Below are positions 1 through 64,000 of a stretch of 64,000 nucleotides of DNA, piece by piece. The notes under the pieces are model-generated. The model did no database searches. It saw only the letters and a program-made list of their open reading frames with translations, and was not told where the DNA came from. The position numbers and the translations under genes are program-made. Positions within the stretch are counted from its first letter, which is position 1. Every line of letters starts with the position of its first letter. The stretch spans positions 65,635,829-65,699,828 of the forward strand of contig OW028573.1 in assembly GCA_932294295.1 (NCBI GenBank), read 5' to 3'. This DNA comes from Alitta virens. Its lineage: Eukaryota > Annelida > Polychaeta > Phyllodocida > Nereididae.

Positions 1-3000
1 TTCGTGCAGGTGCACTTTTTATGGGTAGTGCTGACAGCCATTTACAGGGCTGGACCAGCCATGTGTCCCAGTTTCAGTCTCCTAGCTCCTTAAGGCCTCA
101 TGAATGACAAGGATGCTGTTGGCAGTAATTGCTGATGTGGATGCTGCTAATCACATTTAGCAGCTAACAACTTCTCCTCAATTATACTCTCCAAGCTTGT
201 ATGTCTGAGAGTACATAACAATATACATGTCTACTGGCACCTGAATTTTGGATAAGTGGCAAATGAACACAGTATATGGAATCAGCACATTTCTTGTATG
301 TTGCTGCACCTTAACACTTTGTGCCTTGTTCTGTGCAGCCAGAGCTTTCCTCTGAGACCACCTCAGGACAGAATGAAGTGTTTTGTAGACCAAACACATC
401 ACTGCAATGCTCGGAGACTGGCTAGGTCTTTAAGTGGATACATGGCTCTTACAAAGACGTGACTTTTTCACAAGCAGCTGGGTCGTCTGTCAAAGAGATT
501 CACTCGCACTTTCAGAAATATGTGTAGGAAGAAGAAATCGCTTGACATGAGCAAAGCTAAGCCACAGACAGATGGTGCAAAGTCATGTTCCTCGCAATAT
601 GTACAAGGGCAGCCTTGTGTGTGCTGCAAACAAGTCGTATATTGCAGTGAACATTGGGTGGTAGCTTGGTGACATGCTCTGTGCACTTATTGCAGTGGTA
701 CCGAGTGCTTGATAACAGGCACTTTAAACACCTGAGTCCTCTTTAATTACATCAATGTCAATCAAAACATCCATAGGGGCATTTGGTTTCATCTAATTGT
801 CTGAAAATGTTAATGTCATGCAATTGTCCCCCAGAAGAAACTTGTTTGTTGGTGGCACCTGGTTACAAAAAGCAATCAAAACATTTGAACAAATGGTTAT
901 TACTTTCTGTCTGTCCTGATTCAAATTCGCTAAGTCAAAGGTCATTAAAAATATCTACATATTTGTATAGTGAACTTGTAATTTGGAATAACTCAAGCAC
1001 CGAAGAGGAAGCAATGCTTTTCATCAACATACACTGTAAATGTTTCCTCCATTGCTAGGTAAATATCGAACAGTTCCTATGTCTTTTTCTCTTGCGTGTC
1101 TGCACTTGAGTATGTATTGTGAATGTTACAAAACAGATCAACAGTTATGGTGCAGGAAGAAAAGGATATTGATTTGGTCTGAGCGCATTGGTGTTTCACA
1201 GTCACCAGTGTCCCAAAATGAAGAGCCAATTTCCCAAAATATAAACAATTCTTGTCAATAAAGGAACAGATGAGTTTGACAGATAATTGTGGGCACTGTC
1301 CCTTAGCACACTTCTACTTGAACCATCTTTAGATGATGTATTATACCTTGTAATGCTAGCGGAACAGTGGTCACCTTGGCAAACAATGTTGAAGTTCCCA
1401 GGCTTTTAAAGTCCCTCTACCATCATATTGGTTAATTGCTATTGTTGGTAGATTTAAGCTGTGAAAGTCCTTCGAAGACTTCCAACCAACACTGAGTGTC
1501 TATCAAACACAATAATCAAAATTTTAGGATCATGTGTTGGTCAAACGTTTTGGCTGGTTGAGCAAATGCAATAGCTTTTAGAAAGTTGTTTTCACTGTTT
1601 TGAATCAAACAAACATAGGCAGAAGTTGTTTTTTTTGCGCACAACTCAACGTGTAACCACTAATATGCTGGGCACTCTAAAGTACTGCCAGCTATGCACC
1701 TTAATGAAAATATTATTGTACAATTAGAAATGAGTAAAGGATCCGGAGTTATGCTCTGTTGTCTCATTTTGTTTCCATCAAGTTTCTTTTCATCAGAGAC
1801 CTCAATAATAGCGTCTCCAGTTTTACAATGCGATGCTATCTGTCTTATATCTTGGAAAATGACAAATTCTTGCAACAAGCCGTCATTAGCAGTGTAAAGT
1901 GCTTTAAATCACCCTGGCGAGTGCCGGGATTCCCTCCCACCGTGAGATCAATTTGGGATAATATTACAGAGATAAGCGACACTTGAAGTGCTTAATTTTT
2001 GAGGGATATTCTGAGAGTGTCCGCAGATTTCTTTTCATTCAGTCCACTGTGAGTTTCTAAACGAAGGAAGTAATTTTGTTAAGGCCTACCTCCCGGCGCC
2101 TTTATTGTGCTGGTGTGAGGCTTGAGGAGGAACTGGGGTGACTGGGGGTCGCCTGGTGAGGGGACCCGGCTGCTCAATATGTTGAGCTGGCTGAAAGAAG
2201 AACGTGGATGGTATTGGGTGCAGCGCCTGTTGACTCACGCTGAAGCTGCTCTGTGTCTGCTGATATGCGGAGGTAGCGCGGGGGTTTCCAGTTTGCCAAA
2301 GGCATGTGATGGGGCCCTAATGAAATGACATCCATCTTGCAGCAGGGGGCTGCGAGGGTACTTGCCGAAGCGCTCTCTCTGTGCCTGTTTAGAGTTGCAG
2401 GCGGAGTGGACCATTCGAGAGGAAGGGGTGGGGGGAGGGGGGCGGCTGGTAGTCAAGGAAAGGTAGACAAGATGTCGCATGAAGAGTAGCAGACAGTTCC
2501 GCCCGCTGGGGGGGGGGGGGGGGGGGCTGAGGGCGCACATTCTACCTAGACACTCCATATTGGCCAAGCCGGAACCAGCCTCGTCTTTGATGCAGCTGTG
2601 CTGAGCTGCTGGCATGACCGGCTATTTGTGAAAGACTTGGTTGGCAAGCACATCTATCTGCGAGTGGGCTGCTGGGGCTTGGCCTGCCTCCCTGCCGTCG
2701 TGCTGATGGAGTTACAGGTCTTGGGAGCAGGGATGCTGAGCGCCTTATCCCTGCCGCATTCATCTGCTAGTCTGTTGCAGCAGCAGCAGCAGCAGCTGGC
2801 GCGCCCACATCCTCGCCGGGGGACCTTGCTAGGCTGGTGCTCCCTCTTCTGGCTACCTCCCTACTCACGTATCCTTGAAGCCCACCAACACACCCCGCTG
2901 CACTGCTTCTCTAATATTAAGCGCAGCCTCGCTCTCCGTCGCTAGGAGCAGGGGAAAAAAATCACTGGCCTGGAGCTGCCGCTCAAAATCTGCTGTTGAG

Positions 3001-5838
3001 CACTCGCTGTCTTCTGCTGCCTAGTTATAATATTCACGTTACATTCTAAAGTCTTCTTTGAAATCTCCCCAATAAGATATTACAATTCGTCCTTAGAATC
3101 AATGACACACACCCTGGAAGAGGCGGCTGCATATTGAGTTACAGTAGCCGGTGACAGCTGGTGGGAGACATGTCATACAATTAGAGCAGAGTGATGTTGT
3201 CTTCACTTGCTGGCTCATGATGAAGAAGCAAATGATGAAGAGGGCCGAGATAGCATCGTTTCTTGGGCTCATACAACCTCCTTTGCTACTGCAGCAGCAC
3301 CAGCACTGCTTCTTCAGTTGCGGCTGCCAAGATGTCCTGCAACCCAAGCCGCCCAGTGCAAAAGGTCACCGCGACCAAAAGGGCTTCATCTTCAGACTTG
3401 CCTAGCCACAATCCCGTGCTTCTGTTTCATTGTCGATCGATTAAGCCATGTTACGCTGTTTAAACAGTTGTGGCAGTTTGTCCACCGGTCATTGGAGTCT
3501 AATTGGAGGACTCGTTGCGGTGGCCTGCCTAAGCTATTACACTAATGCTGCCGCGGTAGAAGCATCAGTTGCAGCCATCCTAGTCACTTTGATTGCCAAT
3601 GTACAATGAAGCGACCAATTTGGCAGATCGCTGGTAGAGAGTTAAGAACCTCGGCGTTCTTCAACACAGATGAACTATCTTAATGTTCGCGAATAAGCAG
3701 ATGGTTTGGCAGTGGTCTGGCCTGTTGATTGCCGTTTTGGCAACCAAGGGCATTTGTATTACCCCTGTGGCAAGCCTTGCGTTATTGTTGTGCAATGAAT
3801 ATCCGGCACTGCAAACGGACCAGTGGCTCTTACTGCAGCAGCAGCGGCCATGGCGCTGTTTGGCTAGACTGTTATTGCAAGAGTGTTTCACGAAGCGCGC
3901 ACACTGCGATGAAATTGGACCAGGGATGAGAAGAAGAAGAAGAGGAGGAGAAAGAAATCACCTTGGAAGCAACGGCCCCTGCGCCACCCTCACTTGCGTT
4001 CTTTGCCAAAAGAGATTAGGGCGCAGCGAACGTCAAGGTCATTTGTGGCTGTTAGCGCGATCAGTTTCGGGTGACAGGGCTGGGACTGTCAGGGGGAGAG
4101 TCGGGTGATTTAGGCAATGTCTCCATCAAAACAGGACCTTCTCCGACCCTTGCTTATAAGCCCTGCACTCTAGCAGCCACTGAAGGCCAGTATACGATCA
4201 TGGCAACAGATAAATCAATGAAGTCTAGTTGGGGAACAAGTCTTTGTTGGTGATGGAGGGTGGAGGCGAGGCATTAATGAGGCGACTCCCATAAAGTTGC
4301 TGTCTCACAGGCAGCGGCAGTGGGGCCTGATGGACTTGGTCATATAATGGGCAGCCGATTAGACCGGCCATTATGGCGTGGTCGTATCACGTCGATTATT
4401 GGCTGGTGAGGTGATCTGCTAGGAAGCCATGACTACAGCCAGCCCCCATTGGTTGCTTGCTGCTGCCCCTGTGTGCACGTGCTGGGGCCCGCAGGTGAGC
4501 CAAGCGCCCAGGTAATCCCGCTCGATGCCGCCGGAATTTGCCGAGCTGAGCCGAGCTCACAGATTAGTCTGACCGGATGGCTGCAGACAGGCTGAGTGAT
4601 GTGCGTTACCTGGTGCTATGCAGCCTCCTCTGCCTCTCTGTCTGCCTGCCTTTCCTCTCTTATTGATCCCTGCTCGCCTGACCTGCACAATAGCACCCAC
4701 CCGTCCCTTCCACCCCTGCTTCACATTGCCCCTAGGTGGCAGCCCTGTCCCTTGTCTAACCCCCTCCCTCCAATATTCCCTGAATAGCAAGCCAAAGGGG
4801 TAGAGTTGCCATGGAGGCCAATAGCCCCTCTCTCTGCCACCCCTTTGTGGGTATCCTTCATATCTTAACACAGTTCTTCTACCGGCAATGTTGACCTCTA
4901 AATAAGAGCAATGCTCAATTAATCTACCTGCTCAAGTTTAAGAACAACTTAACAGCTATAATTAAGACTATTAGCAGGACCTCGTATTTCTGCGACCACT
5001 TAACTACATAACACACTTGCATGGTAACACATCTGCTTATATCCCAATATGGCTCCATGGTAATTCATGCATTTTCATTAACACTTTCAGGAGTTGGCCA
5101 CCACCTTGTTGAACTATGAGTAACCCCGCTAGTCTGTTGATGACCCAGAGGGCCTGGCATGCACCCCTTTTATTACAGTGGGCGCCTAGTCATCGGTCCA
5201 TAGTTCATGACTCAGTGCCTATAGTACTGCACCCAGTGCATAGCCATATAATGTGGTCTTCCCAATGTTCATCATTATACCACATCACCAGTAGCCTGTA
5301 CCCTCTTATGTGGTCATTGATTTCTGTCCATGTGGCCTTGGGATATTATGTTTATCCCCATACATGTGATTCTCACTAGCACTAGACTTAACCCTTGTTT
5401 GGCATCCCCGGGAACATCTGACCCTGCGTGCAGATGATTATCCATGTATTAAACATGACTTCAGCACCTCTGGCTGCTGGACTGGTTAAAATACAGTGGC
5501 CAGATTAAGATGGATAATGTTTGGTTAATGTCTACTTGGTGTAGTTCATCATTTAAAGATGGTGAATTGATTCAACTTAGTGCAGAGGATTAAGAATTTA
5601 GGCCTACTGTTATTATTTATTGGTCTGTAGTTAAAAACTAATTCACTGATTTCTGCAAAAATCCATTGTATGTTGAGCCTTTTCACAATCAACTGAAACG
5701 TAAGAATTGTATAGTGTACAGGAACCCAGTGGCCCCAAAGATTAATATTGTAGGACTACTGCACTTAACATTCTCTCCATAACATATGCCTTAGTTTTTA
5801 CAAGTCCTTCATGTGATCACTTCTTTCTTTTTACACAG
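1..5838. other. Non-coding stretch upstream of the first visible NOL4 exon
   Basis: I find no convincing exon here. The exon at 5839 begins with a split codon after a pyrimidine-rich acceptor (ttctttttacacag), so this stretch is most likely a NOL4 intron, with the N-terminal exons upstream of the window. About 2090-2950 and 4430-4860 are richer in G+C than the surroundings and carry a short CAG run near 2778-2795 and a poly-G run. Open frames in these parts have no recognisable family features. The AT-rich part near 4900-5100 has TAATTA-like motifs and could hold enhancers, but that is only a guess. Confidence 0.5.
2508..2526. repeat. Poly-G tract (19 nt)
   Basis: Uninterrupted run of G. Similar runs occur at about 19238-19248, 41965-41986 and 49584-49601. 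Such tracts can form G-quadruplexes and are prone to length error in assembly. Confidence 0.9.
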
Positions 5839-8800
5839 AGACGGAGACCACGACGTCAGTGACGGGTGCCGGGGAGCAGCAGAGGGAGTTGGAAGCGACG
5901 TCACTCGTCATCACGAACGTCATGACGGCCAAGACGGAGAGCGAGTGCCCTGTCAACATGACAGAACGCAACGGAACAACGTCATCGAGCAGCGAGGTCA
6001 CCGAGGCGCCCTTCAACCGGACAGCAACGAGCGTCAAACAGGAGGACAGAGGTCACCCTGAGAGGAAGCGCAGGGCCAGCAATGAAAGTGTGCGTGTCTC
6101 CAAAATAACATACATCTTTTCTCGTTACCACTTTGGCCTTTTCGTCTTTGTGTTGTTTATGTTAGCGCTTGCATGGACTTCTTGGAACTGCCTGGGTTGG
6201 CAAACGAGAACAGTGACCCACCAAGGCTCAAATGAACCTTCCATAAATAAATGGCATTATATATACCACTATTACACACCACTATAATAACAAAAGAAAA
6301 ATATATTTATATTACGTTTACACTATAACAAAAGTGACATACCACTCGTAATTAGCACTGACCTGGTTGTCTTTCTATTATTACAATAAGCATGCAGACA
6401 CCAGTTACATTTACTGACATGTTTCTATCAGCTCCTATATCCATAAATAATTCATCACTGCATTATATGTATGTCATATTTACTTAATAACCTGAGCATT
6501 TATAATTCAGAATTCGACAAGAGCGAGTGAGAATGGTCTTGGGGATGATGTTAAGGAAGATGAAGAGGAAGATGAGAATGAAGAAGATGAAAAAATGTCA
6601 AATGGAACTGAATATGACCCAGAGCGACTCAAGGCTTTCAATGTACGTCACCTCATCATGTTTCTGTAGCTCACATATACATGTATATTTTAAGGTTTTC
6701 TAATGGTTTTCGTATAACCAAAATTCCGAGTTATATAGTTTTACCTCCAATGTTATTTCAAGTGTGTCAAAAATGTGCACCTAATACAGATTGATATAGT
6801 CTTATGATTCAAGTATGCAATTGAGAGACCATTAATTTACACTATGTTTCACTAAGTTTTGTCCAGTAACGGTTATAAAATGACAAGGAGTTCTTTTATA
6901 TAAACTGCATTTATTTCATTATGGGATTCAGGTATGCATGCAATTAACAGTGACAATTTGTACTATGTTGCATTGTTGCACTTAATTTAGTCAATATTGT
7001 TTAACTAAGTTGTGTCTATCAATTTCACTCCCTGATCACCAAAGTATAGCGACTACATATTTTATAGACTTATGTTGTAACACATCTGTTTCTCATTTAC
7101 TTAATACTTTCCTTCTTTGACAGATGTTCGTCAGACTATTTGTGGATGAGAATCTGGACCGGATGGTTCCCATCTCCAAACAACCAAAGGACAAGATCCA
7201 GGCCATCCTTGACGCTTGTGATCGACAATTTCCGGAATTTCACGAACGAGCACGAAAGAGAATCCGAACGTACCTCAAATCATGTCGACGCATGCGCAGA
7301 TCTAAGGATGGCTGGGAATCTGTAAGTACCTTTATAGATAATATAACATTTAAATAAAAGATTATCGATAATTTAACAGTATATATGAGCTTAATTTTAC
7401 AGAAAAGTTTATCTTATCTATCTATCTATCTATCTATCATAGCCTGTACCTGAAAAGCTGTCACCATCTGTAAATAATGCAGGTTAATAGTGCCAAAAAT
7501 GTAATAAGTATAAAAACATACAATGTGTGTATAAATTGTGTCTGAAAGGGAACCTATATTGACAGCATGACCCTTTTTACTGAAATTTTGTGACACAAAA
7601 TCATTATGATTACTATATACAAAAATCATCTGTGATGCACGTCATTATTTAACAACCCAATGTGATGCAAATATGATTTGATGAGTGATGGTGAATGTTA
7701 CAGATGCGGCCCACCCCTCCACACCTGACATCTGCAGCTGCTGAATCATTGCTTGCCCAGGCCTGTGAAAATGAGAGCAACAATGCTAAAAGGATGAGGA
7801 TGGGCCTAGAGCCTTTACCTGTGAGTATAGCAGCACACTTATAAGTCATTGGAATGAAATAGTCATTTTGAAATGAACATTTGTAGCATCTTATATAAAT
7901 TGAAGAATCTAGTAGAAGTCAGAAGATATTTGACCTGTCTCTGCTCGGGAACCTTGAAGCAGCTCGCACATTTTTAGTCACTATAGATGGCGCTGGCGAT
8001 CGACTTGTAGACTGTTGCTTAATATTTTGTTGGGAAGTTTGAAATTCCTGATACTTTAAACATCTGTACTATTTTATAGCAACTATATATTTAATTTATT
8101 TATTCTTGTAGTAGAATTGCTATTTCAGACACTTTGAGCAACATTGTGTTTCATTATCATCTTCATTCTTCACACTGTTCTGTGTGGATGTATTAAGAGT
8201 TTATTTTTGAGTGATTGCATTGAGAGTGGTGTTGCATTGAGAGAGATGCATGGATGTGTGAGTGTGGTCAGTTGATGCAGAAGTTTTGTTTACCCCAGGT
8301 GATGAATCGCAAGGTTGACTTGTTGCAGGCTAGCTCAGTTCAGGCAAGCCAGAGCCAACAGACTTCCCCCCAGTCCCAGCCCTCCCCATCTTCTCAACGT
8401 AATTCGCCACAAACTTCGTCATCATCTACGTCATCATCCGGAACGATGTCGTCATCATCATCTTCTTCATCCGCAGCTGAGAGACCTGCTCCTGCCTCCG
8501 AATACCACAATTCAAGTCCATCTGGCTTCAGACCTCCCCATGAACTTCCTTCGCCTTTCTTCTCAAATTCTAATGGCATCTTCAGACCAGGGTTCCCCAC
8601 CTACCAACCCCCTGCGCACCACCACCCTCCTGTAGTGCATGCTGCTGCCGCTGCTGCTGCTGCCAACTCAATGCACAATGGAAATGGTAAGTGTAAGTGA
8701 TTTCTTTTAAAAATCAATAACATCATAAATAGCCCCATGCCCTTGTTTATATTACCTGCATGTATTATTGTGTAAGCATTGATATTATTGAGCCAACAAT

Positions 8801-9039
8801 TTGGCTTGCACCTGAGTCAGTTGTCTCAGGCCTGCACAATGCATATAGTTAATGTAGTACATGGTCTTTTTCCAGGGCCAACAGACCTCAGCATGAAGAA
8901 GTCAGGGTCCTCCAAGAACCAGCTGAACCCCACAGAGGTCAGCACCATCAAACAACTGATTGCTGGCTACAGGGAATCTGCCGCATTCCTCTACCGGTCA
9001 GCAGACGAACTAGAGCAGCTTCTTTTGCAACAAAATTGA
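5839..9039 (+). CDS. NOL4: Nucleolar protein 4-like (NOL4/NOL4L), C-terminal 415 residues
   Basis: Six exons fit GT-AG sites and keep one frame: 5839-6089, 6511-6642, 7124-7321, 7704-7820, 8299-8686 and 8876-9039 (stop). The acidic stretch [12 protein letters not shown] leads into the family hallmark [27 protein letters not shown], then a basic block [18 protein letters not shown] (likely nuclear localisation signal) and [14 protein letters not shown] Gln/Ser/Pro/Ala-rich linker follows. The C-terminus holds GPTDLSMKK and the conserved tail [20 protein letters not shown]. Order and spacing match vertebrate NOL4 and NOL4L, which are nuclear proteins of poorly known function. PTDLS fits the PxDLS consensus for CtBP corepressors. 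The N-terminal part, including the conserved N-terminal region of vertebrate NOL4, is not in the window. The donor at 6090 (gtgcgt) was chosen by phase; a neighbouring GT at 6096 is possible. Confidence 0.93.
7414..7438. repeat. ATCT tetranucleotide microsatellite
   Basis: Perfect (ATCT)n run in a NOL4 intron. A second short ATCT run is at about 20060-20080 in the GAREM intron, and AT dinucleotide runs are at about 19189-19213 and 52621-52643. Confidence 0.85.
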
Positions 9040-10855
9040 GCGCAGAATCTTCCTTTTCAAGAAAGTGTGCCAGGGGAAGACGGATTGCTGCATATTTACA
9101 GGTGAAGCACAAAAAAAAGCCTCCTGCTAATTTCCTTCCAGCCAGAATATGGCATGGTCGTGGAAATCGTGCTGAATGCAACAAATCAGGAAGGAACTGC
9201 AACAAACGGCAGGTGGCAGTGCAGTGCAGGACTAGCACCGCCAAGGGGCGTCATATGCGAAATTCCTCGTGCTTCGTGCATTAATAATTGAGGAGGAAGT
9301 TTTTCCTACGTTAGCGACGTCGTTTAATTATATAAGAAGAACATTCCTGTCTGGCAGCACACAATTATTCACGATAATCCTCGTCTTGAGGGTTCTCATA
9401 GTTTTTTTTTTCACTGTTTTACAAATGGTCGTCCTTTATTATAATCAATTACTCTGTAAAATTGTGATGAACTCTAGCTTGCTGCGTGAAGGTTACAATT
9501 GCCTTAATGTATCCAATTCAATGATGGGTTACGTAGTTGCAGTTGAATTGTTTTGATCAATGTCACTCAGTTGAATGTTTCTAGTCACAATGTTGCAAAA
9601 AGAATTTTCTCTGTAGATGAAGTAAGTGCCTATTAACACTTTCCTATAACAGAAGGTACATATGGAAAAAGTTGACTTAATCCATGTACACTATACTAAC
9701 AAAAATACTTTAATAACTCACCCTCTAGTCATTCTTTGGTGCATTCCTTTTTTTTACATAAACATTTTGGCATATTCTTGCATTTTATTTTGTGTTATAT
9801 AAATCTCATTTCAATAATACATCAATCAGAAGTAAGAAAAAAAAAAGTACACAATGTTACTTTTTTTCTCTGTTATATCTTATGCAAAAATTGGTGTTGA
9901 ACATTTCATGAAGTCTTTGCAATAATTACATGCTTTCACTGGATATCATTATCGGGGTGGTTCCATCATTTAGCAAACATAGGATGACCTAATTATTGTG
10001 GTAGATGTTTCTTGCAAATTGGTGTTCTAGCCATGAATAGTTTTGAGATCTACCACAGATCTTCACATATTATATATATATTCAATTTATCCTAGAAATA
10101 TTTCAGGGATGAAGCTGTGATCATTATTCCTAAGTCTTTGTTATGTTGGTATTATGATATATACATTATATATATATATGGAGTTTCTTGTACATCTTGT
10201 ATACATATTCCACTGTAATATAGTTATATTAGACGTGACCAAATATTTACAAAATGTGTTGTGCGAGGAGCTTTTTTCTAAAAACTGAAAGATTGAGCAT
10301 CTTTCTTACTGTGAATACTACGAATCATGTAAACTGTTATTTGAATACATAATCTAGTCCATTTATATTTATAGCAAACTATGGTCAGACTGGGGTAAAA
10401 TGGCCAATTGCTAAATTTGGGGAATGGGTTCGTTGTTTGCTTTAGTTCTTGCCATAATATTCCTCAATTATTTACTGTAGATTAATTATTATTGACAATG
10501 TGCAATGAATATGACTATTTATACAAAAATACACTGCCTTATTTATTATTGTTCTATTTATACGATTGTGCTAATTTAAATGACCTTGACGAATTGTATT
10601 TATTATCTACATTCCGGCCGTGTAATTTATTTACTTATTTATTCCACGAGAGTATTCTTGCCTTTCTGGGGTTTCAACATGCATATATTATTATTGACCA
10701 AGCATCGATGTCATTGCATGCTTTTGATTGACAGTTGTGTTATTAATTAATATGATGGTGACGTCATTCAATTTTGTGGTAGTCTTGTGTTTGCAAATTA
10801 TTGTCTCAATTCATGGTGAACAAAAAGGAATTTAATAAACATACCAATGAAAAAT
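9040..10855 (+). other. Probable NOL4 3' UTR
   Basis: About 1.8 kb of AT-rich sequence follows the NOL4 stop with no exon-like structure. It ends near an AATAAA at 10834-10839, the first well-placed signal before the next gene. The length fits long 3' UTRs of neural regulatory genes. Extent is inferred. Confidence 0.55.
10834..10839 (+). terminator. Candidate poly(A) signal for NOL4
   Basis: AATAAA in the context tttaataaac, about 1.8 kb after the stop. Other A/T-rich hexamers exist upstream, so usage is uncertain. Confidence 0.5.
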
Positions 10856-10859
10856 ATAT

Positions 10860-11359
10860 ATTTTGTCATATTTTTATGCTAAAACCTAAGGCCTGCCCTA
10901 GAGTTTTACCAGTTACATATAAAACGTGCTTAAACAAATACAAAGTACAGAACTTCAGAGGTACAACATAGAAGTTGTAATTACAAATTCGGTTACACGC
11001 CAATACTTGCCAGGGCGTTTTTAAGGCCTATTTACCACTATTCAAACACCCTTTAAATGCAGCATTTTATAATACAAATGGAACGAAAAATAGTTGGCAT
11101 GGAAACTCTTAAGTGCCCCCCAGATCTGCATTCTTTGCGAACTATGTCAAGGTATGCATTGCACTTTTAAAAAAACCCCCCTCTGAGGCTGATCGACCCA
11201 CATATCCAACAGACGGGAACGCCATGAGTGGCATTAAAACGTGTTCCAGCTGTACCCTTTGTTGTCATAATGAGTTTTCTCAAAATACGACAAGGAAGTA
11301 ACGTCACATTAAGCTAGTGTCAGCTCTAAACAGTATTATTTCACAATATCGAACGCAAT
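10860..11359. other. Intergenic gap, 5' side of the first CABIT gene
   Basis: No gene recognised. This should include the promoter and 5' UTR of the gene starting at 11360, but no diagnostic core promoter element stands out. Confidence 0.5.
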
Positions 11360-13165
11360 ATGGAAAATTACATATGGTCAGACACCTGCAAAAAGCCTGC
11401 AGATTACTTACATGACTTCAAAGGTCCAGAGATGATCAAGATGACCTTCGATGGGGATCCACTTGACCTTGGACCAATTGTGGACACCAAGAAGCCTTTC
11501 CTATTATACTCCCATCGAAGGAGGACCAAGGTTTATGCAGATTTGGTTGAATGGGATGAGAGGAACAGACGTTATGTCAAAAGTGGGCCATCAGTGGAAA
11601 TACCTAAAGATTATATAGGTGAGTATATGTATCACATTTCAAAAATGGTTTCAACTAGGTCATTATAAATTCATAACATCTACGTAATACCTTCCTTAAA
11701 GCCTTAAAAACCAATTTTGTTATCATGTTTAGTAGAAGAAGCGCCAAACTTTAAAATACTTGACATGTCTAACATATAATTAAAGCATTACATAAAATGT
11801 ATCCTTTTTTGATTATTACAATTTAAACAAAAGCTTTTACTTAATAAGTGTGGATTAACATGGATCTTTACGCAATGTTCTGATAGGATTCATGCATTGT
11901 TTAGAAATTTACACATGTTAAATTTTGTTTTCTCTGTTGCATGATATTCTTGTCCTACTTCATGTTATTTTGACACGACATTCGGAGCCAATTGACAAAT
12001 TCACAAACTGCAAAGACATACAAAAAACGATGTGAAACTGAGTGAGTCCTTTATTCCAGGTTGGTTCGAAGTAATGCCAGAAGGGGGAGCGGATATTTCC
12101 TGTTTGACGTCATTGTCGGAAGTGCACCAGACCGGATGTGAGTGTTTCCTGACCAGAACAGCACTTCATGGCTTCACGGTGATAGAACTTCACAGGGAAA
12201 ATTACACCCAGGATGTAGAGCTGGGCACAGAACACCAGATACCTCCAGGAGAAGTGCTGAAAATCACAAGAACATGCAGCAAGCAGTGGAAGACGACCAG
12301 CCCTACCTCAGAAAACAAGGCAGAGACCAAATTTCTAGAGTGTGTGGATTTCCATGGAGCGAAGATCGCCATCTCTCTCGCCCACCCTGGTCAGTTCAAC
12401 ATCGTTGCAAGTACTTATGACACAACAAACCCATACGCTGTTTACCAGATCAGCAGTCTCATTGGTGCAATAGAAATCCCAGCAGTGGTTAACCTGGTGT
12501 TCGGTTGGATGCCAAGAGTATCCAATACCAACCAATTCAAAGGCTACTTCAGACTCAAAGAATGCAAGAGACCAAACTCTTACATCCTTCATCAAGTTAA
12601 CAATGACAAGGTTATTCTGACAGAACTCCCATTTGATGCAGATTTCAGCATCACCACAGCCCAAAACAAAGAAGCCATCCACTCCAGCAGGCCTTTCAGA
12701 AAGGCTATTTATTTCTGTAGGGATAGGGTGTATCCATTTGCTGTCAATGTCAAAGGTTTAGAGCAATCATATAGACTAGAAAATGATAGTGGAAATAGCA
12801 CAAATGGAAGTAGCACAAATGGAAGTCGTTCCAAAGCCGCGTTGATGCCACAACCGACAGACATGAACGCCTTTCGTAGGTCTGACGTCTACCCGCCATT
12901 AGAAACACAACTGGTTGCAGAATTCTGGTCACTGACTTTCAAAGACCCAGAGTCTGTGTTAGGAACAATAGAGTTAGAGGCACCGGGTGAATCAACAGAC
13001 AGTGAACCAGGAAAACAAAGTCCCATGAGCACAATCAGAAGACAAGCTCGTCGGAGAGTTAGAGAACAGTTCGGTATGACAGACAACGAACCAAGCATTG
13101 ATGGTCCGAATACTAGGAAGCCGAAGAGGATAGAAGAGATAGCACTGAGGGAAGCAAGGTGCTGA
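11360..13165 (+). CDS. GAREM-family CABIT protein lacking a SAM domain, 454 aa
   Basis: Two exons: 11360-11618 (ATG, donor gtgagt) and 12060-13165 (acceptor tttattccag). The phase-1 join gives DYI-G-WFEV, and the total is 455 codons including the stop. Exon 1 encodes the start of the CABIT domain (KKPFLLYSHRRRTKVYADL), and exon 2 the rest (GCECFLTRTALHGFTVIEL; IEIPAVVNLVFGWMPR). CABIT is the cysteine-containing all-beta module of THEMIS and GAREM. GAREM proteins are cytoplasmic adaptors linking receptor tyrosine kinases to GRB2 and MAPK signalling. The gene downstream at 17555 has the same intron position and phase and a similar exon 1, so the two are tandem paralogs. This copy ends in a basic tail (RRQARRRVREQF) with no SAM domain and no long tyrosine/proline-rich region. 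It may therefore bind different partners or act as a short regulatory form. Confidence 0.85.
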
Positions 13166-16100
13166 GGAGCTCAATGACACTCACACATCGTAAAACATCA
13201 CACACTTTACCTATAACGAAGTTTCTGCTGACACAGTACTGAGGCAATAATCAGGCATTGTTCTCTTACTGACACCAGCCAATCAGATTATCTCTTATTG
13301 ACACAATCAGCCAATCAGACCATTTCTTAGAGATCACCAGCCAATCAGATCATCTGACTCAGACCTCAGGTCATGTGTCAATAATTTTTTGTTCTGTTGA
13401 CACAGTACTATCGAGATGATATGTAAGCTACCCAGTTACTGACACAGGACTGTGAGAGTTCCTTGATATTCACACAGAGGTCTGGTAGCAGTCATTGCCT
13501 TATTGTAATTAATTAGAATAATACCTGGTTTATTACAATAATGAAGAAAAGTGACAGTGTATTCCACAACAATTTGTTATATTAGTTGTGAGCAAAACCA
13601 TGACGTGATATTCACTGGTTACAGTCACTACAAAGAAGTAATGAAAATTACAAGCTGTCTCGAATGCACAAATAAATCTTCTCAATTACTACTTCTATTT
13701 TATGTTGTTATTTGGCACCAGTTCAGTTGGTAGATCATTTCCCACGAGACTTGGCGACCCCTGGTGTTAATTGTAAACTCACAACGAGGGAAATTGTCAG
13801 CCATAAGGCAGGGACAGGAGCTGACAGGGGTGCTTGAAATCCCCAAGACACTCGTGTGCATAGTATCAGGCCCTCTACATTCACTTGCAGAAACAGTGCA
13901 GCGGCAGCATTAGCAAATAGCTCTGGTAAACACTGTTCGTTCACCCTTATTTGAGCTCTTCAAAATTTGAGTGACTGACTGTTCAGTAGCTACATGCTCG
14001 ACTTGTAAAATCTTTTTCACTTGCAAAATAAAAATCCATTATCATTATCAGCAGCAATTAAGTTCAACATTGAAGAAGAAAAGGAATGAGCCACAAGGAA
14101 TAGTAAAAGCAAAAACCCTTTCGATCCAGCTTGGTGACCATGAACATTTTTAGGTCACCCAAATTGCAGTACAGGGAATAATAATCTAATGGTCTTATAT
14201 ATGTGAAACGCTTTTCGGTTGCACACAATAGGCAATTTTGCATATGATATTGACATAGCATACGAGCCCTAAAATCATGACAGGCCTTTGCCTCAAAAGC
14301 GTTTGTCTAATGCTTTCAAACTTTTAAAACACCATTGTGTCAAATGCCCCATTCACAAAATACATGAACACAACAAGGTCCAGGGTCAACCCTAAACATG
14401 CCCAACAAATAAGTGCATTGTGCGTGCACTCCAAGTGTAGTGTGCACACTCACTCTGTATAGTGCTTGGGAACTTCATAAGTGTGCATTGTCAGCCAAGC
14501 TCACTGACAATGCTTTCGGACAGGTTGAAATGGGAATGTATCCTGATGGTTAGATTTCATGTTCCCTACTTTTTTTTTGCCTCCCACATCAATCTGACTG
14601 AGATAACAAATAAATGAAGCATGGGGTACAGGTCTGCCTTATTGATCAAGCTTTCACTACCAGCAAATCGATCGTAATTATCCATCGACAACCTGCAGTC
14701 AGGCAATATGTGATTTTTACTTTCACTGCTTAAAAGCTGGGTATCACACAGATACTATCTAAATACTTGTGTGAGCCTCTTTTACCGTTAAATTTAAATT
14801 GTGAGCATCAGTTAATATAGTGCATTGAAGGGTAAAGCTCTGAGGAATTGCTTGTTGGGGTACTGTGAGCAGCAATGCCCATTGCATGTTACTCCATACA
14901 CTCTCGCATACCAGCATGTCATCAAAAATGTATGAAGGGAATTTGAATGTGGCTGCAGCCGGACTAACCTGTTTACCATTTAACATGGCAGGTCTGGGAG
15001 ATATAAAAGCACAGGCATTCAGCAATTATATTGCTTTTCCAATGCTTTCAATGCCACCTATAGTGCCACATATACAGTGTATTGAGTGAAGAGGAGTTGC
15101 AGCCTATGCCATGTGGTCTTGTATTACATGCCAGGTGGAGTGTGACGAGGTGAAAGCTCCAGTGGCGCTCTTTGAGGCCAAGGTGAACGGGAATGCAGAA
15201 CAGCTCGCCTGCTAATCACCTTGCTCTCACATGGGCCCATGTCTTATTAATCGTGAGGGGCTGCTGCAGCTGCTGGAGCTGACAACATGCCCTGGGATGC
15301 AATTCTGAGCAGCTTCTTCTCACACAGGTGGAATGCAATCCAAGACACATACAGTGGACTTATATGAAAGGTAAGCCCAATGCACATTTGCACATGTTCT
15401 GCACACTTTGCATGTCCTACCCTCATACAATACCTGCATGTTATGACGTGAACAATGCATAACAGTTGGGCCACAATGTTGGACCACCAAGGATGGACTA
15501 AGGTCCCATTTATATAGATGATATCTAATATTCATGGACCTCTATAAAATTGGCCAAGGTGACATCATCCCTGACTGCCAGTTTATATGCTCTGTGTTAC
15601 TATATATAAAACATCAATGCACAACGCCACGTATGTAGCTCTATTACATTATAATATTTAATATATACTAGAGATAAGAAACGCACTACAGTAAATTGAT
15701 GCATTATTACTTTTGCATGGGAACTGGCTAATTTACTAGAAAGCTGTCAAACAAGTAGATAACAAATTGCATGTCTCAAATTATGCTGGCAACACACTTT
15801 ATGAAGTTCACATCCTGGAGCTGTTGACTTGAATTGCATAATTTTTTGTCTGTCCCTCAACTAGTATATAAGACAGTTTTCAGTTTTCAAAAATCATCCA
15901 TCAATGGCAAAATTCAAGCTCCAAATAACAAGGCGGACGACAGTATATTTGGCACGTCCCCAACCCTGACATGAACAAGCTAGTGAAGAAACATATTGAT
16001 GCAATTTATTAAACATGAACCACATTCTTTATGCTGGACATTTTTTACAAGTAGGCTAGCTGCAGCTGACGTCAAAAAATTGTATGACAAACGTCTTGGT

Positions 16101-17554
16101 TTATGTATGTGTCTGATGGCAAAAACAAATTAAAAGTAGAAAATCAGAGTGACAAATCATGTCCAAATGACATCAATGATTTGAAGAATGTGCACACATG
16201 CCTTGGCAAATATTGTAGTATCTCGCCTGCTAGGTTGGTTTTACATATATTTGCACCAATGGCATAATATCATTAGTTGCTATTAAGTGTACAGACGTAA
16301 TGAGCTTAACTCATTGAGCTTAACTCATAAGGTCATCTTTACTGGTGACCTGGCATTCCTGAGCAAGCTGGGTATGTGGTTCTGTGGTCCTTCAGGCGTA
16401 TCCTAGCAAGAAGTCGTGCTAGGTCAGGTCAAATCACCCTCTCAAAGGGTACCTCTTGCTGATTGATTGCTAACTTTGATGACCACAGTAGAGCCAAAAT
16501 TTTAATTTAAACTCCATTCAAAACCTTTCGGGGAGTACTTTTGGTGTGTACAATAGCAGGGGTAGTACTGATCGGTTTCTTTTTAGACCGAAGTTCAAAT
16601 GAGAATCTATAGTGTTTTATTGCCTACCATTTGTATAATAAGAAAAAATATGCATGAAAAGGCAATAGTATTTTATTAAACCCCATACTGATTTCCCAGC
16701 AACCATTCACATGTTTTGTAAGTACAAGGGACACGCTTTTGGGATTAAGGATGGCAAATTAGCTTTAGTCATATATTCCAGCAGCAGGAGTCAGTTTGGG
16801 GGTAATTAAAGTTAATTTCTGCCACTTGCTGACTTCACAAAAAGGACTGCATAAAATGCACGGCGACCCCTTTTCACACTTAAGGCATTGATTCCCACCC
16901 CTTCAAGTTTGCACTTCAAAGAAGCCGTAGCGCCACAACCAGACACAGATGGCAGCGCAGTAGCCGAGTGTGTAACGGCCAATACCTGTTAAAGTGTCTG
17001 TAGGACAGGTGCAAGGGTGGTTCATTCCCTATAACTTTGCTCCTTTTTCACAAACTGTTGTTTTGCAGGTTGGACATACAACCACGAGGAATGATAAGCA
17101 TGGGTGGAGCTGAAAGGGCAGCAGAACTGACACGAAATTGACACAGCACAGAAGAGAGTGCCTCCAGAGAGGACTGCACATGAAAATTGTGTTGATATGA
17201 AACGCTGGCCACAGATGACCACCTCTGACCTGGTCATTTTGACCACTGGCCGTCTTGCGCCATGAGTGACAGCTGGCAATGTACAACTGTCATTAAACCA
17301 TTGTCAGTGGACACAACAATGAGACTGGACAAGACTGGACAATTCATTTGATAGTACTACAAAGTGAATATTATCGTCATACCTGGTGCATCTTGCCACC
17401 TACCTGAAAAGTGTCTGCAACTCTCACCACAACTATTCAATTCAGGATGGTAGCTGTGCTCTACAAACTTTTATTCTCTCATGGAATAACACTGGAATCT
17501 ATATTGTGATATATTACTAATATAGTGGGGGAATGTGATCACACAAAATAAAAG
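13166..17554. other. Intergenic region between the two CABIT genes
   Basis: The first 500 bases are probably 3' UTR, ending near AATAAA at about 13671-13676. The remainder shows no exon with family features and no clear mobile element. The last few hundred bases should hold the promoter and 5' UTR of the gene at 17555. Short open frames here are not supported by composition or splice context. Confidence 0.5.
13275..13365. repeat. Three tandem CAGCCAATCAGA repeats
   Basis: The 12-mer CAGCCAATCAGA occurs at about 13275, 13310 and 13340, spaced roughly 30-35 bases, with intervening TCTTA and GACAC words also repeated. It lies in the probable 3' UTR of the short CABIT gene. The core equals a CCAAT box, but the position downstream of the gene makes a promoter role uncertain. 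Confidence 0.7.
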
Positions 17555-20500
17555 ATGCCTGCCATAGAACGCTTGGGAGTAGTGGCATCTTTATCTGATG
17601 CTCAGGCTGGTCCTGCAACAGAGCCTGACATCAGTGATCTTATGAGGGATCTAATCTGGTCTGATGACGTCATAGACGTTGAAGGGTGCTACAAAGAGAA
17701 TGATTTACCAAAGATTGTGAGGATAGCTGAAACGGATGAAGCAACATGTCCGGCCCAGGTCAATGTAGACAAACCTTTTCTTCTGTATACTGGGAGACGT
17801 TGCTCCAAAGTCCTGGCTGCTAATGTTTATTGGGAGGACAGTAGACAGGCTTATGTGGATGTTGGACCTAGGGTGGTCATCCCTGTGGATTTTAATGGTG
17901 AGTATAACCAATATTATAAGATCAATCTTTATCTGAAGCCGGTTATTATTGAATTATTTAAGTTTATAACAATGCTTGTCTCCAAATAAAATGACAATGA
18001 GACAATATGAACAGATGAAAATTGGTTACATACAATGATATAATTTGGATGTTAGATAACCAATATTGGTTTATTACGTATCATAACTGCGGATAACTAC
18101 AGTATTTAACTCTTTAAATGTGTCCTCTAGAATGTTTTCTCTTTACATTACAACACTTTTTTTTTACTCAAAGTATAGAGTACGTTGTATTGTTGTTTTT
18201 CAGATTAAACCAATAGTTTTTTGATCTTGTTCTTTACAATATATCTTCATTGCTAGCGAGCATCTAGAAATACAGCTTGTGTAGCGACAGTAAAATTGAT
18301 TTATAGCACTCTTATCTATTATATAACGTTTACACGGCATTTTTAATATATTAGATATATGCCCCAAAAGACATGCTCAACAGAAAAATGCAAACATCTC
18401 AAGAATCATGTGGAGCATTTCCACCGCACAGGAGCAAAAAATGGTGTTATGGATGGTTTAGAATAGAATCCTTTGTTTTTTTATTAAAGGGACAGGGATG
18501 AGACCAGACACATTAAAACATTAGACATGCTTTTGCATTCTAATCCAGGATCATGACTCTCAGACTTAACTGAATAGCACTCTACGATCCATAAAGAATG
18601 TGCCTTAAATAAAACCCTTATAATTAAGTGTTTATTTAAGGTCAAATTGGTCTGGTATAAAAGCCCAGAGTTCCATTAAGGCTTGAGAGCAAGATAATGC
18701 TTCGATAAAATGTATCTTTAGTCCCATAATACAACTAGACTTACACAAAAATTACTATGACTTTTTCAGTGACTACCACCATTTTGTACATTATATCAGT
18801 ATCAAATGATACACTAAAATGCAATAACAACATGTGTTACATGGTACAGATCACAATCACGTCTATACGTACTACCTTATAAACTAAGGCAAACATATTT
18901 CAGGTCCAAGCCAAGTAGAAGTATAACTAGTACTTATGCAATAAACCTAGTCACTATGCGTGCACTTAACATGTAGGTAGTTATGTGGTATAGCATGACA
19001 GCACGTGAGGTGCACGCGTATTCATGTAACATGAATGCTCTCTACATAATAATTAAGACCATCTGTTATGGTGATCAAGAATTCCTTCACAGATTGTTCT
19101 GGTGCCTCTTAATTGATTATGCAATCATATTAGAAAAATACGATCAACTGATAAAATCTATTAATAGTCTGTGAATAAGTGAATTTATATATGTATATAT
19201 ATATATATATATACAGAATAATGTTGAACTCATGGGAGGGGGGGGGGGTAGTTGTTGGAACAATGATAAATTCAGATCGATAATTCTTATCCAATAATCT
19301 TCTCAAACACAATGGATCAGGTTTTACAGGACTAGTGCAGTTTTTGTGACTTCCTGGAGGACTACTGTGTTGCCAACTTTCAACCACAGGGGGTGGGGAG
19401 CATTTTGGCAGCTTACTCACAAAGAGTCAATCTATCAATCAATACAATGTAGCTTGTAGTGGCTACATGTATTATTGGATTGCTGTCAAGTAATTCCATG
19501 ACCTTTTCATTAATGGGAGCCCAGTACTTAAGAACTCACTCGGGCCCTGTGTGTGGAAAGGTTTTATCAACATTCCAATTGCAGGCAGTCATGCAAGCAA
19601 ACCTTTTAGGAAGAACTTCGGTATTTTTCTTTAGAATAACTTCTCAATTATAAGCAGGTTTCTCGTCTGGTTTCCTCATTATTGAAAAACGATTTGGTTT
19701 CACCCGTTTTACTTTTTTTTTTTACTTTCTTCTAGTTTTCTTCTTCATTCTCAAGACATTTTGCTTTGATTGTTCGTGAAAATCACGATTTAAATCAATA
19801 GCATTTCCTTCCTTACTTTAATAGAACACAATTCAATTCCATTGACATGTACAGTGTACACTAATAACAAATGATATTAACTGCACAATTGAACTCCCCA
19901 AGCCAGACCACCTTATATTGTAGAGGCAACCTCAATGTTAAGTCAACTTCACTCAAAGTGCCCTTGTAAGTAACGCCACTTATGGGGAAAACATGTCTCT
20001 CTCACCGATCTCTCGTAAGTGGCAAGAACTTGTCGTAGAGGACTGCATTTCCCACATCTGTCTATCTATCTATCTATCTGTCAGCATGGTTGGTCTTAAT
20101 TGTGAGGTTTCATGTCATTTATAACGGTCAAACTTTTTCTATGTTTAACTGGACAAAACAACATTCCGGAGTCTAATAATAGTCCATATTACAAGCTGAC
20201 CATAGGCCATGTATACACGTGTGCTTGTGATGTGTTAGCACGGACTGAAAAGGATAATTGTGGTCCAAAAACTTTCGCAACAAGGGCGTCCATGACAAAC
20301 CAAGCAAGTTCAAAGCCCTTTCTCAATTGCAATGTCATGAATCCCTCCCACTCAGCATTAATGTAAACACATTATCGTCCCCAATTGGGGGTTTCTTACT
20401 GTTCTCACGTCTGTGTCCGTCCCAAAGCATAACATTCATTTGACTAAACTAAATAAAGACAATCTTAAGGAGCATGGCTAGCCAAACGCTATATTTTTAT

Positions 20501-23500
20501 GTTAGTATAACATGCAAAAAGTCTTTCACTTTTGGGATGTCTGTAATGCTACATAAAGACTTGTCAATAAGTATAGTTAAAGTCAAGAACGAATTTAAAT
20601 GAAGACATATTTATATGACTGCACTTATATGACTTTGGAGTTTGGATGCCAAGTTAAGGAACTTTGACTGTTGCAAAATTTAAAAAAAAAACAAAAAAAA
20701 AACATGTCATCCAAATATTTTTGTACTACTTTAAAAAAAATACCAGATGTTACTCAGAGTTTCAGACCACCATTTTTGTGGAACGATACTGATAATAAAT
20801 AAATATGAAACTAGACATATTTATTTGTACATGCACACGTTCTTATATGGTTAAAACCTGCTTCATAGCAACAGAATATTTGCTGAATAATTAACACATT
20901 ATTCACTCGAAAGGTCACATGCATGTTGTGTGTAGGAATCAATAGGTCAATTAGAAGAATGGAACACATATGCCGGTTATTTACTAATCACCATCTGGTG
21001 CCATTTCAGCTACTTTTTGGTGGGATGTGCAAATCAAAACATTATGGCATGTGCCTTATTGATAATTACCACAACAAATTACATCGTGCGGTAACATGTG
21101 TTAATGGCTGAGGTCTGAGGACAATGAATAAAAAACAATGAGTGAATGCAAAACAGACAAGAATGCTAATAGAGCTAGCTTCCAGAGGACAAGATCCAGA
21201 GGAATATAGTATGGACAGTACTAAGTTGTTCAATATAGCAAAGGGCCCCAGGTACCACTGTATAGAAGCATCCACTTACAGACAATAAGGATTCAGGGTC
21301 GCCACTAATAGTTTGCACAGAACTTCTCCTTTGAAAAGAGGTGGCCCCCAGGCATTCAGAGCAGTCCAGCCAAAGTCCAAGTGGACGGCAATAGTCTCAG
21401 CACAAGCCCAAGGGCACACATGTCCTACCTCAAGGTCAAATTGTATGTAACAGAGCCATGACCTCTTTAAGGTCATCCTATAAACTAAAAATGCATAAAG
21501 TCTTCAATGAAATGCAACTACATGCAGCATGCATTGAAGGTTTGCAAATATCGTCCGTAAAGGGGAAAATGTGGCAACATCTTGTCTTGACATGTTATGA
21601 AGTCATGCCATTAACTGACATCCACATGAAATATTGCTCACTTATAACAAGCTTAATACAGTGTGATAAGTTTTAACAACCTCCAATCGGATTTATATTT
21701 AAATCGTGAACAATTCGAAAGGATGTCGAGCTATTACCATAACAAGCTGTTGTTCACCAGGCCCATGCATCTGGGCAATGTGGGCATTATATCTCAGGAG
21801 AAGGTACGTAGGGACTACACTTGTTTGGGCATTCGTCATGAGGGGCATACAAAAGAATTCTGAAGAACCTAGGGTCCCACATGAGACAGACAACAAGGTG
21901 GTCCTCTGTCCCACAGGCAATAGGCTCCCTTCTAATGTTGTCATCATATACTGCAAGTGTTTGTGTTTGACAATGAGCTCCCTGTTTGCTGTGTAACTAA
22001 AATCTCATTACTCAGCACCAGATGCGTCCCGGAATGTCATCTTGAGGGGATTACCAGGACTGTCTCATCTTTAGTTTCGTGTACTTTTAATAAATACATT
22101 ATTGTGGATTGTGGAAGCATACAGTTATCAGTTGTATTTTTCACAGACTTAGGTCTCCAGAAAAACAAAGTTGACCTTTTTGTACAAACTTTTTCACAGC
22201 AGATTTCATAGACTCCAGAAGAGAGCACGTGAATCTATAGGTTTCCCATTGGTTGAGGGACTCAGCCAATGGGAGTCCTGGATTCACATGACGTCCCCCA
22301 GAGTTTTGTAACAAGCTGAATTTTCTTTATCTTTCTGTTGCAGGTTGGTTTTGGTTCCTTCAAGAGTTTGCAAGAGCAGGCAAGACTTTCCAAACAGTTT
22401 CAGACCTCGTCAAAGCACAACCAAGCACCTTTTTGGTGAGAAGAGCAGTTCCAGCATTCAGGTTCTCACGGAAGCAAAATGAAAATGGGGAAAGAGTCTT
22501 TGTGAGCCAATATGTCTCAGCAGGGCAGGTCCTTACTTTTGGAGACATCTTCACAGAGACCGTCTCCAGCTCTGTGTCCTCTTGCTGCCTAACCAGTTTA
22601 GTCTCTAAGAAATTCTTCCAAAGATCAGAAGAAAAGCATTACTTGCAATGCAAAGATAGTGAAAATAAAGAAGTCTTGTTTGAGTTTACACAAGATGGTG
22701 AATTTGTAGCTATAGGAGAACCAGCAACAGCATTACAAGACTCTGTTTACAAGCTCAAAGACATTGTGAAGCACGTTCAGTTGCCTGTGTTGATAAAGTT
22801 AGCCTATGGTCAGCCTCCATCCACTCCTTGTTCATTTACGGGACTTCTTAAAATAGAGGAGAGTTACAATGAAGACGCAATTATAGGTTGCAGTTTAGGA
22901 ACAAAATGTCCAACTATGGCAGAATTCCCAAAAGACTCAAAGATCCGCTTCCACGTTGCCAAAAACAGTAAAGAGTTCCTAAATCATGATGAAGTAAGCA
23001 GAGCTTTGAAACACTGTGATGACAATATAGAAAGTTACATCACATCCATGAAGGTGGTCCAGACACTTTACAGTGAAATCAGGAGTAATACCATGAAAGC
23101 AGGAGACATCAAGGTGAAATCCAATTGCCATGACCGTGATGTCCAGTCTGACCATGAATCCTTAAACACAATGACCACTGGTGACTTTACTGATGATGAT
23201 TTTGATGATGATGAAGACGATGACACTTCTTGTGATGAAGGTACTCTGACATCAATTACAAGACAACCTAGGTCTCAGTATCTCCCAGAGTACACAGAAG
23301 AGCCAAATTATGAAGTGATAAATGAAGGTACAACCATGTACTACCCAGTGTCACAAACTAATGGTATGGTAACCAATGCTCCCTCAACTGTTCATACTTA
23401 CAACCAAACCAAAAACCCTGCACTAAACCATTCTGGTCTTATCTTGGAAATAACCAACTTACACAACCTGGACTCTAACTTACTGAGAAAGCATTTGAAA

Positions 23501-24466
23501 GTCAGTGATGTTGACGAAAGACCTTCTGTTCATCAGTATGAGGACTGTGCACCTTATATACCACACGAATTAGAGACAAATGTTGATGATGTCATAGAGA
23601 TTCACAACCAAGCCCCAGACACTGATGAACATATGGATGCTTTCTTGGCAGACTCAGTTAACTCCCTGGGCCAGTTGAATATTGAGTGGATTGAGGATGA
23701 CATATCTTCCTTAATAGCTCCCCCACCACCGCCAGTGGTTGATGAGGCAGAGGGAGAAGTGGATGATTTCTTGGAAAAGGTGATAGAAAGTACAACCTTG
23801 AAGAGGCGAACAGGTTCACAACATCGAAACAGACAAAGTGACTCATCTCTGCCGCACGTGTCTGCTGCTCGGCCCACCCCACTCCGCTTTAGTGTACCCA
23901 ACTCAGATCCAGCCTTCCATGACAACTTAGCATTTAGTCCTCCATCTGAGAACCCACCAGAAGAGCCGGCTTATGCTACTGTTAACTCGTTTAACAGAAA
24001 CGTCTTCAAACCTATCCGTCCAGGTTCCGCAGCCTCATCATCTTGTAGGAGTGACCAGCAAGTTCCAATGAGTCCAGGCAGTTCACAGCCCACTAGGTCC
24101 ACCCCATCTCCAGACAGGGAGATGCTGGAGATGTTGGCTCATAGAACAGACTCTGGCATCTTCATCCCTAGATACTCTGATACCTGGCCAGACAGTGACT
24201 CCCCATACAGGTCACCAAGTGATGACGTCACCTGGTCACCCCCTGACAACGTCAGTTCAATGAGTGTCATAGAGGTCCTCAGAGCCTTACGTTACATTGG
24301 CATGAAGCCCCATGTGATCAGTAGGTTCCAAGATGAACAAATTGATGGCAAGCAGCTGCTGGAGTTAGATGACACATTACTTAGAGAGGGCTTCCCAGAG
24401 TTAAATGCTCTAGAACGCAAAAAGATTAGAGATTTCATAGCAGGCTGGAGGCCAAAGAAACTTTAG
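17555..24466 (+). CDS. GAREM: GAREM-like adaptor with CABIT and SAM domains, 821 aa
   Basis: Two exons: 17555-17897 and 22344-24466, phase-1 join DFN-G-WFWF, 822 codons including the stop. Domain order is GAREM-like. The CABIT domain spans about residues 26-330 (KPFLLYTGRRCSKVLAANV; LPVLIKLAYGQPPS). A long linker has an acidic run (DDDFDDDEDDD), tyrosine motifs NYEVINEG and PAYATVNSF that could be SH2 ligands, and a proline run APPPPPVV. A C-terminal SAM domain covers about residues 752-821 (VLRALRYIGMKPHVISRF; LLREGFPELNALERKKIRDF). Vertebrate GAREM1 is similar in length (about 870 aa) and links EGFR-type receptors to GRB2 and SHP2. The 4.4-kb intron sits exactly where the paralog at 11360 has its intron. 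A degraded copy of the 3' two-thirds of exon 2 lies at 31711-32868. Confidence 0.93.
17898..22343 (+). other. 4.4-kb GAREM intron
   Basis: Single intron between the two GAREM coding exons, donor gtgagt and acceptor ctttctgttgcag. It holds a short poly-G run, AT and ATCT microsatellites, and near its 3' end a foldback element (22211-22307). The part at about 18960-19150 is rich in TAATTA-like and ATGCAAT-like motifs and could be regulatory. No nested gene seen. Confidence 0.75.
22211..22307. repeat. Short foldback element, copy 1 of 3
   Basis: Two arms containing CCCATTGGTTGAGGGACT and its near inverse CAGCCAATGGGAGTC, flanked by GTGAATC / GATTCAC and CACGTG/GACGTC words. Related copies lie at about 53244-53351 and 57086-57216. 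It is a non-autonomous hairpin (MITE-like) element, 37 bases upstream of the GAREM exon 2 acceptor. Confidence 0.7.
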
Positions 24467-24961
24467 GATAAAACAACATAATTATATCATATTTTCATTT
24501 TTTTTAAGGTCATTACATTTACATGGCATAAAAAGCTAAAATATTTACATTAATGTACAATAGAATTGTACTAAAACATCATGTAATCACCCACCTCAGT
24601 CTTGTAGACATTTCCTTACTTTTAACTTTTTTACAATAATAAAGCACCTTATAATCTACTTTCCTCAGTGTCTTGTGAAATTAATTGTTTGTGAATAATA
24701 ACCACTAGGTGATGAGATGGAAATTGAATTCAGTTACCCAAGACACCTGGTGTTGTATTGGTATAATCGTTTTATGGAATATGCACCCAGCTTTTAATAT
24801 ACTCAATTTCAGCATCATAGCTATCCCAGATAACCCTGACTATGAATTTTAGTCTTTATCACCATACCATTGCAGAGCGTCACATTTTCATAATCAATTT
24901 GGTATATTTCAATAACAATGGATTCTTAATATGTATAGTATGTATAGATATGTGGTAGATT
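24467..24961. other. GAREM 3' UTR and tail-to-tail spacer
   Basis: AATAAA at about 24638-24643 is the likely GAREM poly(A) signal. The whole spacer recurs with small changes at about 32870-33369, so it belongs to the duplicated block. No gene in it. Confidence 0.7.
24638..24643 (+). terminator. Candidate GAREM poly(A) signal
   Basis: AATAAA about 170 bases after the stop, conserved in the duplicated copy near 33040. Confidence 0.65.
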
Positions 24962-25895
24962 TTACAGAGAAGGGATGGCATGTCTCCATCCTGCATGCAG
25001 TTGATCACTTATTTCCTTGACCACATCTTTCAAAGTTGGGTTGTGTGCCTGGTTGTGATTTTCTTCTGGATCAGCTTCATGGTCATATAGCTCAACTCCA
25101 CAAACAATATCCCAGTTAGGTTAGTATTTAGGTGGCCCACTGAATGCCACCCATTCTGTGTATCTGTATTTGTCAGTGCGCATGGAATACCCCATGATTC
25201 CAGCAGCCGTAGGGTACTGAGAAAACACCCTGTCTTTCCATGGACCAGAAGGGTTCTTAATTAAAGGCATCAAGCTAGTGCCTTCAACACAATGGGGAAT
25301 GTTGTGGGAGTCCTCTGGACATAACGGGAGAGATGGCAATCCAGCAGCTTCAACCAAAGTAGGAAATAAGTCCACGAATTCTGTGAGTCTTCTTGTAGAA
25401 ATGCCCTTTTCTGTGAGTTTTGGGATGCGGATCATCATAGGAGCAGTGACTGCAATGTCAAAGTTGGTTTTCTTGCCCCACTCTCCATGTTCACCAAGCT
25501 GCCAGCCATGATCACCCAAGAATGAAACAATAGTTGAATCTGCCAGTCCCAAATCACTGAGTTGTTGCAGAACTGCACCTATCAGAATCTGTGTAGCTGA
25601 AGGCACTGTAATAAGCCCTACGTAGTTGCCTGATCTTGAAGTATGGCACAGTGGAGTTGACTCTTCCTGTGATATTCAACTTCATGATGTCCTCGAATTT
25701 CCTTAGTTCACCAAGCAATGGAAGGCATGTCCACAGGAGCATAGTTATTGTCAGGTAAGGACACAGTTTGAGCAGGATAAATTCCTCAGGAAAAAACAAA
25801 AGGTAGGTGAGGTTTGTGGAATCCAACTGCTAAGAAGAAGGGCTCATCAGAAACTAGAAACAACACATTCATTTTCTTTGGTGCAACTGATGAAA
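24962..25895 (-). pseudogene. Iduronate-2-sulfatase-like pseudogene (copy A)
   Basis: This is the left copy of the intact sulfatase at 33370-34875 and shares its downstream spacer. It is clearly dead. About 500 bases, equal to 34276-34778 in the intact copy, are deleted at about 25845, removing the CSPSR active-site motif. The start codon and signal-peptide region are also deleted near 25895. A two-base deletion breaks the frame near 25583, and a nonsense codon interrupts PPKY-QPNW near 25119. It lies tail-to-tail with the intact GAREM gene. Confidence 0.88.
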
Positions 25896-26714
25896 GCAAC
25901 ATTACATAAATTGGCAAGTCTGTAATGTGCAGTCTCCCAGTTGCTAGATCCAATTACTAAACAGCCTAGTAGTTACTGTAGCTAAAGTCCAAAATAACTG
26001 ATGACTGAAGATCACACCATTGATTAGTAATAAGCAAGCTGCCACGGCTACTCATTAAATATGTCTGTTCGCGCCAGCCATGTATATATATTTTTAATTT
26101 TTTCCAACCATTGCATATATTTTAATTAAAATATGACTTGAAGTTTATTTAAAATTAGACCTCGGATGGTGGTGTGCAAGTCCTGCATATAATCCTTTGT
26201 CTTTGTAGAATTTCTATGGCTTCTTTTATAGTTTAATCTTTAGATTTGTCATTGGACTATTAATAATACTGACAATGCTGAAAATACAATACACAAGAAA
26301 TAAATGTGATAATCAACTTTTTAACCCTCAACGAACGAAGTTCGAAAAGGGGTTTGTTATCATCAGTGTCTGTACAATGGGCGGATGGGCGGATGGGCAG
26401 ACGGGCAGACGGGCAGACGGGCAGACAGGCAGGCGTAACACTTTCGTTTTCGGAGCAGAACTCTAACACGAAAGCCCCGTTCCCACATAGCCGAGTTACT
26501 CGTAGTCAACTCGTAGTATTACGTAACACGCCTCTCGGGCCCAACTCTTACTAAACTCGGCGATTACTCCTCGCACTCGAGAGATGCTCGGCGAGTAACT
26601 CCTGAGTCTCGTAGCGAACTCGTGAGATTTGGAGCCGAGTTTGCCGAGTCTCCCGAGTATGCCGTGCTGCACGGCACACTCGGCGAATTATCCAGGAGTC
26701 CAAAAACTCGGCCA

Positions 26715-26835
26715 TGACTCGCCGAGTTACTCCTGGAACTCGCCGAGTTACTCCTGGAACTCGCCGAGTTACTCCTGGAACTCGCCGAGTTACTTCTCGA
26801 ACTCGCCGAGTTACTCCTCGAACTCGGCGAGTTAC
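26715..26835. repeat. Left subterminal 21-bp tandem array
   Basis: About five copies of a 21-mer, ACTCGCCGAGTTACTCCTGG plus one base, with a palindromic core ACTCGSCGAGT. Because 21 is divisible by three, conceptual translation gives repeated RRVTPGT words that are not a real protein. Confidence 0.9.
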
Positions 26836-26987
26836 TCGGCGCTATTTTCGCTCGTATTACACTCGGGGGGGATGTTCAGGAGTGCGAGGAGTAACTCGGC
26901 GAGTTGTAGGAGTAACTCGCCGAGTAACTCGTCGAGTTCTACCTTTAGTACATGCATCATCAGCGTAGGGGGTCGTATATAATATAA

Positions 26988-28398
26988 AAGGCCGCTGCTC
27001 CTCTAATATCAGTCCGATTTTCGTCAAATAAAGATTGTTTTGTAGTATAATTCATAGTGATTCCATACGTATTTTCGGATTTAAAAAAACCCGAATATTA
27101 AGCGAGATATTTGTCTGAGAAGGCAGTTGTCTTGCGGTGGCTGCTGCTCCATTTATATTAATCCGATTTTCGTCAAATCAGGATTGAATTGTAGTATAAA
27201 TCATACTGATTCCATACGCGTTTTTGGATTGAAAATAGACCAAATATTAAGCGAGATATTCGTCTGAGAAGGCAGCTAAGTTGGCGGAGGCAAACAGTGG
27301 TGCTCTCGCAGACGTCCGCGCCCGGACTGTATCAATGCAGGTAAGGCTGAGCGCTACTTTAAAAGGCTGCTGCTCCCCTAATATTAGTCCGATTTTCGTC
27401 AAATAAATATTGAATTATAGTCGAGTTCATACTTATTCCACACAGATTTTCAGATTGAAAATAGACCAAATATTAAGCGAGATATTTGTCTGAGAAGGCA
27501 GGTAGTCTGGCGGCGGCAAGGTGCTCTGTGTATGGCCCTGACATGAATGGTGTGGTCAATATTTTTGACCATTTTATATACATTGTTTGGATGAGCTTTA
27601 TTGCAATTCATTTCTACTCATTCTGCCAACTGCCATGACTGTTATGTCAATTGCTATTAGCATTTTGAATGATACAAAGAATGGGTGTAGAGCATACAGC
27701 AAATTCAATACATGTGTCAATTGCCTAATTGCCTAAATTGGGGTTCTTTGACCTGTCATTTCATGGTTTGTTCAAAGATGACACAGTAATTGCTATTAGC
27801 ATTTTGAATGATACAAAGAATTGGTGTAGAGCATACAGCAAATTCAATACATGTGTCAATTGCCTAATTGCCTAAATTGGGGTTCTTTGACCTGTCATTT
27901 CATGGTTTGTTCAAAGATGACACAGTAATATGACATTGTCTTGATTGTCATTCACAATTACAAAAATATGTAATTGCTTTCATTAATTAAAAGCAATATA
28001 TTTAATTGTAATTACCAGGCAATGATTATATTTGTATAACTTTCTTATCTTTTTGTGTTAATTTGAATCTTATTGTGATATTATGATCAGTATAAATTTG
28101 TGTATATTTTGTAAAATTTAAATCTAATATTGATATTGTAATTAGTATTTGTGATTTGATCTGTGATTTTATTTGCTATATTTAATTTACTTATACTGGT
28201 GCTCCCTGAAGCGTCCGCGCCCAGACTGTATTAATGCAGAAAGCTGAGCGCTTCTTTAAAAAGCTACTGCTCCCTTAATATTAGTCCGATTTTCGTCAAA
28301 TAAAGATTGTTTTGTAGTATAATTCATAGTGACTCCATAGGTTTTTTCGGATCGAAAATAGACCAAATATTAAGCGAGATATTCATCTGAGAATGTAG
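26988..28398. repeat. Four dispersed copies of a ~137-bp unit inside the nested element
   Basis: Copies lie at about 26988-27125, 27140-27275, 27363-27501 and 28260-28398. All share GTCCGATTTTCGTCAAAT (ATCC in copy 2) and AATATTAAGCGAGATATT (copies 1-4). The last two copies also share about 65 bases upstream (GTCCGCGCC...CTGAGCGC). They are same-orientation direct repeats of 80-90 percent similarity by eye. Confidence 0.85.
27652..27928. repeat. Near-identical 139-bp tandem duplication
   Basis: Two adjacent copies, at about 27652-27790 and 27791-27928, start ATTGCTATTAGCATTTTGAA and differ at about one base by eye (AAGAATGGG against AAGAATTGG). They are far more alike than the neighbouring 137-bp repeats, which suggests a recent duplication or an assembly artefact. 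Confidence 0.85.
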
Positions 28399-28463
28399 GT
28401 AGGCTGGCGTCGGCCTATCATTCGATGGGTGACTCGTCGCTGTCGTAGACACCTTGCTTCACC

Positions 28464-28655
28464 CGGCGAGTTACTCCTGGTACTCGGCGAGTTACTCCTG
28501 GTACTCGGCGAGTTACTCCTGGTACTCGGCGAGTCACTCCTGGTACTCGGCGAGTCGCTCGCTGAACCCGCCGAGTAACCCGCCGAGTAACCCGGCGAGT
28601 AACTCGGCGAGTAACTCGGCGAGTCACTCGGCGAGTCACTCGGCGAGTCACTCCT
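28464..28655. repeat. Right subterminal tandem array
   Basis: The first half is about five 21-mers of the GGCGAGTTACTCCTGGTACTC type. The second half is shorter 10-11-base units (GGCGAGTAACTC, then GGCGAGTCACTC). Together with the left array it brackets the element interior. Confidence 0.9.
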
Positions 28656-28770
28656 GGTCATTTTTTCCGCAAAAATTCGTCGCCAACTCCTCGAACTTTG
28701 GGTGTTACGTAATTTTTGTTATTACTACGAGTTGACTACGAGTAACTCGGCTATGTGGGAACGGGGCTTA

Positions 28771-29690
28771 ATACACTTACCCTAACGAAATTTTGCACAG
28801 TAATACTTTATATGGCCTAGTAGTGCCTTTTGATAGTCACATTGACATATGTTGGGTATGTTTTACCAAATTTGAAAAAAAAAAGGAAAACTCTGACACT
28901 ACTGCACCTACTTGCTTAAAACTTTTTTCATAAATATGTCTAAAATTGTGTAGTGGTGCCTTTTGGGGGTCTCATGATCGTAAATACTATAGAATTTTCA
29001 AAATTAGGGCAAAAAAGGGAAAATCCCTACTTTTTCAAACCTCCATATAAAAGCCACTATTTACCTTACATGAATGAAATTGTATCAATAACATATCTAA
29101 ATAATAGTATTTTCACTTTTTAAACTTCATTTTGATATTCATTTCATTCTAATTACAAAATAATAGAAAATCTGAAAAAAAATGCTAAAAGGTGTGTTAA
29201 ATTGTGTTTTTGGAGCAGAACTCTACCATTAATGTACTTACCCTAACAAAATTGTATATGTTATTACTCTATATAGCTTAGCTGTGCATTTTGATAGCCA
29301 CATTGACATATCTGAGCTGTGTCTTAAAATATTTAGAGAAAAATGAGAAAAAAAAACATAAACATTTCTGTTTCCAGAGCAGAACTCACACACTACTGCA
29401 GCTACATGCATACAAACCTTAGTAAGGATATGTTTAAAACAGTGTAGAGATACCTTTTGGGGGATTCATGACCATTTATGACAGATAATTTTATTTAATA
29501 AGGAAAATATGAAAATTTGGACAGGTACTTTTTCAAACCCTCATATCAATGACTCTATGATTCTTACATCAGTAACATTTTGCCTATGATATACCTAGAT
29601 TATAATTCTTTCACCTTTAAGCTTCTTTTTGACATTATTGTTTTGTTCATAATATTGGAAAATCTGGAAAAAATGGTCTTGCTTCCTTCA
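28771..29690. repeat. Two diverged ~440-bp direct units of the piggyBac-like element
   Basis: Unit 2 begins near 29213 with GGAGCAGAACTCTACC. Unit 1 starts at 26450 with the same word, is interrupted by the nested element and continues from 28771. Shared landmarks are CACTTACCCTAACRAAATT-like, CACATTGACATAT, TTTTTCAAACC and a GATATT/GACATT block near each end. The rest, 29690-31020, is unique AT-rich sequence with no coding frame. Confidence 0.7.
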
Positions 29691-31184
29691 TATTCCTTAG
29701 AATCCCATACTTAGCAATGACAGCCATAAATTGTGTACAATTCATGTGCAATTATCAAATATTTGATCATAGTATTGCCATGCTCAACCCATTCAATAGT
29801 TTTTGTTTATAATTAGCAATTTTATAATAATTGCATGATGATCTATATTAATTTCACTTGACTCCAATACTTATTATTGTTTTCTTCATATACACCTGTA
29901 AAAGTTTGCTTATAAATACTAATTTAAATGCCAAAGATTTAATGCAAATCAGCAACCCAACAATTCAGTAACTAAAGGGAATATGGCAATTGATAATATA
30001 TAGTTCCTTCAGTTGCCAGCTAAATTTAAACAGCGAGCAAAAAATATTTTGACTTATAAAGGCATTAAAATGGGTGTGTTGAGTATCATTCCATACGAAA
30101 TAATCCTTTAAGATTATTTAGATACAAGTAAATAAAAACCTTGAAGGTTAATTTTGTTTAAATTATACCTAACATCTTTATGTGGCATAACATTATTGCT
30201 GAATTTCATATATATTCATTAGGATGATTGCCATAGCCCATATATGACTATTTTGGACATATAAATGATTATCTTAGTTGTAAATTAGTTAAGGGAACAT
30301 GCTATTGTGTTGATATTTCTAGTGAACTGAATACTCCTTATTTTGCATAAAATCTTTAAAACAGCACAATTAAATGGCAAGAAAAGAATAGAGAATACTT
30401 TTTATGCTCACTTGGCTTTACTCTGAACATAATGGATTGCTGTTAATACTGGGTTCCTGCAGGTTTACCTTCATAAGATGTGAGATATTTGTAAGACATT
30501 ATAATATCATGCGCACATGAAAAATAAGACCACTAATATTAATTTACACCAATTTATTTAATATCATCATCAAAAACAATCAAGGTATTGGCTATATTGA
30601 GCAATAAAATAAATGCAATTCTTGTGTATTTAAAGAAACTTCATCACTTCTATTCATTTATATTTACCAAATCGTCTGCATATTACAATTTAGATGTTAA
30701 AATCCAAGTATATTTACAAAAGTAAGACTTAATACGGGCCTAAGTAAGACTTTTTCAAACTTTTTTTATCACCCATAGGAACACTTATTTTACACTTGAC
30801 AGAATATAATGAACAAATGAAGAAATTCAAGAGTTAAAAAACTAGGACATCTTGGACTCTAATTAGCATTGCATAACAGGCTATGTAGGCCAAGTGGCAA
30901 TTGCTTCGGTTCATCGCACTGTCAAGAAATATTATTTTTGTAAAACATAGCCAATATATGTCAGTGTGGCTATCACGAGGCACCACTAGGCCATATGGAG
31001 TGTTACTGTATAACATTTCATTAGGGTAAGTGCATTAGTGTTAGAGTTCAGCTCTAGAAACGAAAGTGAGTGTTAGAGTTCTGCTCTGGAAATGAAAGTT
31101 TAACACCCGCACTCCTGCCTGTCTGATGAACACATAACAATTTTAATGATGCCTGTGTGCTATGTGGGATTCGCTGAGGGTTAA

Positions 31185-31521
31185 GCTGCTATTTTCTTTT
31201 ACTGTAAAGTTAGCTTTGATCCTTTCAGTAAGTGTTTGCGCAATCTAAAATCCATGTGTGGTGATGTGTTGTGGCCCTAGCATTGGGTAGACATTCATCA
31301 GTTGCATTGATTTGCTAAGTGTGAGAAACCTTTGAAGCCATTAATGTTAATTTCTTTGTTTTTAACTTTCAATGGAGGAAATGGTGCTTCTGAGCATTCC
31401 CTTCTCCTTGCAGGTATTTTCCATGAGGTTTCCTTTGGCTATGAAGCCAGATGATGATTTACTTTCTGTATCACTTCATACTCTTGTATTCCCATCTTTC
31501 AAGTCTTAAATATATATCTTA
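31185..31521. other. Spacer between piggyBac-like element and duplication copy B
   Basis: No gene or recognised repeat. It is the right flank of the TTAA element. Confidence 0.5.
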
Positions 31522-31707
31522 TACAAAATAGGTGAAAGAGGGCTGTCAATGTACCGCTTGAATCGTAGGTCATGTTTATTGAATTCACCTGATTGCACTA
31601 AAAAAGTGAAGAAATCATAAAATCGGAAAAATAGCTACATATTTAAAATGCTGTATGAATACTTTTGTCCAGGTACAAAAAAACACATAAATGCCTTTAT
31701 TACAATA
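31522..31707 (+). repeat. Left arm of an inverted repeat bracketing copy B
   Basis: This sequence is matched in inverted orientation at about 36064-36251, roughly 85-90 percent by eye. Shared words include ACAAAATAGGTGAAAG, GAATCGTAGGTCATGTT and GAATACTTTTGTCCAGGTAC. It stops within a few bases of where GAREM homology starts (31711). Confidence 0.85.
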
Positions 31708-31710
31708 TGC

Positions 31711-32868
31711 CATGAAAGCAGAAGACATCAAGGTGAAATCCAATTGCCATGACAATGATGTCCAGTCTGACCATGATCCTTAAACACAATGACCACTGGT
31801 GACTTTACCGATGATGATTTGATGATGATGAAGACGATGACACTTCTTGTGATGAAGGCACTCTATCAATTACAAGACAACCTAAAAAGTCTTGAGTATT
31901 TCCCGGAGTACACAGAAGAGCCAAATTATGAAGTGATAAACAAAGGTAAAACTGTGTACTACCCAGTGACACAAACTAATGATATGGTAACCAATGCTCC
32001 CTCAACTGTTCATACTTACAACCAAACCAAAAACCCTGCACTAAACAATTCTGGTCTTATCTTGGAAGTAACAAACTTACACAACCTGGACTCTAACTTA
32101 CTAAGAAAGCATTTGAAAGTCAGTGATGTTGACGAAAGACCTTCTGTTCATCAGAATGAGGAATTTACACCTTATATACCACTCGAATTCGAGACAAATG
32201 TGAATGATGTGAAGAGGCAGACAGGTTCACAACGTCGAAACAGTTGAAAGGACTCATCTTTGCTGAATGTGTCTGCTGCTTTGCCCATCCCACTCCCGTT
32301 TTAGTGTCCCCAACTCAGATCCAGCCTTTCATGACAACTCAGCATTTAGTCCTCCATCTGAGAACCCACCAGAAGAGCCGGCTTATGCTACTGTTAACTC
32401 GTTCAACAGAAACGTCTTCAAACCCATCCATCCAGGTTCCGCAGCCTCGTCATCTTGTAGGAATGACCAGCATGTTCCAATGAGTTCACAGCCCACTAGG
32501 TCCATCCCATCTCAACACAGAGAGATGCTAGAGATGTTGGCTCAAAGAACAGACTCTGGCATCTTCATCCCTAGATACTCTGATACCTGGCCAGACAGTG
32601 ACTCCCCCTACAGGTCACCAAGTGATGACGTCACCTAGTCAACCCCTGAAAACGTCAGTTCCATGAGCGTCATAGAGGTCTTCAGATCCTTACATTACAT
32701 TGGCATGAAGCCCCATGTGATCAGTAGGTTCAAAGATGAACAAATATGATGGCAAGCAACTGCTGGAGTTAGATGACACATTACTTAAACAGGGCTTCCC
32801 ACAGTAAAATGCTCTAGAATGCAAGAAGATTAGAGACTTCACAGCAGGCTGGAGGCCAAAGAACCTTA
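31711..32868 (+). pseudogene. Truncated GAREM pseudogene (copy B)
   Basis: This copies GAREM exon 2 from about position 23094 to the stop. It lacks exon 1 and the start of exon 2. Disabling changes include single-base deletions near 31770 and 31820 and a deletion of about 200 bases near 32210 that removes the proline-rich segment. There is also a frameshift near 32300, a nonsense codon at 32636-32638 (ACC-TAG-TCA where the intact gene has ACC-TGG-TCA), and further indels in the SAM part. The order and orientation relative to the sulfatase match copy A. Confidence 0.9.
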
Positions 32869-33369
32869 GTACATACTTATATTATATTTTCATTTATTTT
32901 TAAGGTCATTACAATATTACATGGCATAAAAATGCTAAAATATTTCCATTAATGTTCAATAGAACTGTGCTAAAACATCATGTAATCACCCACCCCAGTC
33001 TTGTGTACATTTCCTAATTTTAACTTTTTTATCAATAATAAAGCACCTTATTATATATAATCTACTTTCCTCAGTGTCTTGTGAAATTAATTGTTTGTGA
33101 ATAATAACCACTAGGTGATGAGATGGAAATTGAATTCAGTTACCCAAGACACCTGGTGTCGTATTGGTATAATATTTTTTATGGTATATGCACACAGCTA
33201 TGCTGAATTCCAGCGTCATAGCTCCTAAGTAAAGAAGATAACCCTGACTACAAATTTTAGTCTGTATCACCATACCATTGCAGAGAGTCACATTTTCATA
33301 ATCAATTTGGTATATTTCAATAACAATGGATTCTTAATATGTATAGTCTGTATAGATATGTGGTAGATT

Positions 33370-34875
33370 TTACAGAGAAGGGATGGCATGTCTCCATCCT
33401 GCATGCAGTTGATCACTTATTTCCTTGACCACATCTTTCAAAGTGGGGTTGTGTGCCTGGTTGTGATTTTCTTCTGGATCAGCTTCATGGTCATATAGCT
33501 CAACTCCACAAACAATATCCCAGTTAGGTTGGTATTTAGGTGGCCCACTGAATGCCACCCATTCTGTGTATCTGTATTTGTCAGTGCGCATGGAATACCC
33601 CATAACGATTCCTGCAGCCCTAGGGTACTGAGAAAACACCCTGTCTTTCCATGGACCAGAAGGGTTCTTAATTAAAGGCATCAAACTAGTGCCTTCAACA
33701 CAATGGGTAATGTTATGGGAGTCCTCTGGACATAACGGGAGAGATGGCAATCCAGCAGCTTCAACCAAAGTAGGAAATAAGTCCACAAGTTCTGTGAGTC
33801 TTCTTGTAGAAATGCCCTTTGTGAGTTTTGGGATGTGGATCATCATAGGAGTATGGACTGCAATGTCAAAGTTGGTGTGCTTGCACCACTCTCCATGTTC
33901 ACCAAGCTGCCAGCCATGATCACCCAAGAATGAAACAATAGTTGAATCTGCCAGTCCCAAATCACTGAGTTGTTGCAGAACTGCACCTATCAGAGAATCT
34001 GTGTAGCTCAAGGCACTGTAATAAGCCCTACGTAGTTGCCTGATCTTGAAGTAGGGCACAGTGGAATTGATTCTTCCTGAGACATTCAACTTCTTGATGT
34101 CCCCGTAAGTCATCAGTTCACCGTAGTCAGACCAAGCAATGGGAGGCATGTCCACAGGAGCATAGTCATTATCAGGTAAGGACACAGTTTGAGCAGGATA
34201 AAGAGACATGAATTCCTCAGGAAAAACAAAAGGTAGGTGAGGTTTGTGGAATCCAACTGCTAAGAAGAAGGGCTCTTTGACAGCAGCCAACTTCTTTAAA
34301 GTCTTCATAGCTTGCTGTGCAATTTGTTGATCTGGCAGAGGCTTCTGGGTGTAGACATCTGTTGGTACAGCAATCCAACTTCGGTTCAGACTGCTCCAGT
34401 AAGCATCATTTGGAGCATGGTAATAAGGTTCTGACCACGATATTGGATCATCCTTGCCTGATGCATGTCCTGGATGGAATATCTTGCCCATACCAATTGA
34501 CCTGTAGCCATTCTCCTTAAAATACTGTGGGATGGTGGTGAAGTTCCCTCCTACTTTTCTGAAATAGTGGTAGAGATCATAAACATGGGTGGTGTCAGGT
34601 CTTCTACCAGTCAACAAAGATGTCCTGCTGGGAGAACACAGCGCTTGTTGCACATAAGCCCTCTTTAAGACAAGACTCCTGTTTGCAAGTTTATCCAGGT
34701 TGGGTGAATGCAAAACTGGTGGGTGCACAGGACTAGGGAAATCTCTGCCTAGAAATGCCCCTAACTCTGGTCTCATGTCATCAGAAACTAGAAACAACAC
34801 ATTCATTTTCTTTGGTGCAACTGATGAAAATAACATTATCAGGAAAGAAATAACTGTAATGTGTGTGTAATCCAT
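33370..34875 (-). CDS. IDS: Iduronate-2-sulfatase-like enzyme, intronless, 501 aa
   Basis: A single-exon gene. I chose the ATG at 34873-34875 because it begins a typical signal peptide (MDYTHITVISFLIMLFSSVA); an in-frame ATG at 34905 would add ten residues. The sulfatase hallmark CSPSR-TSLLTGRRPDTT is present, with Cys at residue 80 as the formylglycine precursor. Metal-ligand Asp residues lie in VSDDMRPELG, and LGDHGWQLGEHGEW and GFHKPHLPF are also present. These, together with NFTTIPQYFKENGY and MGYSMRTDKYRYTEW, match human iduronate-2-sulfatase, which removes 2-O-sulfate from iduronate in heparan and dermatan sulfate in lysosomes. Vertebrate IDS has several introns; this copy has none. It appears intact, unlike its duplicate at 24962. 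The true substrate could differ within this sulfatase subfamily. Confidence 0.92.
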   Translation of the reverse strand: MDYTHITVISFLIMLFSSVAPKKMNVLFLVSDDMRPELGAFLGRDFPSPVHPPVLHSPNLDKLANRSLVLKRAYVQQALCSPSRTSLLTGRRPDTTHVYDLYHYFRKVGGNFTTIPQYFKENGYRSIGMGKIFHPGHASGKDDPISWSEPYYHAPNDAYWSSLNRSWIAVPTDVYTQKPLPDQQIAQQAMKTLKKLAAVKEPFFLAVGFHKPHLPFVFPEEFMSLYPAQTVSLPDNDYAPVDMPPIAWSDYGELMTYGDIKKLNVSGRINSTVPYFKIRQLRRAYYSALSYTDSLIGAVLQQLSDLGLADSTIVSFLGDHGWQLGEHGEWCKHTNFDIAVHTPMMIHIPKLTKGISTRRLTELVDLFPTLVEAAGLPSLPLCPEDSHNITHCVEGTSLMPLIKNPSGPWKDRVFSQYPRAAGIVMGYSMRTDKYRYTEWVAFSGPPKYQPNWDIVCGVELYDHEADPEENHNQAHNPTLKDVVKEISDQLHAGWRHAIPSL

Positions 34876-36063
34876 TTTGGGATCGACAATAACATAAATT
34901 GGCAAGTCTGTAATGTGCAGTTTCCCAATTGATAGATCTGTTTACGAATTACTAAACAGCCTAGTAGTCACCGTAGCTAAAGTCCAAAGAGATATCACTT
35001 CAGATAACAAATCAGCTTCTGTAAAGAATGATGTGTGCACCTAACAAAAAATGACCTCATTGCTGCTAGAAATAATTGATGACTGAAGATCACACATTGA
35101 ATAGTAATATACCTAAAGCAAGCTGCCACAGGGCACCAGTGCTGCAGTAACCTAGTTGTGAAATATGTATGTTTCACGCTTCACCGATTCTGCAATATAT
35201 ATACATGTATAAATATGCTCCAAAAATTCATGAATGAATCAATATGTTTGAATACCACTAAGAAAAATGTTATCAAACTATTTCTAGTTCGACAAACTGT
35301 TGAAGAAAACTGTTATCATATCTTACATTAAAACTGAATGGCAAATATTTTTTTTGATTTAAAGATAAACGGATTGAAACAGAATAAAGAATGGTCATGA
35401 GAGCCCGGCTTATTATATAAAAGTACAATAAACGAAGAATTGGCAATGAAGAACAATCAACTGCAGGGCTTGATCTCATAAAGAATCAGAAATCATGTAT
35501 ATATCTTCTTGACAACAATATCACAAAAGTTATTGGTTCAGAGCTGGGTAACCCTTCTGAGGTGATGGTCACACTGCAACTGAAGAGCTGCCCGCAACAA
35601 ATACAGTTAGTTTCATTAAAACGGCCCTTCAAATTAGTTTCATTAAAAAAATAACAATCCTGAGGTAAAATGGTTCAAATTGAACCTAGACAAAGCTAGA
35701 CAGCTTCTGCTATACAATGCTAACTTCCACTTAACGAAACTGACTGGCGAAAGCAGGATACACAAAGCCAGGATGCAGCACCATCTGATGCATAAGTTAA
35801 AAGTTAATACTCATTTTTGTCATTACTTGCTGAAATATGCATATCCATAGCACATTTATTGTGTCTATGGATGATAAATAACAACCCTGAAGTAAATGGT
35901 TCTGGTACACTGTGAAGCCACTCTGCTGCATGTACAGTGGCAGACAAAAGTTTCAGGAATTAACAATAGATGTCAATTGAACAGGATTATCAATACCTGT
36001 CACATGGGAGCTCCTGAGAATGTAGTTACAAAGGCATCAAATTATGATGAATCAGCCTTCACC
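34876..36063. other. 5' side of the sulfatase gene and end of the duplicated block
   Basis: Similarity to copy A (around 25900-26060) continues to about 35130 and then fades. The rest has no recognised gene. The sulfatase promoter should lie just right of 34905, but no clear core element is visible. Confidence 0.5.
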
Positions 36064-36251
36064 ATTATGTAATAAAGGCATTTATGTGTTTTTGTACCTG
36101 GACAAAAGTATTCATACAGCATCTTAAAGATGTAGCTATTTTTCCGATTTCAATATTTCTTCACTTTTTTTAGTGCAATCAGGTTCTGAATTCAATGAAC
36201 ATGACCTACGATTCAAGTGGTACGCTGACAGCCCACTTTCACCTATTTTGT
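36064..36251 (-). repeat. Right arm of the inverted repeat bracketing copy B
   Basis: Inverted match to 31522-31707. Small indels and substitutions separate the arms. The intervening 4.4 kb holds the GAREM pseudogene and the intact sulfatase. Confidence 0.85.
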
Positions 36252-36450
36252 GAAACTTTGTAAAGAAACAAAGAAATTAACACTAACAGCGTATAAAGTA
36301 CTGTGAATGCTCAGGTGTGTTTAGACATCTCCCCGAAACATGTTGCCTATTGCCTAAGATTTGAATGTACTCATGCTTAATGTGTAAGGAATAAACAAAC
36401 TTTACTGCAAAACCATATTATTAGGATACCCTAAAACACAGATGTCAAAC

Positions 36451-36637
36451 TAATCCACAAACAGTATCCCAGTTAGGTTGGTATTTAGGTGGCCCACTGA
36501 ATGCCACCCATTCTGTGTATCTGTATTTGTCAGTGCGCATGGAATACCCCATAACGATTCCTGCAGCCCTAGGGTACTGAGAAAACACCCAGTCTTTCCA
36601 CGGACCAGAAGGGTTCTTAATTAAAGGCATCAAGCTA
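36451..36637 (-). pseudogene. Third iduronate-2-sulfatase fragment
   Basis: 187 bases equal to about 33503-33690 of the intact gene (LMPLIKNPSGPWKD...PNWD), with only a handful of changes. It shares the copy B form CATAACGATTCC, so it derives from B or B's parent, not from A. On the minus strand its left edge follows ...ATAATACCTAG, which reads like a 3' splice site, so an isolated exon of an intron-bearing relative cannot be excluded. As it stands it encodes only a fragment. Confidence 0.75.
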
Positions 36638-36639
36638 GG

Positions 36640-37443
36640 TATTATATAATCTATAATATGCAAGTGCATAATGCCTCAATTTCCAGGCAAATATTTTGTA
36701 CTCTTTTTTTCTGCCAATATGCCAAAAACAGAAATTACAGTGAAATAATCACTTTCTGGTCTCGGGCCTTGGTAAATAATACAGACTGACCCCCAAGAAT
36801 TAATCAACCCCACAGTTAGATGAAAATCACATACCAATTGAAGAGCAGGTACTTTTCTGAAAGAAAACAACACATCATCACACAATAACAAAACACATTT
36901 AATGACAATAATGTACTTACAAATCGAAGATGGATATTAACTCAATTAATATAATGAGCGAAAAAGCATGTAATATAGACATGATGTGACTAAATTAGGA
37001 CATTTAACTACAATGTGACCTTCAGATACACGACACTTGAAGCCTGGGTAAATATGGCAACTGCATGCTTTTAATATGCCTTTTATACATGGATTTCAAA
37101 CTAAATATTGTATAAGCAAACATCTTTGTTTTAAATGGATCTATTATAAAAGTACTCGAGAATAAGATAAATATCATCTGCCTGCAGGTTTAGCTCTAAA
37201 TAAATTGGAAAAAAATGTCTCTTTTCAATATTACAGCAGTTCTGAAGTAATAATTACAAATGTTACATAATACATCAGAAATTCTGTAGTCAAGATGTAC
37301 AAAATACACACTACTCATTGTTATCGTATGTTAGTATTCCATTGATAAAACAGTACCTGTACAGTATTTAAGAATACATTATCATATAATATTGCACAGT
37401 ATGTGAAGCAGAGTCATGACCCAAATATCCTTTTTAGGACTCT
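36640..37443 (-). other. USP8 3' flank
   Basis: No exon found. It should hold the USP8 3' UTR. Only ATTAAA-type hexamers are seen on the minus strand (near 37069 and 36900), so the poly(A) site is not fixed. Confidence 0.45.
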
Positions 37444-40400
37444 TCACTGCAGACGTAATTCTTGGTGCAATGATGTGTAAAATAGAGTATACGCGGCGGC
37501 CGTCTGAAATGATATAACATTTAAACATGTTCAGTGAAGACAAATTAATATCGTTGAGATAATCAAATAGAATCACTCTTCAATTTTCTCTTGATTCTAA
37601 GAGCATGATGGGACAGTTTTCTCCTGTGTTTGCACTATAAATCACATGTTTCATTTTCTAAAGAAAACAACAATACTCCAGCCAAACAAGATAGCATTGT
37701 AAAAGCTTATCTGACAAAACTAAGACTTAATCAAAACAGTTTAGCAGTTTACGGATGGAGAAGAAAGTTTGAAAGACTATTCTACATAGAAATACCAACC
37801 TTGACAACAGACGGGTCAATCTGATTGACTTCCTTGTCATCGTATTTGTACCAATAGCTATTTGCCGGGTGTTTGCAGTATGCGGTGTCTGTTAAAAATA
37901 ATTGTATGTTATGTGAACAAGCTTGACAACTGAACTATAAGTAATTATGTTAAGATATTAATTATTAGTACTTACAGTGTCCACCTTCCATTGTTCCATA
38001 GTGATTCTGAAATAATTTACCAACCAAAATATCAATTAATTCCAGGAACTAATCAAATTTTGTGCAAATTCTTGCAAATTAACCATAAATTATTATGTGT
38101 GCTGATTAGTCAAATTCCTTATTTCAGTCTCAAAATGTGGTACTTACAGATACACCATATAGTTTGAAGGCTCCTTTGGTATGTGGTCCGGCAACATGTT
38201 CATTTAAATTCAATTCATCAAGAGGGAAGTCCACCATTGTGGTGATCTTTTGACGCCAAATTCCTTTGTAGTAGAACCTACAAATTACAAACAATTGAGG
38301 CTTACTTTACCACTCTCTAACCTAATTATTTTGCCACAAAATTGCTAAATACTATCACATCTCCAAAAGTGATTATGGTTAGTACAAATTAATAGAACCT
38401 TGAAGAGCATAGTCAAAATAAACAGGTTTTATCTTCCTCTAGGTGGATTTTAATGCTTGCTAACCTCTTTAGATGAATTAGAAGCACAGGTGGGAGTTTC
38501 CAAATCACAAGTCTCTTCTCTGCATTCCTTTTGCATTTGCAGTTAGGACAACTCCAACGACTATCACCGGTCATCTCCTCCGTCTTCGAGAAGTGTCTCA
38601 AGCAATCCTGAAACAACACAAAATAAGCACTCTTTATAAACAAAATGTTTCAATGACACCCTTTATAAATAACCAAAATGTTACATCACACTCTACATAA
38701 ATAACCGAAATGATGAGACTGTGAAATGTGTTCAAAACAGGATTTTGTCTTGTGAAGGTTAACCTTTACAATATAAAGATAAGAAAATCATACTTTCACG
38801 GTCAGCCGGCTACATTCAGTTGTACATTGTAATTTCCTGATCTTTGTTATATTAAAGCTTATCCATACAAGTAGTGGGCTCCCTTGTATTCAGTAATGCA
38901 GTATGACATCGCTGATTCACAATATAATGATAAAATTTACTAAATTGTTCATGGAACATGGAACTCACCCTTAAAGTGCAGCGAGTGGAGCTTGGAATGG
39001 GCAATGACAAATACATAAATGCATCAAACTTGGACGAGGAAGTTCTACATGTTAAACATGTTATGGTTGACTTCAACAAACCCTGAAAAGAAGTATCCAA
39101 ATATAAATATTAGATGACATTCACCAGAATGGAAAGAGTAACAACAAAAATATAACACAAAATCTACCTGAAACAAATCAACAATGATAGAATCATTGAT
39201 TTTCTTGTGCATCATCCATGCCTTCTCTGCGGCACTGTTGTCTGGAAGGTTATTAGTGTCCAACTCAGGAAGTTTCGGCCTCTTGCGGATCCTGTTCAGA
39301 TCTTCGTGTAAACCGTCCATTAGGAAAAGAAGAAGTTCCTGTGAGTCTTGCTGCTCATATCCCGCGAATGTGGGGTTGAACCTTGCTATGGTTTCCTGGT
39401 AAGAAACAGTATATCTTTAAGGTAAAAATTGGAATAACAATATGTCATTTTACCAAATTTGCATGTTTTTAAAGGGGCGTTCACACTGTCATGGATAAGA
39501 CCTACGAGTGACCAGTGACATAAAAAATGGGTTTTGTTGAGGACATCACTCTTTTGCAGCATAGCCAATATGTCATGGTGCATAAATCTACCTTGAAATC
39601 ACAAGGAGTTATTGAACGGTACTGGCCCGACCAAATAGCTTTGACCAAAACAGCAAATTCTTCTGTTATTTCTCCTTTTGATCCCAGGTAATTTTCTCTG
39701 AAAGGTAATTGTAATTTTATGTAATTAACCACAAAAATTATATCAACAGAATATTAATCTTTAAATTTCAACTTTTCCAGTATAAGTACCTGTTGATGTC
39801 AAGCCTGTACTTATCATGAAGAAAATAGGCAGTCAGAAACGAAGTGTTGCTTAAACACTGTAAAATGGAATTCATGTAGCAAGTGTTGCCCATGTTTTGT
39901 AAACCAGTTAGTCCTGGTGTCTGAAAGTAATTCATTTGCAATATTAGCATCAATAGACATCACAAGATGACAATACAGTATTGTAAATCAATAGGCAAAG
40001 CAAAATCACTCACCACACTTCCCCAAGCAGGTTTCAAATTTCTGACTTTAGCAGCGGAGACTTCAGTGACTTTTATGAATTGTGGTACCTGAACCCTGTA
40101 ATGAAAATAAACATGACGACTTTGTTGCTCTATTGGCTACAGACATCTTTTTAATTCATGAAGATCTGATGCATAATAATCATAACTTACACTGTTGGCT
40201 TGGGTTTGCTGATTCTGGTGAACGCTGGTTTTTCTGGCACTACAGTTTTCTCTTCTTCCACCATCTTTGCAATGTTTGGAGATGAATGAGACCTTTTCAT
40301 TCCTCCCTGACCAGAGCTGGCAGCATCTTCATCCTTCAGCTTTGTTTTGTAAGTCTGATCCACCTTGGGAGCTTCTAAAAAATCAAAATATCACAACTAA

Positions 40401-43400
40401 GAAATGTATTAAGGTTCCATAAATCTCCATAATATGTGCAATTTTTGTCTCTTTTTTCTTTCAGCATTTTATTTCTGAAAAAGATGTCACTTGCAGGCCA
40501 GATATTGCTAATCTATTTATTTGTTATTTATGTGACACAAAAAGATGATAAAATACAACAAAGATTCATAAAAATAATTCAACAATAGGTAGCAAATAAA
40601 CATAACTTACTTTTGGCTGGGCTGTCAGGAATTGGTGGCTGCCAATGCAGAGATCCAGTGTTGAGGTCAATGTACCCATATCTGCCAGTTGTTTCTTCCA
40701 ACACTTTTTTCCAACCTGGGGGAAGGTTGTGGTTGACCGCAGAGGCCTGAACAGGTTGAGCACCTACAAAGTAATTAATCGAAATCACAACATAATATAA
40801 AAAAGATTCACTTCAATCAAATACTATTATCATTTAAGGGTAAGTAGTACTAAGTACAATTCACATCCCCAATGCGACAATTACGGCCTCATAAATCTTT
40901 CAAGAGATTAAAAATTTTTGGAATAACTTCGACTTGTCATTATCTGAAACCTTTCAGTAATATACCTTAATTTTCTTTCTTTCCTTTTAGCATCTGGGTT
41001 GATTCAACATCGTAACGCTCAGAAAGTTATGTTTATTATACATGAATGCAACCAGAGAACAAACGAACCTGTAGCATTACTTTTACTAGCATCTTCTTGT
41101 TTGACTTTCTCTTTGGCTGCTGCAGCAGCTGCTTCTGTAAGAGCTTTTTCTTTCGCAGCAGCAGCAGCTATAGCATCTTCTCGAGCCTTCTCTTGTGCTT
41201 CCTTCTCAGCTCTCATCCTCTCCGCTTCCACTTCCTTCCTTCTCTCTTCATCCTCAAGTCTTTCCCTGTCTGCTAACTCTTTCTTTTTTCTCTCATTCCC
41301 CTCCATCAATTTCTTCTCTGCATTTTCTTTTTCCTGGAAACGAAAAAAAGAAAATAAAGATGTGCGCCTGTATATCAAGCTTTGAATTAATTAAATACAG
41401 ATTCAACAGAGACTTTCGGCACTTATGCAAACCTATTTGCAAGAATAGTCCTCCCAAGATAGGTTAAAAATTCAACCAGGCTAACCATTCAACCAATCTA
41501 ATTCACCTTCCAGTGATTAAACATTCAAGGATTTCAAACATCAAATTTTATCCTTTATTCATAAGCATTTTATTACCATCATCTTGGCTTTCTCCATTGC
41601 CTCCAATACTCTCTGCTCTTCTTCCTGTCAAAAAGAAAAACATTATAATTACATTTAGCAGAAGTTTTTTCTCTGAACATGTATTCAACTTATTGTTAAC
41701 ATAGTGCAAGTTAAATTTGCATACCTGCTTCCTTGCTCTTTCCTCCGATTCCTTCATCTTCCTCACAGCTCTTAATCGATCAACTTCCTTCAATCTGCTT
41801 AGCTTCACTTCTTCCTCATCCTTCAACTTTGAAAGTTCATCTTGCCTAAAAATACGTAACAAGCAAATTGCATACAGGAATTGCAATCAGAATAAAAACT
41901 GTGTGTCAAATTTCCACTACTTTGAATGCAAAGCGTTTACAGATCCCTGGCATTCATTTTTCTAGGGGGGGGGGGGGGGGGGGGGGCGGATGAAGGGCCA
42001 ATTATTAAGAGATTTAATTTTCTATAATAATATACAAAAAGGAATATATTTATAAATTGTCTTGTGGGTGGATACATCCCAACGCAAAGTACAATGCTCA
42101 TTATACCTATAACTAGCATGTCATGATCCATCAGCATAATCTTGTAGAGTTTAGGTGGATCTGAGCATTCAGTATATGCTCATATTAATCCTTTTATAAT
42201 TATATTATTTACCTCTTTCTTTCTTCTTCCACTCTTGTGGCTTGGACCCGTTTCATGGCATCCAGCTCTAGCTGAATCTTGCGTTTTTCCCTCATCAAGC
42301 CGGCCGTTTCTTTTAACTCTGCTTTCTTCATCACTGCCAACCTCTCCAACTGACGCTCTTCCTCCTAAAGAAAATTACAAATAATCCATCAGTTCTAATG
42401 ACCACTATTACCTTGTGCTATTTTCAATGTTTCGCGACATTTTATCATCAATCCGGTTTGAAGTATGGCCAATCACCACGGGAAATTAGGAAGACAGACC
42501 TGCAACTTAGCTCTCCTTTCTTTTTGCTCAGCAACCAGTCTCTTTGTTTCTCGTTCATATCTTCCTAGTTCATCCCTTTTGATCTCCTTAGCTTGGTGAA
42601 CGGCATTCCACTCAGCCTCTGTTACTGTGGAGTTCGGTCTCTCAGTTGCCGGCTTGCTTACAGACTGGAAATATTAACACACCATTGTACACTTATAGGA
42701 TATCATAATTAAAAATTAACTGTATTAATTCTTACTCTGTATGAAACATAATTTTGTACCACACAAGTCGACAACTTTGAATCTCCTATAGGAGCTCCGA
42801 GAACAATGCAGTTTACATTGCTATCTAGATATTGTGCGACTGGTAAGTAAAATGATAATCACCTGTGGTTTGATAGCCCTGTTAATTTCTGGCGGCTGCC
42901 GACCTCCTTGGGAAATCACATTAGTGTTCTTTACTTTTTCAACTCTAGTTTCTGACAGAATACGATTATCCACCTTCTCTTTCTCATTCCAGGGGTTCTT
43001 GTCAATTACGCCAACATCCTTCAAATTATTCTTGTCATACAAATTCAGTCTCTTAAAATCAGCTTGGTTATTAAGAGGAACATCACCATTTGGGTTAACA
43101 CCATTTTGCTGGACTGGAGGTTTGGGATTCAAGAAGTCGAGGTCATACTCAATGTTGTCCACTGAAAAATCAGGACACTTTGTCATCATAACGGGTTGGT
43201 CATCAACCTCATTAATATTGATTTTCAGCACTTCAAAAATATATAAAACACTTACAAGAAGGCACATTATTTAAAGATTGGTCATGGGCGGGAGGCGTAA
43301 CATTTGCATTTGTGGTCAAAGTGGGATAGTGCAGCAACCAGTTTTCATATCCACTTTCGAGAACTAAAGGTTCACTCTTAATTATTGTAGTTGAGTCCCA

Positions 43401-45046
43401 CTAAAATAAAATTCATTATTAAATGAGTATAAATACAAATATGTCATACAAAGTAATGCATGGCAATTCAGTTCATAGTACAATGAAAATCACTACATTT
43501 TTAGGTTATTTAATAGTGTCAATGAATTATTTGTGACCCTATCATGCCAAGTCAAAATGATGCAAATTCTTTGTCTATCTAATTGATATAAATGAGTCAA
43601 AATCTGAATTAACATCATTTAACTAGAAGTTTTCCCAACATCCAGTTTTGATCTGAAATCCCAAATCTTTGTAAAATCCCAAGCGCAGATACCAACTTCA
43701 TAATAGATTTGTTTTTCACCCAAGTTTTTACCTTGAAGATAGCATCTTTCAGACTAGATATCGGTGTCCCTCTTTCAAGACTTTGCATAGATGCTTTCCA
43801 ATCTATTAAAACTATGTGATCCACTTGTCCTCTCCTGATCCATTCTTCTTTAGAATCTTCACTTAAATTCTTTTCTATTGACGTAACTGTGCTTCTGCAA
43901 TAAATTAACAAAAACATTGTTTACTACAACCAATGGCATCTATTCATTTAAGATAACCATTTCAAAACACCTAATTGTTTTGTAAGTTTTCCTACCCTGG
44001 TGGGACTATGTTGAAAGGTACATTGATGCAAGATCCAATCCTAATATGAGATGCATAGAAATGGTCCTGACTTCTTACATCCAAAATTAATATGCTGGTA
44101 TTCGGATCCAAAAGAAGATCATAGAGTTGTCTTACTCCTAAAACACCAGGCTCACTGTTTGGTTCTGCAAACAAAAATAATTCATGTAAGTCATAAAGTT
44201 GGAATCAATTCCATATTATGATAATATACCACAAATTATGTATTATAAATTAGATGGTCCTACGTTTCTTTTCTTCTTTTTCTTCTTCTTTAAGTCTTTT
44301 CTCCTCTTCGTCTTTTTCTTCTTTTAATCTTTGTTCTTGTTCCACCTCCTCTTTCTTCTTTTGTTCTTCTTCACTACGTGTGATTTCAATTTTCTCGCTA
44401 ACTTTCTTTGCTTCATCTTCATCATATCTGAACAGTTCCCAATTCGTGAATCAATCAAATATTCCCTCAGCTATTTATTCAAGTTATGAATTAAGTAAGA
44501 ACATTTTTTTTTATGCTTCTATAACATGTAACATACCTGTTATTTAAACTCTCCGCAAGTTTTTCTGCACTCGTTATAGCTGTTTCGCAGGTTTTTCGAC
44601 CAATCAAATCATTGAAGTATTTCTGAAAGTTGGAAAAGTTCACTTGTATACTTCTTCTTCAGAGATACAAACCGAAAGCAATCAGCATTGCTTTGAAAAT
44701 TCATTCTATATGTACCTCATTCTTTTTATAATCTGGTGTCTTTTTAATGACATTGACCACATTGAAAAATCTCATGTAAAGCACATAGGCCTTTTCCTCG
44801 TCTCCTAACATTTCACATTCCTGGGCAGATTTATACAACTTCTCTGCACTCAAAAGAGCCCTGAAAAATCAAACAATGTATACAATAAACTTGCACATGT
44901 TTGGTGAATAACGAATAAACAAAATAAAGAAATTCACTGCAGACTTACTTCCTGGCATCAGTCAACTTAGGAATTGCCTCAGACATCTTGTTCAGCTCAC
45001 CAATAGTCTTGGCAAGGTAAAGTGGTTTCTTTGATGACCCCGGCAT
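37444..45046 (-). CDS. USP8: Ubiquitin-specific protease 8 (USP8), 25 coding exons, 1156 aa
   Basis: Exons: 45046-44949, 44860-44716, 44622-44537, 44427-44264, 44164-43996, 43894-43732, 43400-43256, 43161-42863, 42664-42500, 42364-42213, 41845-41725, 41624-41577, 41333-41069, 40763-40611, 40374-40191, 40095-40014, 39920-39790, 39697-39592, 39395-39168, 39082-38969, 38607-38465, 38277-38148, 38006-37976, 37888-37800 and 37503-37444. The sum is 3471 nt in one frame. Order is N-terminal MIT/dimerisation helices ([15 protein letters not shown]), rhodanese domain (about 165-310, [10 protein letters not shown]), long charged coiled coil, WW-like domain ([19 protein letters not shown]), 14-3-3-type motif KRSHSSPN (about 751-758) and the USP catalytic domain. 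Catalytic Cys is in GNTCYMNS (about 827) and His in GGHYTAYC (about 1107); two CxxC pairs (CLTC, CPNC) form the zinc site. Human USP8 (1118 aa) deubiquitinates EGFR, Smoothened and ESCRT-0 at endosomes. Nothing essential is missing. Confidence 0.96.
41965..41986. repeat. Poly-G tract (22 nt) in USP8 intron
   Basis: Uninterrupted G run in the intron between the exons at 42364-42213 and 41845-41725. On the transcribed strand it is a C run. Confidence 0.9.
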
Positions 45047-45373
45047 GGTGAACCTAAGGACAGGTGCAATAATTGTTGAGATTCAGAGGTTTGGGGAATT
45101 AATTCATTCGACAAAAATTCAAAGGAAGTGTGTACCTGTAAATTCATACCTGTGTGTACCTGTATAGGCATCACTAGACTCAGAAAAGAAAGATATTTCC
45201 ATATTTAAACTTACACCTCTAAGTGATTACCGGAAAGCACAATCTGGACCATAGGAGCAGTTTAAGCTTTCTAATAACTTATGGACACTTAATGTTAATA
45301 TTAATACCTATATATATATATTCAACTAGACAGATTAATATGTACATTCGGCAATAAAATCATCCAGAGAAGC

Positions 45374-46594
45374 TCCAGGAATTTGAAGGGGAGAGGGGTG
45401 CAGTGGATTACTAGTCAACTCACCGCTTCTGCCAGCTCACTAGGGTTAATCAACTCACCGCCCATATTTAATAGTCACCGCCTGTTTGGTCAGCCCACTG
45501 ACGGCCGAGTTAACTCACCGCCGCCGCCTCGAGTTAACTCACCACCGCCGATTACAATCATAGCCAAGTGAAATTAAACTTTTTTTTAAATCGGTTGAAA
45601 ATGACGATTTTATTTTTAAAAAAAAGTACACGAAACCATAGCACTGGAACCGCAGTCTCCTACACTGTAGTGAGACTGGTCGCTAGCATTTCTTTCATGG
45701 TTGGAGATTGGCAGAGGATAAGCAGGGCTATGATTGGTCATTGCATTGTGGCTTCTGAATGGTTGATTTGAATGACCCCCCTCTGGTATCAGCCAATCAG
45801 AAACGGGAACAGCATCAGCCAATCAGAAAACAGTCAGGATCCTGACTAAAAGTCACGTGGTAATGGCGGCCGAGACGGACTCCTATGCACTTGTGTGGAA
45901 GGAGGGGACCAACTTAACGAAACCATCTCCAAGCATGATGGCGCCACCAGCCATTTCATTTTAACGGCCAACGCATGCGCATGCGCGAAAGTGACGCTCT
46001 GCAAGAGCCAGGCTGAGCACCATAGTAATGAATAGGGTTGGTCAGAACAAAGGTGGATAACTCGTTAAATAATGCATGTAAAGCAATAATTTCAACTGTC
46101 GTGGCACAAGGACATCCTAATTCCCGAAAATCACAAATTGTCCAAAATTTCAGCTAGATTTTTAGTTAATGTCAGTGGAAAAATGTAAACAAACGGCCGT
46201 GGCTCACTTCTGTCATAATCCTCCGTGATTTAAGGGAAATTCTGCCTTACTTTTCTCTGACAACACTTTAAATATACTTAGGCAGGACTATATTTACTAT
46301 TTTGGTGTTTATTTATCTGTAATTCCATTATTAACTCGATTTTTCGCATGTACGAGCCTATTGGAGTATTGCAATAAACCAAACATTTTATTATGTTTAT
46401 GGAGTCTTGTTGTCTGAGCTGCGGAAAACGTTGGATCCACAAAATTTTTAGGGCGGTGACTTGAATTTGCTTTTTACTAGTCAAGTCACCGCCGATAAAA
46501 ACGGGCGCGCGGGCGGTGAGCTGACTACGGGCGTTGAGCGGTGTGTTGGCATTGGCGGTGAGTTAACCTGATACCGGGTGCACACCCCCTCTGG
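45374..46594. mobile_element. Putative inverted-repeat element with ACTCACCGCC subterminal repeats
   Basis: Reading inward, the left end gives GAGAGGGGTGCAGTGG... then TCAACTCACCGC. The right end gives CAGAGGGGGTGTGCACCC... then GGTTAACTCACCGCC. About five to six degenerate GTTAACTCACCGCC words follow each end. The layout resembles the nested element at 26470 (GAGTTACTC words), but the repeats differ. No coding sequence. The middle contains the likely USP8 promoter. Boundaries are approximate and no target duplication was confirmed. Confidence 0.55.
45640..46010 (-). promoter_or_regulatory. Probable USP8 promoter region
   Basis: The USP8 ATG (45046) is preceded by an acceptor-like site (tgtccttag) at about 45054, so a 5' non-coding exon should lie further right. 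This region has CGCATGCGCATGCGCG at 45972-45987 (NRF1-like), ATGGCGGCC near 45864 (YY1-like), CACGTG near 45854, and CCAAT-type boxes near 45735, 45793 and 45817. Such a mix is usual for housekeeping promoters without TATA. Assignment is by motif and position only. Confidence 0.55.
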
Positions 46595-48556
46595 ATCTGC
46601 CTTCACAACATTTGTATATGCTGACACTAGTGCACTAGTGTGGAAACTATGATTTAACAACAGAAAGAAAAAAAAACAATGATTATTGGGTAAGTTCATA
46701 TCGCCACGGAGTCAGCGTAGCACGGACTATAGTGTAAACAGTCTAAAAGGCAAGCATCTACAGCTGGCCAGTGCATACAACACAGAGTTAACTGTGTAGC
46801 AGTGTAACCTACTGTCACGGCCATTAATTAATTGGTGTATTCGTCAAATACATTGAAAGAAGAAATATGGCACCCGCACCTTGTTTTCCGCTGCCAGTGG
46901 CAGTACCAACGCAATGGACGATTCTGTCACTGGATGTTCATGAGCTTGGATTCACAACGGATTTGTCTATAATTTCTATCAACTCCATCAGGGAGAATGA
47001 AACGCGAAGTTGATAAACATTGCATTGCAGTTCATGTTTTCACTTTATTCGCACTTCCTGTTGACATTTTACTTCAAGATTATTCACAGATGGCGCAACC
47101 GGCTTCTAGACTGGTCTGCCACCTTCAGGAACTTAAGAATACTAATTAGAGAAACCCCGCAAGCCTTGGATCCCATGTTATTTCTCTAAATTCACAGCGT
47201 TGTACTGACACTGTTTATGTTGCCATTGACCTAAATAAGACCAGTATAACACAAATATGCTGCTAAACAATCTCACAAAAAAAATTTAAGTTGAATAATT
47301 TGTTGAAGCCAGTAATCCGCATGCAGGTACTTTTAGTTTATGCTGTTGTAATAATGCTGAAAGCACTATATCATAATTACAATCAATTGAAAATATTATC
47401 TTTTGGATAATTGATGCATTTTTACCTTAATACCATTATATATAGATGTTTTTTCTCTTTTTTTTGGCACCTTCACCATTATTTTCCCTATTTCACGGCA
47501 TTAATTGTGCATACATTATCCAGTCATCTATCCAGCTAATACTATATATCCTATGGGGCTTCCTTATAGCTTAAAAAAATAATTATAAACTCCATTTATT
47601 AGGTAATTTATTATATTTTTTCATTTTCTTTATTACTAAAGAGTCATGTCAATTCAACAAATGCCTCCAACCTGACCCTCTCAGATTTAAATTCTGAGAC
47701 AAAGCTACATTAGTATATAGGAAGTGTGCAAAATTTAAGATCAATATTTACCACTTGTCATTTTGGCTAGACAAATTATAGAACAAAGTCAAGGTTTAGC
47801 GTTTTGGCAATGTCTATCTTAAAAACTATTCAACTTATGACCTCCAAATTGGATGTGCTTTAGATTTGGTACATTTTCTCTTTTTAGATAAGCTTTGATA
47901 GGTACAGGTTGAATTTCCATAATACTGTGTCTGCTTGAACTTGCTTTTTCATTTTGAAACCCAATTTTAAATGGCAATAACAAGAAGATTTTTTCATGTA
48001 GAAGGCAGCAATTTTATATAGGAATTCTACAATATGAGTTCCATTAGAACCAGGAATATGTGTATCAGACATGTAGTTTCAAAGAAAATGGGGTACAAAA
48101 TCGGGGAAGAAGCAATTTTTATAATAAATTTAACATCAAATTGCCCATGTATGACAACATGCACCAACCTGAAACCTCGATTATTCTAAAGACTATATTT
48201 TTGGCAATGTTCTGTTAAAAAGTTATGGTAGGAACTTTAGTCATTGATCAGTTTTGGACTTTTTAATAATACCTTATAAACGCATCACAATTTATTTTCT
48301 TCATTATTTCATCTCCCCCTTGTTCATAAAGGGTGATTCTGATAGAAACGTGTCTTCCAAGCAATGAAAAATTGCAGGTTCCTCTGTTCTTCCATGCATG
48401 GGGCACAAATTAACTTTCAATGCCAACTCCTGCCTTAATCAGTTTACATGACATTGTATTATTAGACAGTGCACATTCACCTTCCTGTTCAAACATATCC
48501 AAATTATAAAACAATTCAGTAGCATATTGACCAAGCAGTGCATAAATTGTCTTGCA

Positions 48557-48600
48557 TTTATAACTGATTAGTGCAAATTTGTGCACTAATCAGTTATAAA
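48557..48600. repeat. 44-bp near-perfect palindrome
   Basis: Arms of 19 bases, TTTATAACTGATTAGTGCA and its exact inverse, are separated by six A/T/G bases. It could extrude as a cruciform or be the scar of a hairpin element. Confidence 0.9.
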
Positions 48601-48669
48601 GGATGTTTTTTTGGCAAGGATAGTACCCATTGATTCAGTGTCATTCTTCCAAGAATACATAAAACTTCT

Positions 48670-48900
48670 ACAGTAGTCAGTCAGTTCAGCAGTCAGTCAG
48701 TTCAGCCAGCAGTCAGTCCAGCCAAATTAGTCAGTTCAGCCAAGTAAGGTTCAAGCAAGTTAATTCAGTCAAGTCTGGTCAGTCAAGTAAATTAAATCAG
48801 TCAGCTAAACTCTGTCAGTCCAGCTAATCAGTTCAATCAGTTGCTTCAGTCAAGTTTGTCTGTCAGTCAGCACAACAGAACACAGTCGACAGTCAGTCAT
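48670..48900. repeat. CAGT-rich degenerate tandem tract
   Basis: Irregular repeats of CAGTCAGT, GTTCAGCCAG and CAGTCAAGT words over about 230 bases. Low-complexity, decaying minisatellite appearance. Confidence 0.8.
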
Positions 48901-49654
48901 CAGTATATATATATATATTTTTTCTCAATAAATTAAAATATTAGATGGTCAGTGATTTTTCTCATTGTATTGCTTTATATAAATTGCATAGATGATAAAA
49001 TAGGTTCAAGTGAACTATTTAGACTGCATTGTTCTATCATGTATGAAGCCAAGTTATTGCAAGCTGAAGTTTGTACTCTAACATCTTCAGGTGAGTTAAA
49101 GATCAACATCTTTTAGACTTTAGTTAAAGAAAGTCAGGTGAGAAGGTCAAGGCTTTAAGTTGACAGTTTCTGAATATAGGCCAAGGCCAAAGGTCTAGGC
49201 CAAGGCATAAAGTGTTTCTCACAGAAGTGAGACATGGAGCTCTTATGATGTCTATCACTTTCTATCATGACTAAAATCTATTGTTAAGATGAGTTAGCCC
49301 ATAAGAAGAAAAAAAAGCTACTACATTAATTAATATTGCTTATTTTGTCCAAATAAAAATAAAAAGGGTCCTTATAAATGCTGGTTTATGGTGACATGTT
49401 GATATGTTTTCCATAACCTTGCATAAAGTTTAAAATACAAATGGGCCAAGCTGCTTCATAATTAAGATTATTAATTGGTAATTATAAGTAATTGCTCCTA
49501 GAATAACACTGCATGCCTACTATATAAGAGCCACAAATGATTTTTCTTTCAGATAGGCTATATTTGTACTAGCAAAGCTTCTTGGGGGGGGGGGGGGGGG
49601 GTTAAGCTGTTTAAAAAACAAAACACATTGAAAAAACTGTCTCTAATAATTCTA

Positions 49655-49705
49655 AAAGGGCCTATCTCACATAGCCGAGTGACAATGCCGAGTGATGCCG
49701 AGTGC
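49655..49705. repeat. Solitary end resembling the nested element at 26470
   Basis: GGGCCTATCTCACATAGCC followed by three GCCGAGTG words resembles the GCCCCGTTCCCACATAGCC terminus and its GCCGAGT repeats. I could not find a matching opposite end nearby, so it may be a truncated or very diverged relative. Confidence 0.5.
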
Positions 49706-50024
49706 TTAATAAATTAGGCAGTCGGGAATACACGGAAATGTATGGAACACTGCGTGCCAATAATAACTAGTACCTAGATAAATAATGTCATAAAAAACAC
49801 GTTACCAAATCTCGTAACCAATGTTAGGAAAACTTTGTTTGTATAGAATTGCGCATGGGTGAGATTTAAATTTCAGAAAAGGCTCAGTCAAGATTATCGT
49901 GGTGCTGCCACCTGTCGCTGGTTTCGTAGTGAGTGCTGCCACCTAGCTCCTGCAACCTTGAACATACAGCCTACGGCCTCTGGCCTTCGGCTATAAATAA
50001 TAATAAAACAAACACAAACCTTTT

Positions 50025-50030
50025 TTTATT
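50025..50030 (-). terminator. Candidate EFCAB7 poly(A) signal
   Basis: AATAAA on the minus strand about 75 bases after the stop. Another AATAAA overlaps the last codons (CAA-ATA-AAA-TGA) but is too close to the end to be the likely choice. Confidence 0.6.
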
Positions 50031-50103
50031 AAAAAAATTATTATTCAGTGATATAATTCTATGTACATGCTAAATGTGTTTTTTTTTATGTGTGTTTGAT
50101 TCA

Positions 50104-53100
50104 TCATTTTATTTGCTCCAACCACCGGATTGTCCAGCCTTTAGTTTCATCTTCTGGCAGGAGGTGGTGACATATCTGGAATTTATAAAAATATTTTAAT
50201 TACACCAACAAGGCTAGCTTATCATTTATACAAACTGTATAGTTGTTGAACATAATCCTAAATCTATATTCATTGTTTAATAGTTAATTTAACTTAACTT
50301 TATCTGTGTATTTGCACAATGGTGACTCACCTTTGCAGATTTGGCAGGAATCTTTGTAACTGGCTTGAAATTTTTCCTGTGGGTTGCAACATTTTCACTG
50401 GCAGTGCAGTCAATTTCTACATTAACTTCAGAGTAAGACTGAAAAAATAAATAAGCAAATAAACCGACTGATCAAACTAGCTCTTCAACAGATATGATAA
50501 CCAGGTATGTTTGTGTATTTCACCTTATTGTGTAGGACTAGGCAGGACCAGAAGTTGTTCGAGAAGATATGCAAGAACAAATCTTTCATATTTTTCACCT
50601 TCATGCCATCACCCTGTGAAGGATAAAACTTAAAGCCTAAAAAACATATCTTATTAAAACTAATAATCATGTAACATCTATGTAGCAATTAAAACAAAAA
50701 TCTGTTAAATGTGAGTTCTAAATGTGGGTACATCCACAGACCTGCTGTACTACAGCTTGTGCCAGGACATTTTCCATGTATCTGTTATCTGCTGTGAGTC
50801 CTGTGACCTTCAAGTCAGCTTCACAACCCTCGGTGTAAACTTCTATTTTGAAGGGACATGCCTGTAACAAAAATTCATGGACACACTTAACATTAAATTT
50901 TAACATATACTGATACTGCCTTACCAAGGTCATGGGTGGGTGGATTAGGGGTTTAGGGCTTCACATTCTATATTAATTTTCTGCACCCGATGGGCTTATT
51001 AGGACAGGCAGGGACCATGGCAATGAGGTGAAGGATGAAACAGCCATCAGACTTAGGCTCGACCGGGAATTGAAGCCAGGACCCAGTGGTTGGAATCCCA
51101 GAGTGCTGCCACTGAGCTAGGCCCCCGCCCCGTTTACCAAGGCTAAGTTATGCCAGTTAAGCTTACTTCGTCCATTATAAGTCCTTTGTTGTACCCAATG
51201 GATTGCAGAGTCACCCAAAAGTCCTCTGTGTCTCCCTGGTTGTCCTCAGCCTCAAGCTGATTCAGGTCCAAGAAACCTTTGTGGGTCAACTCGTTGTTTC
51301 TTAGCTCAACATTTTCTGAAATCAAGTCAAAGTAACTTTAACTCAATCAACTCAGAGATATGCATTAATTCAGCAATAATTACAAAATATTTAAGTTAAC
51401 CATTTTATTTAATGTCTACCTTCGACAACATCCCACTCCTCATCAGCCACCTCTTCGCCGCTTGTTCTGACATTAAACAGACTGAATTCCTCCCTGCTCA
51501 ATGTCCCATTGCCATCCAAGTCACACACTTCAAACATATCTAGCAGAACTTCCCTGTTAGGAAACAACAATTAATATTAAAAAAAACTTTAAATAGATGC
51601 AATACATACGTTCTTTGAAAGTTAAGCTATGGGTATCAATATTTTACAGACTTTTTCAAAACAGTTTTATTAAATGTCTTCCAGTTTTTAGATATTTTAT
51701 AATTTGCTATTTCTATCTCTGATTTGATTTTTTTTTTACATGTAACAGCATTTTGAGCAATCTTGGAAATGACTCTTTATGTATCAGATTAGGATAGGAT
51801 GTTAATTCGTAAAGGGAAATGCTAATTGCATCTCAAAATTTAGGCTAGTGACTGCTCGGACTATACAGAGCTGCTACAGCTCTAGGTTAAATTTATGACC
51901 TGGTATATATGTTGTTTCTCTACATAGCTCAAGAGCTACATATATTAGCATCTACAGAGATTTAGGAACAAATAAACAAACTTGGTTAAGTCATGCATTT
52001 TTAGGCAAGGGCAAATTTAATCTAAAGGAACAGCATCAAATCGGTCAGGTAATGCTCAAAATGAACTTTTACTTACTTGAATGATTTTGTCAGAACAAAT
52101 TTTCCTTCTTTGTCTTTTTTAACGAGTTTTGTTTCAATTTTTGGCTCCGATTTCCTGCTTTGGAAGCGACAGCCGGTTGTGAAGGGCAGTAGCTTGTATT
52201 TGCCCTTAGGAAGGTCACAGCGAAGGCCATATTTCTGATTAAAAAAGTCAATGCAATATACAATGTAACCTCGCTTAATGAATTACTTGAATTTTTTATG
52301 TCTACAGTTCTGTTGGTGGATGATAGAAATTCAATGAAGTGAATGACTTAATTACGACAATAAAAAGAGTAAGTGTTAGTTACAAGTTTCAGCATACGTT
52401 CCACATTGCTTTCTATTAGACAGTCCTTAAGCACACAAAATAAAGGTACTATGACAGTTATCTTACCCCTTTGCTGTCCCTGTGTCTTGTAAAGGTGACT
52501 AGAACATTTCCATCTTTGTCCGGTTTATTTCGGAGTAGGAAAAGCATTGTATCTATGGGAGGCAAACCTTCTCGCAAGCTACTAAGGTCAGCTAAAATCA
52601 ACAATATTGAAATATTAAAAGATATATATATATATATATATATATTCAGACCAGGCTAAACTGCTAACTCAGCTTCAGATGTATGATTTCATGTTAATTT
52701 TTGATGAAAAATACAGAAATCTTTAGTACTTTAAAAAAAAGGAAAAAAAAAAGAATTTGGGCTTGGATGAATCTCCAGTTCATCCAAGATTTGAGCAAGC
52801 TCAAGACTTACCACCAGGCCTCAGGGCAAATGACTGAATCGTAATCCAGACACTTGTGTCTTCTGGGATTACTAAGGAATATTGGTGGGAGACTATTTGG
52901 TCATTGTCTTCCATGAAGAAACAACCTTTGTAATGGCAGTGGTTCCAGTCCTAAAAAGCAAAAAAAGAAGAAAAAATATTGTTAAGGGTACCCCAGTTAG
53001 TTAATTTATTAGATAAACCATTGGATAAACTATATGATAATTTGTATAGAACCTGTTTCAGAAAATATTTGAATAAGCTATTATTCATTACAAGCTCTGA

Positions 53101-56100
53101 ATAAGTGATTTTTTTTTTCTTTTAAAACCATCCATTTTTGTTGGTAGAGTTTTGTTTGATGTCTTCGAGCTTATTCGTGAGGTGCAATGATTGAGAAAGC
53201 ACAGTGCTCACCAAATTTGTTGCCAAATTTGAAACCAATCTCATAGACTTGGAAGCTAACTCCAAATGACGTCATGTGAATGTAGGGCTCTCATTGGCTG
53301 AGGGATTGCTTTAACCAATAAGAGTCCTGGATTCACATGACGTCCTGCTGCCCTGGTTAAGCATAAAATCAAAGAGATTTGTTCGAAAACCAGCATCATC
53401 GCATGTAGCGAGCGTCTACAAAATCTCATTGTGAGCAACGCACCACAACTAAACCAGGCACTATTGACCCTAGGAATATTTAGAAATATTCCTAGATTGA
53501 CCTATGGTCGTCGATTCAAACTTAAATCCGCCGAGATTAGGATATTACCGTAACGGAGGGTATTATGGACAGGGCAGGTATTTTCGACACTCACATTAAA
53601 ATGTTAACAATTTTTTATTTATTTTTAACAAACTAATTTAAGTGTCGAAAATACCCGCCCTGTCGATAATACCCTTTGTTACGGTACACGCTCTTTGCAA
53701 ACTCAAGCAATCCAGAATGTCGAACATCGCACTAATTTGTGCGGCCAGCAGTACATTTTAATATGTGTAACGATAACGTAAATGTGGGTCACTCGAGTTT
53801 CCGGGGACCCTGAAGATTCAAGGGTCCTGAGCAGAGACAGGAATTTGGCTGTATTAGATTGAGGCTGGACAAGCAAATTATTATCGTTGCTTCTATGGTT
53901 TAGTTTAGATGATTTGTTATCATATATAGTATTCGTACTAATAGGAATAAATCAGACATACTTTGAGCTTCTTGGGTTCTGAGAGTTTCAGTTTTTTGTC
54001 TGGTGATATGATCGGTGACTTGCTGCGTTCCTTCCTCTCATTGTTGTTGGAAGTTGGAGGTTTTTCTGGAATTATGAGATTAGATTAATGCCAGTAAAAG
54101 CATTTATGAACAACAACTGGGTCTACAACAGAACGTCATTGCTGTAAAGGTCCTTTATGATGCTCAAGTCAAAATCTTTCGCAATCCCTGCTTGATTTTA
54201 TCCATGGAGTCTCTAGTGACTCCATGTTTTGTCCAACATATAGTTTTACAACTGGCCTATTCTTGACAGTTATGGCCACTTTCTTTATTGCATGAGTAGC
54301 ACCTCATCTGAATTACCTCTGCTTTGAACAGTTTACTGACTGTGTTTAAAGCAAGGGATATGACAAGGTCATCTTATGTTAAAAAGGTCTAACCAAATAC
54401 ATACAGTAAATAAAAGGTCACGTTTATTAACAATCGTCAGCCTTTATGGAGAAATGACAAACGTGTGCATGCTAAATAAATCACAAATAAGAAGTGCTAA
54501 ATGCCCACACACCACAACAGAACTTAACTTATGGCAGTATGAAATTGTGGACGCCAAAAAAAAACAAAAACAAACATGAATGAAATAAAAATGAATGAAT
54601 TTGCATTTTAGGCTGCCTGTGTATGGTCTATGCGAGAAAAAAAAAGACTGTAAATTACTGTGATTTTTAGTAATAGCACTTGATACACTTCATTGTGATC
54701 ATATTATTGACAATTCCTGCCCCATCGACAATTAACATGCCACTCACTCTTGTTGTTAGACCATCCAGACAGACCACATCTTCAAAGTAGATTCACAATA
54801 TTTTGAATCCTTTCTGGCCAAATTTAAATGTTTCTGCATATGTATCTTTACAGATCTCTCTAGTTTTTTAGACCTTCTCTATTGAACCAGGGTCCTACAT
54901 CCCTTTTTACAGCTGACAAAGCAGCCGTGTTAAAAATATATCATTAATTGCTCAGTAAGGGATGCTGATCAATTAAGGTTCAGCTTCAGTTTATGTTTTT
55001 CCTTGGTACTGACAGTCACATTCTCTAAAACCATTTTGTAATATCATATCTATATGTCACCACCAAATTTCTGTGAAATTTCCCTTAATTTAGTGCGTAA
55101 CTGCGCTGTATTCTGCTGAAATTCTTTCTAATAATTTTGATTTGCTCATAGAAAACTGTTTTTTCTTTCTTTTTGGCAAGTCTTCAAGGCATAAAAACAT
55201 CAGACAATGGTCTTTGTCACATTGTTTGCTATTGTCTGAAAACTGCAGGTGGCAAGTTTAAAAAATACAGCCAAAAACAATCCTGTATTGAATGCAATAT
55301 CATCAGTGATTCATGACATTTACATAACAATTATCCTATTCTATTCATGGCATTTTACATAATAATTATTCTGTTCTATTCCATAATCAGATTCAGTGTA
55401 TTCTATAAAATATTAAAACAAATAATCACGACCATCAAAAATCACATCTAATTTAAACATGCAACTGCATTTCCATGATTTGATGCAGGGAATCTTGCTG
55501 TTTATTCATAGCACTTATAAAATCTAATCTAAACACATGCACAACAACAGTCTACCTTGTGACCCTGAGGGAGGTTTCATAAAATTGCGAGGCTTAGGCT
55601 TAGGAGGTGGAGTGTCTGTAAATTAATGTGAATACAGTTGTACATAATGTAAGTGAAAGTAAAAGTAGAAAGTACTCTTAGTTATAAATAACTGGATGCA
55701 AGAAACTTAATGAGCACACAGAGACAGACAAAGCCCAAAATGCATCACATACTGGAAAGTATTTACAAAGTGATTCATGCATTATAAATATATATATGTT
55801 TATTGCTTTAGACACACATAATGCATCACAATATGGTGTATTTGCAAAATATTCATTAAATTTAAACTGCAAAATAAAAGAAAAGTTGATAAATTATCAG
55901 GTTGTGAATCTGGATCCACCTAAAATGCATTGTTTCGTAAATCTCTAATTAACTGTATGATACAGTGATCTTCCGTAGAGCATTGCAATACTTGTGTAAG
56001 GTTTGGATTTATTTTGTCAATTCAGTCACTGATTACCATAACTGTAACATGATCACAAATTTCTTTGCCTTCTTCACCATTATTAAACGGCCCTTTATGT

Positions 56101-59100
56101 TTGTTTCTGTTGTTGTAGATGACACAGGAGAGAAAAAAAACTTTGTATTCTCAGATAACAAAATGTTAAAATAAAACCAAACAAAAACTTAAATGCCAAA
56201 TAATGAACATTTATTTGTGCAAATAAATTAATGACGTGTGATTACAAATTTCTCAAATAATTCAGACTACCAAAAATAACCTGAGAAAGTTACAACTTAC
56301 GAAAATTAAAGTTATATTTCATTTGATTAAAAAAGAATGCTTTTTCTTAAAATAAAATTAATACTGACAAACGAGAACATTTCATGAGAAAAAAAGGTGA
56401 AATAATTCCTATATGTATAAATTAAAATGCCAAAAATTCATTATCACAGTCTTTTGTATTGAGATCATTTATTTCCTGTATGCATCATGCAGCTCTTTGA
56501 ACAGTTGCCATGCACATCGGCTGGTTTAATTGGGCACAGATTTTTGAGATTTCAAAGAAGTTTTCGATCCCTGAACATCTACAACAAACAGGACAACAAA
56601 CACGTGAGCTGTTTTTTTTTTTTTCATCATACACACACCCCGATCTATGTCTTTTTCAGCCTACCGGGGAGACAAGATTTTTTAGGTTCTTCTTTCGGCA
56701 AATTTTCAAAAGAACAATAAGGCCCCTTCGCATATGGCAGTCAGGTTCAAGGTCACTTGTGTTAATATTTACAACAAGACACCCTACTTTGAATTTGGGT
56801 TACTAATCTAAAATCTGTTTGCCAATACACCACCTTCCTGCCACCATCAGTTAAATAAAAATTGCTTGGATCTTGAAATGTGTTCAGTACACTGTTCACC
56901 TTCTAAAAGTAATCAAAGTGAATATCATTACCATTTTTGGAGGATTTCTTTTGCAGAGACACTTTTGACCCAACAACAATGTCATCATCGTCTGAATCAT
57001 CATCTTCATTGTCCTTGTTTTCTGCATCTATAAATACAAATGATTTAATTAAGTGTACATGTTGGATAAAAGCAGATTTAACAGACATGGAAGCTAAACT
57101 CCAGAGGAGGCCACGTTATAAGAATCGAAGACGCCCATTGGGCAGTCCCTCAACCAATGAGGGGTCTTGGATTCACAAGAACTCCCCTGAGGTTTAGTTT
57201 CCAAGTCTTTGATTTGCTGTAATCGCTAGACCTGGGTTCTTTGGTTTGGGGCATGCTAAACTTTAAAAAGATATATGACATGGCATAGTTCCTCAAGGCT
57301 AAACACAACAACTACATTGCAATGTCAGATAATGTTTGAACTGTACCTGGATATCTGTGGTTTGCAATGTTATTTCTAAGTTATGACGAACCCCAGATCA
57401 TATATTATAACAGACATACAGTCGTCAGTTTTATGAAAGCATAAAAGGACAGTTTGCACGAATTTCCACAGCCAGAAATCTGTAGGTAGATGCAGTTGAA
57501 AACAATGGCAAAGATCCCACTTGCCCAATTAAACCAGCCATGGCTGTATGTTACCATCATGTACCTGTTCAATTGCCAATAGTTTGAAATCTCACACTAT
57601 ATCTTAGCATTACATGAGACCTCTGCAGTAAGTGTACCTTTTGATTCGTCTATCTCAGAGTCATTAACACCATTCTTTTCAGCAGCCGTGTCCTTATCAG
57701 CATCTTCATCTCCATCAGCAGCATTTCTCACCTCAGCAGTTTCCTCAGCAGTTACCTCCTCAGCAACCTCCTCATCTTTGCCCTCTAGCGGACAGCCAAA
57801 GAGACAGAGTAAGAAGGTTGGGGTTGTCAAAATACATGACATTTATCTCTCTTCCATGTATTTTGATTTTCATGTATATTAATAATATTATCATATTTGT
57901 CGTTAATCTTTATCTTTATGATTGCTGTAATTTATTCTCTTCTTTTGATATTGGTAGTTGGTAGTATGCTTATTTTCAATTTGTTTAATTTTCTTTGCAA
58001 GTAACAACAGAATTTAATCATAAGCAATCGCTGTCATCTAATTAGGAAATATAACAGAGGAAATAAAACAAAAGCAGACTTTCTTATGAGCATAAATTAC
58101 AGTAGCATAATAGCTAGGTCAGAATACAAGGTGAAAATATGTCAGGTATGTGATAAAGGCTATAATTACTAACTACATAACTCTGTAGGCCTAGTCTCAT
58201 TTCACTATGTGATAGTATCTACAGTATCATGCTTAAATTGCTTAACTATACTGAATTAGATCATTTTTCGTGGATTATCAGTCAGCTCCATGCAAAAGCA
58301 ACAAGAAAAAAAGTTAGTTTTAGGAAGGGTGTACGATGAGGATCAGAACTGAGAACTGCACTGAGGAATGCCATTGCAAAACTACATGGGTATTACCAAA
58401 TGTTGAAAGGTGTGGTATTATAAACAGCAAGATTTTGTGATCACACTCATTTCACTCTCAAGCAAACTTACTCTCGTCTACCAAGGATTTCAATGAAGTT
58501 GTTGATCCAACTTTGTCATGTCTCCCTGTAAGTTCATCGTCATGCATGTTAATGTACCAATTGCATTTTGTGGCAGGTGTTAGTCAATTGCAGTCATTCA
58601 GAAATATACAGAGGATGCAATTAGAGAATGTAATAGCTTGGTAATCATGTGAAGCAAATGAGCATGCCTTGCCAACTTACTTGATCTTGCTGAAGCATTT
58701 GATTTGACAGAAACTTGAGATCCCATAGGGTCCTGTTTGGCTGTAAAATTGTTATTAATGCTATGGGTAAATTACACAACCTATAAGGATGATATTGCAA
58801 TTCAGGAGCACAAACAAAATTAAATTAATCCTAGACCTTAACCCTAAAATTACCAAAAATAAATGAATAAACTAAAACTCACTGGCTTTTGATGATGTGC
58901 TGGGCTTCAAAGAAATTTGTGATCCAAGGGATTCATCTAAAATGTGAGTTATCAAACCATTAAAATATGGCTAATTTTCAGCAGACATCCTAGATTGCTG
59001 ATGAGAGACAATTGCAACAATAGCAATTATATTTAACTGTGTAAACCTTACAGACCTTGAATAATATAGGCCACATTGATCAGCCTAAAACTGCATAAAA

Positions 59101-62100
59101 TAACACTGGGTATTAAGAATCTGACAGGCGTCTAACAGGACACTCACTTTTCTTCTCTGATCTTGATGACTTAATGGAAACTTGGGAACCCATTTCATCA
59201 TTGGCTGTCGAATCAAGTAGATAAAATGGAATCATAAAAAGATGGGAATGGAAACAAAGTATGAAATATCCTATATTTACACTTGTACCAAATATTGTCA
59301 ATGATACCATGTAGCATATTAACAGTGGACCCAACTCACCCGGTTTTTCGTCTTTCACAGACTTTAAAGACACCTTAGAACCTATATCTTCACCTGGCCA
59401 AAACATGTACGGATTAACATGAGTACATGCAGTGCATTTACCTGAATTATGGATGCCTTCATATAAATTTCAGTGCATATGAACTCACCCTGTTTTTCTG
59501 ACTTTGCAGATTTTAAAGATACCTTAGAACCCATATCTTCATCTGTTAAAGATAAGTTTCAATCTAAAGCAACTAGTGATGTTCTGATGTTGATGAGCAC
59601 TTTATAGATATGCTTACATTTAAGACTGGACTAATTCCAGTGAAGCTGGCAAAGTAGTTATTCACTTTGGAAATACACTGTTTCCTATTAAATTAATATG
59701 ATTGTTTATAATTTGTTAAATTAATAAAAATGTATGTCCTAGATATTTGGAAAAGTTTGAGGTCATCCTTACTTTTCTTTTCTGACTTTGTTGATTTCAT
59801 TGACAACCTTGAACCCATATCCTCATCTACCATAAAAATATTTTTAAGTTTTATTAGTGAATAACGTTTTTGTCTTTATCTTTACTCAAGCAGTATATTT
59901 ATCAAAAGCTAATGAAGTCACACAAAAGTTATTTTAGACTCATTTTACTTACTTTTTTTCTGAGACTTAAGTGAAATTTGTGATCCTGTCAGGGTACCTA
60001 CAATAATTATGAAGGTAAAATATATAATCTGGGAAATATTCTTCTTATTCTGACAGTGTTCTAAAAGTATAGAACAATTAGATTTTAGGAATCCACTCTT
60101 ACTTTTCTTTTCTGATTTGTTTGATTTCAGTGACACTTGTGATCCCATTTTGACATCATCCATATTCTGGTCAGCTTTTGAAGAAAGAGTAATGCAATCC
60201 GTCATTGTTAATTAATATTATATGATCAATTAATTTGGTTTTCTCATTGAAGATTTGTTGCACTTACAAGACTTTAACGTTGAAGTTGACTCGATGGAAG
60301 TCTGTGAACCCATTGGGTCATCTCCTGGAGCTTTCAAAAGTCAGTGAAAAATTTGAACCAATTGAACTATCAGTCAAATTGTTTCTTTATCTTAAATTCA
60401 TATTTTCTTATTTACTATGTACAGTTGTGCGCATGTTAACAATTGCGAGGGTTATTTGTGACATCAAGATTAATTTCATTAAAAGTGTTAATTCAGCTGT
60501 AAGCAGGATAGGGAGTTAGCCTTTACCAAGCCAAAGTAAGCTGGATAACAAATTCCCAAATTCCCAGGTAAGTAGATATGTTAGCATGGTTCAAAATTAC
60601 CAAACGTTTGGAGGCAAACAAATGTACACATATTTATAAATTAGATTTCAATGTATTCCATGCCTGAAGAGAGGTTATGTGCATATGCTCTGCTATACAT
60701 GGCCAATTGTGCCACGTGCATTTTCCATGAGAAGATAAACGCATGGAAAACGCATGTTTTTTGCCTCATTATAATTAGCTAACAACCATGTGTTTTCCAT
60801 GCGTTTAGCCTTCTCATGGAAAATGCATGAGGCACATTTGGCAATGTAGTTAATATAGGTATTTTAAATAATTTCTTTGAGGTTGGTAGGGAAGTACTGT
60901 GCAGGATTTGTCATTAGGCAAAACATAATCATGCCGTTAGTTACACTTAAATCATTCTCAAACTGGGTTAAAGATCTAGAAGAAAGCAACACACTCATTT
61001 GCTTACTTTGGTTAACTCCATTTGCAGAAATGCCCACATTCTCGTTCTCTGCTGGAAATTATGACATGTCATTCTCAGCTACAACAACCTCCACATTTAC
61101 AATTAAACACGATTTTGCAAAATATATTACCATGCACTTACTTTTCTGCTCTGATCTGGCAGATTTCAGTGAAACTTGAGACCCCATACCATTTTCTGAA
61201 TTATTAAATTTATAATTATATTACACTCTGATCTTATGCTAGAAGTGTTAATTAATGTATAATCATCCTTCCATGTCAATGACTCACGTTTAGTTTCTGA
61301 CTTATTCGTAGCTGACTTCAGAGATATTTGGGACCCCATTTTTACTTCCTCTAGTTTCTCAGCTGACCATTACAACAAATGACATGATTTATTAACAAAT
61401 ACATCATACCGACACCATTTAATCACGAATATTTGGTATGAAACTCAGTTCTATCATATAAAGACTTACACGACTTTTGGGATGCAGATGATTTCAGTGA
61501 AACCTGAGATCCTTTTGGCATGGATGAATCTAAAATGTTCAGTAATAAGCTGATAAATATCGGGTTTGCCTTACGATATATACACTCTATCTGATAATTA
61601 ATCCAACGTGTTTTCTTATTCGGGTAACTAAAACAAATGCACTGCAAGCAACGGCCAGGGAAGGGAAACACAGATTATGTACAGCCTGATGACAGTGTGA
61701 AATATGCATTATTAACTATTATCATTATCCATTATGTATTATATTACCTCAGAAGCATGGCTTATAATGAAGATACTTCAAAGAGTGGCCAAGCAAGGAA
61801 AGATAACCCTGAATAGAAGCAACAAAACCTTCTTGCTCTGGTGCAAAAATCGTTGAGAATCTGTGCCTGATTCCGTGCAACAGCACACCCAACAGCACAC
61901 CCAACAGCACACCCAGATGAGGAACTAGGATGAAAGCACAAGGCAGCACACCAAACCACAGATCATAATGATATAAACTCCAAAATAAATCCTCGTTAAC
62001 GTTCACAAAACATAGCAGTTTCAGTAACATGAGTATAAGGAGAATAGCTATATACAATGAGAAAGGGAACTTCAAATGATAATCAGTTCAAAAGTCAGGA

Positions 62101-64000
62101 AGAGATGTTATGACTTTTAGGCCACTCATAAATTAATACCATTCTTGTCACTTGATTCCACTGGTCAAATTTTCCCCAGAGGCAATGAAAGAAACAAAAC
62201 AAAATTTGAAGGTCTTCGTTTTATTCTCTAAGCACAAAAATCACCTTATGACCTTGTTTTTAACAGCTACCACTAGGCTGACTGAAGTTTCCAATAAAGA
62301 TTTGTTATATTCACGCTGTCAGCTTATGTCAAAATTAAAACTTGCTGCCATATCCACATATACATTAAGTAATATTGTCAAGCTGATGTTTCAAAGATGC
62401 TTTCCAAAACCAGGCTCAATTCTTATATTTTCTTAGATTTATATTAAGGGCCCAGGTGTAAAACAGCCATGCTGATCTGGTTTTAAAAAATAAATAAATA
62501 AAATAGATTGACAAAACTTCACTCACTTTTTTTGCTTTTTCTTGCACTCCCTGGTGAGGAATCAGCTTTTGCAGATTTGCGTTTCTCCTTTTTTTCCATC
62601 CGTCTTTTTGCTACTTTCTTCGCTTCTTCTTGGGTGCTCAGCATCATGTTACAAAACTTAAAATAAAGGCAAGACAAGCACAGATAATTATATGACACAA
62701 AAGGCAAAGTATGACTAAAAGGTTACTCAGAATACATTTGATGCTTAACAGGAAACAAAACATCTGGGGGTGCTGTGTGTCAGACTCACACAATTTTTAC
62801 ATACATGTATACATTTTGAGCCAACCAGATAAGCACCAATGTAGACATCATAATAATAAATGTATGGCAAAGTCAATAGATTACAAGTAAGTAATTCGAG
62901 CAAAGCACTGCAACAGAATTGATGAAACAGGACTGGTTACAGCCTACAATTAAGCTCAACAGGACAAAATATCTGCAAGGCGTGGGATAAACAAAGAATG
63001 GCGTATGTGTTGTATGTCATTACAGTAAGCACATTGCATACAAGTTAGAAGTGTATTTCCATCCAAAAGGCTGTACCTTTTCATATGTAAAGACTCCCTT
63101 ATGAAACATAGAGAAGAAGAAATTTATATAATGCCCAAACGAGGATGTGAAAACTTTGTCAAGACAGATATTTAGGTAACTATAACGGAGATGAGCACTT
63201 TTCGTCAATGAAGATATCAAAGTGTTCTAAAAGAGAACAAAAGGATTTGCGATAGAGCTATCAATATTGATCTACCTTTTACAATACTTAACTATGATAA
63301 TTAGAAGTTTCAAAACTAGAATCAAAAACTCACTTCTTTGTAATCCAATTTTCCATTACCATCCTCATCAACTTCATTAATGATGCGTTGAACCTCTTCC
63401 TTGGTCATTTTCTCTCCTTTCTGCAATGTTAGTTTATTTCAAGTATTGCAATAATCATACTCCCCTGATTACCCCCACAATATCAGACTTATTTCCCATT
63501 ATTCCCATTTACCTCAAGTAATTACACAATATAACTTAATATTCTATTATTCCAATTTAACAGTGGGCTTACTCCATCGGGCGGGGGATGAATCATGTCA
63601 TGAGGCCTATTAGGACACAGGCTGAGACTACTGGTTCATTGAAAACAACAACATTGCTATGCCTAAATTGGGTAGTTTTAGTCTTAGATAATTGAGATGT
63701 ATATATATATACCAATGTAACCTACATTACACATGACTCTGAAGAGCTCGTTGTTGGAGATGAAACCATCACTGTTCCTGTCAATCTTTTTGAAGGCAGC
63801 CATCAGGTCATCCTCTGTAGTTTGTTTAACTTCACGGCATATGTCAACGAATTCGTCAAAACTAACCGCCTCTGGAGTAACAAGACAAGCAAAGTCGGTC
63901 AAAGAATTTGCACAAATAAATGCCATTAAATAATACAGAGGAAGAGCTCTGAATTCGACTATTAAATACCTTTGCTTGATGTCCAGAATTTATCAAGAGC
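50104..64000 (-). CDS. EFCAB7: EFCAB7-like EF-hand protein, 5'-partial, with inserted repeat-exon array
   Basis: Conserved 5' exons: 64000-63970 (partial), 63871-63722, 63416-63334 and 62656-62527. The array follows (separate entry). Conserved 3' exons: 54065-53962, 52950-52812, 52591-52467, 52234-52077, 51553-51420, 51315-51167, 50861-50742, 50613-50524, 50438-50331 and 50175-50104. The sum is 883 codons plus stop in one frame. EF-hand loops are DRNSDGFISNNE, DEDGNGKLDYKE and DLDGNGTLSREE. GEKMTKEEVQRIIN, DWNHCHYKGCFFMEDN, RNNELTHKGFLDLN and ACPFKIEVYTEGC match human EFCAB7 in order. EFCAB7 partners IQCE to anchor EVC-EVC2 at the cilium base in Hedgehog signalling. Human EFCAB7 is 629 aa; this protein is much longer because of about 350 inserted residues. 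The acceptor at 63417 (aaag) was chosen by phase over one four bases upstream. Confidence 0.92.
50921..51142 (-). mobile_element. tRNA-derived SINE with 9-bp target-site duplication
   Basis: On the minus strand, from about 51127, the sequence reads CCTAGCTCAGTGGC (A-box-like), then CCAACCACTGGGTCC and GGCTTCAATTCCC (B-box-like), the order of a tRNA head. A non-tRNA body follows to about 50936. TTACCAAGG flanks both sides (50921-50929 and 51134-51142). It lies in the intron between EFCAB7 exons 51315-51167 and 50861-50742. Changed B-box bases suggest it is no longer a functional tRNA. Confidence 0.85.
53244..53351. repeat. Short foldback element, copy 2 of 3
   Basis: Inverted arms with GACGTCATGTGAAT and ATTCACATGACGTC, and inner CTCATTGGCTGAGGGA and TTAACCAATAAGAG. 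Lies in an EFCAB7 intron. Confidence 0.85.
53547..53685. repeat. 139-bp hairpin element
   Basis: Arms of about 45 bases begin ACCGTAACGGAGGGTATTAT and end with the inverse (ATAATACCC...TTACGGT), also sharing CAGGGC-GGTATTTTCGACACT. The spacer is about 45 AT-rich bases. Separate from the adjacent foldback copy at 53244. Confidence 0.88.
57086..57216. repeat. Short foldback element, copy 3 of 3
   Basis: Outer arms GGAAGCTAAACTCCAGAGG and CCTGAGGTTTAGTTTCC are inverse matches. The inner part has CCCATTGGGCAGTCCCTCAA and AACCAATGAGGGGTC plus GGATTCAC, as in the other copies. Lies in an EFCAB7 intron. Confidence 0.82.
60702..60845. repeat. ~144-bp foldback element in the mini-exon array
   Basis: Arms share TGCATTTTCCATGAGAAG, AAACGCATGGAAAACGCATG and GTGCC in inverted order around an AT-rich loop. 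It lies in the intron between repeat exons 61195-61142 and 60330-60268. Confidence 0.85.

What the first reader, a model, noticed from the sequence alone, without database searches (positions are those of the whole stretch)
55556..61529. EFCAB7-like gene carries a tandem array of phase-1 mini-exons, each encoding one GSQVSLKS motif
Thirteen consecutive exons of 45-75 nt each encode one copy of a short motif (G-S-x-V/I-S-L-K-S) with a variable Ser/Lys/Glu tail. Every exon is phase 1-1 and a multiple of three, so each can be skipped, retained or duplicated without a frameshift. They interrupt a family that in human has no such segment. A further GSKVSLQ copy sits in a larger exon nearby. This looks like expansion by exon duplication creating a multivalent, probably disordered and phosphorylatable linker between the EF-hand pair and the C-terminal half of a ciliary Hedgehog regulator. 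Function and name are unknown to me.
Basis: partly seen in the sequence, partly recalled or inferred. Interest (0 to 1): 0.88.

Follow-up and report, generated by a model that had tools for sequence, protein, structure and literature searches.

The report
One-motif-per-exon array in EFCAB7
In this animal, whose nearest sampled relatives are annelid worms, the gene EFCAB7 (a cilium-base protein in vertebrates) holds 13 tiny predicted exons that each spell one copy of the same eight-residue motif without disturbing the reading frame, which likely gives the protein a flexible linker whose number of modifiable sites is set by splicing.

Summary
On the minus strand an EFCAB7 ortholog carries 13 motif-bearing mini-exons (45-75 nt, phase 1-1, multiples of three). 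A 14th mini-exon candidate lacks the motif and may be chance. The strict motif occurs 15 times, always inside a predicted exon; shuffles give 0.017. Copies are saturated at silent sites (pS 0.75) but constrained at replacement sites (pN 0.16-0.18), and their introns are mostly unrelated: old duplicates kept by selection.

The array is not unique. 93 of 120 listed relatives, mostly molluscs, carry the motif at least once; oysters have 10-15 copies, apparently inside one large exon. In molluscs, isoforms differ by whole in-frame cassettes, several holding exactly one motif. An oyster ortholog's model shows the linker disordered. The central serine has K/R at +2 in 61 of 68 copies.

Best reading: a splice-tunable, disordered, multi-site linker built on an old motif, enlarged by exon duplication here and inside one exon in oysters. 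Expression here, phosphorylation, partners and the human state are untested.

The parts
62527..62656 (-). Exon N3: end of the EF-hand pair and a basic stretch (net +10 over 37 residues); leaves in phase 1 into the array
61470..61529 (-). E1, 60 nt, GSQVSLKS; same position after the EF-hand exon as the single-motif cassette of molluscs
61288..61362 (-). E2, 75 nt, GSQISLKS
61142..61195 (-). E3, 54 nt, GSQVSLKS
61007..61051 (-). E4, 45 nt, candidate mini-exon without the motif; uncertain
   Evidence: 1 comparable pseudo-exon in 7,310 nt of remaining intron
60268..60324 (-). E5, 57 nt, GSQTSIES
60103..60174 (-). E6, 72 nt, GSQVSLKS
59953..59997 (-). E7, 45 nt, GSQISLKS
59773..59826 (-). E8, 54 nt, GSRLSMKS
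59489..59542 (-). E9, 54 nt, GSKVSLKS
59340..59393 (-). E10, 54 nt, GSKVSLKS; E9 and E10 are 83% alike over 64 nt
59148..59204 (-). E11, 57 nt, GSQVSIKS
58883..58936 (-). E12, 54 nt, GSQISLKP
58681..58740 (-). E13, 60 nt, GSQVSVKS
58472..58525 (-). E14, 54 nt, GSTTSLKS
57638..57784 (-). E15, 147 nt, acidic exon without the motif
56932..57027 (-). E16, 96 nt, acidic stretch then GSKVSLQK
56526..56578 (-). E17, predicted alternative last exon: GSKTSLKSQKSVPN then TAA; AATAAA at 56473
   Evidence: splicing and cleavage untested
55556..55615 (-). E18, 60 nt, proline-rich, ends in GSQ; phase 1-1
50104..54065 (-). Exons C1-C10: calpain-III-like domain, further EF-hand region, second beta domain, stop at 50104
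   Evidence: fold from the oyster ortholog
63334..63871 (-). Exons N1-N2: EF-hand pair; the 5' end of the gene lies beyond the window

Best explanation
This is the EFCAB7 gene of a lophotrochozoan animal in which the linker between the EF-hand pair and the calpain-III-like half is encoded mainly by 13 predicted one-motif, phase 1-1 mini-exons, and the array likely works as a splice-adjustable, disordered, multi-site tether. Shown: exon anatomy, constraint on the motif, relatives with the motif, and mollusc isoforms that gain or lose whole cassettes. Inferred: exon duplication raised the copy number here; inclusion of 0 to 13 cassettes sets linker length and the number of serine-hydrophobic-basic sites; these sites are phosphorylated by a basophilic kinase (PKC- or PKA-like, label recalled), which would shift the charge of the basic array next to the acidic E15/E16 segment and so tune how freely the EF-hand pair and the ECH domains reach their partners at the ciliary base. 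Choice of E17 would make a short form with EF-hands and motifs but without the ECH domains.
For: Gene and frame. Motif 15 against 0.017 expected. Constraint: pS 0.751 against pN 0.179 over the 8-codon core of 15 copies, 0.755 against 0.158 for the 13 mini-exons; 4 of 210 intron-flank comparisons with z above 3. Relatives: 93 of 120 listed carry at least one strict copy, and oysters P0002, P0003, P0006, P0033 have 15, 10, 11, 13. Cassette splicing: 15 of 15 M. galloprovincialis models differ from X1 only by loss of whole segments within residues 207-429; single-motif cassettes occur in mussel, oyster, scallop, clam and abalone. An 899-aa oyster form with the array and 590/608-aa forms without it sit on contigs of at most about 3 kb, as spliced transcripts would. 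Disorder: residues 181-524 of the oyster ortholog below pLDDT 50. K/R at +2 of the central Ser in 61 of 68 copies, against 17-29% for other linker Ser in three proteins. Charge: array net +15 over 265 aa, acidic part net -23 over 66 aa.
Against: No transcript of this species; no phosphorylation or binding data. 27 of 120 listed relatives lack the strict motif, among them both named annelids (Paralvinella has one looser GSQSSLKS), a chiton and a freshwater mussel, so the array is dispensable for the family, or gene models missed it. K/R at -2 is present in only 5 of 15 window copies. In the oyster model no copy rises above the disorder level, so no docking on the protein itself is seen.
Confidence: 0.5

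Rival explanations
1. Plain entropic spacer: the exons only set linker length, and the motif has no partner or modification.
For: Linker length varies greatly between isoforms and species, and the whole linker is predicted disordered. Some relatives lack the motif.
Against: The eight codons are held (pN 0.18 against pS 0.75) while the tails vary, and the same core with K/R at +2 recurs across molluscs and this species. A pure spacer needs no fixed core.
Confidence: 0.2
2. Docking array: each copy is a short binding motif for one folded partner, and the number of copies sets avidity; phosphorylation is secondary.
For: Invariant G-S-x-x-S with hydrophobic residues at positions 4 and 6, repeated at short spacing in a disordered chain.
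Against: No partner is known; position 3 varies (Q, K, R, T, S, H), which speaks against an LC8-type motif with fixed Q (recalled). EVC2 binds ECH2, not this segment (PMC10413113, passages).
Confidence: 0.2
3. E17 is the point of the system: the array feeds either the full protein or an early polyadenylated form with EF-hands and motifs only, a decoy or an expression switch.
For: E17 has an acceptor, a motif copy in frame, a TAA and AATAAA 52 nt after the stop.
Against: AATAAA/ATTAAA occur about 2 per kb across the gene, so the signal is weak evidence. No protein of this kind with a named source was returned; P0122 (324 aa, at most 1017-nt contig) could be such a form or a fragment.
Confidence: 0.15
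4. Decaying exon array: most copies are unused in this species, open by descent only.
For: E4 may be a decayed copy; no cDNA is at hand.
Against: 13 of 13 motif exons keep frame, both splice sites and the motif although silent sites are saturated.
Confidence: 0.05

Closest known systems
[quoted passage not shown]
   Same: EF-hand pair, linker, calpain-III-like domains around a further EF-hand region; best hits are annotated EFCAB7
   Different: 13 mini-exons with one motif copy each in the linker; most listed relatives have 0-2 strict copies, the long bivalve forms 1-15
Oyster EFCAB7 long isoform (Crassostrea, Saccostrea)
   Same: 10-15 strict copies of the same motif in the same place, lost as a block in short isoforms
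   Different: The array appears to be one exon of about 830 nt: the ends of P0121 depart from the spliced protein exactly where a phase-1 GT and AG would lie (inference)
Titin PEVK region
   Same: Disordered repeat region of many short exons whose number changes by exon duplication and loss (PMC6469411, passages)
   Different: Other sequence, muscle spring rather than a ciliary protein, and no fixed eight-residue core (last point recalled)

Membership tests
EFCAB7 | N-terminal EF-hand pair | tested here: met
   EF-hand_7 7.5e-21, residues 20-83 of the predicted protein
EFCAB7 | Overall homology to named EFCAB7 proteins | tested here: met
   Named EFCAB7-like hits down to E 4.8e-164; up to 54% identity over 494 core columns
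EFCAB7 | Calpain-III-like (ECH) domains | tested here: met
EFCAB7 | Tethering EVC-EVC2 with IQCE at the ciliary base | not testable with these tools
   Known for vertebrates (PMC10413113, passages)
Tandem symmetric-exon repeat arrays (titin PEVK kind) | One repeat per short exon, all exons in the same phase and multiples of three | tested here: met
   13 of 13 motif mini-exons
Tandem symmetric-exon repeat arrays (titin PEVK kind) | Disordered product | tested here: met
   On oyster ortholog P0003 only: residues 181-524 below pLDDT 50; the spliced window protein was not folded
Tandem symmetric-exon repeat arrays (titin PEVK kind) | Variable inclusion by splicing | tested here: inconclusive
   Seen in molluscs; no transcripts of this species
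LC8-binding motif arrays | Fixed Q in the motif core (recalled) | tested here: not met
   Position 3 is Q in 9 of 14, 7 of 41 and 3 of 16 copies in window, oyster and scallop sets

The most novel reading that the evidence does not exclude
A splice-programmed phospho-rheostat in a ciliary Hedgehog scaffold: lophotrochozoan EFCAB7 uses an eight-residue cassette, reached independently by exon duplication (one motif per exon, this lineage) and by repeat growth inside one exon (oysters), so that splicing dials 0 to about 15 kinase sites, and a motif-bearing last exon makes an ECH-less decoy.
Probability: 0.25. Interest if true: 0.75.

Novelty: new variant of a known kind. Interest (0 to 1): 0.52.

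Why it matters
EFCAB7 is studied in vertebrates as a docking factor for EVC-EVC2 in Hedgehog signalling. A conserved short motif, repeated up to 15 times and spliced as cassettes, shows that in molluscs and this worm-like animal the linker carries its own information. No paper in the held library prints six variants of the motif. Two exon architectures for the same repeat give a clean case for asking whether copy number itself is selected.

Tried and rejected
LC8 motif: rejected because the Q is not kept. TCN against AGY serine codons as a sign of common descent: uninformative, since 23 of 24 other serines in these exons are TCN too. Recent duplication: rejected for most copies because silent sites are saturated and introns mostly unrelated; E9/E10 is the closest pair. 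Hidden further copies in the introns: none by the strict or a looser pattern. Nearest-neighbour test of copies: 11 of 14 window copies are closest to another window copy, but group sizes bias this, and 17 of 41 oyster copies are closest to another group. as a census of long EFCAB7: incomplete, as it returned 4 of the 24 proteins in its length range, missing 20 Mytilus ones. Foldseek listed only EF-hand proteins in its first 50 rows; the calpain match came. Species: the core tree groups the window with two annelids (100/99; 14 rows, P0122 left out of the tree; no brachiopod, nemertean or phoronid was in the set), so annelid is likely, not shown. P0122 (unnamed source) is 55% identical to both annelids over about 180 aa, 52% to a chiton, 42-48% to two bivalves. 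Not all mollusc isoform differences lie in the linker: Haliotis asinina and M. californianus also vary a 7-8 residue piece at the end of the second EF-hand. Paper searches gave nothing on EFCAB7 repeats in their listings; of the 75 papers naming EFCAB7, 30 were listed and passages of 3 were seen. The 2014 EFCAB7/IQCE paper is not held.

Full report
What is there. The window's minus strand carries an EFCAB7 gene whose first exons lie beyond position 64000. I read 30 exons from 63871 to 50104 without E17 (N1-N3, E1-E16, E18, C1-C10). N1-N3 encode the EF-hand pair. Then come 14 mini-exons (E1-E14, 45-75 nt), an acidic exon (E15), a 96-nt exon (E16), a possible last exon (E17), a proline-rich exon (E18) and the exons of the C-terminal half. 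Thirteen mini-exons hold one copy each of G-S-x-V/I-S-L-K-S. All mini-exons, E15, E16 and E18 are multiples of three and phase 1-1.

Is it more than chance? The strict pattern matches 15 times on the minus strand, nowhere on the plus strand and nowhere outside the predicted exons. Shuffles of the array region give 0.017 on average and never more than 1 in 300. I drew the exons with the motif in view, so exon placement and motif are not independent; but splice sites, frame and length agree in 13 of 13. E4 has no motif, and about one such pseudo-exon is found in the 7.3 kb of remaining intron, so I leave it open.

History of the copies. Over the eight core codons silent differences are at pS 0.75, near saturation, while replacement differences are at pN 0.18 for all 15 copies and 0.16 for the 13 mini-exons. 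Only 4 of 210 comparisons of intron flanks stand out. The copies are therefore mostly old and kept by selection on the protein. E9 and E10 are the closest pair.

Relatives. The homology search returned 289 proteins, 120 of them listed; named sources among these are molluscs and two annelids. 93 of 120 have at least one strict motif, 27 have none, both named annelids included; Paralvinella has one looser copy. Oysters have 10-15. A search for long forms gave 16 proteins, 15 of them from named bivalves and one unnamed (P0006, which over its first 203 residues is identical to C. gigas P0113), and all 16 carry the motif. That search was incomplete, returning 4 of 24 known proteins in its range. 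No vertebrate protein was listed in any search, so the statement that human EFCAB7 has no such segment is neither confirmed nor denied here.

Splicing. In M. galloprovincialis 15 of 15 models differ from X1 only by whole missing segments within residues 207-429. Single-motif cassettes of 13-20 residues are present or absent in mussel, oyster, scallop, clam and abalone. These are mostly NCBI gene models. In oyster, intronless open frames with the full array (P0006, 899 aa, contig at most 3029 nt), with one copy (P0088, 608 aa) and with none (P0120, 590 aa) look like transcript assemblies. The oyster array itself seems to be one exon: P0121 (88.6% identical to P0006) departs from the spliced protein at both ends as if it read into introns. 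Its last codons, I-S-K-H then the end, fit a phase-1 GTAAG donor, and P0096 shows the junction residue D expected when that exon is skipped. I did not see oyster DNA.

Structure. The model of oyster ortholog P0003 (28 sequences, mean pLDDT 63.4) is below 50 from 181 to 524, the whole linker, with folded parts on both sides. The C-terminal half matches Miro EF-hand regions and calpain domain III.

Likely mechanism. In 61 of 68 copies from 10 proteins the central serine is followed at +2 by K or R, against 17-29% for other linker serines in three of them. This fits a basophilic kinase site (PKC- or PKA-like, recalled). The array is basic (net +15) and is followed by an acidic part (net -23). I infer that cassette number sets linker reach and site number, and that phosphorylation shifts the charge balance. 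In vertebrates EFCAB7 with IQCE recruits EVC-EVC2 through ECH2, and PKA's catalytic subunit was found in the EVC interactome (PMC10413113, passages). Whether any of this links to the array is untested.

Alternative last exon. E17 carries a motif copy, then TAA, and AATAAA at 56473. Such hexamers are common in this gene (about 2 per kb). If used, the product would have EF-hands and the motifs but no ECH domains.

Verdict. Observation confirmed, interpretation partly supported. It is a new variant of a known kind: a symmetric-exon repeat array in a disordered linker, in a known gene family, with a motif that six literal searches did not find in the held papers.

Noticed in passing
60696-60848 and 53546-53686: Two near-palindromic elements, 84% and 81% self-complementary, in introns of this gene, one inside the array between E4 and E5; they look like small hairpin transposons (MITE-like).
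   Followed up: partly
23088-25845 and 31707-34275: Tandem duplication at 91-92% identity with a CABIT-domain gene on the plus strand and a sulfatase gene on the minus strand; one CABIT copy and one sulfatase copy look shortened or out of frame.
   Followed up: partly
26717-28633: Cluster of short diverged repeats, 79-99% alike.
   Followed up: no
P0121 (no window coordinates): Protein cluster with 53 members, close to oyster P0006, that reads as an array exon with intron-derived ends.
   Followed up: partly
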